A stretch of DNA of 64,000 bases, from NCBI GenBank assembly GCA_946699065.1, contig CAMPDV010000900.1, forward strand, positions 62,001 to 126,000, read 5' to 3'. Origin of the DNA: Loxodes magnus (lineage: Eukaryota; Ciliophora; Karyorelictea; Loxodida; Loxodidae). This document shows positions 1-64,000 of the stretch, piece after piece (position 1 is the first letter of the stretch; every line of letters starts with the position of its first letter). Position numbers and translations under genes: made by a program. The notes beneath the pieces are model-generated. The model was not told the origin of the DNA, made no database searches, and saw nothing but the letters and a program-made list of their open reading frames with translations.

Positions 1-2813
1 ATTATTTTGAAAACTTAATCTAATTTTAAAAATAAGATTCTATATATTAAGGAAGTTACTTAAGTAAATATAATTTTGTAGGTTATATTTACTCTTTAAG
101 ATATTATGGGAACTAATTTCTTACTTAAGATCAGTTGCAATCTATCTTAAATCACTCTTACTAAGGATTCAATTTTAGTTAAGCAGAACTTGTTTGTGGA
201 AGTTAATGTTACAAATGCTACGAAAAATAGAATAATAATTGCTTATAGTGCTATAAAGGATGAACCTTCGGAAGTAACTCTTGTTCTTGCTAATTAAAAT
301 TATCAATGGAAAACGAGTGCGTTTAGTAGTGTCCTTGAACTTAATAGGATAAGAATAATGATAAGTAGTGTGAATTTTGCAATAAAACTATATAAAATTG
401 TTTAATTTGCAAGCATGAAGGAGATATTTGCTTAAAGTGTGAAGAACTTTTTATCCTTTTCCAAGACTAATGTGTTGAAAGCTGTCCTAATGAGACTTAC
501 TATGTTTATAACAATACTTGCTTAAAGTGTGAAGATAGTATCCAGAACTGCTCAAGTTGTAGTATAGAAGGAGAAATATGTACTAAATGCCAAGATCCAT
601 ATTTTTTATTAGAAAACAAGTGTGTAATAGAATGTCCAAGTGAAGGATATTTTGCTTAAAATGGAATATGTCTAAAATGCAATGAAAAATAAAGAAACTG
701 CTCGAATTGTAGTGAAAATGGAGAAATATGCAGTTAGTGCGAAAATACTCTTCTTTTACAGGATAATAATTGTGTCGAAATTTGCACAGATAGCACTTAT
801 TTCATTTAAAGCGGAAAATGTATAAAATGCAATAATAAAATAGAAAATTGCCTAAGATGTTTCAGCGATGGATAAGTATGTAGTAAGTGTGAAAGTTCAT
901 ATCTATTATTTGAAAATACTTGTGTATAAAACTGTCCTAGCGATGAATTTTACATCTAAAATCAAGAATGCAAATTATGCAATTAGAATATTACAAACTG
1001 TTTCAGTTGTAGCACATTTGGATAGATTTGTACTTAATGTTAAGTTCCTTACCTTTCATTTGAAAATTAATGTATAGAAAGTTGTCCAAACTAAACTTAC
1101 TATAATAGGGATCGAGCCTGCTTAAAATGCATCGATAAAATAGAAGGCTGCTAGAATTGCAGCTAAGATGGTACTTAATGTCTTTAATGTTAAGATTAAT
1201 ATTTCTTACTAGAGAGCATTTGCATTTTAAATATCTCAAGTTAAGAATAGGGACTTAACTAAACCAATGAGGAAAATGAAGAACGTAACACAACTGAAGC
1301 AACTGAAGAAACTGATGAAACTGATGAAACTGATGACACATTGCTAGAAATTAAGAATTTTTCTAAGTTTAATTTATCCAATTCCGAAGAGCATTTAATC
1401 GAGTCCACTCATCATTTAGCAAATGTACTTACCTATAGTATTTTAGTATGCAGCTTAGTTTCTACAAGTGTTAATTACCAATCTAAGTCCTAATCATCAT
1501 CATCAGGAAATGTTTTGTAAGGAATTTTAACTACTTAGTTAATTTTCATGAATGCTTATATTGACGTTAGAAGAACTGACATTCTAGACTCTTATTACTA
1601 CGAGAATTACAAAAAGGATGGATTTAATGATAGTAAGTTTATAAGCCTTGATTCTGAAAAACTGTTAGTAGATAGAGAAATTTATGTCCTTCTAAGTTTT
1701 CGAAGTTACACTCTACTTTCTAATATCATAAATCCTCTTTTACTATTGTCGATTCTTTTTTCTATCGATGGAATTTTGAAAGCACTTGGACATTTCAAAT
1801 TTAAATAGCAAATAGAAAAGCTGAGAACTAAGTTTACAAATAGAAACTACATAACTATGATTTATAGCATTAAAGCCTTGTAAATAAATAATGCAATTAT
1901 GATGTAACTTGCTCACTTTAGTTTAAGTGACTTTTATGCAGCTTTTAATTCCTTTCTTGCCGTTATTGTCTTAGTAAGCTTTATTTAATTTTAGAACATC
2001 TAGATTTATTGTATTTTCAGCAGTTATTGGATCTCAAAAAAATATTTCTATTCTAAATAAAAATTTGAAGAGCTCAAGGAAAAAAAGTATGAAAAGTAGA
2101 TGCAGGAAATTAAGGATAAATATATCGTTTATTTTGACTAAAAGTTTTAGAATACTTTACCCTAAACTCTGCTATAGACATTTTTTCTAGTAAGAAGACT
2201 CTTTGTTTCTTTTGCAGCTATAATTCTCGTAGATTCATATATCCCTCAAATAATCATATATATAGCCAGTTGCTTTTTATGGTTGCTTTATATATAAATA
2301 TTTAAACCATATACAAGCAAAATAATATTTGCTTTAGAAGCTATTGGTGAGTTGCTGCTAATACCAATTTACTCCCTAAATTTCTATTTTAAAAATATTG
2401 AAAATAAAGTTTTGGACGAAAGCCAATAGAAATAGAAAGAAATACTGGGATGAGTTATTGTAATAGTATGCATTTCTTATGCTACTTTAAGTTTATTGGT
2501 TAACTTAATTTTAGTAATAGTTAATCTAGTTAGAGAGTACTAAAAAAATCGTAAAGCTAAAGTTAAAGCTGAAGACAGAAATGAAGAGTTACCATAATTA
2601 GGAATGACTGGCTTCAGTGAATCTTAGGTAATGAACAAAACTTTTACCAGTTTTATAGCCCAGCGAGACATAAAATTATTGGAAAGCGAAGAAAGAGGAA
2701 AGTAGGAACAAGCAGATAAGATTTTATGATTAAAAGAGACTTCAAGAGAAAATAAAAAAGATAATCCTAAGAAAAAAATATTAGCAAGGAGAAATTTGAG
2801 ACTAGAAGTTTGA
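1..2813 (+). CDS. Cys-rich repeat multi-pass surface protein, copy A (5' partial)
   Basis: The frame starting at base 3 stays open to a TGA at 2811 when TAA/TAG are Gln and internal TGA is Trp. The window edge cuts off the signal peptide and most of the lectin-like domain; alignment to copy D shows about 160 residues are missing. From base about 190 to 1250 it has repeats of roughly 45 residues with paired CxxC motifs, resembling furin-like or growth-factor-receptor Cys-rich repeats. An acidic Thr/Glu/Asp linker follows (1270-1340), then several hydrophobic membrane segments (about 1400-2560) and a charged tail. TGA is read as Trp at KG-W-TF, CP-W-TQ, LG-W-VI and IL-W-LK. A cell-surface protein is inferred from this architecture; the ligand is unknown. 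The C-terminal module matches copies B and E. Confidence 0.85.
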
Positions 2814-4340
2814 ATGATAAGCAAAATACTATTTCATTTCACATTTAAATTTGAATTAAAATAAATTTAATTTATGATTTATCTGATTTAAATTATGCAA
2901 AGTATTTTAAGTAGCCTTTATCTATTTTATATAATTATCAAACTTATAAAATAAAAGAAATACTTAGAGATTAAATCTCATATTTAATATTTTAAATTAA
3001 TAATAAAAGTGTATAATGAGATACAAAATGAGTAGTCAAATATGACATAAATGAGATATTAAAATACAATCTTCAAATAGATAGATGAATAAGCAACAAT
3101 CAACAATATATTCTAATTGCTTTTAATCATGCTGGTAGATTTATTTTCTAGCTATATGAATTTAAATTGATTTAGTTATAAAAGTATAAGTAATTCTTTA
3201 ACTTTTAAGATATTAAAATTTCTATAAACAAAGTGATATATAGATTATTAATTATAAATTAAAACTAAGATTTTATTTAATTTAGAAGGAATTATTATAA
3301 TATGGCTATTAAATTTAGAAATAAACGTATAATCTTAAATAATAAAATCAAGCTTGTTTAAGAATTAGGATAATTATACTTTTTACTTATATAACTTATT
3401 CAACAACTGTGAGACTTATAGAAGCACTATTATACTCAAAGGAGTAATTAATATTTATTTATGCTTTATTAAGATAAAGTAATAGATAAATAGTTCTTAT
3501 CACTATAATATGATATTAGTGCTAATTTAATATAACTAATTATAAATGCTCTTAGAATATATCAAAGAGATAAGCTTATTCATCTAGAATCTTAATAAGA
3601 AAAATCTAAAAGCTATAATATTATGAAGATGAAAGTATGCTTAGACTTAAATAAAGGAATATAGAGTAGAAATTAATTAGATAGCTATTTTAAGAAGATT
3701 TATACTATTAAATTAACATAAAGGTTTTACTATAAATTAGATACTTAGAATGAAATAAAGATACTTAATTGAATGATTTTATAAATAAATAATTGTATTA
3801 TAGGATTCATTAATTTTTCAATCAAGTAACTATCTTAAATAAAATAAAGATATGTAAACTTAAAACTAAAAAGATATTTAAAATGGTTAATGAAATGAAA
3901 TAAATTAATAAACCTATTTAGTTGACTGATTCAAAGTTATTTCGAAGCTATTTAATAAATATTGCTTAAAAATACCTAAAGTTTAATAAAATGTTATAAA
4001 GTTGAAATTGATTATTCTTTTAAACATACCTCATAATTATTAATTAATAAACTAGATAGAAGAATTTTAAAATGCTTATTATTTTAATTACAGTCAAAAT
4101 AAATATTTTAAACTAGCAATGAATTGATTACATTGGCAAAACATAAAATTGATATTCCAATAGAGAAATTAAGGAAACTTAAAATATTAATAAATTAATG
4201 AACTACTATTTTTTATAATAATTCATAATGGTTTGTAACTTTTGAGATATAGATCTTAATAGAAAAGTTGTTTTAGAGCTAAATATATTAGAAAATTTTA
4301 TAATTAGAAAGTATAATCTAACATAAATAATTCAAAAACC
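2814..4340. repeat. 3' flank of copy A, shared with copies B and E
   Basis: AT-rich non-coding DNA, clearly similar (as inverted copies) to 15330-16833 downstream of B and to 52135-54575 downstream of E. I see no coding content. The B copy of this flank is cut off at about 15327 by a retroelement 3' end; the A and E copies run on about 130 bp further, to about 4340 and 52135. It marks the extent of the segmental duplication carrying the A-type genes. Confidence 0.7.
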
Positions 4341-4526
4341 TGAATGATTTTCTACACTTTTTCATTGATATTTAATCTTTAAAAGTTATTTCATAAATTT
4401 TATTAGTTAATAAACAATAAAAGTATATACATAATTATTTCTAATATCTACGCCCTCCAAATAAAGTATTATTTAACCTATCACAAAATTAATTTCAATC
4501 GAAAGTAGAGGAAGATTAATAAGAAG

Positions 4527-5525
4527 ATGTCAGGATTCGGAACAGGATTATTCACGACTCCAAAAAAGCAGGAGTTAACGACATCCTAGAAAGGCTAGGA
4601 CCAGGAAAAGGTATCAAAAGGTCACTCATCAGGTTAGTCTCCCACCTCTGAAGAAAAACCTAGGAAATATGCTAAAAATATAATGCGCTCGGAAGTCTCG
4701 AATCTCATCACATAATAGTAAATAAACTATGATTAACTAATTAAAGTGGAGCTGGACCTCCAGGAAGAGATCAAAAAGTTGAAGAAAGGTAATAAGAAGT
4801 TTATTGAAAAACTTAAATTTCCAGAGGAAATAGAATCGAGATTCGTGACCAAGAAAGAGACCTTAATGCATTTTGAAAATTTCACAAGACTAGAGCAGTT
4901 AATCTCAAAATTAGCAATGAAAGTAGAAAGAACTGATCAACAAGTTAGAAAAAATAGAAGAAAACCAGTAAAAATTAAAGCGATAAATGGAACTAAAAAA
5001 TAAAGGAATAATCCAATGATAATTAAAGATGAAAAAACTCAAGATTTCAACCTGACAAAAAGCAAAAAGATGCTATTACTGTAACTCTCAAAAGCATTTG
5101 TAAAAAATTGCTAGAAATTTCTCAATTTCAAGTAAGAATATGAAACTAATAAAAGTATTTGGGAAACAAAAAGAAAAGATAATAATAAATAAAACTAAAA
5201 AGAAAAAGAGAAATACTATATTGTAACAAATTTGAGGAAACTTACAAGAAAAAGACATCTAGCATCTTGGTGAAAGAAAAATTCAAGGATACCATGCATG
5301 GCAAGGAGAAGAGCCGTGAGATTTTCATACTTTTAAATTTAGCCTCTAGAGCAATCTAGAGGTTGGTGGGAAAGAGATTGAAATACTCCAAGAACGCCAA
5401 AAATTTTGTATTTTTAACTAAAGAGAAATGAAACTCAAATTAATTAATAAAGTTTTTCATTATACAATCCTCAAAGATACCTAGATAAAATTGTAAGGAA
5501 TAATAATAATAATAATAATAATTGA
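4527..5525 (+). CDS. ORF1 (gag-like) protein of a non-LTR retroelement, degenerate
   Basis: The ATG at 4527 opens a Gln-rich frame whose start (MSGFGTGLFTTPKK) matches the start of the ORF1 on the minus strand at 13184 (MEGFKRGFYTTSKK). Then come a PTSEEKPRK block and a coiled coil with QLIKVELDLQEE, also shared with 13184. A CCHC-like knuckle (CYYCNSQKH) lies at about 5063 but in a shifted frame, with the original frame resuming at KNCQKF, so two offsetting indels are likely. TGA codons at 5271 and downstream may be Trp; the first could instead be the stop. The likely role is nucleic-acid binding by a retroelement particle protein. The 3' end runs into the opposing ORF1 at 5457. Confidence 0.6.
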
Positions 5526-6071
5526 TTATAGTGGGTCTGCCATTTTTAGTCTAACCACTTTTTAAATTTAAAGTAAGGTATAAGTGTCAACTTCAAATCT
5601 GTTTGGCTTTTGTCTATCATAGATCTTGGTGATTTTTAAATTGTTATTTCTGATCTTTTTTGATAGGTCGAATCCCAGCCACTTTTTATTGAATTCGTTA
5701 ACCGCCTATTAGATTAAGGAGCTTCAATCTTTAGTTGTAGTTTTTTTTCTATACAGTTTACCTTCTTAATTGCAGTAGATTCTGAAAATATTTTCCCATT
5801 CATTTTCTATGATTCTCTTTTCCTTAAGTCTAAATTGGAAGCAGTTTCTTACTTTATGTCCAGGTCTCTTGCAATATCAACATGTCATGATTTTCCGATA
5901 GGGAATATAAGTTGTTTGGATATGCTATTCTACATCCATTGGATCATTCATCGAAAACTTTGATAGGAGCATGTTTTCCGTCAATTCTGCGAATTGATTG
6001 AATTTAATTTCTAATTACTCTGTTTTAACATTTTCTTCTTATTTATTTCCAATTTTTTTTATCTCACACAT
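5457..6071 (-). CDS. ORF1-like protein with CCHC zinc knuckle (5'-truncated copy)
   Basis: Reading the minus strand from an ATG at 6071, the frame is open to a TGA at 5459 if internal TGA is Trp (about 204 residues). It contains the motif NDPMDVEQ, then a textbook knuckle C-W-Y-C-KRPG-H-KVRN-C in which the Trp is encoded by TGA, then a basic region and a Trp-containing C-terminal part. It lacks the long N-terminal coiled coil of the other copies, so it is probably truncated. The final codons run through a (TAA)n microsatellite. It converges on the plus-strand ORF1 at 4527-5525. Confidence 0.6.
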
Positions 6072-6249
6072 TGATCATTAGAAATTCGGTTTTATTTTCT
6101 AGTTCTTATACCTGTCTTAATAAGTAAAAAAATTTCTTGTTGCATGGCTCTGAGTTCTTAAAGTATTTTTTAATATTCGTTGCTTGATTAAGATAAAATC
6201 TTTTAAGAAGAGACTGATGACAAGAAATTTTCAATTTTTTTAATTAAAA

Positions 6250-8318
6250 TAATAAACTATAAGAGTTTTAATATTTAGTAATATTGAGACATAATTACAT
6301 AATATTTGGAAATAATAATACAGATATGCTAAAAAATAAAAACTTTACTCTCTAAATGTTAATTTCTCTCATCTTGCTAAAGATCCCATTTTCACCTTTT
6401 TTCATTAATCTCTTCTTCATCTAAAGAATATTTTAATTTACCTTTAAAATTTTAAAATTATCTTTAGAGTAATTGCTTGTGAAAGATTTTAATGAATTAG
6501 TAAATTTTAGAAACTTAATTTTTAGTGTAATTTTGGTTAATCTAATTTTAGTCATATTTAATAATTTTAGTAATTTATTCCTTTAGTCATTTTAAGACTA
6601 ATAAATTCCTAAAGTAAAAGCAATTTAATATGTTATATTCCTCAAAATCTTAACCACATAAGCAGAAAGCATTGAATTAAGTTAGGTATATGACATAAAT
6701 TAAGTTCATTTTAAATTTATATGAATATGTTCTCCAACTTATAAATGGAAATTATCTCAAGGTATTTATAAGTTGCCTAAGGGAGTGTATTTTAATCATT
6801 TCTACCTAATTGATGTATCAGCTCGCCATATTCATAGTTCATTTCTTTAGAGACAATCCTAGTAGAATTATTGATTCAATTTTTATTTTATATAATTGCT
6901 AAATTACTTGAAGTTGCACTCTGTTAAAACCTGGATCTGGTGGAATTTAAGACTTTTAAGTATATTATTTTTGTTATGGCTAGTTATATTAAATACACTT
7001 TTAAAATAAAAATGCAATATCAGAATTAGGATTTAATTTGCTAATCTAATTCACTAAAACATAAAGACTTATATCTAGAATGGCTCTTAAATCTCCTTAA
7101 TCAACTTTTAACTAATTTTGCTTTATCGATTTAAACTGATTTTCTTTTCCACTCATTGATAATTGAAATTAAGTGCTTTTACTATAAATTAGATTAATTT
7201 GTCATTCCTTTAAGTCCTGAAATACAATCCAATGAAAAGTCTCATTTCTATACTCTATTTTACGAACATTATCTGTCCTGCAAAGTTTTTTAAATTTATA
7301 TCGATATGCTATTCCGTATTTAGAAAGTACCGAAGCAATTTTACAAATAGTTATTCTAAAGCCAGATAATTTTACTGCACAATGGAGTTTGTAATTATCT
7401 TCTTACCTAATTTATATTCTATGTAAGTAATTACATCCTTTTAGGCAATAGATATTTCATATTCTTTTAATTTATTTGATACCTATTTTCATTTTTCATA
7501 AGGAAGCCTATTAATTCACATTTTGCTTCATTTTTGCTAAGTTTTACTCAGATAAAACTTTAATAGTGGCTTAAAGCAATTTATGCATTTTTTAGAATTA
7601 GAAGGATTAATTAGTCAGCAAAGTTTCGTACTACAAAAGTTTTCTAGCGAATAGAAAATCTAATTTATTTTAACTTCCTTTCTTAATATCTTATTACAAT
7701 ATCTAAATATAGAATGACAAGAACAGGACCATAACTGCTTTCTAATAAGGCTTCATTATTTAATTTGATTTACCTCGTAAATTATCCACCAGAAATAGAT
7801 TTAGCATCAAAATTATTGTAAAAAGATTCTAAAGCTAAATTAGTCCTAAGGTTATCTAAATCTTCTAAGATGATCAAAAAATAATTTCCTTGATATGCTA
7901 TGAAGCATCTTCTCTAAATCTATTAATGTAGCTATAATTACTTTTATGTGTCCATCTGCGATATAAATCAATGATTTATTTAATAGATCAAATTTATTAA
8001 GTGGTGGAACTTTGGCATATAAATCCAAACTAGGTAGGATATAAAATATTTATTTCATAGATACAATTATAAAGTTGCTAAGTTATTGCTTTATCATAAA
8101 ATTTTAGTAAACTATTTAGTAAAACAATAGGGACGCATATTACACCAAATACTTCTTCCTGAATCAAAAATAGGAAGAATGCTTTTTTTCATTCCAATTG
8201 GTATGATAAAAGTCTTAATCATATTATTAACAAAATTTTAAACTATTTAATACAATTCTTAGCCTATTTTGATGAGTTCTGCTTCTAGATCATCGCTACC
8301 TGAAGATTTTATTGTTAA
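6250..8318 (-). pseudogene. Degenerate non-LTR reverse transcriptase
   Basis: Minus-strand translation recovers RT landmarks in order. Near 8300 is SGSDDLEAELIK (family: G.PDGI..E..K). Next come a PIFDSGRS-like stretch and QFGF...SSTTQQ near 8000. GPVLVILYL near 7720 corresponds to the GP.LF.LY palm motif, and FADQL at about 7611-7623 to the catalytic YADD with its second Asp lost. LSKNEAKCELIGF near 7530 corresponds to the L..N..KCE.I motif. Frameshifts separate these pieces, so it is dead. Its 5' edge abuts a plus-strand retroelement 3' end at 8320, suggesting a 5' inversion at integration. It probably once copied the ORF1/hairpin elements around it. Confidence 0.65.
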
Positions 8319-8319
8319 A

Positions 8320-8373
8320 GTGCTGCGTACCAACGAAGTACTACGTGCTCTACAATCAAATTTATTTATTTAG
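8320..8373 (+). repeat. Conserved hairpin plus (TTTA) tail, retroelement 3' end 1
   Basis: The hairpin has inner stem TAC/GTA around loop AACGA, a CTA bulge and an outer stem, followed within 10 bases by tttatttattta. It has the same architecture as the hairpins at 15278, 21318, 50478 and 50869. It sits directly against the inverted reverse transcriptase piece. Confidence 0.6.
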
Positions 8374-8730
8374 CTAATTGATTGATTATGTTTTTGAATT
8401 TTAATACTACAAAAAAGGAATATTTTAAAGATGACTTTATATTGATTAAATATTAAAGGCAAATTTCTATTCATTTCTTCTATTTACCTATTTTAGAATT
8501 CAATATCTTCCTAAATTTTGATTTAGTGCAAAAAAAAGAGTGTGAATTTCTCAGTTTTCAATAAATTATTATTTTAGTTAGAGTTAAAATTAATTTGATT
8601 TCTAATTTTTTGATTTATTAGGTTTTTTCTCTTGTTTGAACATTATAATAATATATTTTTAGTTCTTTTTGCTTTCAATTTTTAAATTTTCCGAATTTGT
8701 GTTAATAACTCTTATAAGATTTATTTTTAA
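8374..8730. other. AT-rich intergenic stretch
   Basis: About 350 bases between the retroelement tail and the next ORF1-like frame. I see nothing supportable in it. Confidence 0.5.
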
Positions 8731-9610
8731 TCAAATAAAGATTCGTAATTTCCTAATTATGACGACCATATAAGTCAACTACTTTTTATTATTATTATTA
8801 TCAACTAAAATTTAATGAATGTTGCTTTCATTGGCCTTTCAACCAATTTCAACTATCAATTTTCATCGAGTTTGGTTTCCTCCGCCATTTTTTTGTTGAT
8901 GGTTTCATTTCCTCTCCATCTCACTCAAATCTATTTTGTATCCAATTTTTTTTGTATACTCTGTTGCTATTTATAAAAAGTCTTGTTAAATCTCTACAGA
9001 TCCTTTAGTCCTCTTTTTTTTAAGTCTTTTGCAATCAATACAGTTTTTTATTGGATATTACGAAGAATTTCAGCATATGCCCCTCTTTATCTTCTATTTC
9101 GGAATAATAAAGTTCTTAAGTTTTTCATATTTTTTAGTTATTTAATTTTTTTAAATTTCTAATCTATCAGTTACTTGATTAAACACGATATCTTTCTTAG
9201 TTTCTTCAGTGATAATTACTTCCTAAATTTAATAGTTTTAGCGATTAATGACAAAGTTTTCTTCTGTTAAGATTTTGTTTTATATAATTTACTTCCATAA
9301 ATAAGTCATTTCCAAGGACAATTTTTCAATGCGTGTCATCAGTTCTTTTATTCTTTCTGAAAGAACGTAAACTACCTCATCCTTCTAGCTGAGAATTTTC
9401 TTCATTTTATCATATTTTTCAGATAAAACCTCATTTTCCTTCTCTATTATTGAAATTTATTCCTAAATTCCTTATAGTCGTTTGCCTTGAAGCGATGAGG
9501 AAGATTTTGGTGACTTTTGCTTTTTCTCTTCTAGTCTGGCTTATCTCCTAGCTTTCTTTGTTAAGTTTTTGATACTTTGATATTTTCAATTTTTCAACTT
9601 TAATACTTTT
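8731..9610 (-). CDS. ORF1-like coiled-coil protein, degenerate
   Basis: The minus-strand frame is open from about 9610 to a TGA at 8733 if several TGAs are Trp. The segment KKARRQARLEEKKQK...SSSSLQGK, followed by KKILSQKDEVV and ERIKELMTRIE, matches the ORF1 at 53487 (NARRRANKELEKKQK, SSSSSEGK, KKLISKYEEE, ERIRELMNNIE). A Cys-rich relic (CWNSSQ...KNC) occupies the knuckle position with Cys and His ligands lost. Trp-containing C-terminal motifs follow. No clear in-frame start ATG is present, so the N-terminus is uncertain. Confidence 0.5.
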
Positions 9611-9913
9611 AATTACCCTCTTTGACTTGAATAAACAACTTGGCTAAATAATCTGACAATTTATAATAAAATCTCTTTTATGGTTATAGTCGAAGAGCTA
9701 TCTCATGATTATAATTAATAAGATTACAGATAAATTGATACTAATTTTAATGTTGATTGTAGTACTAGATAATAATTAAATTTAATATGATAAGTAACTT
9801 TTACTTAAATCTCTTGGAAAAGAGCAACTTAATACTATTAACTAAGAAGATAAATTAGCTAACTCATAATGTTTTCTTCTTTTTTATTATATTATATCAA
9901 TTGAAAAATTGCA

Positions 9914-10750
9914 ACTAAGAAATAGACCTCTTTCGGCTCATTTAAAAAGCAAGAATAATAATCTAACCTAACTGAATAAGAGCAGCAATAAATCTAAGAA
10001 ATATAATCGAAGGAAGCTTACATGTAATCGATGCAGCAAAGAGTATTAAATATCTAATACGAATTAAAACTACAAAGATAAAGGATAGAAAAACTAGAAG
10101 ACAAGCTAGAAAAATTGATTGAATAAGTAGACCTATAATTCCCCGTTATAGAAGAATCACTAAGTAAAATCTAATCGTAAATAGTAATTAAATTGGAATA
10201 AATTGATAAATAATTTAACGAAGTCCCTCAAATATTGCAATTTCATTTTTCTAAATTAGAATATCAAATAAAGTAACTTTAAGAAAAATAAGAATAATAA
10301 CAAGTAATAATCTAAAGATAATTCGATTAGTAACCAAGTATCCCAATGGAAATCGAATCGGAATTCTAATAATAAGAAACAAAGTAGATTAAATTCTATC
10401 GGAGAAAAATACGATGCTAGATATGTTAAAGGAACCACTGCTGGAGAAATTGTTTAAAGAAACCAGAAATTGAAAGAACTAATAAGAATAAAATCTTAGA
10501 AGAACTATTTCGCTTTTGACCAGCAAGGACATGATAAATTTACAGAAAGAAAAACTACAACTCAAAAGCTAACAACTATAATAACGGGAGAAGGAACCTG
10601 AAGGACAATCAGATTTCGGGAAGGAGACAAGGATGGCGGACTAGTGAAGTCCTGCGACATCCTTTATTTTAGGAGAGAGCAGGAGAAAATGGAAGATATC
10701 TGTAAAGCTTTCCCTAAGAACTATAAACTTAATTTTTCTTTAATTAATGA
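9914..10750 (+). CDS. ORF1-like protein with CCHC knuckle and hairpin-encoding 3' part
   Basis: Plus frame with likely ATG at 10022 (9914 is the upstream limit). It encodes a Gln-rich coiled coil (about 10040-10300), the motif PMEIESE at about 10349, then a Cys/His cluster C-QI-C-QRN-H-CWRN-C, one residue shorter than the canonical CX2CX4HX4C. TGA at 10517 and 10532 falls at probable Trp positions (RF-W-PART-W-QI); if the first is a real stop the protein has 165 residues. Further on, the frame encodes GWRTSEVLRH exactly over the conserved hairpin at 10631. It is a gag-like protein of the local retroelement family. Confidence 0.55.
10631..10662 (+). repeat. Conserved hairpin, member 2
   Basis: Outer stem GGATG/CATCC, inner stem GACT/AGTC, loop AGTGA and 3-nt bulge CTG. 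The base pairs differ from those of the other members but pairing is kept. It lies in frame within the ORF1-like gene and encodes TSEVLR. Only a short TTTATTTT follows it. Confidence 0.55.
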
Positions 10751-10974
10751 TATAACAAGGTAAAACATTAAAAATTATTTGGAAGCAAATCCTTCTTAAA
10801 AAGTGGAAAGTAAAATTTTAAGTAAAATCTCCCACTTTATATTACTCTATTTAATATGAATCTCTTCTTTAACCCCATTTTTATAATGAAAAATTATTCT
10901 GATTTTATGAATAAAAATTAAGACTTTAAAGTACTTTTTAATGATCTAATTCATTAATTTTAACTAAAAGAATT

Positions 10975-11890
10975 TTGAGGACCGGAAACTTTTTTCCAGT
11001 TATACTACCCGACGCTCTCTTTTTTAGGAGTACAGAGGATATCCTGTTGTGTTCCAGAAACAGCTGCCAGGGAGTCCATCGCTACGAGCAGCCAGACTTC
11101 AAGGCCCAACCAAGAGCGGATGATCTCGAAGATAGTGTTCTCTTTAAAAAAGGACTCCGACCAGGGATTCTTTCAGTAACAGGAAAGGAACTTGCTCCTA
11201 ACCATAAAGACAGAAAGTTTAGTTCAGAAGGTCAATCTCATCTCCCACAACCTTTTAATTATTTTAATGATCTAATAGTATTGCGTTTTGTACTTTTTAG
11301 GATTTTAAACAGATTTAATAGCTCAAAAAATAATTTCTTCATTGATTAGACTTAAAAACCCTTGAAAAATACAGTCGAAGGAACTAATAAGAATTACAAT
11401 TAAGAAATTTATTCTAAAATTAACAATTCCAAACAGAATATTCTATATCTTTTATTTTTTGTCTTAATGAGAACTATTTATCTTGAAATAATGAAAAATT
11501 AATACTTTTTACTTCAAACTATTCAGTTATAAAATAAGAAAATAGGGATTTTAGAAAAATTAGAATTTGTAGCATATTAACTTTTACTATTTCGATTCTA
11601 CAAATAACTAAAGAACAAAACTCTGATTTAATATAAAAATATATAAAAAATGGACGATAAATTATTGGACAACCAAGCAAGTTATCTTGTATATCGTATA
11701 CTGTACTACTAGTAGTATCGTAATAGACGCCATCACGGATAAGAGTGGATGAGTTTTTTGGCGATAAGGCCAACTTATTGGAGGGTTTTTTAATGGTACG
11801 AAAGACTATCCAATGATTTTGTAGCATTTGGGAGCTGAAGTCGGATTCTCTGAGTTTTCGACCTTCACATATCGACAACCGGGGCAGCAA
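10975..11890. other. GC-richer block of unidentified coding-like DNA
   Basis: Base composition rises sharply compared with the surroundings at 10975-11250 and again at 11690-11890. Open frames exist on both strands: plus 10975-11349, and minus 11890-11519 ending in a tract with DGVYYDTTSSTVYD. An alternative minus frame gives a Cys cluster (CCPGC near 11885). GC-richness here matches the ORF1 coding blocks at 12.9-13.1 and 51.2-52.0 kb, so a retroelement origin is likely. I could not recognise a family and do not assign a function. Confidence 0.3.
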
Positions 11891-12239
11891 TTAAGTACAT
11901 ATCAAGAGATATGAAACCTTTAAACAAATTTTTTAGAAGAATATTATTCAATGTGATTTTTATCACAAGAACTTGAATTTTCACTATTTCTTCATAATCA
12001 AGTTTTCAGAACATTTAAAAATTTAATTAAAGGATGTAATCTGATTTCTGATTTTAAAAACGGAGAAAAGAAGAGCAATCATTTTCAATCATATATCAAG
12101 AATGATAATAAACTTCGAACAAATTAATTTGTGGAAAACCAAAATTTAAGTAACTCTATTTTGATAAATTATGCTAATTATGCTATAAAAACTTACTTTT
12201 GGTTTAGTTAGACTTAAAAATATCTACTTATTTTATTAA
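11891..12239. other. AT-rich spacer
   Basis: No coding content or structural signal recognised between the unidentified block and the ORF1 copy. Confidence 0.45.
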
Positions 12240-13184
12240 TTTACCTTGTTAGATGGTAACATTGATTTTATAATAATAGGATAAATTAAGTTTAGCAATT
12301 TTCGAGGATTTTCACCTCTTCATGCTGGACACCAGATTGTTCCAGTGTTAAAAATAAAGTTTTAGATGTTTCTACTCCTCTCTCCTCCTATTACTCTTGT
12401 CATTTCCGGATCTAGCCTTATTTCTAATTAAATTTTCTCCTGTAAATGTATCCTTATTCATTTAAGTATAATCTTTCTCTTATTTGTCTCTACATTTATT
12501 TTTTCTTCCTCTACTGTATGGTTCTTTATTCATTCCAGTACTACGTCTTGAAATTTTGGAATTCCTTGCAGCGTCTTCATAAGTGTTCTGTCGAATTGCA
12601 GTAGTAACATTTCTTCACTACTTTTTGGAGTTTAACCTTAGTCTTCCTATTGGTCTCTTCAATCATCATTGAATCTCCCCTTTGTTCATCTAATTTTTTT
12701 CTAGTATTTACAGTCTAATACTCATATTAGATTGTTTCTGAAGCTAATTTAAGGATTAGCTACTCTGGTCTTAAGATATGTTTCAGAAAGCGCTTAGTTC
12801 TCTTTCTTAGGACATAAGTCTGGATTCTATTCCTTCCGCTAGGTTGAGTTTTTCCATCAGTTTCTCATTGTCCTTTCTCAGTTTCCTAACCTCTTCCTGG
12901 AGGTTTAGTACCACTTTGATGAGCTGTTCCATGCTCATCTGGCCAGAAGGATTGAACTTTGAGACCTCCTGATGCAGAGCAGACTTCATCTGCTTTCTGG
13001 GCTTCTCTTCTGAGGTTGGAGTTATCTCATGTGTTGTCTTCTGAGCTTGCTTCTGTTCCTCTTCAGGTTGTTAGAATTAAGAAAAAGGTTAGAGTTAAGG
13101 GTAAGAAGACTATCCAAGATTGGATTCAGGTTTCCTCCCCAACTTTTTGGAGGTGGTGTAGAAACCTCTTTTGAATCCTTCCAT
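12240..13184 (-). pseudogene. ORF1 (gag-like) copy with CCHC knuckle, frameshifted
   Basis: The minus-strand ATG at 13184 gives MEGFKRGFYTTSKK, the same start as the copies at 4527 and 52081. Next come PTSEEKPRK, then a coiled coil with QLIKVVLNLQEEVRKL and EGIESRL, close to the copy at 4527. After one frame change, an intact zinc knuckle C-YY-C-NSTE-H-LWRR-C follows at about 12615, its Trp encoded by TGA, and then KEFQNFK shared with the 5.1-kb copy. The C-terminal region in another frame gives GTIWCPAW.GENPRK, similar to the end of the copy at 52081. At least two frameshifts make it a pseudogene. Confidence 0.6.
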
Positions 13185-13729
13185 TTTTTTTAATTACAAT
13201 ATTGATTTTATTTGTTCAATTTTTTATATAGAAAAAAGAGATATAAAGTGATTAAAAATAGATATAATTTTATATTAAGCAAATCCCAATTTCAATTTTA
13301 TAAAAAGCTTATTTGCTAAAAAACCTTTCACTTTCTAAAAAAAATTATAAAGAAGGTTTAATTATTTCTCTACAACTAAAGATAAATAAAGAAATCCCTA
13401 GAAAAAGTAAATAAATTACTTATTTTTCAAATTAGCATAAATTAAAATATTAGATTAGAATTAAACTAGCTAAAATCATAAGTATTATACAAGTCTTTGA
13501 TTTTATTAGATATCTCTATCTTTTGCTTTTAGTACTTTTGAATATAATTTCTAAGCATTTTGAATAATCTTATAGTGCTAGAAATGTAGTTTATAAAATG
13601 TTTTTAATTATAGACTTCTTTCTATTTGTTTATTTTATTTTTCACATAGTAGCTAAACTTCTATTTTGAGCTTTACTATTTATAAACTTAATAATCAATA
13701 AAATTAATATATTTAAGCTTTTAATTCGA

Positions 13730-15290
13730 ATAATGAAACACATGCTAAAGAATAATTTGTGCCTGTTAAAATAGATGGATTTCAGAACTATTATAAAAAT
13801 GCTTATGGAAAAGGAGGAGGTGTCTGCATATAGGCTAAAGAAAAAATAAGCATACTAAATAATTTAAGAGGTAGATGAAGAGGTCTCGCTCAGATTTTGC
13901 ACAATAAAACTTGACGATATACTCTTCACTTCCTACTACATATCAAACAACAACAAGACAACAGATATGAAAGATGAAGTATATGACATTCTCAATGAAA
14001 TAACCATTGCGTTTCCCTATAATGCTCAAATTCTCCTTAATAACTTCGATGCACTACTAGAAGATTTCGGTAGCAATCTTCTTAACAACTACAATAATGC
14101 TACACGACTAAAATTGTTATATTATAGAATGACTTGTAGATAATCAAAAACCCTATAGATAATACATACATTCATAAAGTTTATCATTAATATTACTGCA
14201 ATGACTACATATTGGCAACACAACATTCGAATATTGATTAATTCAATAATTTCTAGCCCCACTATTATCAACTAATCACTAATCATATTACTATATCGGT
14301 GACTCTGGTTTACTATGCCACCACAAATGTCCCAAAATAACAGCTGTTATTCTATAAAATAGACAAGCTACTTGATCCAATGGACAGATAAAATTACTAA
14401 AATCAGTTTTAAGGAAGTTTTTCTTGTTTTTGACTGTAGATTAAGACAACTTAGATTCATAATATATTTCATCACGAAGATACTTTAGAATAGTGCAATG
14501 AACACTTTAGGAACAGTCAAATAAAATACTAATTACAATAAACATCCTCGGGATATCACTATGAAGTATATAGCTGCGAAAAGAGCGAACTAGGAGTAAA
14601 AGAGACTGCTATTTATGCAAGGAAGAGTCAATAAAGTAGTGACAGAAGTTCATTCTACAGCTAGAAAACTTAGAAGCAAATATATGCAATCTTATTGGAA
14701 GTGGAAAAGCTACAGGCTAAAGGAAGCTTTTCAAACTCAATGGGAACCAGCGAACAATGATCTGTTAAGCGAAAAAGATTATCAACTCTAAAGTAAGGAA
14801 TTAAATTAATTTTAACAAAGATCTCTAGGACTCTTTTATTGATAGCTGAGAAACTTTTGTACTAAACAAGGATAAAAATATTACATAGAAGCAAATTGAG
14901 TTCAGTAAAAGATAAATAGATCACATTTATAAATATCCTTAACTTATCAATTATCCACCTTCTCACTTACAAAATTTTGCACTTTTCCAATTTGAAGAAA
15001 TTTAAGAAATATTGAGCATATTACAAACGGCAAGACAGCTGAACCTGATGGAATAAAGAATGAATTCATCAAGTATGCTGGAGAAGAGATATCGTTAATA
15101 AGGCACTTTTTTATCAATAATATGTTAAGACTCTAAAGAATTCCATAAAAGTTGAATACCTCCATCATCATCCCTATTTTTAAGAAAGGTAGTAAGAACG
15201 ATTGAAAAAAACTGAAGACCAATTTCGCTTAAGATCTAAATCTCAAAAGTTTCAAACCATTATGCATGATTATAAAGAAGCGCGCACCAA
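13730..15290 (+). pseudogene. Non-LTR retroelement endonuclease/reverse transcriptase remnant
   Basis: Plus-strand frames recover pieces of an APE-type endonuclease and the start of the RT. GKGGGVCIQAKE at about 13800 resembles the GGV.I.V.. strand, and LLNNFDAL near 14040 resembles GDFNA. The RT start is NGKTAEPDGIKNEFIKYAG at about 15030, then NTSIIIPIFKKGSKND, with a TGA where LINE RTs often have Trp or Pro. The RT stops abruptly at 15280 and is joined to the hairpin/tail 3' end. Frameshifts are frequent. The truncation against a 3'-end module suggests an internal deletion or a template switch. Confidence 0.6.
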
Positions 15291-15327
15291 CGAGGTGCTA
15301 CGCGCTTATGATGAAATTTCTTTATTT
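15278..15327 (+). repeat. Conserved hairpin, member 3, with retroelement tail
   Basis: This is the most regular member: outer stem AAGCGCG/CGCGCTT, inner stem CACC/GGTG, loop AACGA, bulge CTA. It is followed by a short T-rich ttctttatttat tail. The 3' flank of gene B begins immediately after, so this is the insertion boundary. Confidence 0.65.
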
Positions 15328-16833
15328 ATAAAAATTAATCACTCATGTTATTAATAACTAATTTAAGTTTCTTCAAGTTCTCTATTGGAATATCAATTTT
15401 ATATTTTATCAATGTTATCAATTCCTTGCTAGTAAAAATATTAAAATAAAAACACAAATATAATTTATTTCGATCTTAATTAAAATGATAAGAATTTTAA
15501 AATTCTTCTATCTAGTTTATTAATTAATTATTATGAGGTATATTTTAAAGAATAATCAATTTTAACTTTTTAAATTTTATAATTTTAGGTATTTTTATTC
15601 AAGATATATTTGGATATTTCCTTTAGAGAAATATCAATATAATATATGGGCTGATTTAGTTTTTTTTCTATTTTATTTTTGTATTTTTAAGTAATATTTA
15701 TTAAATAGCTTCGAAATAATTTTGAATAAATCAAATAAATAGATTTATTAATATTTCCTTAGCTCTTTGAAAATATTTGTATATAACTTTAATTTTAATA
15801 TATTTATTTTATTTAAGATAGTTACTTTATTATAAATTGATATATCCTATAATACATTTATTTATTTATAAAATTATTTAAATAAAGTATTTTTATTTCC
15901 TTCTAAGTATCTAATTTATGGTAAAACCTTTTTTATTAATTTAATAGGATAAATCTTCTTAAAATAGCTATCTAATTAATTTCTACTCTATATTCCTTTA
16001 TTTAAGTCTAAGCATACTTTCATCTTCATAATATTATAGCTTTTAGATATTTCTTATTAAGATTCTAAATGAATAAGCTTATCTCTTTGATATATTCTAA
16101 GAGCATTTATAATTAGTTATATTTAATTAGCACTAATATCATATTTTAGTGGCAAGAATTATTTATCAAATACTTTATCCTAAAAAATCATAATAAGTAT
16201 TATTTACTCCTTTGAGTATAATAGTGCTTTTATAAGTCTCAAAAATTAAATAAGTTGCTGAATAAGTTATATAAGCAAAAAATAAAATTATTAAAATTCT
16301 TAATTGAAATTGCTTTTATTATTTAACATTATGACTAATTTCTAGATCCATAGTATAATAATTCCTTCTAAAATTAAATAAAATCTTAGTTTTAATTTAT
16401 AATTAATAATCTATATGTCACTTTGCTTATAGAAATATATCTTAAGTTATAAAATTATCTATACTTTTATAACTAAATTATTTTTAATTCATATAGCTAG
16501 AAAATAAATCTACCAGTAGGATTAAAAGCAATGAGAATATATTGTTGATTGTTGCTTATTCTTCCATCTATTTGAAGATTTTATTTTAATATCTCATTTA
16601 TATCATATTTGACTACTCATTTTGTATCTTATTATACACTTTTAGTATAAGTAGAATATTAAATATGGGATTTAATCTCTAAGTATTCCTTTTATTTTAT
16701 GAGTTTGATAATTATACAAAGTAGATAAAGGATTGTTAAAAATACTTTGCATAATTTAAATCAAATAAAGCATAAATTAAATTTTCTTAAAATCAAATTT
16801 AAATGTGAAATGAAAGATTCTTTTGTTTATCTT
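15328..16833. repeat. 3' flank of copy B, homologous to flanks of A and E
   Basis: AT-rich, non-coding. It is an inverted copy of 2814-4220 and parallel to 52285-54575 minus the insertion there. Nothing coding seen. Confidence 0.65.
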
Positions 16834-16847
16834 TCAAACTTCTAGTT

Positions 16848-19772
16848 TCAAATTTCTCCTTGTTAATTTTTTTCCCTAGGATTGATATTTTCATTTTCTC
16901 TTGAAGTCTTTTTCAATCAGAAGATCTTATTTACTTGTTCCTACTTTCCTCTTTCTTCGCTCTCCAAAAATTTTATGTCTCGTTGGGTAATAAAACTTGT
17001 AATAGTTTTGTTTATTACCTAAGAATCGTTGAAACCAGTTATTCCTAATTATGGTAACCCTTCGTTTCTGTCTTCGGCTTGGACTTTAGCTTTACGATTT
17101 TTTTAGTACTCTTTAACTAGATTAACTATTACTAAAATTAAGTTAACCAATAAACTTAAAGTAGCATAAGAAATGCATACTATTACAATAACTCATCCCA
17201 GTATTTCTTTCTATTTCTATTGGCTTTCGTCCAAAACTTTATTTTCAATATTTTTAAAATAGAAATTTAGGGAGTAAATTGGTATTAGCAGCAACTCACC
17301 AATAGCTTCTAAAGCAAATATTATTTTGCTTGTATATGGTTTAAATATTTGTATATAAAGCAACCATAAAAAGCAAATGGCTATATATATGATTATTTGA
17401 GGGATATATGAATCTACGAGGATTATAGCTGCAAAAGAAACAAAGAGTCTTCTTGTTAGAAAAAGAGTCTAGAGCAGAGTTTAGGGTAAAGTATTCTAAA
17501 ATTTTTAGTCGAAATAAACGATATATTTATCCTTAATTTCTTGCATCTACTTTTCATACTTTTCTTCCTTGAGCTCTTCAAATTTTTATTTAGAATAGAA
17601 ATATTTTTTTGAGATCCAATAACTGCTGAAAATACAATAAATCTAGATGTTCTAAAATTAAATAAAGCTTACTAAGACAATAACTGCAAGAAAGGAATTA
17701 AAAGCTGCATAAAAGTCACTTAAACTAAAGTGAGCAAGTTACATCATAATTGCATTATTTATTTACAAGGCTTTAATGCTATAAATCATAGTTATGTAGT
17801 TTCTATTTGTAAACTTAGTTCTCAGCTTTTCTATTTGCTATTTAAATTTGAAATGTCCAAGTGCTTTCAAAATTCCATCGATAGAAAAAAGAATTGTCAA
17901 TAGTAAAAGAGGATTTATGATATTAGAAAGTAGAGTGTAACTTCGAAAACTTAGAAGGACATAAATTTCTCTATCTACTAACAGTTTTTCAGAATCAATG
18001 CTTTTAAACTTACTATCATTAAATCCATCCTTTTTGTAATTCTCGTAGTAATAAGAGTCTAGAATGTCAGTTCTTCTAACGTCAATATAAGCATTCATGA
18101 AAATTAACTAAGTAGTTAAAATTCCTTACAAAACATTTCCTGATGATGATGATTAGGATTTAGATTGGTAATTAACACTTGTAGAAACTAAGCTGCATAC
18201 TAAAATACTATAAGTAAGTACATTTGCTAAATGATGAGTGGACTCGATTAAATTCTCTTCAGAATTGGATAAATTAAACTTAGAAAAATTTTTAATTTCT
18301 AACAATGCTTCATCAGTTGCTTCAGTTGTGTTACGTTCTTCATTTTCCTCGTTGGTTTAGTTAAGTTACTATTCTTAACTTGAGTTATTTAAATTACAGA
18401 TGTTCTCTATTAAGATATAAGGTTCCTCACATTAAAGACATTAAGTTCCATCTTAGCTGCAGTTCTAGCAGCCTTTTATTTTAGCACTGCATTTTAAACA
18501 GGCTTTATTTTTAATATAGTAGGTTTAGTTTGGACAACTTTCTATGCAAGTATTATCTAGCAAGAGAAGATTATTTTCACACTAACTGCATATTTCTCCA
18601 TTTTCACTACAATTCGAGCAGTTTCTTTATTTTTCATTGCATTTTAAACATATTCCATTTTAAGCAAAATATCCTTCACTTGGACATTTTAAAACACACT
18701 TGTTTTCTAATAAAATAAAAGGATCTTGGCATTTAGTACATATTTCTCCTTCTATACTACAACTTAAGCAGTTTTGGATACTATCTTTACACTTTAAGCA
18801 AGTATTGTTATAAACATAGTAAGTCTCATTAGGACAGCTTTAAACGCATTAGTCTTGGAAAAGGTTAAAAGGTTCTTCACACTTTAAGCAAATATCTCCT
18901 TCTTGCTTGCAAAACAGACAATTTTATATAGTTTTATTGCAAAGTTCACACTACTTATCATTATTACTATCCTACTAGGTTCAAGGACACTACTAAACGC
19001 ACTCGTTTTCCATTGATAATTTTAATTAGCAAGAACAAGAGTTACTTCTGAAGGTTCATCCTTTATAGCACTATAAGCAATTATTATTCTATGTCTCGTA
19101 GCATTTGTAACATTAACTTCCGCAGACAAGTTCTGTTTAACTAAAATTGAATCCTTAGTAAGAGTGATTTAAGATAGATTGCAACTGATCTTAAGTAAGA
19201 AATTAGTCCCCATAATATCTTAAAGAGTAAATATAACCTACAAAATTTCATTTGCTTAAGTAACTTCCTTAATATATAGAATCTTATTTTTAAAATTAGA
19301 TTAAGTTTTAAAAATAATTCTAATAAGTTTTGAATTTATAATCCATTTAAGAATAGGTAGCAGAAATACTGAAATTACCTAGTTTATTCATAGAAAAAGC
19401 AACAAATACTCAATTATCTTGAACTAAATTTATACTAAAAGAAAATTGAGTTCAGTTTTCATTATATAATTGTTTTAGTCGAAAGATTGTTTATTTATCC
19501 TAAGCATTTTAAATATTCATTAACTCCAAAAAATTTGGTTAGTCGTTGAAGAGTTAAAATCAAGTATAGCCTATTTAGTTAGAATCAATCTTTAGTCATG
19601 CAGTCACACTAAATTAAGCTTAAGGATTTATTCCATATTAAGAAAACTTGTTACTTTTAGATGAGTTCTGCGTTATTTAAGTGGGAGTATTTGGAACCAA
19701 TATATCAAAAAAGCTAAGCTAAGATTGAATCTATAAGGCCAAGCAGCATAGAAGCATTATGAATATTTTCAT
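16848..19772 (-). CDS. Cys-rich repeat multi-pass surface protein, copy B
   Basis: Minus-strand ATG at 19772 follows a TTATAAA block shared with C-E. Signal peptide MKIFIMLLCCLALQ, lectin/LamG-like domain, CxxC repeat array, acidic linker and A-type membrane module. I followed it in frame from the start to the membrane module, with TGA as Trp (TA-W-LK, YT-W-F, DN-W-VF, KG-W-TF, CP-W-T). It has about 120 fewer residues in the Cys-rich array than copy A: the sequence jumps from a DNTC repeat to the last CPNQTYY repeat. Near the 3' end a 1-nt loss relative to A shifts the frame, so it would stop at TGA 16850 rather than at the homologous TGA at 16836. About 974 residues; probably still functional. 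Confidence 0.75.
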
Positions 19773-21265
19773 TTTATAATTAAAATAAATAAAAATTATT
19801 TATTAAACTTATTTAAAGCAGCCTAGCATCTTATATATATTCAACTAAATCATTTAATTTCATATTTTCTACCTTATTAAATTGTATAATCAAAACATGC
19901 TTTTAATTATTCCACATTTAGAGTATACATCTATTTACCTTATGAAACAATATAAATGTATGATATAATTATTTTAAATTTATATTTTATTTAATATCTC
20001 ATATAGATAATGAAAGCGTAAGTAAATTAGTTATATCTATTTAAATTCTTTTAGAATGTTTTAAAGGAAATTGTATAGCTATAAATATTTAATTTCTTCA
20101 TCATTTTATTTATTTAAGATAATTTTCTATAAGCGAAGAATCTTAACCTTAATAGCCTGTATTTATTGAAGATAACTTTTTATTTTTTATTTTAATGTTG
20201 AGTACTTTATAGAGTTTGAAAAAATTTCTATGCTTAAATTAATTTTAATACTAGCATTTTTAATTGAAAAATATATTTATAGGAACTATAAATGAGAATT
20301 GGATAAAAATTAATAGTTCTCATTAATATTTGGCATGTGGTTATAAAGATTCAGTCCAATGATTTTAATTAAACTTTAAATCTAAAGCTTATTAATTATA
20401 CATAACTAATAATAGAAAATGTTTAAAGATTCATTTAATATATCTAAAATTCGTATAAAGAAATAGATCTTTATAAAATAAAAAAAATCACCCCTTAAAT
20501 GCAATACTTTTTCCCTTTAGTATTTATAATAAATGTTTTCAGTTTAATTTAGCTATCCTAGATAAATTTTTATCCTTATTTAAATAAAACTTTTTTCATT
20601 TTGCATAAAAGCTAAATATTATAATTGTAAATTGCTATTTGTCTTAATAGCTAATAAGCTTCATTTTATGATTTAATAAATTAATTATATTTTTGATTTA
20701 ATTTAATCCTAGTTGCTCGATATGCTTTTTCAACATTTACTCCTTATAATTAATATATAAAGCAATTTAACCTTAAACTTTAGCTTTTATTTATTTAGCT
20801 TTGATATAATTCACAATTTTTCGTTTTAAGATTTAAAATTTAAAATTGTTATAAAAACTAGTTTCATATCAAATTTCCTTTGCTAAGCTATTAATAAATT
20901 TGACTTTAGCATTTTAACATTTCCTTTTATTCAAATTTAAAATTACCCATTTATTATAACTTTAGATTAAAGGTTATATTCTATGCTTAAGCATTTCTCA
21001 TTTATTTTACAGTCAGATAATAAAATAAACTACTATAATTTTACATTTTTATTTATAACTTTAATCCCTTTATACTTAATAGCTTTGTAAGGCTATCAAC
21101 AATTAAACTTAATCTCTATAATAAATTTAAATAGTGAAACCAAAATTTCTAACTATTAAAATAGCTACACAAAAGAACTTAGCTAATTTAACTTAAAACT
21201 AGTTGATAAACCAAAAATTAATAAATCATAAAATCATAAAAAGAAGAGTTTTATTATTTAGTAGA
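19773..21265. repeat. 5' flank of copy B, diverged from that of C and E
   Basis: Non-coding, AT-rich. Recognisably similar to 28271-29514 (C) and 58159-59665 (E) but with many substitutions, unlike the near-identity of C and E to each other. The end next to 21265 also matches E. The TTATAAA just before the ATG is conserved in B-E and may be a core promoter element (inference). Confidence 0.6.
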
Positions 21266-21280
21266 ATGGTACATTGTTAT

Positions 21281-21803
21281 AAATAAATAAATAAATAAAT
21301 AAATAAATTTAATTATAGAGCGCGTAGCACTCTCGTTGGTGCGCAGCTCTTTAAAAAAAAATGTTTCATACTGACAAGAATGTTTGTTACTGATAAAATT
21401 ATCAGATACTGATAAATCTTGTTCAATACTGGTATAATTATTCAGTACTGATAAAAATGTTCAATATTGATATAATTTTAGAATACTCGTAATCTTTAAT
21501 ACTTGCTGGAGGTCCAAGGACATGGCAGGATTGTGTCTCATTGCATCACCAAAGTAGAGGACGACATGTGACAATTATGGGTACTTAAATTCCCCACCTC
21601 TGATGAAGCTCGCAATATTATTTCTTTTTCGTTCCAGAATTAAAGCTAAACTAAGCTAGTGTCGAAGGTCTAAGAATCTTATGTCTCGAGGCCAAACTAA
21701 AGCAGAGGAAGACATAAAGTTGATTATGGGTACTTAACTTCCCCAACCTCTGATGAAGATAACTTTGTTGTTTACCTTCGAGCAACTATGGCAGTTTTAA
21801 AAA
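21281..21803 (-). mobile_element. Short retroposon with hairpin and (TTTA)n tail
   Basis: An inverted, nearly identical copy of 50027-50533. Read on the minus strand, it has two related blocks containing a run that can encode FPTSDE on the opposite strand. A minisatellite of TCAGTA-containing units follows (21358-21480), then the conserved hairpin (21318-21349, GAGC.GCG with CAC/GTG inner stem) and a (TTTA) tail at 21281-21309. About 510 bp, no intact protein. It looks like a SINE-like or internally deleted derivative moved by the local LINE machinery. Confidence 0.6.
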
Positions 21804-21839
21804 AATATATAACAATAGTCAGTTTTGTGGATTACATAT

Positions 21840-22290
21840 AGAAACCATTAGAGTTGTCTTGAATGTGAGTACTAAGAAGAAATTTGCTTAAAGTTTGAAG
21901 AACCTTTTATCTTTTTCCAAGAAAATACGTTGCCAGCTGGCCTAATGAGACTTACTATGTTTACAACTATATATGGTAAAATATGAAAATAGTATCCAGA
22001 ACTGCTTAAGTTGTAGTATAGAAGGAGAAATATATACTAAATGCCAAGATTCGTATGTTTTATTAGAAAACGAATGGTTTTTAAAATGTCAAAGAGAATG
22101 ATATTTAGCTTATAATGGAATATGTCTAATATGCAATGATAAATAAAGAAACTGTTCAAGTTTTAGTGATAATGGAGAAATTTGCAGTTAGTGTGAAAGA
22201 CCTTATCTATTATTTGAAAATACTTGTGTATTAAAACTGTTCTATCGACGTATTTTACAGTTATAAAGTTATATGTTTAAACTTACTCAA
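21840..22290 (+). pseudogene. Decayed fragment of the Cys-rich surface gene
   Basis: Nucleotide similarity to copies A-E is obvious: repeats around EEPF, NETYYVYN, SSCSIEGEI, TKCQD and RNCSS. Many Cys codons are mutated, frames change several times, and one to two repeats are missing. It covers only part of the Cys-rich array, starting right beside the short retroposon at 21803. Non-functional. Confidence 0.7.
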
Positions 22291-22299
22291 TTTCAGATT

Positions 22300-24670
22300 C
22301 GATTTAAGTCAATAAAACATGATAAGTCAAGGCTTGAATATCAAAAAATTAATTCTTTACTTAGTAATTTTAATTTAAAAAGCCTTATAAATTAGTTAAA
22401 TATAATATATAAAAATATTAGCACTATTTAATACAAAAATAATAATAAAAAATAAAAAAAAAATAAGAATAATAGATATTATTAAAAATAATAAATACAT
22501 ATAAATTTATTTAATTTATTTTAAATGTCTAATTCTCTAACTTAAAACGATGCTGTTTCTTAGATTCAAATTATAATTAAATAATTTTAATATAAATATA
22601 AATTTGAATACATTTAGTGGATTTAATATATCCTTAATATTATTAAAATTATTCATATATTTATATTTAATTTTATTTAAATTTTTTAAATTTATTTATT
22701 TATTTTCTTTAATAGTAATAGGTTGTTTTTTACAGTTTTAAAAGTAGTTTACTTTTTAATTAGCATTACTTTTTTAAAATATTTGCATAATATCTAAAAT
22801 ATATCTCTATATTTAATTTCTTCTAACTACAAAAGAATATAAAGTTAATATGCTATTTAATATTATAATTTTTAATAAAATATAAATAAGCTTTATTAAT
22901 AAAGTTGCTATAAACAATAAATTTTAGTTTTATTATTTTTTCTCATAAAAGAAATTAATAAATTAATATATTTAACTTAGCAAATATTTTAAACTATTTA
23001 AATCTTTATTATATAATAAGCTCTTTATTACTAAATATTTTTAAAATAAATCTTTTACCATTCTATAGAAAGATTAAAAATTAAAGAATTAAAAAAATAA
23101 AAATAATGATATTATTAAATAATTTAAATTTATAAAATTAAAATTTTAAGTATTTTAATAAAGTTAATTATTTTAATATTTTAATTAACAATAACTAAGA
23201 AGTTAATTTTGAAGAAGTTTAAATTATATGGGATTTTATATTTTTTATTATTTCCGAAAATATAAATTATATAATTATATAATAATAGATAAATATAAAA
23301 TATGTATATAGTTTGTATCTTCTAATATAATTTAAAAATTTATAATATAAATAAGCAAAATTACTTATATGAAAATATTTAATTATTTAATTTATTTTTT
23401 GCAACTTTTATACAAAGATATATTTAAACATTTGCTTATATTCATTTTCTTTTTGTTAGTTTAAAGTTTTTATAATTAAAATATTTAATGATGAGAGTTT
23501 AAAAATACAATCATGAGAATATAATGATATGAAGTTTTTGATTAAATTAGATACTTCATTTTATTTTTGCTTATAAATATCATATTTCTTTTTAACTTTA
23601 TTTCTTCCCTTCTTCTACTTTCTATTTTAGTTTGCTAATATTTTTTATTCTTTCTATGTAACAAATTATCTTTTTATTTCTCTACAGATTGACTGCATTT
23701 TTATAACCACCAATTTAAATACTATCAAAGAAAATATTGTAAAAATAAATGAGAAGAAAATTTACTAAATTCCTTAAAAAAAGAGTTCTAGCTTTACAAA
23801 CATACAAGTATACTTAGATTAAAAAATAAATTAAAAATTTTTGATATAAATAATTTGCATTTCTTTCATTCAGATTTCTAATAATTTATTTTAAAGATAA
23901 ATCATAAAATATAAACATAATTCTAAGGAAAAATGTTTAGTTTAAATAAATTAGATAATATTATATTTAATAAAATATTATCAAAATACAAATAATTTCT
24001 TTTAATGTATATTAGTTTAGTTTTATAGATTTTAATTATTTATATATTCTTCTTAATAATTAAAATTCCTTTTTAATTTTATATAAATTCTATATAATTG
24101 TTTAATTAATTAATTAATTAATTTTTTAAATATCTTAAATTTTAAAGGTTATTGAAATATTTTAAATAGGATTGAGTATATGAAATCTGATTAAATTTAT
24201 AATATTCACCAAGATCTAAAGTAGGTTAAGTTAAAACTTTTTAAATATTAATCTTAAAGATAGTTATTCATAATTTCTTTAGTCCTTAGTAATAAATAAT
24301 TTTAACTATTAGTTTACATTTTTATTATATTTATCTTCTATTGATTCACTTTATATTTTAATTATTATGTTTAGCTAACATTTTTTAAATTATTTATTTA
24401 TAATTTTTATTTAATATTTTTAAATATATATTAAAACTTATATATATATATTAAAATTTATTTATTTAATTTAAGCTAAAATATTTTTACTTGCTTTAAA
24501 CATTTTTTATAATATGATAAATATAAAATAGTAAAAAACCCATTTTACCTTATAATGTTGTTAAATTTAAAATTATTTTTATTTATCAATTTATTAAATA
24601 AATTTTAAGACTTTTATCTCTTAATTTTAAATTATTTTTTTAATTTTAGTACATTAAATTTCATTTCTCT
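22300..24670. other. AT-rich 3' region of copy C
   Basis: No coding content seen. From about 23330 to 24670 it is an inverted match to 37454-38830 downstream of D. It includes short ATTA tandem runs near 24100 and TATA runs near 24430. The part before 23330 has no partner that I can see. Confidence 0.5.
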
Positions 24671-27600
24671 TCAGTTTAACTTGTTTTTCAGCTTTATTTT
24701 TTTCTTCTATTTCTGCTCTGGCATATCTTGATTTACTTCATTTGTTTTTGACTTGTTTCGCTTTTTCTTACTTCTTTTTTAACTTTTAACTTTTCTCATT
24801 TCCTCAAGATCTTGCTTCTTTTTTTGTTTCTGTAAAACGTCGAAATTAAGAAATAAATCATCACTAACTTTTTCTAAATTCTTTATTTAAAGTTAATTTT
24901 TTTATTGTTTCTCTTATCTCTAAGTGCTTTCTAGCCTTATACGACTAGAATTATTTAGTTACAAATTAATCTAAGTTTCATCAAAAACTTAAGTTCTTGT
25001 TATCTATTGTTACCTTTAAGATTATAAAGCTTCAATTGCTTAGTTACTATGATAAGTTTATTCTTCACTTTTAACTTTTTACTTAAGTTTATAGTGATTA
25101 ATAATACTTCTTATATTTAGGAAAATCATCCCTAAGGTTAAAATAAAAATAAAGATACTCTAAAAGTACATCACAAAATCTCCTAACTACTCTATACTTT
25201 TCTCATTTCTATGTTCTATTTTATCCTTATTCATTTCTATATCAAAGTAGATATTAGATAAATAAATTACCATCAGAAATACTTCAAATACACACTCTAA
25301 ATAATTCTGTTTTATTGTCTCGTATGGCTTATAAAATAGTAAAAACAAAATTTATAACAAGCAAGTTAAGCTTATTAGCATTACTTATGCTTAATAGTAA
25401 TCAACTAGAACTATTAATATGCATCCTAAAAATAAACGCCTAACTAGAAATAAAGGATAGTAAGCAGGATATTTAGTAGTCTAAAAGCCTTAGAAGAAAA
25501 TATTAAATTTACTTTTCTCTTTCTTTAGCTATTCTTCCTCTTCTTAAGTATTTACTCTATTTTACCAATTATAAAGGGTAAATAACTTTTTACAGCAAGC
25601 AAAAATGATGATAATTTAGAAAATCTGAGTATAAGAACTTACCATAAATATTAAAGCTAGCAATACGTTTAAAATATCTAATACTTTTCTAAAGTTTAAG
25701 TAGTAAATCTATAGGAAAATAGCGAAATTTAAGTTTAAAAATTAGCTTAAATAAATACCTATTACTAATTCATACTAGCATAAACTTCTAAGTTTCTATA
25801 AAAGCTTTGAATCTTTATTTTTGTAGCTTAAATACTAAATTAAGAAATTTAGTAATAAAACTATTAAAATTACTAGCAAGGAATTTAATGAGTTAGCTAT
25901 AAAAGCATAGGAAACGTATTTTAGTTATTTTCAGAATGGCTAATCTATTTTCATGATATTTCACTTAATTCCTAAAAAGTCTAAATTAAGGCTAAAAGGA
26001 AGCTTCAAGTTGAAGTTTTAGAAGTAATAATTGTTAAGATTAGCAGGCCTAAGAACATTTATATAAGCATTAAGCATTATCATTTATGTTATGAATGTCA
26101 CAAATCATAAATTTTAAAAGTTATTCGTTTATTATGAAGATCCTAAAATTACACTGGCAATTCCTAAGGCAAAGTTTAAATACTAGGATAAATATTGCAT
26201 AACTTAAGTGAAAGTAGCAATGGTTTTGTCAGCTTTAGACCATGAACTTTAAGAGAAATTTTCTTGTTAATTGACTGTACTATTTATATTTTGGGATTAT
26301 AAGCATTTATTATTTAAGAGCATGAAGTTTTAATAGCACTTTAAGCATTGAATATTAGAGTTATCTAATATCTAACATAAATCACAATTACTTATTTTAT
26401 GGCATGTACTGCAAGTTTCATTTATTCCACAAATAGGTTTGCAAGTATTATTATCATTCAATTCAAAATTATCTTTGCATTTTTGGCAATTATTCTCTCT
26501 ATCTTCGCATAATAAGCAGTTTATATCTGAACATTATTGTTAAATATCATTTTAAGCAGTTTAATTTATAGAAGAGTTATTTAAAATACAAATGTTCTCT
26601 AGTAAGAAATATTAATCTTAACATTAAAGACATTAAGTACCATCTTAGCTGCAATATTAGCAGCCTTCTATTTTAGCACTGCATTTTAAACAGGCTTTAT
26701 TTTTAATATAGTAAGTTTAGTTTGGACAACTTTCTATACATTAATTTTCAAAAGAAAGGTAAGGAATCTAGCATTAAGTACAAATCTATCCATTTATGCT
26801 ACAACTGAAACAATTTGTAATACTCTAATTGCATAATCTACATTCTTGGTTTTAGATGTAAAATTCATCGCTAGGACAGTTTTATACACAAGTATTTTCA
26901 AATACTAGATATTAATTTTTACACTAACTACATACTTATCCATCATTATTACAATTTGAACAGTTTTCTATTTTATTATTACATTTTATGCATTTTCCGC
27001 TTTAAATTAAATAAGTGCTATCTGTGCAAATTTCTACACAAGTATTATCCTGTAAAAGAAGAGTATTTTCGCACTAACTGCATATTTCTCCATTTTCACT
27101 ACAACTTGAGCAGTTTCTTTATTTGTCATTGCATTTTAGACATATGCCATTATAAGCAAAATATCCTTCACTTGGACATTTTATTACACACTCGTTTTCT
27201 AATAAAAAATATGGATCTTGGCATTTAGTACATATTTCTCCTTCTACACTACAATTTGAGCAATTCTGGATACTATCTTTACACTTTAAGCAAGTATAGT
27301 TATAAACATAGTAAGTTTCATTAGGACAGCTTTCAACACATTAATCTTGGAAAAGGTTAAAAGGTTCTTCACACTTTAAGCAAATATCTCCTTCTTGCTT
27401 GCAAAACAGACAATTTTATATAGTTTTATTGCAAAGTTCACACTACTAATCATTATTCTTATCCTATTAAGTTCAAGGACACTACTAAATGCACTCGTTT
27501 TCCATTGATAATTTTAATTAGCAAGAACAAGAGTTACTTCCGAAGGTTCATCCTTTATAGCACTATAAGCAATTATTATTCTATGTATCGAAGCATTTGT

Positions 27601-28270
27601 AGCATAAACTTCCACAGATAAGTTCACTTTAACTAAGAAAGAATCCTTAGTAAGAGTGATCTAAGATAGACTGCAATTGATCTTAAGTAAGAAATTAGTT
27701 CCCATAATATCTTAAAGAATAAATATAACCTACAAAATTATATTAACTTAAGAAACTTCCTTAATATATTGAATCTGTCTATGAAAATGTAATTAAGTTT
27801 TCAAAATAATTCTATAAAGTTTAGAATTTATAATCCATTTCAGAATAGGTAGCAGATAAACTGAAATTACCTTGGTTATTCATAGAAAAAGCAACAAATA
27901 TTCAATTATCTTAAACCAAATCTATTCTAAAAGAAAATTAAGTGAATTTTCATGTATAATATTGTCTTACACTAAAGAGAGTTAATTTGTTCTAAATATT
28001 TTATTAACTAAATAATTCCAAAAACTCATTTTAAGCCTTTTTGAATTGAAATCAAGCTCAACCTATTTAATTAGAATCAATTTTTAGTCATGCAGTCACA
28101 CTAAATTAAGTTTAAGTTTAGGGATGCACTCCATAATAAGAAAATGTGTTATTTTTAGATGAGCTCTGCGTTATTAAAGTGGGAGCATTCGGATCCAGTA
28201 TATCAGAAAAGCTAAGTTAAGATTGAATTTATAAGACCAAGCAGCATAGAACCATTATGGATATTTTCAT
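24671..28270 (-). CDS. Cys-rich repeat multi-pass surface protein, copy C
   Basis: ATG at 28270, TGA stop at 24673. The span is exactly 1200 codons, the same as copy D, of which it is an inverted paralogue. Domains: signal peptide (about 1-18), lectin/LamG-like domain (to about 215), CxxC repeats (about 215-655), multi-pass membrane region (about 690-1045) and a Lys/Gln-rich cytosolic tail. TGA reads as Trp at TA-W-LK, IG-W-A-W-FQ, YT-W-KF and DN-W-IF. The C-terminal half is the C/D type (ending KNKLN then TGA). The sections I checked are in frame. Probably a surface receptor or adhesin; the ligand is unknown. Confidence 0.8.
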
Positions 28271-29514
28271 TTTATAAGTAAAATAAATAATAATTATAAT
28301 TTAAGTTATTTTTAACTTAAATTTATACATTTTTTAATTATATTCAAATAAATCATTTAATTTCATAGTTTCTACCTGTCTAAATTGTATAATCAAAGCA
28401 TGCTTTTAATAATTCCACATTCCGAGTATGCACTTATTATCTTATGATACTCATTAAATGTATTTTATAATAATTTCTGCTTCATGCTCTATTTAATATC
28501 TCATAAAGATAATAAAAGCCAAAGTAAATTGATTACATCTAATTAAATTCTATTAGAATGTTTTTAAGGAAATTGTTTAGCTATAAATATTTAGTTTCTT
28601 CATCATTTTATTTATTTAAGTTGGCTTTATACATTTTAAGATTTTATCCTTAATTACCTGTATTTATTGAAACTAGCTTTTACTTTTTCCTTTTAATGTA
28701 GAGTACTTTATAAAGTTAGGAAAAATTAATAAACCTGCATTAATTTTAGTATTAACATTTTTCATAGCAAGAGATTTATAGGAACTAAAAATAACAATAG
28801 GATAGAAGTTTAAGAATTCTCAATTAAATTTGGTCAAACAGTCATAAAGATACAGTTCAATGATTTTAAATTAAACTATAGATCTAAAGCTTTATTAAAT
28901 ATACATAACTAACAAATAGAAAGTGTAAAAGGGATAATTTGATATATCTAATACCCTTATGAAGAAATAGAGCTTTATAAAATACAGAATCAACCTACAA
29001 GTGTAATATATTTTTATCTTTAGTGTTTATAATAAATTCTTTCAGCTTAATTTAGCTATCTAGATAGTTTTTTATCCTTATTTAAACGAAGTTTTCTTCA
29101 TTTTGCATATAAACTCAACATTAAAATCCCAAATTATCTATTTATCTCAATAGCTAGCTTTAACTTTTGCTTTAGTGAATTAAATATATTTTTAACTTAA
29201 TTAAGTCTAGCTACTCATAATACTTTTAGAATAATAAAATTCTATATCTAATATCTAAAGAAATTAACGTTAAGCTTTATCTTTTATTTAATTTAACTTT
29301 GATATAATTTACAATTATTAATTTTAGCCAATTGTTAGACTTAAAATTTTGGATTATTAGAAAGTTAGTTTCATATAAAATTTCCTTTGATTAAGCTATT
29401 ACTATATTTAACTTAAGCATTTTTAACTTTTCCTTTTATTTAAATTTTAAACTACCAATTTAATATAACTTAGATTGAAGGTTATATTCCATTTCAAAGC
29501 ATCTTCTATGTTTA
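28271..29514. repeat. 5' flank of copy C, near-identical to that of E
   Basis: About 1.24 kb of non-coding DNA that matches 58159-59396 with only a handful of differences, in the same orientation. Similarity stops abruptly after gcatcttctat. The flank is visibly better conserved than the adjacent coding sequence. A TTATAAA precedes the ATG. Confidence 0.8.
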
Positions 29515-32500
29515 CTTATAATATCTTAATACATATTAAATACATTTTTCATAAACAATTTATTTTAAACTTCACAATGGTATTTAATAATAGCTACTAA
29601 TAACTCTAAAATGCTATATTTTAATTCTAGCATTCAAATTATTTTGTTCTCTTATTTAGCTTATAAATAAGTTTAGTGATATAAAATATAATAAATTGCA
29701 TGAAATTTGTATTATTTTATATAAAGATTATTATTATTTTCTCAATCTAATTCAAATATTTATTCTTTTCAGTTCTAAAATAAAAGATCATAAAATCTTA
29801 AATTATTTATCAATTAAAATTTATAATCTTTGGAGTTTTCTACCTCTTTATAAATAATTTTATTGCAAATTCTTTTATTATTTATTGCAATATATTAAAT
29901 ACAATGAAAAGAATAGAATTATATTGTTGATATGTTGTACTATTTGTCTAAAGTAATTATTTAATTGATTATAACTAAATTTTAAAATTTAATAAGCTTA
30001 TATTTATAAATAAATAAATAATAAATAAATTTTTCAGAACTGATGAGGCTCAATGTTGATTTCTTTTTTTATTAAGTTGATTATATTTTAAAATATATAT
30101 CTTTTCTACTTATCTAAAAGCTCTTTATTTTATAAGATAATTTCCAATCTAAGTGACCGCATCTTAAACATATTATTTTGCTTTTAGTTTTTCTATTTGT
30201 TCATAGAAAAATTTTTGGTCTAAGCTCGCTTATTTTAAACATTTTTAAAAGTGGATTTATTGCTTTATATATTAATTATAGTTGAATAACAAGATACTTT
30301 TAATCCTTTCCTAATATTTAATTATGCTTATAAAATAAAAGTTAAAAAGTTTAGATTCTTCAATAAGTTAGGCTATAAATTAAATAATGGATAATTAATT
30401 ATATAATAAATAAACTTAAGAAGCTAAAACCATTTAACACCAATAATTTCTAAACTTAAGAAAAATATTTATCTAACATTCTAATTACAAATTTAAATAA
30501 ACTAAACTAAAAGAAATCATATAATACCATTTCTAAATTAAAGGATATAAAGATAACTTTAGACTAGCAAAGAAATTAGCTATATTTATAACTTAAAAAT
30601 AGAACTATGTATTATATTAAATAGCACTTTTAAATCAACTTTATTAAGTAAATCTAAGAGACTAGATAAAGCTAGAAACATTTCTAGTCTATTATTAACT
30701 ATTTACTTTGGCTTATTTATTTTTCGTGATGAACCCTATAATATTGATATCACACTAATTTATTTATTATTTAAGCAATAATTAATTAATATATAAAAGA
30801 AAAACATAATCAATAAAAGGTAATTAAATGATAGAAACGTAATTTACTTATATTTAATCAAATAATACAAAGATATAAGTATAGAGGCTTTTAGCTTTAA
30901 ATATAGTTATTGCTATAAATATTAATTCTTTTTATAGAAATTAAAATTTACGAAATATCTTAAAAATAACACTAAAAGGAATAAATAATTAAATTTATTC
31001 TTTAAGATAAAGATAAATGTTGAAGATATTAATAAAAGTAATAGAATAAAAAATAAAAAATAAAAAATAAAAAATTTATCAAATTACCAATTAATCAACC
31101 AATCTAAAAGACTTTAGCAGTGAAAATTTATAAAAAAATAAATAAACTTTATCTTTAAATAATTTCATAATAATATCATAAAGCTATTAATAACTATTTG
31201 GCTGGCTTAAGAAGATTGAGAAATAGAAATATTTTAAAATATCTTGAAATAAATTATTTTGAATATAAGATATTAAATAAAAAGCATATTAGATATTTAT
31301 AATATTAGACAAATTAAAAAGATTTAGATTATTATAAAGTTTTAAAAATAAATGCTTATTAAGTTATTGTTATTTATAATTATATTAGCGAAATAAATAG
31401 ATATAATATTTAGAATTTGCTATTTATTTTAAGAAAACTCTTAAAGGGGAAACTTTATTTTATTTACATTTAAGCATTTTTTTATTTCTAAGTTTTAATG
31501 TTTATTCTTCCTATAATTTATAATATAGAAATAAGCTTTTAAATTAATAAACTTTAATTTATACAGTTATAGTCTATTTTCATTGTAATAATCATAAAAT
31601 AAAATTCTATTTGATAGTTAAAATTAGAGCTAGCATTTAATAATTAAAAATAAAAGTAGCTCATAAGGAAAGTGTTATAGCAAGTAAGTTTAAAAGAAAG
31701 CATTAAAATTCTATTGTAATAAATATCTTAATTAGTTGTACCTAGTAAATAGAACTATCTTAATAAAATATAAAATCCTTTCTAAGAATGTTTTATATAA
31801 TTTGCACAAAAGCAATATCTATATACTTTCTAAATAAAATAATTACAATTACTATCTAAAATATCTAATAAGTCTCTAAATAATACAAATCACATCAAAC
31901 TATTTATTAATTATGCTTTTGTATTTATTATAAATATAGATATCTATTTATAAGTAGATATAAGCTTAAACTAATAAAAAATATAGGAAATTTAGTAAAA
32001 ATTAATTAGAATATAACTAGAATAAGATTGATAGTTATCACCTATTTAAATAAATATTAGCTTTATTTTAATTAACTAGCTATTTTATTAGTTAATTAAA
32101 ATTAGATAAAGCTTAGTCATTTAGAATAGATATAAGGATATAATAATTAAAGGTAGTTAACTAAAAAACAAATAATTGAATAGCATTTTAAAGAAAAATA
32201 TTAATATTATATAGTAAAGCCTAAGTTTATTATTTAATTAAAGCTTAAGATTAAAATTATAAAATAAATAAGAAAGTATTTTAAACCTATTTTCATTAAT
32301 GCAACTAATTAGATAGAAATTAAAAGAATTAAATTAAATTAGATACATACATACACCAAAGTGATATAGTAAAAGAGAAAATATTAAATTAATTCTAAAC
32401 TTAAAATTAATAAAATTACTATTTATTTATTTATTTTTATTAACTTTATTACTATTAAATTAATTAGTTATTTTATATAGTTAGTAAAGAATAAAGGAAT

Positions 32501-33690
32501 ATTAATTAATTATTTTATGATAGAGATGAAAGGTAGCTATTGAAGAGTCTTACATAGTTATTTAGGTAAATAGGATGGAATTTTTAAATTAAATTAATAA
32601 TTAATACTTAAATTTAATTTTCTTAAATAGATGTATAGTATAAGAAATTAATGCATTAATTTAATTTAATTTATTAGGGTGTCTTTTAACTTGTAAAAAG
32701 GAAAATATTAAATAAAATAATTAAAATCCTAGAAATAAAAATGCTAGAGCTTATTCAAGAAAATTAGAAATATCATTTCACTTTCAATTAAAAAGCGCAT
32801 ATCAATTATCTTGCTCAAATTAACAAACACAGAATTATATAAATCAGAAATAAAAGTGAAGATTAATTTTAATTTGATTATGAGTTATAAAATAGCTAGA
32901 CAAGCTATAAAGCATCATATGAGAAACAAAATTAAATAAATTAGAAAAAAAGCTATGAAAAATCAAATAAAATTAAAGCTTATTAATGATATGAATAATT
33001 AATTAAAAATTTAATTTGAATTAGCTTTCTCACCTAAATAAAATAAAACATTTTACTAACTAAAGATAAATTGAAATTATCTATATATCTAAATTAGATT
33101 TAAAGCTTCAATTTAAAAAATAAAGAAAATATCTTACATTTGTGTGCATTCATCTTTTATCTTTTATTTCCAATAACCTTTATTAATTTATCAGGGATTC
33201 AATTCTCAATTTATGCTTTCTACACTTTCTATTAAAAAAGGACCTTAAATGGACAAATTTAGAGATTTTTAGATTGAATACTAAAAATTTAACAGATTGT
33301 CTATGATTATTTAATTTAAATAGCTTTCATAAGCTTTTATTTTTAATATTATTTTATTTCTATAAATCTATTTTATACAAAATTATTATTAATTAAATAA
33401 AGCTTTATATCTATAACCAAATTAATTAATTATTATCTATTAAAGGAATCTAGTTTAAGCTAATCTTGATCAAATACAAAATTTTAAGGTAAGGATTCTT
33501 ATAAACAATATTTTCTTAAAGTACTATGAAATTACTTAAAAATGTTAAAAATTACTTAAAAATCTATCTTAATAACTTGATATGATTTAAATTAGATAAA
33601 AATAAAATTATTAAAGCATTTATTTAATTAGGTGATAATTAAGCATTAATTGTAAATTAATAATCATAATTTATTGAAACAATAGATAAA
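29515..33690. other. AT-rich spacer between head-to-head genes C and D
   Basis: About 4.2 kb with no gene, RNA or repeat that I can support. It is rich in A/T runs and tetranucleotide stretches such as aaataaataaat near 30010. Random-looking frames only. Confidence 0.45.
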
Positions 33691-33853
33691 CTAATATATG
33701 CTTGAATGTAAAATAATTAAAAGCATGCTTTGATTATACAATTTTATAAGGTAGAAGCTATTAATTTAAATTATTTATTTGAATATAAATGAAAGATATA
33801 AGATTAAGCTTTAAAATAGCTTAATAATTATTTTTATTTATTTTAGTTATAAA

Positions 33854-36800
33854 ATGAAAATATTCATAATGGTTCTATGCTGCTTGGCCTTATAGATTCA
33901 ATCTTAGTTTAGTTTTTTTGATATACTGATTCCGAATACTCCCACTTAAATAACGCAGAGCTCATCTAAAAATAACACATTTTCTTATTATGGAATAAAT
34001 CTTTAAAATTTAATTTAATTTGGTGTGACTGCATGACTAAAAATTGATTCTAACTAAGTTGGCTTTGTTTGATTTCAACTCGACAATGCTTAAAATTATT
34101 TTTTGGAATTATCTAATAGTTAATAGATTTAAGATAAATTAGCATTCTTTAGTGTAAAACAATGCTATTCATGGAAATTTACTGAATTTTCTTTTAGTAT
34201 AGATTTAGTTCAAGATAATTGAGTATTTTTAGGCTTTTCTATGAATAACAAAGGCAATTTCAGTTTATCTGCTACCTATTCTTAAATGGATTATAAATTC
34301 AAAACTTATTAGAATTATTTTGAAAACTAAATCTAATTTTCATAGACAGATTTAATATATTAAGGAAGTTTCTTAAGTTAATTTAATTTTATAGGTTATA
34401 TTTACTCTTTAAGATATTATGGGAACTAATTTCTTACTTAAGATCAATTGCAATCTATCTTAGATCACTCTTACTAAGGATTCCTTCTTACTTAAAGCGA
34501 AATTATCTGCGGAAGTTAATGTTACAAATGCTACGATACATAGAATAATAATTGCTTATAGTGTTATAAAGGATGAACCTTCGGAAGTAACTCTTGTTCT
34601 TGCTAATTAAAATTATCAATGGAAAATGAATGCGTTTAGTAGTGTCCTTGAACTTAGTAGGATAGTAATAATGATAAGAAGTGCGAATTTTGCAATAAAA
34701 CTATATAAAATTGTCTATTTTGCAAGCAAGAAGGAAATATTTGCTTAAAGTGTGAAGAATCTTTTAATCTGTTCCAAAACCAATGCGTTGAAAGCTGTCC
34801 TAATGAAACTTACTATGTTTATAACTATACTTGCTTAAAGTGCGTAGATAGTATAGAGAACTGCTCAAGTTGTAGTATAGAAGGAGAAATATGTACTAAA
34901 TGCCAAGATCCTTTTGTTTTATTAGAAAACGAGTGTGTAACAAAATGTCCAAGTGAAGGATATTTTGCCTATAATGGCATATGTCTAAAATGCAATGATA
35001 AATAAAGAAACTGTTCAAGTTGTAGTGAAAATGGAGAAATATGCAGTTAGTGCGAAAATACTCTTCTTTTACAGGATAATACTTGTGTAGAAATTTGTAC
35101 AGACGATACTTATTTCATTTAAAGCGGAAAATGTATAAAATGTAATAATAAAATAGAAAACTGTTCAAATTGTAATAATGATGGATAAGTATGTAGTTAG
35201 TGTAAAAATTCATATCTATTATTTGAAAATACTTGCGTATTAAACTGTCCTAGCAATGAATTTTACATCTAAAACCTTGAATGTAAATTATGCAATTAGA
35301 GTATTACAAGGTGTTTCAGTTGCAGCATAAATGGATAGATTTGTACTTAATGCTAAATTCCTTACCTTTTTTTTGAAAATTAATGTATAGAAAGTTGTCC
35401 AAACTAAAATTACTTCATTAAAGATCAAGAATGTTTAAAATGCAGCGATAAAATAGAAGGTTGCTAGAACTGCAGCTAAGATGGTACTTAATGTCTTTAA
35501 TGTTAAGATTAATATTTCTTACTAGAGAACATTTGTATTTTAAATAACTCTTCTATAAATTAAACTGCTTAAAATGATACTTAACAATAATGTTCTGATA
35601 TAAACTGCTTATTATGCGAAGATATAGAGAGTTATTGTCAAAAATGCAAAGATAATTTTGAATTGAATGATAATAATACTTGCAAACCTATTTGTGGAAT
35701 AAATGAAACTTGCAGTACATGCTATAAAATAATTAACTGTGACCTATGCTATAAATTAGATAACTCTAATATTCAATGCTTAAAGTGTTATTAAAACTTC
35801 ATGCTCTTAAAAAATGAATGCTTATAATTCCAAAATATAAATAGTACAGACAGTTAACAAGAAAATTTCTCTTATAACTCATGGTCTAAAGCTGACTAGA
35901 TCATTACTACTTTCACTTAAGTTATGCAATATTTATCCTAGTATTTAAACTTTGCCTTAGGAATTACCAGTGTAATTTTAGAATCTTCATAATAAACAAA
36001 TAACTTTTAAAATTTATGGTTTCTGACATTCATAACATAAATGATAATGCTTAATGCTTATATAAATGCTCTTAGGCCTGCCAATCTTAACAACTATTAC
36101 TTCTAAAACTTCAACTTGAAACTTCCGTTTAATTTAAATTTAGACTTTTTAGGAATTAAGTGAAATATCATGAAAATAGATTTGCCATTCTGAAAATAAC
36201 TAAAATACGTTTCCTATGCTTTTATAGCTAACTCATTAAATTCCTTGCTAGTAATTTTAATAGTTTTACTACTAAATTTCTTAATTTAGTATTTAAGCTA
36301 TAAAAATAAAGATTCAAAGCTTTTATAGAAACTTAGAAGTTTATGCTAGTATGAACTAGTAATAGGTATTTATTTAAGCTAATTTTTAAACTTAAATTTC
36401 GCTATTTTCCTATAGATTTACTACTTAAACTTTAGAAAAGTATTAGATATTTTAAACGTATTGCTAGCTTTAATATTTATGGTAAGTTCTTATACTCAGA
36501 TTTTCTAAATTATCATCATTTTTGCTTGCTGTAAAAAGTTATTTACCCTTTATAATTGGTAAAATAGAGTAAATACTTAAGAAGAGGAAGAATAGCTAAA
36601 GAAAGAGAAAAGTAAATTTAATATTTTCTTCTAAGGCTTTTAGACTACTAAATATCCTGCTTACTATCCTTTATTTCTAGTTAGGCGTTTCTTTTTAGGA
36701 TGCATATTAATAGTTCTAGTTGATTACTATTAAGCATAAGTAATGCTAATAAGCTTAACTTGCTTGCTATAAATTTTGTTTTTACTATTTTATAAGCCAT

Positions 36801-37453
36801 ACGAGACAATAAAACAGAATTATTTAGAGTGTGTATTTGAAGTATTTCTGATGGTAATTTATTTATCTAATATCTACTTTGATATAGAAATGAATAAGGA
36901 TAAAATAGAACATAGAAATGAGAAAAGTATAGAGTAGTTAGGAGATTTTGTGATGTACTTTTAGAGTATCTTTATTTTTATTTTAACCTTAGGGATGATT
37001 TTCCTTAATATAAGAAGTATTATTAATCACTATAAACTTAAGTAAAAAGTTAAAAGTGAAGAATAAAGTTATCAGAGTAACTAAGCAATTGAAGTTTTAT
37101 AATCTTAAGGTTAATAATAAATATCAGGAACTTAAGTTTTTGATGAAACTTAGATTAATTTCTAACTAAATAATTCTAGTCGTATAAGGCTAGAAAGCAC
37201 TTAGAGATAAGAGAAATAATAAAAAAATTAACTTTAAATAAAGAATTTAGAAAAAGTTAGTGATGATTTATTTCTTAATTTCGACGTTTTACAGAAACAA
37301 AAAAAGAAGCAAGATCTTGAGGAAATGAGAAAAGTTAAAAGTTAAAAAAGAAGTAAGAAAAAGCGAAATAAGTCAAAAACAAATGAAGTAAATCAAGATA
37401 TGCCAGAGCAGAAATAGAAGAAAAAAATAAAGCTGAAAAACAAGTTAAACTGA
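33854..37453 (+). CDS. Cys-rich repeat multi-pass surface protein, copy D (complete)
   Basis: I translated this entirely by hand: ATG 33854, TGA 37451, 1199 residues, no frameshift. Residues 1-18 are a signal peptide (MKIFIMVLCCLALQIQSQ). About 20-215 resemble a LamG/lectin fold (DNWVFLGF, NKGNFSLSATY). About 215-655 hold roughly nine CxxC repeats (pattern CxxC..C..C..G.IC..C...CV..CP). About 690-1045 hold several membrane helices around an FLVRRFF segment, then a Gln/Lys-rich tail. Seven Trp are encoded by TGA and four by TGG, yet the gene also ends in TGA. The architecture resembles alveolate cysteine-repeat modular or TRP-like surface proteins; the function is not established. Confidence 0.85.
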
Positions 37454-38813
37454 AGAGAAATGAAATTTAATGTACTAAAATTAAGAAAAATAATTTAAAA
37501 TTAAGAGATAAAAGTCTTAAAATTAATTTATAAATTGACAAATAAAAATAATTTTTAATATAACAACATTATAAGGTATAATGGGTTTTTACTATTTTAT
37601 ATTTATCATATTATAAAAAATGTTTAAAGCAAGTAAAAATATTTTAGCTTAAATTAAATAAATAAATTTTAATATTTATATATAAGTTTTAATATATATT
37701 TAAAAATATTAAATATAAAATTATAAATAAATAGTTTAAAAAATGTTAGCTAAACATAATAATTAAAATATAAAGTGAATCAATAGAAGATAAATATAAT
37801 AATAATGTAAATTAATAATTAAAATTATTTATTAATAAGGATTAAAGAAATTATTAATGTCTAATTTTAAGATTAATATTTTAAAAGTTTTAACTTAACC
37901 TACTTTAGATCTTGGTGAATATTATAAATTTAATCAGAATTCATATGCTCAATCTTATTTATAATATTTCAATAACCTTAAAAATTTAAGATATTAAAAA
38001 AAAAAAAATTAATTAAACAATTATATAGAATTTATATATAATTTATATAGAATTTATATATAATTTATATATAATTTAAAAGGAATTTTAATTATTAAGA
38101 AGAATATATAAATAATTAAAATCTATGAAATTAAACTAATATGCATTAAACGAAATTATATTTATTTTTATAATATTTTATTTTATTAAATATAATATTA
38201 TCTAATTTATTTAAATTAAACATTTTTACTTAGATTTATGTTTATATTTTATGATTTATCTTTAAAATAAATTATTAGAAATTTGAATGAAAAAATACAA
38301 ATTACTTATATAAAAATTTTTATTTATTTTTTAATCTAAGTATATTTGTATGTTTGTAAAGATAGAATTATTTTTTAAGTAAATTTTCTTCTCATTTATT
38401 GTTTACAATATTTTCTTTGATAACCTTTAAATTGATGTTTATAAAAATATGGTCAGTCTGTAGAGAAATAAAAAAATTATTTGTTACATAGAAAGAAAAA
38501 AAATTAGCGAACTAAAATATGAAAGTAGAAGGAGGGAAGAAATAAAGTTAAAAAGAAATATGATATTTATAAGCTTAAATAAAATGAAGTATCTAATTTA
38601 ATCAAAAATTTCATATCATTTTATACTCATGATTGTATTTTTAAACTCTCATCATTAAATATTTTAATTATAAAAACTTTAAACTACAAAAAGAAAATGA
38701 ATATAAGCAAATGTTTAAATATATCTTTGTATAAAAGTTACAAAAAAATAAATTAAATAATTAAATATTTTCATATAAGTAATTTTGCTTATTTATATTA
38801 TATTATATATAAA
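37454..38813. repeat. 3' flank of copy D, right arm of the C/D inverted repeat
   Basis: Non-coding. It matches 23330-24670 as an inverted copy, up to a block with aagtaattttgcttattt near 38780. Includes (TATA)-rich microsatellite near 38030. The subsegment 38390-38630 recurs inverted at 40105-40330. Confidence 0.65.
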
Positions 38814-40007
38814 ATGGCTTCTAAGAAATAACAGAACTTTGAACAAAACATTTAAACAGGAAAATTCTCTAAAAAATAAAAAGGCGAAATAATTACAATG
38901 AGTGAAAGTGAGAAATATGATTGATATGACGAACATTAACCACTTGGAAATCCAGAATTAAAAAAAGTTCCGAAACAAACTCAAATAGAAATATTATCTA
39001 AGTCATTAAAAGAGTTTATGTTTAAAAATAGATACCTCACTGATAAAGTAGAAAAATTAGAAAAACTAATAACTTCTTTACTTGAGAAACAATATTAATC
39101 ATCATAAGAAATAGAAAACAAACTGGAACAAAGAATTATTTAAATTTAATAATAAATTCAGGTATCATTTTCGTTTTAACAGAATTAATCAGATCCTATG
39201 GAAATAGAAAATGAAGTCTCAAATTAAATAAACAGTAAACGATTATTTAAAATAAGTAGTAAATTTAAATTAAATAAGTGTTACAGGAATAATAGTTTAA
39301 AAGAAGAATAAAATGCTACGTGTGCAATAAATAACACCAATGAAAATACTGCTACTAACTAAGCGAAATTTAAAGAAAGAATAAATAAGATATTTTTAGA
39401 AAACTATTTAGGATATATCCAACATAAAGTGGAAAAATTTATAGAAAATAATTCTTTAATTCAAATCTTAATCCTTGGATAAATAATTAGGAACGCTAAG
39501 TGCAAGACCAAAACTATTCCGAATATTAAAGGATGGTGCACTAATGAAGTGCTACACCGCCTAACTAAGCCTAGTAGGAATTCAAGACAAACTAATAGAG
39601 ACAAGCTGATAGAATAGGTCAGATAGCTGACTACTAAGGCTTTAACAAAGCTTTTTAACTTTAACTTTTTATATAAAAAATATGGATTTAGGCCATAGTC
39701 AGAAGAATTAGTAGGTAATTTGGTTCAGTGTATACTCTTTGCGAGTAATCTAGCATTAGATGCCACCACGAGGAAGGGGGATAAACTCAAAAGAGACAAG
39801 CATAATTTTTTCGAGAATTCTCGTTAATAGTATAAATGTTTGACTGACGGGCCTAATAATGAATTATTACAATTCTTATTTGGATCTTATTCAAGAGGAC
39901 AGGGGCTTTTGGTTCAAGATTTAAGAATAATTTTTAAAAAGTAAATTCCCCAGCTAGAGAAGTTGTTGTTATTCAATGGATGGCTAGAATAATAAAAAGA
40001 AATATGA
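38814..40007 (+). CDS. Intact ORF1-like (gag-like) protein
   Basis: ATG 38814, open for 397 residues to TGA 40005 (if that TGA is the stop; otherwise open to 40350). One internal TGA at about residue 37 is Trp (KYD-W-YDE). It has a charged N-terminus, a coiled coil (about residues 55-115, DKVEKLEKLITSLLEK), then SDPMEIENE, the motif that precedes the zinc knuckle in relatives. Here the knuckle is not intact (a KCY...TCA relic). Residues about 240-250 (GWCTNEVLHRL) are encoded by the conserved hairpin at 39531. The rest (LYKKYGFRPQSEEL...) I do not recognise. No frameshifts, unlike most local copies, so it may be recently active or domesticated. Confidence 0.6.
39531..39561 (+). repeat. Conserved hairpin, member 5, inside an open frame
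   Basis: Inner stem CACT/AGTG, loop AATGA, bulge CTA, outer GGTG/CACC. It is read in frame as CTNEVLH and has no (TTTA) tail here. Confidence 0.5.
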
Positions 40008-40033
40008 AAAATTTCTTTTAATATTAATATTGT

Positions 40034-40085
40034 AAGAGCTGCGCTCCAAAGAGATGTTATTGATCTATAATCGTATTTATTCACT
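40034..40085 (+). repeat. Degenerate retroelement 3' end (hairpin relic and tail)
   Basis: agagctgcgctccaaagaga followed by a tctataatc...tatttattc block aligns with the 3' ends at 50483 and 50869, but the stem is disrupted. It lies just after the TGA of the ORF1-like gene, as expected for a 3' UTR. Confidence 0.5.
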
Positions 40086-40104
40086 TTAATGAAAATGGTA
40101 CTCT

Positions 40105-40330
40105 ATGAAGTTTCTTACTAAATTAGATACCTCATCCTATAAAAGTTTATAAATATCATGTCTCTTTTAACCTTATTTTCCCCTCCTTCTACTCTTACAC
40201 TTAAGTTTTCTAGCATTTATTATTTTTTCTATGTAACTAATTATCTTTTCATTTTTGCTCTGATTTACTATCTTTTATAACCCCTAATTTAAACACTAGC
40301 AAAGAAAATAAACTAGAAAAAATAAAAAAT
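40105..40330. repeat. Inverted copy of the 38390-38630 flank
   Basis: The block beginning gaagtttcttactaaattag and containing cttctactctt and tctatgtaact matches the reverse complement of 38390-38630 and, in direct orientation, 23530-23750. The ORF1-like gene is thus bracketed by about 220-bp inverted repeats of the surface-gene 3' flank. Confidence 0.6.
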
Positions 40331-40352
40331 TCCTTAACAAAGTTTTAATTGA

Positions 40353-41554
40353 GATGATAACTCTATCTTTTCTTCTTCCTAAATTATAAGTTTAAAATCT
40401 TTAGCCTTAAGAATTCTAGCTAACATTCTCAATAAAAGATCTTTTAATTGACAAATTTGAAATAAAACTGGCTCTTAGCAGATTTCATAAGCAAATAAAA
40501 ATATTAAAAGAAAAATTATTTTGTGAAAGCTTTTAAGTTTGCACTTGAAGCTAAAACTTAGATAGTAAACTAAATTTTAAGGTTTGAAAACAATTAATAT
40601 AACTTAAATAACTATTTAGTCATATACTGGTACTATACTATAAGTTCCTTACCTTTCTTTTGAATTAGTCTAGTTCTTAGATATATTATAATTTTCTTGT
40701 ATTTCTGTTCTATATGATTAATATATTTCTTTCAAGATATACTCTTTAGATGCAGTTAAATATTATATAAATTTATTCATTACAACTTCTAAAATATCAA
40801 CAATTCGATATAAAATACTCTTAAAACTGAAAGACTAGTAACTAGCTGCATTTAATAGTTTACTTCCACTTCTTTCAACTAATTTCTAATTTTGATTAAT
40901 TATAAATTTCCCAGATTTGATATCATAACTCTTGACAATTTTCCTTTAATAAAATTCACTATAAAATTTACTGTATAAAGCTAGCAGATTTGATATATCT
41001 TAAGTATAGCATTGATTGAATACATCATAAATTACATATAACTAGAGTTACTTATTTAAGCAATAGCATCATTGATAGTTATATTAGTTACATATACAGT
41101 AGCATATTTACTAACACTAAGCATATTATTCTTAATATGCACTAAATACTTATATGAGTATACTATTAAACCCTTATAGCATATTAGGTATAAATAAAGA
41201 TCATAGTTCTTACTAATAATTACTTGTAAGATCTTATTTGCATAACTAATTTCCTTCTATTAGTCTCTTGATTAGAAGGGCTTAAAAAATATGAACCAAG
41301 TAGATGTTAGATAATATCTTAACCCATTAGATGATTAGGCAATGATAGCTTAATTGCTAAAATAAAAAAATAAGTACCAAAGCTATGATAATAATATTAA
41401 GCTTATTACATCTAATAAATAATCCTAGTTTAAGTAAGCTAAGAAGAAAGAGGTAAATAAGCTTATTTATTTGTTTATTTATTACTAAAATAATTTAATT
41501 TAAATAGCATGATTTAGTGTATTAAGAAACATTTGCTATATATTAGTATTAAAG
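40353..41554. other. Upstream region of the OSCA/TMEM63-like gene
   Basis: Mostly featureless AT-rich DNA. At 40641-40665 a 24-base stretch matches the Cys-rich repeat coding sequence of copy A near 1045 with one mismatch, possibly a tiny relic. No promoter motif that I can name. Confidence 0.4.
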
Positions 41555-44500
41555 ATGTTTAGTATTGATGAAAAAGATGAAGATCCAACCAACATTCCTT
41601 CTTTTTTCAATCAGTAAGAAGAACATTCAAGTGACGGGATTGATAACTTAAATACCTCTATAAAAGAAGAGGGGTTTAACTAAAAGCATTAGAAAATGAA
41701 AGTTAATTAGGAGAAAAATAAAAGTATAAATGATAAAATCAAATAGAATAGTTATAATCATTATAGAAAAACCAGCACTGAAAACTTTGATAGTAGTAAT
41801 GTTTTTAAAATCAGAATTTAAGAATTAGGTGCTGAAGTTCTAACATAAGAAGAGTAAATATTAGTAAATAATGAAAAAGAGTAGTCTTAGTCTAAATTTG
41901 CTTAGTCCGATTAAAAATAAAGTAATGATGCTAGTGATCAGAAGAGAACATCCAGTATTTAAGAAACTAATACTTTTAATCAACAAAAAATAAAATTACA
42001 AAAAAACATCGAAAGTAGAAAGTCTATTGGCTATGAGGAATTCAGAAAAGGATTCGAAGCTGTAAACTAAGGATCTATTGAGTTAGCTTAACTTCACAAT
42101 AAAGCTAAAAGAATTAAAAAAATTGATTTTCAAAATATTGAGAAATACACTTTCTGTGAATGTTGCGGTCTTCCAGTTGAAGGTCAAAATTTTTCAATAA
42201 ATTGCAGTGTAGACGAATTTGGAAATTTTGGAGTAGGATTTAGTCTTTATTTCATATACTTCAAGTTTATAATTATTCTACTCTCTATTTCCTTTGTTCC
42301 CTTTGGATTCGCTCAATGAATCCTTTGCATATTGCAAAGCGAAGACAAGCATTAGAAAATTGACGATGAGTCAGTACTTTAACTTAAAAACAGTATAAAG
42401 TACTACTTAAATAGCTAGTCTGAAGGTTAAATTCCAATTTACTTTGAAATTTTTTAACTTTTGAACTTATTTTTAATGATGGCAGTAGTAATCATCTGCA
42501 AGAGATACTGCTAGAAAAAAATAATCGAAATTGATATTAAAATAGTTCAGCCAAAAGATTACGTAGTTTGACTAAAGCATCTTCCTAATGGAATAACAAA
42601 AAGCTAGTTTAAAGATTTTATTGAAAATTAAGGAAGAGCAGATGGTAAGAAATGCGAAGTTTCTAAGATAATATTCCCAGTTAAGCTATAAAATTATATG
42701 AAACTAGTCAAATAGTACAAGAAAGTAGAGCTTAAGAAAAATGCTATTGAGTAGGCGTAAAAAATAGACTCAAAGTACTAAAAAGTGATTTTGCTTTGAA
42801 ATGTAAAGAAAAAAGATTAGATTCAGAGTCTTATTAATAGAAATTGAACGAAATTTAGAATTTAATAAACGAAACTGAAAAGAAGGAGATTTAAATTGAA
42901 AACTTAACTACAGGATAGGCTTTCGTTACTTTAAGAACATAATCTGATGCTTACTATGTACATTAAAGATTTAGAGAAAATCCCCTAAAATAATGAGTTA
43001 AATGAGCTAAACAGATTTTAACAAGATGGTTTAAAGGTAAATAGTCAGAAACAAACTGAGAATTTGTTATTTCAATCGAACCTCCAGATCCTAGCGATAT
43101 CTATTGAGAGAACTTAGGTATAAATTTCATATAAAAGGTAAAATATACCTTTATGGTATGACTCTCAACAGTTTTCATTTTGGTAGGAGGAATTTATTTC
43201 CTTTATTACTTTAAATCAACTATGATACATAAAAATAAAGAAAACGTTATAAGTAATTGAACTGATGAGATTTAGCAAGCTATAGTAATTTTAATACTTA
43301 ACTAGCTTTTGAATACCATCCTTACCATGATAAGTGTGTTGTAAAAGCATGAAACCTGAACTAACTTTACTACAAGTGTTACTAGAAAAATAACCTTAGC
43401 ATAGAGTTTTGCCTCAGCTTTTATAATTTTATTGGTAGAGAGGAAAATAGAAGACTGGTTCGAAGACTGCAATCTTGTAAATGGTATTTGCCAACTTTTG
43501 ATTGCATTTGCTCTCATTCCTTTATTGAAGTTACTGATTAACTTTAAGTAAATGGTTAAAAAAGCGAAAAGACTTTATATGCGATTTAAAATTAACAATA
43601 CTTATCATTCTTAAGCTGAGTTAAATAGTTTGTACGAAGATGAGCCTTTTAATGTTATAAGTAGCTACTCTCATATAAATAAGACTCTAATAACTACTTT
43701 AGCTTATTCATCTGTTTTACCTTTTGCCTACGTCATCACTTTGATAGGATTCCTTATCAAATACTGAATAGATAAGTATACTTTTATTAGACGATGCAGC
43801 CGCTCTTTAAGTCTTGGGCCTCATTTGAACTAAAGTATGACAGAATTACTTTCTTACTATCTTCTGATTTACTCAGTTTCATCTTGGCTCTTCTATTATC
43901 ACTTAGGCTAAGAAATGCATTATTTCCTAATATTAGGGATTATGATTAGCTTTATCTATTTAATATTCCCTGAGAGTTAAATATTAAAAAAGTGCTAGGG
44001 AAATAAAGTCAAAAATTTTGACGAGAAATTGGATTCAGAGCAGCATTACTACGAGTAAATAGCTACTCAATTCTTTGAAGTAAGTCATTAGTTTAGGATT
44101 ATGACAGAGCTAATCCTGTTACAAGCGCAGAGGGATGAAATTGATTTTTCAATCAGCAAAGTAAGTTATTAAAATTCAGTTTAGCAGCTTAATGAGGATA
44201 GCTCTATTTAATAAATCAATGAGGCAAACAACTCACAGTTCTAGTAAATAATTAACTATACATTTAACAAAGAATCTATAAAGAAAAGATTCACTAAAAT
44301 GGCTGGCTAAAATATATTGCCAGATTTGAAAGCATTATTTACAGAGGAAAAGTTTAAGAATTTGAAGAAGTAAATAAGCATAAAGAAGGAATATCTAAAT
44401 AAGCTTAAATAGCTTGATGAAATTATAGTAAGAAAATAATAGCAAAATATGCAAAACACTTAAGGAAATAATATTTAATTTGAAAAAAATATAAAATACC

Positions 44501-45234
44501 AGAATTAACTATTAAGAGAGTAGATAATCTTAAGATAAGAGGGAGCAAGCTAAATTTACATTTAATAGCATAAAAGTTTTAATGATTAATAGAAGATAGA
44601 CTTTAGTAACTATTTGCTATCTGGATTATAAAGAAATAAGCAATCGAAGAGTGTATTTTAAAAGACGAAATTTCCTTAAAAAGTATTTGCAAATTAAACT
44701 CCGAATTCTTCTGTTTAGCCAGATACATAAAATTTAGAAAAATCTTCTAGTTAAAACTAAAATTTATTAATTGTCAATTATGCAGTTAAAAAAACATTAG
44801 ATAAGAGATAATAGGTCCCCTAATATACTGATAAATAGAAGACAACCCAAAACTAATTTCTAGACCCTGATATCTTTTAGGGATAAGAAGAGAAAAAAAT
44901 TCCAAGCATATAGATATAAAAATATCAAAAGGAAGATTTAAATGATCTTCAAAATAATTAGAAAGCCCAGAAAACCTAGGATAACCAGGAGAATATTCAA
45001 AGCTAAAATAAAACAAAATAAATAGTTGAGGTAACTAACTAAAACAAAGACAGTGATTATTTAATCAGTATTGATAAGAGCATAGAAGAAATTGAAATAG
45101 AATAATTATTAATTTTCATAATTTTAAATTTATTTAAAAATATCTTAAATTAGTCCCCTACCTTACTACATCTGTAGTTGATTTTCTATATACACTTTTA
45201 GTTTTTTATAATTATAAAATAAATAACCTAATGA
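41555..45234 (+). CDS. OSCA/TMEM63-like multi-pass membrane protein
   Basis: ATG 41555. Domains: a hydrophilic Gln/Ser-rich N-terminus, a CECCGLP block before the first membrane helix (about 42160-42310), then a cytosolic region with DYVVWLKHLP and GQAFVTL, typical of the 10TM phosphate-transporter-like/OSCA cytosolic domain. DPSDIYWENLG at about 43090 is the family hallmark just before the membrane core, and several helices follow to about 43980. A long Gln-rich tail ends at TGA 45232; if TAA can also stop, the gene could end at 45103. Ten or so Trp codons are TGA against three TGG. A frame change near 42751 is resolved by a 17-nt intron. Relatives are mechanosensitive cation channels; that activity is inferred here. 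About 1220 residues. Confidence 0.75.
42751..42767 (+). other. Putative 17-nt intron
   Basis: GTAGGCGTAAAAAATAG has GT...AG ends. Removing it joins the upstream frame (KKNAIE) to the downstream one (LKVLKSDFALK) without altering other residues. An indel or sequencing error is the alternative. Confidence 0.5.
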
Positions 45235-48190
45235 GTAAAAGATTCTTAATTTTTCAGTCAATTACTTTGGATTCTTTCTAAAAATAATACCAGAAGTCAG
45301 AAGCTAATGGTATTGTTTCCAAATGAATTGATAAAAATTATTATCAAAGTAGAACTGATTGAAAATGCAATAGTTGTTTTATATTCGTCTATAATTTTAT
45401 CTTCAATGAAAAGTTATTTTCATTTATCAATACTTACTATTTTACAATTCTTTGATATTAATAATGGTTAAGAATAGCTTTTACGGAGTAAATGTATTTG
45501 GAAAGCAACAAATATAGAGTATTTATTGATATGAGTAGATAATTTCTATAATATCATACATTCATGCTTCAAATGTTTATATTTTAAATTATTTAAAGGT
45601 ACTAGCATATGATTATATTAGTGATATTACCTAAGAAAAATAGAATCTGAATAAAAGCTACATTTTAACTATTTTTAATTTAAGTTCTAAATGCTATAAT
45701 TCTACTTTCATCTAGTTTTTTATCTTTATCTATTTCTTATTTCATAACTATAAAACTAAAAAGGATAAAAATTTTAATTTTTAATGTTTGAAAAAAGTAA
45801 TTTAATACTTTTTTAATTTTCCATGTTTAAGATAATAATAACTACCAACTCTAAAAGCTTTGGTACTAAGATAAGTATAAAGTATGATTTAATAAAAGAA
45901 ATATGTATCTTAATATAATTTAAGAGTATTAGATGAAATATCTAATACTATATTATTAAAATTGTTGCTTTCTATTTATTGTGCTTAATTTTATTTTAGG
46001 ATATTAAGAGATGTCTAACAAAAGCTTTCTACCAATATTTTTATCTATCTCATAATTATCTTAATTGTCTATTTCTCGTTTTAAGTTATTTTTTAATTAA
46101 TATAAATTACTTATATCTATAATAGAAGTAGAAAGGTATAAAGAATAAATTATAAATATCATTATCTTTAAGCAATTTAAATGTATAAAAAACCTTAGGG
46201 GTGACTAGTAAGCTTAAGAGTAATATATAAAAAGAAAGCAGAAACCTATGTAGTAATATCTTTAAAATTCTATCTTTTTGCATTTATATACCCATATAAT
46301 TTAACTAAACACTAAATTAAAAATAAAATAGTATGTTTAGAAAATATGTAATACCTTTAAAATAAAGACTGAAAGATAAACAAAAGATATTAAGAAAAAA
46401 TCTACATTTACAACTCTCAAATCTTTAGATTTAAGTCTGCTATTATAGTTTTTAGTTCTAAATGCTTGATTTCATTAAAAGTTTAAGATCTATAGTGAAG
46501 GATATTACTTCATTTAAATTGTCACCTAATATAAAATAAATAATTGCTATGAAATAAACTTGGGAAAAATTTAGTTTATTTTATGATATTAAGTTATTTA
46601 ATAAAGGAAATAGAAACCTAAACTAGAAGCCTAACTCTATGTATAAATATATCCTTATTATACTATAGATATTTAAAAAATACCTATAATTAAGAGAAAG
46701 TTTAATTAGAATATAAAGGATGCATTATAGAATAAAAAAGTTATTAAATCTATATCTAAATATCGTTAAAAATGTTTAGTATTAAAATTATTTCTTCAGA
46801 ATAAATTCCTCTTTCATAATAATTTTTCGATAAGAGACTTTATGCTTTTATTGTATATAAGGCTGTTTTATTATTACTATGCATTTTTGTAATTTGTAGT
46901 GTAAGCATATTAGCTAAATTTTAATAAGCTATTATATAATAAACTTTAATTTTAAAAGTGTTTCTAAATCATATGATGCTTTAAAGTTTAAAGTTAATAG
47001 ATAGAATTAAAAGAAATAGATAAAATATGATTAATGCTTTCTGCTAATAAGTTCTACCTAAATAAATTATGAGAAGATTTATGCTTTAACTTCTAAATCT
47101 AGGAAAGAAAGCCTATTTTTGTTGCTTTTTTGCAAAAGTCTTAGATTTTTATTTTTCTTGATTAGTATTTTTTCATTGATATCGACTTTGTCTAGTTAGC
47201 GTAAGTGCTTAATAAACTTGTCATATATTTTAGGACAACATGATATTGATTTAAGACAATTTCGCTTCTTTATTTCTCATTCTTATTCTAATGAAATTTA
47301 AATGAATTTTGCTTATTTTATTAATTTATTTAGTTACTAATACACTTTCTAAAACTTTCCTATCTTTTAATTTAATTACAATCAGGATATCTGTCCTATC
47401 ACTTTATTTTATCTTAAATATGTTTCTTCTTTTGAAAAAATTATTTTTTTACCTCTTAATTAAAAAATATTTAACTTGATTTTAATTATGCCTATCTAAT
47501 TAGGCTAGAGATATAAAATTTTCTTATTTATCTTCTTAGTTAAATCTAAAAGAGTATATTTTTTATTTTTAGCTTTTTAATCTAAAAATCTAATTCACTA
47601 ATTGCTTTATTTGTTTCCCTTATTAATTTAAATAAAATTTTAATTATTTATCTTATAATTAGATTCTATTTTGCTATTACAGCATTTCATTTCCAAAATT
47701 TTACTAAACTTAATACTTTCTATTATAATAAATATTTCTTAATTACCTTATTTATTTACAATAATATAACTGATATAATTTAGTTTACACTAATTAGCAT
47801 TTTATACTGTTTAGACCTACTTTAACAGTGACTGAATATATTTTACTAACTATATGATTTAAAGCTTTGGTATAATACTTATAACTATATCCTATCTAAA
47901 CTAACTAGTTAATACCTCTATAATCTAAATGTCTATTATTAGGATTCTTAGTATTACTAGTAATTGATATAGCAGAATATAATGAAGCTGTGAATATCTT
48001 AGCTAGATAGTATTTTTAATTTACTGAATATAAGAATTAAGTTCTTACTCTTAGGTAGAAAAATAATAACTCAATATTAGTAAGTGAAGAAAGATTAAAA
48101 TAATAAAGGATATTAACTAAGGAGCTAAGAGTTAACTACATTTCATTCAAGATAGTTAGTATTTAAGAAAAACTGATTCAATTAAATTAA
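45235..48190. other. AT-rich intergenic region
   Basis: About 3 kb without a coding frame, repeat or RNA I can support. Confidence 0.45.
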
Positions 48191-48263
48191 GCCTGGCTAT
48201 CTCGGTCGGTAGAGTGTCAGACTCTTAATCTGGTGATCGTGGGTTCAAGCCCCACGTTGGGTG
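48191..48263 (+). tRNA. tRNA-Lys (anticodon CTT)
   Basis: A 73-nt cloverleaf. Acceptor GCCTGGC pairs with GTTGGGT (several G-U pairs). The D arm has loop GGTCGGTA. The anticodon stem TCAGA/TCTGG encloses CTCTTAA. The T arm is GTGGG-TTCAAGC-CCCAC, matching the internal B box. No intron. The first D-stem pair is T-T, a small oddity. A run of five T (48264-48268) follows as the RNA polymerase III terminator. AAG codons are read normally. Confidence 0.93.
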
Positions 48264-48268
48264 TTTTT
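48264..48268 (+). terminator. Pol III T-run after tRNA-Lys
   Basis: TTTTT directly after the discriminator base. Confidence 0.8.
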
Positions 48269-48567
48269 ATTTTAAATAGTATAATCTAAGAATATTATAT
48301 AAATAATATACTAAAACTAATGTCTATATTTAGTTAAATAATCTAACTATAAAGTAGATTTATTTTTACATTTTAACTTTCTTAGTTTGAAATTAGATAT
48401 AAAACAGTAAAGGTTGATGAGTTTAGCCTTCGATATAAATAAAATTGCTCTTTACTTAATAATTTTAATTGAAAGAAAACTCATAAAATTATTAATAAAA
48501 AATGGAAAGCTTCTTTATAATTTTTTTAAAAAGATGACTTTTTCTTAAACAAATAAACCTTTATAAT

Positions 48568-49000
48568 ATGAAGAAAGAAAAGGATAAATTTTAACACCAA
48601 GTACAAGAGCTTTAAGGAAAAATTTAGTAATTTATTTTGAGCACTTTAAAACTAAAAAACGAAAATCAATGCTCAGATAAGTTCAGAATTGAGCAATTTG
48701 AAATAAAATTTAACCAACTATCGAAGCTGACTATAAGCTTATCTTTTTAAATATATCTTCTAATGATTTCATAGATGAAAAAATGGATACTCAGCCAGTA
48801 AAAATTTTACTTCTATAGAGAAGAAAGTAATGCTGGTTTTGCAGGAAAACGACAAATTTTAAGATTATACTGAATATTCTGAAAAAAAACTAGAAAGCTA
48901 TAAGAAATAGAAATCGATAAATAATCTATATTACACTCTAGAAGGTCTATTTTCAGAAAAAAAGATTCAAAAAGGGAGTGAAATCTTGATGGCTATTATA
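48568..49000 (+). pseudogene. Possible ORF1-like remnant
   Basis: The ATG at 48568 opens a Lys/Gln-rich coiled coil. In the next frame, DEKMDTQPV is followed by C-WF-C-RKTTN, resembling the DPMDxE plus zinc-knuckle block of the other ORF1 copies, but without His and last Cys. Weak and frameshifted, so a decayed retroelement gag is only likely. Confidence 0.35.
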
Positions 49001-50026
49001 TTTGCTCAATAAAGATGAAACCTAAATATGATTGGAATCAAACTAGACTGAAGTGAGATATCAGTAATTAAAAAAGGTTAAACAATACTAAAGATAATTA
49101 TTAAAAGAAGATGATCCAGAAATAGATTGTAAATATATTATTTAACACAACTAATAAATTTTAAAATAGTGAGGAACCTAATGAAGGTGGTCATTATAAT
49201 TAATAATTATTATTTTAAGGAAAAATATTGCATATAATAGCATTAATTTCATTAATAGACTGCAAAAGCAGCTAATAAAAATATACCATATGACAAAGAA
49301 AAGGAACTTATCTTCTTTTTAAAATTTACATGAAAGATAAAATAAATATAAACTTTATGATCTTTGTATTAGAAATAATTCTAAAAACATTTGATATTTA
49401 AATCTTAATGAATTCATTTATCCTCTAATTTATTTGTTCCAGATTTTAATAGTTTTTAAGCCTTTATTGGCGATTTAAGCTTAAAAGAATATCTTAAAAT
49501 AAATTTATGAATTAGATTTAAAAGGGAATAATATAAAAAGAATAAGTTTTAAAAAATTTGGTTACAATAAAGTAGTTCTAAGATATCCATTAATAGCTTT
49601 AAAAACTTACACTCTTCAAAATAATTTATTTAAGATATTTATTTTTCTTTTAAGCTTTTAAGCTCTTATTCTTATAAATAGTCCTAGAATATTTAAGTCT
49701 AAACCTATTCTCAATAAGCTTATCTAATTTTCACATTTCTTTTAATAAAAATCATCAAGTTTATTAAATGAAAACTTTTAGTTATTGTGAACAGCTACTC
49801 CAATTTACTTTTTTGTCTGATTTATTTAAATTTTAACTAAGAAAGGAAAAAGAAATTTTAGTTGAAATATTAGAAAATATGTTTTAATCTAACACTCTAA
49901 AGACAAATAAATTCCTCAATCAGCGTAGATTTATGAAATTTTGATTTATTTAAGCCTTTCTAAATTAACTTTAATTAGGCTTTTAATTAATTAATCCATT
50001 ATCATCCTTTTATTATATAATTAAAT
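49001..50026. other. AT-rich stretch with no recognised content
   Basis: No supportable gene or repeat. Homopolymer-rich. Confidence 0.4.
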
Positions 50027-50533
50027 TTTTAAAACCGCCATAGTTGTTCGAAGGTGAACAATAAGGTCATCTTCATCAGAGGTTGGGAAAGTTAAGTACC
50101 CATAATCGACTTTATGCCTTCCTCTGCTTTGGCTTGGCCTCGAGACATAAGATTCTTAGACCTTCGGCACTGTCTTAGTTTAGATTTAATTCTGGAATGA
50201 AAAAGAAATAATATTGTGAGCTTCATCAGAGGTGGGGAATTTAAGTACCCATAATTGACACATGTCGTCCTCTGCTTTGGTGATGCAATGAGACACAATC
50301 CTGCCATGTCCTTGGACCTCCAGTAAGTATTAAAGATTACGAGTATTCTAAAATTATATCAGTATTGAACATTTTTATCAGTACTGAATAATTATACCAG
50401 TATTGAACAAGGTTTATCAGTATCTGATAATTTTATCAGTAACAAACATTCTTGTCAGTATGAAACATTTTTTTTTAAAGAACTGCGCACCAACGAGAGT
50501 GCTACGCGCTCTATAATCAAATTTATTTATTTA
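50027..50533 (+). mobile_element. Short retroposon with hairpin and (TTTA) tail, second copy
   Basis: Nearly identical to the minus-strand element at 21281-21803. Two partly repeated blocks each contain cttcatcagaggt, gtacccataat and cctctgctttgg (about 50080-50150 and 50220-50285). Then a TCAGTA minisatellite (50355-50470), the hairpin (50478-50513) and the tail atttatttattta. The opposite strand can read FPTSDE twice, reminiscent of the PTSEE block of ORF1, so part of it may be inverted ORF1 sequence. Confidence 0.6.
50355..50470 (+). repeat. TCAGTA minisatellite
   Basis: About six imperfect units of 19-21 bases, each with (T/C)CAGTA followed by an (n)TGAA or close variant. Also present inverted at 21358-21480. 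Confidence 0.6.
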
Positions 50534-50539
50534 TATAAT

Positions 50540-50927
50540 TAAATTTAAATAGGGTGGAAAGCCATTTCCTTCAGAGGCTGCTTGGAGGCCCAGTAAGGCA
50601 ACTAAAATGAGCACGTACAGAGGATAAATATTAGAAAGAGAAACCAATAACAAGAAACTCCTAGAAGGAAGATATGACGAGCTGGAGACTCTGAATGCCA
50701 GGAGAAAACCTTCTTCACCATAAGTCGGGGAAAACACGTACCCATAATCGCATATTACATTCTATGCTTTGGACGGTTAAATTGCCTTTTTTACTAGCAG
50801 GAAGAGAAAACAAGGATAGAGAGACTTATTAAATTTTATTTTTCGACATTTAATAAAATTAATTTAAAGAGCTGCGCACCAACGAGAGTGCTACACGCTC
50901 TATAATAAAAAATTTATTTATTTATTA
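50540..50927 (+). mobile_element. Second hairpin-tailed retroposon, with ORF1-like coding remnant
   Basis: Directly follows the previous element. A plus-strand frame gives a coiled coil (RGQILERETNNKKL, EGRYDELETL, then RKPSSP) at about 50570-50710, plus a diverged gtacccataatcg block, and then the hairpin (50869-50900, GAGC.GCG / CGCTC) and the tail (50911-50927). The hairpin arms match members 4 and 6. About 390 bp and non-autonomous. Confidence 0.5.
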
Positions 50928-51164
50928 GTTATTATTTATAAGTTTAAATTGAAGTAAAACATTTTATCAATACTCTTATATTTTTATATAGGTATCTTTT
51001 AAGGAGGATAAAATAGAAATACTTTATCAATTAATTTTAGTTTAAACTCTTAACTTTAGATTTAAGTTATTTTTTAATAGATTAAATAATGATTCATTTA
51101 GAGAATGTAAGTATTAGTGAATAATAGTGAGTCTATTTCTATTTTTTATTACTAAATTAAATTA

Positions 51165-52081
51165 AAAAGTTTAAATTGGAGTTTAGTGAACTTGGAGGAC
51201 TTTCAACCTCGTGTTCACAGGACCAGTTTGATAACCTGGATGGAACCAGTTCCCTTCAGAACTCTCTCTTCAGTCGCCTTGGATTGTGTACCACTTCGGT
51301 TTGTAGATTTGACCTCCTGACGGATAAAATTAGTTACAGAATTCTCGTCTAATCTTATCCTAATATTAGTACTATTATTTTTCTTATTATTTTCTATTCC
51401 AATAGTATTATTTAAGCAATTTCAATTTCTAACATTGTCTATATTTATGTCGAGTTTGTTTGTATACAAAGCATCTTGGTTTATTCCTATTTCATTTTTT
51501 GTCTGGACTCCTCGGTAACGTAGTAGCTCTTTCTATGTCCATTGGATCTTTAATTGTCCTAACTTTGAATTCCTACTACTGTTGCTACTTGCTGTTCTCT
51601 TCAAGCACAGTTGTTCTCTGCTGCAGCAATCCCATTTCCCTGAAGAAGGTGTTTTGCTCTCGATCGAAGACTTCCCAGAAGCTTTCTTTCCAAACCTTGA
51701 GCTCAGTAACATTATTTTTTAGAGCTCTATTCTCTAATCGTAGCCTCTTTACTTCCTCCTTCAGGTCAGCGAATGCGACTAAAATTTATGCCTGTTCTTC
51801 CTGGAACTATGGCATTACAAACTCTCGGCTGCTATTTCTTGCGTTTCTAGCACCTTTCTAGGTCCTTCCTCTTCAGTTGGTGTCATCGGGGTAGCCTTTT
51901 GGCGCTTTTGTCCCATCTTTTAGGTTGGTCTGGAAGTTCCTAGTTGAGTCTATTATTCTTGAAGGTTTTGAGAAGAAGATTATTTCTAGGAAGAAGATGT
52001 GTGAGTTAAAGATGAGGGTTCTTAATTTCTCTCCCCTTTTTAGGAGGTGGTATAAAAGCCTTTCTTGAGCCCTTCTACCAT
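51165..52081 (-). pseudogene. ORF1 (gag-like) copy, GC-rich, one frameshift
   Basis: Minus-strand ATG at 52081 gives MVEGLKKGFYTTSQKG, the family start. A Ser/Gln-rich stretch and TPTEEEGPRK follow. After one frame change near 51835 comes a long coiled coil (EEVKRLRLENRALK, ELKVWKESFWEVFDREQ), then KDPMDIER, then a knuckle with one ligand lost (C-FV-Y-KQTR-H-KYRQ-C). The C-terminus has GNWFHPGYQTGP, similar to the copy at 12.3 kb. The frame remains open to 51027. TGA is Trp at DKK-W-NR and GD-W-RES. The high GC content contrasts with the host sequence. Confidence 0.65.
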
Positions 52082-52134
52082 TTTTATATTCCTATTTTTA
52101 TTAACTAATAATTTTATGAATTAACTATTTAAAA

Positions 52135-52671
52135 ATTAATATCCATGAATAAGGATAGAAAAATAATTTAGGTATTTGAACTTTTTATATTTTATGAATT
52201 ATAAAATTGGCTTATATATTTTTAATTACATACAACTTTTCTATTAAGATCTGAATCTCTAAAGTTACTAACCATTATCTATTATAAAAGTTATTCACTC
52301 TTGTATTAATAATTAATTTAAGCTTCTTTATTGGAATATCAGATTTATATTTTATCAATGCTATAAATAAATAGTTAGTTGAAAATATTAAAAAAATACT
52401 AGTAATCCTTATTTCAAATGTAATTAAAGCAATAAATATTTTAAATTTTTCTATCTAGTTTATTTATAAATTATTATGCTATATATCTTAGAAGAATTAT
52501 CAACTTTTAGGTATTCTTAATAAAGATATATTTGGAAATTTCCTTTAGAGAAGTTATCAATATACAACAATATATGGACTGGTCTATTGGTTTTTTCTGT
52601 TTGTTTTGTATTTTTAATTAAGATTTATTAAATAGCTTCTAAATAATTTAAAGTAAATCATTTTAATAGAT
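52135..52671. repeat. Distal part of the 3' flank of copy E
   Basis: Similar to 2814-4340 (inverted) and 15330-15730. Ends in the left copy of a 17-bp target duplication at 52655-52671. Non-coding. Confidence 0.6.
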
Positions 52672-53494
52672 AATATAATAATAATAATGTAAAATAAATG
52701 TTAAGAGTTTTGGAGTTCTTCGGGATTCCAACCGATTTCGCTCCACCTTTTTTTAACGTGGATGTATACCACGGCCTTTTTTTGAATGTGGGTGGCTACC
52801 ACAATGAATTTTCCATGTTACCACTAAATAATTTCTATTTATAAATTCCTGAGTCGGTTATTCAAAGTTTGTTTAACATCCTTCATGTTTTTATTTCTTC
52901 ACTTTTTTTTAATTTTTATCATTTTTAACAATTTTTTAATAAGTGACATTTCGACCTACAACATCAACAATTTTTTGTCTATTTTTTTTTATTCAACTAA
53001 GGCAAAACTAATTTTTCTATTTGTTCTTTTTTTTAATTAAACTTTTATCAACATTTTATTCTATATTTATTTCTTAATCTTTTGCTTAAGAAGGGAGAAC
53101 TTCAATACTCATATTTACCCCTTGTTTGAAATTATTTTAAGACTGAGTATAGAGCTATTGTTCTGTCACAATATTGTTTTATATAAGCTATTTCCTAAGA
53201 ATTAATAGTTCGTTATTTTGATCCTCAATGTTATTCATAAGCTCTCTAATTCTTTCTCCTTGATTATATGTTTCTTCTTCATATTTAGAAATTAATTTTT
53301 TCATCTTTTTCATTTCAATTGAAAGCGAAGTGCTCTCATTAGCTTGTCCAACCATTACTTTGCCTTCTGAAGAGGAGCTTGATAAGTGTTCCATTTATTT
53401 CTACTTCTTCTCTAGTTCTTTGTTAGCTCTTCTTCTTGCGTTCCTTGCCTAATTTTTAGATAGTCGAATATTCTATTCCATTTCCATTTTTTTA
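52672..53494 (-). mobile_element. ORF1-only retroposon with target-site duplication
   Basis: An 823-bp insertion into the E-type 3' flank, absent from the matching flank of B. Both sides carry the same 17 bases, aaatcattttaatagat (52655-52671 and 53495-53511). On the minus strand it starts almost directly at the ORF1 ATG (only a short A-run before it). It ends in a (TTA)n-like tail next to the left duplication. It holds only an ORF1-type protein and a GC-richer C-terminal block (GWNPEELQNS). Insertion by target-primed reverse transcription using another element's enzyme is inferred. Confidence 0.75.
52993..53487 (-). CDS. ORF1-like basic coiled-coil protein in the TSD-flanked retroposon
   Basis: ATG 53487 to TGA 52995, 164 residues, uninterrupted. 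A basic N-terminus (LSKNQARNARRRANKELEKK) has the spacing of a nucleic-acid-binding or bZIP-like helix. A Ser-rich SSSSSEGK segment follows, then a coiled coil (KKMKKLISKYEEE, ERIRELMNNIEDQNNELL), closely related to the copy at 8731-9610. If TGA 52995 is Trp the frame continues, and a frameshift later it reaches the C-terminal WSEIGWNPEEL block near 52745. No zinc knuckle is visible. Confidence 0.6.
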
Positions 53495-54575
53495 AAATCA
53501 TTTTAATAGATTTATTATTATAATCTCCTTCTATTAATTCCTTTAAATATCTTTATATAGCTTTAAGTTTACATATGTTGATATAATTTAAAATAGTTAG
53601 CTTATTGATAGATTGATATATCCTACAATGGATTTATTTTTAATGAAGGAATTTAAATAAGTTATTTTAATTTCCTTCTAAGTATCTAATTGATGGTAAA
53701 GCCTTTTATATCAATTTAATAGTATAAATCTTAATCAAATAGCCTTCTAATTAAATTTACTCTTCTTCCTTTATTTAATTTCAGAATGCTTTCATATTAA
53801 TATACTAAGATAGTTGTTAGATATTTATTATTAAGATTCTAGTTTAATGGGCTTAATTATATTAATTAAAACAATACCAAAGTATAGTCAGAAGAACTGT
53901 ATATCAATTATTTTATCTAAATAAAAATAAGTACTATTTACTCCTTTGAGTATAAATATGCTTTTATAGGATTAAAGAACTAAATCACTTGCTAATCAAG
54001 TTATATAGATAAGAAATTTAATTCTCCTAGCTCTTAAACAAACTTGCTTTTATTATTTAAGATTATGCGCTTATTTCTAAATTTTAATAGCCATATTATA
54101 ATAATTCCTTCTGAAATTAAATAAAATATAGCTTTAATTTATAATCATATATATCACTTTGCTTATAGAAATATATCTTAAGTTATAAAATTATCTATAC
54201 TTTTATAACTACAACTATTAAACATTTATATTAAATCACTTAGAAAATAAATCTACCAGAAGAATTAAAAGCAATGAGAATATATTGCTGCTTGCTGTTT
54301 ATTTATCTATCTATTTGAAGATTGTATTTTAATATCTCATTTATATCATATTTTACTACTCATTTTGTATCTTATTATACACTTTTAGTATAAGTAGAAT
54401 ATTAAATTTAGGATTTAATCTCTAAGTATTCCTTTTATTTTATAAGTTTGATAACTATATAAAATAGATAAAGGCTGCTTAAAATACTTTGTATAATTAA
54501 AATCAGATAAAGCATAAATTAAATTTATTTTAAATCAAATTTAAATGTGAAATGAAAGAGTATTTTGCTTATCAT
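53495..54575. repeat. Proximal 3' flank of copy E
   Basis: AT-rich, non-coding, matching 15770-16833 (B) in direct and 2814-3900 (A) in inverted orientation. Begins with the right target-site duplication. Confidence 0.6.
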
Positions 54576-57500
54576 TCAAACTTCTAGTCTCAAATTTCTC
54601 CTTGTTAATTTTTTTTTCTTAGGATTATCTTTTTTATTTTCTCTTGAAGTTTCTTTTAATCAGAAAATATTATCTGCTTGTTACTGCTTTCTTCTTTCTT
54701 CACTCTCCAATAATTTTATGTCTCGCTGGGCTATAAAACTGGTAATAGTTTTGTTTATTATCTAAGATTCGTTAAAACCAGTTATTCCTAATTATGGTAA
54801 CTCTTCATTTTTGTCTTCAATTTTAGCTTTAGCTTTACGATTTTTTTAGTACTCTTTAACTAGATTAACTATTACTAAAATTAAGTTAACCAATAAACTT
54901 AAAGTAGCATAAGAAATGCATACTATTACAATAACTCATCCCAGTATTTCTTTCTACTTCAATTGGCTTTCGTCCAAAGTTTTATTTTCAATATTTTTAA
55001 AATAGAAATTAAAGAAGTAAATTGGTACTAGCAGTAACTCCCCAATAGCTTCTAAAATTAATATTATTTTGCTTGTATATGGTTTAAATATTTATATATA
55101 AAGCAACCATAAAAAGCAACTGGCTATATATATGATTATTTGAGGGATATATGAATTTACGAGGATTATAGCTGCAAAAGAAATAAAGAGTCTTCTTGTT
55201 AGAAAAAGAGTCTAGAACAAAGTTTAGGGTAAAGTATTCTAAAACTTTTAGTCGAAATAAACGATATATTTATCCTTGATTTCCTGCATCTACTTTTCAT
55301 ACTTTTCTTCCTTGAGCTCTTCAAATTTTTATTTAGAATAGAAATATTTTTTTGAGATCTAATAACTGCTGAAAATACAATAAATCTAGATGTTCTAAAA
55401 TTAAATAAAGCTTACTAAGACAATAACTGCAAGAAAGGAATTAAAAGCTGCATAAAAGTCACTTAAACTAAAGTGAGCAAGTTACATCATAATTGCATTA
55501 TTTATTTACAAGGCTTTAATGCTATAAATCATAGTTATTTAGTTTCTATTTGTAAACTTAGTTCTCAGCTTTTCTATTTGCTATTTAAATTTGAAATATC
55601 CGAGTGCTTTCAAAATTCCATCGATAGACAAAAGAATTGTCAATAGTAAAAGGGGATTTATGATATTAGAAAGCAGAGTGTAACTTCGAAAACTTAGGAG
55701 GACATAAACTTCTCTATCTACTAACAGTTTTTCAGAATCAAGGCTTTTAAACTTGCTATCATTAAATCCATCCTTTTTGTAATTCTCGTAGTAATAAGCA
55801 TCTAGAATGTCAGTTCTTCTAACGTCAATATAAGCATTCATGAAAATTAACTAAGTAGTTAAAATTCCTTGCAAAACATTTCCTGATGATGATGATTAGG
55901 ACTTAGATTGGTAATTAACACTTGTAGAAATCAAGCTGCATACTAAAATACTATAGGTAAGTACATTTGTTAAATGATGAGTGGATTCGATTAAATACTC
56001 TTCGGAATTGGATAAATTAAACTTAGAAAAATTCTTTATTTCTAGCAATGTGTCATCAGTTTCATCAGTTTCATCAGTTTCTTCAGTTTCTTCAGTTGCT
56101 TCAGTTGTGTTACGTTCTACCTTTCCCTCGTTGGTTTAGTTAATTTACTATTCTTAACTTGAGTTATTTAAAATACAGATGTTCTCTATTAAAATATATG
56201 GTTCCTCACAGTAAATACATTTAGTACCATTTTAGCTGCAGCTCTAGCAGCCTTCTATTTTAGCACTGCATTTTAAACAAGCTTTATTTTTATTATAGTA
56301 AGTTTAGTTTGGACAACTTTCTATACATTAATTTTCAAAAGAAAGGTAAGGAACTTAACATTAAATACAAATTTATCCAAATGTGCTACAACTGAAACAG
56401 TTTATAATACTCTAATTGCATAATTTGCATTCTTGGCTTTAGATGTAAAATTCATTGCTAGGACAGTTTAATACACAAGTATTTTCAAATACTAGATATG
56501 AATTTTTACACTAACTACATATTTATCCCTCACTGGAACATCTTAGGCAGTTTTCTATTTTATTATTGCATTTTATACATTTTCCGCTTTAAATGAAATA
56601 AGTGCTATCTTTACAATTTTCTACACAAGTATTATCCTGCAAAAGAAGAGTATTTTCACACTAATTGCATATTTCTCCATTTTCACTACAACTTGAACAG
56701 TTTCTCCATTTATCATTGCATTTTAGACATATGTCATTATAGGCAAAATATCCTTCACTTGGACATTTTGTTACACACTCGTTTTCTAATAAAAAATATG
56801 GATCTTGGCATTTAGTACATATTTCTCCTTCTACACTACAATTTGAGCAATTTTCTATTTTATTATTGCATTTTATACATTTTCCGCTTTAAATGAAATA
56901 AGTATCGTCTGTGCAAATTTCTACACAAGCATTATCCTATAATAGAAGAGTATTTTCACACTAATTGCATATTTCTCCATTTTCACTACAACTTGAGCAG
57001 TTTCTCCATTTATCATTACATTTTAAACATATTCCATTTTAAGTAAAATATCCTTCATTTGGACATTTTGTTACACACTCGTTTTCTAATAAAACATAAG
57101 GATCTTGGCATTTAGTACATATTTCTCCTTCTATACTACAATTTGAGCAGTTCTGGATACTATCTTCGCACTTTAAGCATGTATAGTTATAAACATAGTA
57201 AGTTTCATTAGGACAGCTTTCAACACATTAGTCTTGGAAAAGGATAAAAGGTTCTTCACACTTTAAACAAATATCTCCTTCTTGTTTGCAAAATAGACAA
57301 TTTGATATAGTTTTATTGCAAAATTCACACTACTTATCATTATTACTATCCTATTAAATTCAAGGACACTACTAAACGCACTCGTTTTCCATTGATAATT
57401 TTAATTAGCAAGAACAAGAGTTACTTCCGAAGGTTCATCCTTTATAGCACTATAAGCAATTATTATTCTATATTTAGTAGCATTTGTAGCATAAACTTCC

Positions 57501-58158
57501 GCAGATAAGTTCGGTTTAACTAAGAAGGAACCCTTAGTAAGAGTGATCTAAGATAGACTACAATTGATCTTAAGTAAGAAATTAGTTCCCATAATATCTT
57601 AAAGAGTAAATATAACCTACAAAATTATATTAGCTTAAGAAACTTCCTTAATATATTAAATCTGTCTATGAAAATTAGATTTAGTTTTCAAAATAATTCT
57701 AATAAGTTTAGAATTTATAATCCATTTAAGAATAGGTAGCAGATAAACTGAAATTACCTAGGTTATTCATAGAAAAAGCAGCAAATACTCAATTATCTTG
57801 AACTAAATCTATTCTAAAAGAAAATTCAGTAAAATTTCCATGAATACCATTGTTTTACACCAAAGAGAGTTAATTTGTTGTTAATATTTTATCAATTAAA
57901 TAATTCCAATAAATTTAAATTATCCTTTTAGAATTGAAATCAAAAATAACCTATTTAGTTAGAATCAATCTTTAGTCATACAGTCACACTAAATTAAGTT
58001 TAAGTTTAAGGATTTATTCCATAATAAGAAAATGTGTTACTTTTAGATGAGCTCTGCGTTATTAAAGTGGGAGTATTTGGAACCAATATATCAGAAAAGC
58101 TAAGTTAAGATTGAATTTATAAGGCCAAGCAGCATAGAACCATTATGAATATTTTCAT
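54576..58158 (-). pseudogene. Cys-rich repeat multi-pass surface protein, copy E (one frameshift)
   Basis: ATG 58158, homologous stop TGA 54578. The span is a multiple of three plus one. An extra T in a T-run at about 57831-57837 shifts the frame in the lectin-like domain just after SWKF; otherwise the frame appears intact. Signal peptide, LamG-like domain, expanded CxxC array and A-type membrane module are all present. A 300-bp unit (100 residues, two Cys repeats) is tandemly duplicated at 56549-56848 and 56849-57148. The acidic linker has extra ETDETD-type repeats. It may be a recent pseudogene, or the T may be an assembly error. TGA is Trp at several conserved sites. Confidence 0.75.
56549..57148 (-). 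repeat. Tandem 300-bp duplication inside the copy E Cys-rich array
   Basis: The block starting gttttctattttattattg recurs at a distance of exactly 300 bases, with few differences, keeping the frame. Confidence 0.75.
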
Positions 58159-59665
58159 TTTATAAGTAAAATAAATAATAATTATAATTTAAGTTATTTT
58201 TAACTTAAATTTATACATTTTTTAATTATATTCAAATAAATCATTTAATTTCATAGTTTCTACCTGTCTAAATTGTATAATCAAAGCATGCTTTTAATAA
58301 TTCCACATTCCGAGTATGCACTTATTATCTTATGATACTCATTAAATGTATTTTATAATAATTTCTGCTTCATGCTCTATTTAATATCTCATAAAGATAA
58401 TAAAAGCCAAAGTAAATTGATTACATCTAATTAAATTCTATTAGAATGTTTTTAAGGAAATTGTTTAGCTATAAATATTTAGTTTCTTCATCATTTTATT
58501 TATTTAAGTTGGCTTTATACATTTTAAGATTTTATCCTTAATTACCTGTATTTATTGAAACTAGCTTTTACTTTTTCCTTTTAATGTAGAGTACTTTATA
58601 AAGTTAGGAAAAATTAATAAACCTGCATTAATTTTAGTATTAACATTTTTCATAGCAAGAGATTTATAGGAACTAAAAATAACAATAGGATAGAAGTTTA
58701 AGAATTCTCAATTAAATTTGGTCAAACAGTCATAAAGATACAGTTCAATTATATTATATTAAACTATAAATCTAAAGCTTTATTAAATATACATAACTAA
58801 CAAATAGAAAGTGTGAAAGGGATAATTTGATATATCTAATACCCTTATGAAGAAGTAGAGCTTTATAAAATACAGAATCAACCTACAAGTGTAATATATT
58901 TTTATCTTTAGTGTTTATAATAAATTCTTTCAGCTTAATTTAGCTATCTAGATAATTTTTTATCCTTATTTAAACGAAGTTTCCTTCATTTTGCATATAA
59001 ACTCAACATTAAAATCCCAAATTATCTATTTATCTCAATAGCTAGCTTTAACTTTTGCTTTAGTGAATTAAATATATTTTTAACTTAATTAAGTCTAGCT
59101 ACTCATAATACTTTTAGAATAATAAAATTCTATATCTAATATCTAAAGAAATTAACGTTAAGCTTTATCTTTTATTTAATTTAACTTTGATATAATTTAC
59201 AATTATTAATTTTAGCCAATTGTTAGACTTAAAATTTTGGATTATTAGAAAGTTAGTTTCATATAAAATTTCCTTTGATTAAGCTATTACTATATTTAAC
59301 TTAAGCATTTTTAACTTTTCCTTTTATTTAAATTTTAAACTACCAATTTAATATAACTTAGATTGAAGGTTATATTCCATTTCAAAGCATCTTCTATTTA
59401 TTTTTCAGCCAGATTTTAACTTAAAACAAGTTGTATATAAATAAAGACACCTTGATTTACAACTCTCTTAATTTATACTAAACAGCTTTTTAAGACTCAA
59501 CAATAATTAAGTTTTTCTCTATAAAAAATAGGAAATAGCGAAACTAAAATATCTAATTATTGAAATAGCTAGACAAAAGAACCTAGCTAATTTAACTTAA
59601 AACTAGTTGATAAACCAAAAATGAATAAATAATAAAATCATAAACTAAAAAAGTTTTATTATTTA
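58159..59665. repeat. 5' flank of copy E
   Basis: 58159-59396 is near-identical to 28271-29514 (C). 59396-59665 lacks a C partner but matches the B flank at about 20990-21265. So E keeps the full ancestral flank and C is truncated. Confidence 0.75.
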
Positions 59666-60831
59666 ATAATAATATCCTTTAAGGCTTAAATATATAGAGC
59701 TAATATACTTTATCTATCCTGCTTAGAATTACAAGATAATCATCATAGCTTTATTAACTAAAACATTATAAAATTTCCTTAATTTTTGTATTAGATACAA
59801 ACGATATTATTTCGTTAAGTTGACTCATATTTATTTCTTATTTTATCTTAAAGAAAAGTCTTTATCATTTTATATATGGCAATAGTCTCTTTAAAATACT
59901 GCTAGATGTAATAAATAAAGGTAGATTATAGAGAAACTCTTTATTTATTGCTTATTTAGTTAATAAATCTTAAATAGTAGCTTTAAAAATAAATCTCTTA
60001 TCAATTATTAATATTTTTGTTCCTAACTAAATTCATTTTACCATAATTTTAAATTCCTTCAATATGATAAAGTATGAATCGACAAGTTTAAAAAAGCTTG
60101 CATATTTAATTGAAAAGTAAAATTAATAAAATATCTACTAAAAGATAAAACTAATGATATTAGAAAATAAATTAGATTGTAGAATGTTTATAGTTGAGCC
60201 TATTATAATAAGGATAAAAACTTTATAAATACTAAGTATTAGTTACTCTTTATCTATTATTATTTCTAAATCAAAAATTATAGCAAGAGATGTATTTTAA
60301 AAATTAATTTATTGCTAATCTTATTAGTTAATTCATGCTAAGCCCATTTATTAGAATATTATGTTTATACATTATCAATTTTATTATTTTTCTAGTCTAA
60401 GATATTTAAATAAATCACTAATTCAACTGAATTAAAAATTATTTACCTTTAGAAAATAATCTAAGGTTTTGAAATTAGATTTAGATCTATTTTATAATAA
60501 AACTGATTTAAAATTAGAAAATATATAGTCATAATATCTAGTTTATTAAGGATTGTTATAAAGAATGTGAATGTTTAATTGATATATTTAGGTTTTTCTT
60601 TCTATATGATTTTAGTTTAATTCATTTTCTAGGAGTTATTATTATACTAAATATATGAGGTGACTAAGTGGATTTTCTATTCCATTTTGGTATTTTTAAG
60701 TAGACTTATTAAATAGCTTCTAAGTAATCCTAAAATCAATTAATTTTTACTTTTTTAGTTATACATTTAGTTAGTTATTTAAAATATTCCTATAGAACTA
60801 TAGCATTAGATTCCTTTACTTTATTCCAGGT
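59666..60831. other. AT-rich spacer
   Basis: No coding or structural feature recognised. Confidence 0.4.
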
Positions 60832-61412
60832 GTTTTAATTTAAGTGTTTGAAGGAGAAAGATTGATGACAAAAGACAAACATTTATTAGGAAAATTTAAT
60901 TTAGATGGAATACCTCCTGCAACTAGAGGAGTACCACAGATCGAAGTAACTTTCGATATTGATGCAAATGGTATAATGAATGTGACAGCGGTTGATAAAG
61001 CAACAAGTAAAACAAATAAAATAACAATAACAAATGAGAAAGGAAGATTGAGTAAATAAGAAATCGAAAAGATGATATAAGAAGCAGAAAAGTACAAAGC
61101 TCAAGATGCAAGTTAAAAGGAAGTTATAGAAGCGAAAAATGGATTAGAATCATATATTTATAGAATTCACTTGAAGAAGAAAAAATTCGTGATAAGATAG
61201 ATGGAAATGATAAGTAGACATTGATTAAAAAGATAGAAGAGACAAAGAAATGGTTGGAAGTGAATTAGAATGGTAGAAAAGAAGATTATGAAGGAAAATA
61301 GAAAGAAATAGAAAGTATAGTGAATCCAATAATGATGAAAGTTTGTTAGGCAGATGGAAATAATATGGCAGGTGATAAAAAAGGAGGACCAACAGTAGAA
61401 GAAGTAGATTGA
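60832..61412 (+). pseudogene. HSP70 C-terminal half (truncated, frameshifted)
   Basis: The frame gives [13 protein letters not shown], then [17 protein letters not shown] and [13 protein letters not shown], the HSP70 substrate-binding domain. After a frameshift near 61160 come the lid region (SLEEEKIRDKI) and GGPTVEEVD followed by TGA at 61410. EEVD marks a cytosolic HSP70, and it fixes TGA as a true terminator. Everything before about residue 420 of a normal HSP70 is missing. Gln codons are mostly TAA/TAG, so it belongs to this genome. Confidence 0.85.
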
Positions 61413-61471
61413 TAAACTATGTCTATTTAAATATTTATATATAATATATCTAGTATATTTTAAAATATTTA

Positions 61472-61478
61472 TAAAAAA
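61472..61478 (-). terminator. Pol III T-run after tRNA-His
   Basis: Six T on the minus strand just 3' of the discriminator A. Confidence 0.8.
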
Positions 61479-61551
61479 TGTCGGTGCAGAGACTTGAACT
61501 CCGGTTTCGACGGCCACAACGTCGTGCCCTAACCACCTAGACTACACCGAC
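61479..61551 (-). tRNA. tRNA-His (anticodon GTG)
   Basis: Minus strand: acceptor GTCGGTG pairs perfectly with CACCGAC, discriminator A. D stem GTCT/GGGC. Anticodon stem CGACG/CGTCG with loop TTGTGGC. T arm CGGAG-TTCAAGT-CTCTG. No intron. The extra 5' G of mature tRNA-His is not part of the pairing and would be added after transcription. It lies between two HSP70 remnants and points against them. Confidence 0.93.
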
Positions 61552-61684
61552 TTATTATATAATGATAAAAAAAAGTGATAAATGGAAAAAATAAAAAGAA
61601 GTTTCTAGAATAAAAAAGAACATAAGGAAATAAAGTTCGAGAATATTCTAATATGTATAGAAAATAAGTGAGTAATATAAAAAG

Positions 61685-62703
<1,019 letters not shown>

Positions 62704-64000
62704 CCAAATAAATTTATTTTAAAAAGATTAAAAGTAACAAAAAAGAATTTCGAGATAGTTGAAAAATAATAAAATAATCTTATTAATTACTAAAAAAATA
62801 TTAAAAACAATTAAATTTAATAATTTAATATTCTTAATTTTTTTTTAAAATTAGTAAAAGTGAAATATTTATTTATCTCGATAATATTTAATTTAAAATC
62901 AAATATTAGTTTATAAAAAAAATTTCTTTTAATTATTTCACAATTATAAATTTTAAATTAAGGTAAATAAATTATTCTACTTGATCTTTAAAATTTAAAT
63001 AAAAAATCTCAAATTTTATTTTTTTTTAATTAAAAAATCATTTTAATGAAGATATTTCCTCTTAAATAAATAAATAAAATATTTCTTTTGTAGATTGATT
63101 TTATTGCCTTGAATAATCTTATAACTAATATATAAATTTTTAAATTTTTATTTAAGATATAACAATAAAAATTTTAATTTTTTTCAATATTTTTTAATAA
63201 AGTTTGACAATTCAATTAAGAAATAAATTTTAATAGATCAGCTGAACTTAAAATATTTAATTAAAAAAGTATTTATATATGAATTATATTTCATTAGAAA
63301 CTTAATTAAATTACAGTAGTTCTCTCGTTTTTTGCTATAAGCTTTTAAATTTTCTGAATAATAATGCTTATGATTTTTCTTTTAAATTATTTTAGATTAA
63401 CAAATTTATTTATTTGATTATATAATCTATCAAAATTACACAATAGAGATAATGAAAATGAAGATAAATTATTTTAAATTTAGTTTTTTCATAATAAGTT
63501 CTAAACATTTTGTCTTTTATCATTTTAATTTATTTTAGACTATCATTTTATTTTAGTTAATTAAAATTTGCAACTTGCTATTTATATATTCTAATTTGAG
63601 CTTCCAATTAAATCGAATTTAAAACTAAAACTAAAAATAATTAAAATCTAAATAACTTATTCAATTTATTTTTAGAAAAGCATTTATCATTAGTAAATTG
63701 TTTCTACTTTATAGCAAATTAGCTTTATTATAACTATACTTGCAATGTTAATCTCTTTATATAAGTTTTATCAAAAACTAATTTTTTTTAATTTTTATAT
63801 ATAAAACCAGATTCCTTGTAAATATCATAATTATTATATTCTTCAAAGGCTATTACTTTTAGATAAAATTTATTTAAATCAACTTGCCAATAAAACTTTT
63901 TATAGAAAATTATAAATTATAAACAGCTTAACTAGGATAAAGAAAATATATTCCACAAAATTTTAAAATTAATTAAAATAAAAAAATAAATGATTACTAC
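62704..64000. other. AT-rich region to window end
   Basis: Nothing coding or structured that I can support. Confidence 0.4.

Follow-up and report, generated by a model that had tools for sequence, protein, structure and literature searches.

Among genetic codes that lack a dedicated stop codon, the closest to the one considered here is the karyorelict code of Loxodes and Parduczia (table 27), in which TAA and TAG likewise encode Gln and TGA likewise encodes Trp inside genes and terminates them at their ends. In the code of Condylostoma magnum (table 28), each of the three stop codons can be sense within a gene, as here, but TAA and TAG serve as stops too. Passages on that code refer to its stop codons collectively (PMC4967479). 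For the macronuclear genome of Loxodes magnus, parts of the published description give table 27, in which UGA either encodes Trp or terminates and is the only stop; they also describe short 3' UTRs and a scarcity of UGA and UAA as coding triplets ahead of the stop (PMC11441545). Elsewhere, passages of the work on Blastocrithidia describe a code in which all three stops are likewise reassigned, TGA is read as Trp through a short-stem tRNA-Trp and residue 70 of eRF1 is altered; however, UAA and UAG encode Glu there, UAA is the stop, and residue 70 is Gly rather than the Ala found here (PMC12153298). In the parasitic dinoflagellate Amoebophrya sp. ex Karlodinium veneficum, UAA and UAG are probably Gln and UGA is probably Trp, as in our case, and the tRNA-Trp has a 4-bp stem, whereas its eRF1 carries RIKS where ours carries NIKS, according to portions of the relevant report (PMC12005148). 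What makes codes without a dedicated stop of broader interest is that they show how context can decide where translation ends; such a case has been described for Loxodes before.

The window analysed here, a stretch of 64,000 nucleotides numbered from its first letter, compares closely with the first of these systems. We hold with high confidence that it is nuclear DNA read by table 27, TAA and TAG being Gln and TGA being Trp within genes but a stop where they end, and that it comes very probably from a karyorelict, Loxodes magnus; no difference from table 27 was found among the codon meanings and ends compared. This code is already published for Loxodes and is not new. What the window contributes is a duplicated gene pair, D and C, with silent TGG-TGA swaps, and what the genome contributes is an eRF1 whose catalytic GGQ residue depends on a reassigned TAA. 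Our own evidence is sequence-based, and consists of the codon meanings, the conservation between copies and the TGA ends of the few genes checked. The features are collected in Table 1.

Table 1. Features of the window that bear on the reading of TAA, TAG and TGA.
Feature	Position	Strand	Remarks
Gene A	3..2813	+	5' part lies before the window; end is TGA 2811-2813 or TGA 2727-2729
CCHC-like motifs	5841-5882, 12568-12609, 52928-52969	- (all)	Six-frame motif search
Paralogue B region	15929..19772	-	Limits are those of similarity and may take in non-coding DNA; frame lost towards 3' end
Fragment of D family	near 21973-22239		Similarity
Gene C, near copy of D	24671..28270	-	90% amino acid identity; ends in TGA
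Gene D	33854..37453	+	1199 aa, table 27 translation
Gene D TGA codon 61, as Trp	34034..34036	+	TGA likewise in B, C, E
Gene D TGA codon 73, as Trp	34070..34072	+	TGA likewise in B, C, E
Gene D TGA codon 123, as Trp	34220..34222	+	TGA likewise in B, C, E
Gene D TGA codon 241, as Trp	34574..34576	+	TGA likewise in A, B, C, E
Gene D TGA codon 266, as Trp	34649..34651	+	TGA likewise in A, B, C, E
Gene D TGA codon 770, as Trp	36161..36163	+	Common to C only; A, B, E have TCT
Gene D TGA codon 780, as Trp	36191..36193	+	Common to C only; A, B, E have TAT
Gene D terminal TGA	37451..37453	+	Placed by loss of the frame common with C
TGA at W of DPSDIYW, OSCA/TMEM63-like gene	43105..43107	+	PDB alignment
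Paralogue E region	53969..58158	-	Limits are those of similarity and may take in non-coding DNA; frame shift at about 57832
TGA ending HSP70 EEVD tail	61410..61412	+	Motif EEVD, then TGA
HSP70 piece	61831..62277	+	4/5 TAA/TAG opposite Gln in the alignment shown

Translation with table 27 reproduces the 1199-residue gene D of the first-pass annotation, with its seven internal TGA codons as Trp and its TAA and TAG codons (70 and 29 in frame, respectively) as Gln. As this table has no dedicated stop codon, every frame is open, so that the open frame of gene D is no evidence in itself. Its TGA content is more informative: the frame holds 8 TGA, whereas 1000 dinucleotide shuffles averaged 25.8 and never had fewer than 12, and its longest run free of TGA, at 503 codons, is longer than any in the shuffles (436 at most). 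The remaining five frames of the region hold 12 to 38 TGA each. Were TGA taken as a stop, the longest open pieces in the frame of gene D would be this run and the last 419 codons, which are likewise free of TGA.

Gene D belongs to a small family duplicated within the window and has no special standing in the code. It shares a single frame with C over all 1199 codons, with a dN/dS of 0.36; the values for the other copies are 0.37 for A, 0.42 for B, and for E 0.96 before its frame change and 0.47 after it. Judging by sequence, B and E may be pseudogenes, and because both are frameshifted their TGAs are weaker evidence. The earlier claim that the Trp-coding TGAs of D recur in A, B, C and E stands for five of the seven (codons 61, 73, 123, 241 and 266), the last two of these being the only ones spanned by A, which begins before the window; it fails for codons 770 and 780, whose restriction to D and C we count against the main reading. 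We count likewise a TTT codon of D that is TGA in C, and two TTT codons of D that are TGA in B.

The reassignment of TAA and TAG to Gln was found in the D-C pair, in eRF1 and in the HSP70 piece. Among 112 positions with TAA or TAG (TAR) in the comparison of D with C, 90 are TAR in both, 4 pair TAR with CAR, and 18 are other combinations. A search of the assembly for the eRF1 N-domain family gave three candidates, of which L010 and L011 are eRF1 genes and L009 holds a pelota gene. Where eRF1 could be aligned with the human protein, 8 of 18 TAR codons in L010 and 8 of 19 in L011 lie opposite Gln, among them that of the GGQ glutamine, which is spelled TAA; the remaining TAR codons face K, S, E, V or T, and in L011 L as well. 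In the HSP70 piece, the columns where TAR meets Gln include both Gln of NDSQRQ.

For TGA as Trp, genes outside the D family offer six internal codons in the PDB alignments shown. The OSCA/TMEM63-like gene, which has a PHM7_cyt match above cut-off (E 4.4e-8; Pfam scan in three frames), bears out the claim of a TGA at the conserved W of DPSDIYW: this codon, residue 69, lies opposite Trp in three of three OSCA alignments. Sixteen codons upstream, the TGA of residue 53 has Trp opposite it in both alignments that reach this position, the third not extending so far, and the TGA of residue 87 faces A or H. These alignments are weak (E 0.1 to 0.44 with the whole sequence), and a PDB search with 1000 residues of the region gave no match. 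A further TGA at residue 120, opposite Trp, was left out of the count, because the second, non-significant stretches that contain it reach about 2 bits and do not follow the first in a consistent order. Elsewhere in the assembly, on contig C2, a kynurenine aminotransferase fragment (L009; E 2.8e-54) has TGA at residue 109, the second Trp of TGWKxGW, where Trp stands in all five alignments shown, to kynurenine aminotransferases I and III, of 45 hits; its residue 158 TGA faces N or a gap. The pelota gene lies on this locus as well, and its TGA of residue 292 faces N, F or A in three alignments shown.

A check suggested at the outset was whether internal TGAs fall on variable, non-Trp columns, and here the outcome is divided: three of the six lie opposite Trp, and three lie on variable columns opposite other residues, which we count against the main reading, whilst in none of these alignments does a TGA meet a column in which some other residue is conserved. 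Since the paralogue and Gln evidence is independent of this count, the even split leaves our confidence in table 27 unchanged. The TGAs reported within CCHC motifs were recovered in all three matches, at the second position in two and after the His in one.

Every gene end that we checked is a TGA, and none is a TAA or TAG, in a small sample of five (D, C, the HSP70 tail and the two eRF1 genes) that amounts to three independent cases, because D and C, like the eRF1 pair, are copies. For D and C the end was set from the loss of their common frame 32-37 nt past the TGA, where it breaks off on account of a one-base length difference, and for HSP70 from the EEVD tail, which we take to be the HSP70 ending. 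The first-pass annotation had genes A, C and D and the HSP70 EEVD remnant ending in TGA, which holds for C, D and HSP70 but is less clear for A: near its end (2727-2813) two in-frame TGAs lie 28 codons apart, E has TGA at both places, and B shifts frame between them. As for a depletion of TGA over the roughly 20 codons before the stop, the few genes at hand give a clean stretch in D and these spaced TGAs in A. The eRF1 genes contain no internal TGA, and both have another in-frame TGA three codons past the stop (L010:2764-2775, L011:2764-2775), placed as if it were a back-up stop.

These ends bear directly on the choice between table 27 and table 28, which the first-pass annotation had left side by side; the former is upheld, and the latter gives way on the absence of TAA or TAG from the five ends. 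In a code of the Condylostoma type each of TAA, TAG and TGA could be sense or stop, and all three are indeed sense in the window, but TGA alone occupies the ends, and the parts of the genome report that concern us name UGA as the sole stop of Loxodes (PMC11441545), so that this code seems very improbable here. We give practically no credence to the proposal that TGA is a true stop only (table 6), which would make D and its relatives pseudogenes or the product of sequencing errors. The frameshifts in B and E would suit it, as would the HSP70 copy, whose matches fall in three successive frames and reach no further than about position 311 of the 599-position HSP70 model; against this, D and C hold one frame under the dN/dS given above, their TGA positions are conserved among copies, TGA swaps with TGG between them, and TGA lies opposite Trp in the aminotransferase and OSCA-like genes.

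The same swaps speak to the identity of the residue. Gene D is rich in Cys, with 79 Cys codons, which might recommend Cys, as in Euplotes, or selenocysteine as the meaning of TGA. Yet none of these 79 codons faces TGA in C, though TGC and TGT swap 14 times, whereas two of the four TGG codons of D, at codons 107 and 722, are TGA in C. Trp is also what lies opposite TGA in solved relatives. The TGG/TGA swaps, in the absence of any between Cys codons and TGA, agree with Trp as the meaning of TGA and tell against Cys, and we regard another residue as having next to no chance of being correct.

Returning to table 27, how could one codon be read in two ways? Termination would be favoured near transcript ends, as is thought in parts of the literature (PMC4967479; PMC11441545). 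Inside genes, TGA would be decoded as Trp by a short-stemmed tRNA-Trp(CCA), the likely decoder; indeed, a tRNA-Trp(CCA) with a 4-bp anticodon stem has been reported for Loxodes by others, in a passage of a wider account (PMC12005148). Our one strict pattern search for tRNA-Trp gave no match, and of 42,786 tRNA candidates 63 places were scored, the eight loci that we fetched all being tRNA-Lys(UUU). On the side of the release factor, eRF1 L010 differs from the human protein by E55A, T58R, S60Q, S70A and Y125F, the L011 translation reads alike at these residues, and the motif is NIKS. The Gly that Blastocrithidia has at residue 70 is associated with readthrough of UGA in the relevant part of that study (PMC12153298); by analogy, Ala at position 70 might act in Loxodes as Gly does there. 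That release-factor changes, and not the tRNA alone, set the balance between sense and stop in this ciliate is an idea that we put forward as an unlikely one. On this idea, the changed residues of both eRF1 genes, the TAA in their GGQ motif, their lack of internal TGA and the second TGA past the stop would go with a weak termination that has a back-up.

Several minor observations concern the window itself. By eye, gene D has a signal-peptide-like start, Cys-rich repeats and a hydrophobic C-terminal half, and the family would apparently consist of membrane proteins. A Pfam scan of gene D gave no family at E 0.01, a PDB search with its N-terminal part gave no match, and AlphaFold, run on that part with C and B as the alignment, returned a mean pLDDT of 33.3 and no usable model. 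The N-terminal part of paralogue B (15800-19772, minus strand) has a weak Laminin_G_3 match (E 0.0013), whose 19.3 bits fall short of the 27.6 set as curated cut-off. Calling genes in the window by codon usage recovered parts of genes only and was set aside. C and D lie within an inverted duplication of about 5.5 kb (23375-28941 and 33207-38776), in which six-frame similarity reaches past the genes. Two tRNA genes are present, tRNA-Lys(CUU) at 48191-48263 on the plus strand and tRNA-His(GUG) at 61479-61551 on the minus strand. Finally, in the HSP70 region (61299-62625), the EEVD tail precedes an HSP70 start by about 275 bases, an arrangement that, on the sequence, is likely a broken tandem pair.
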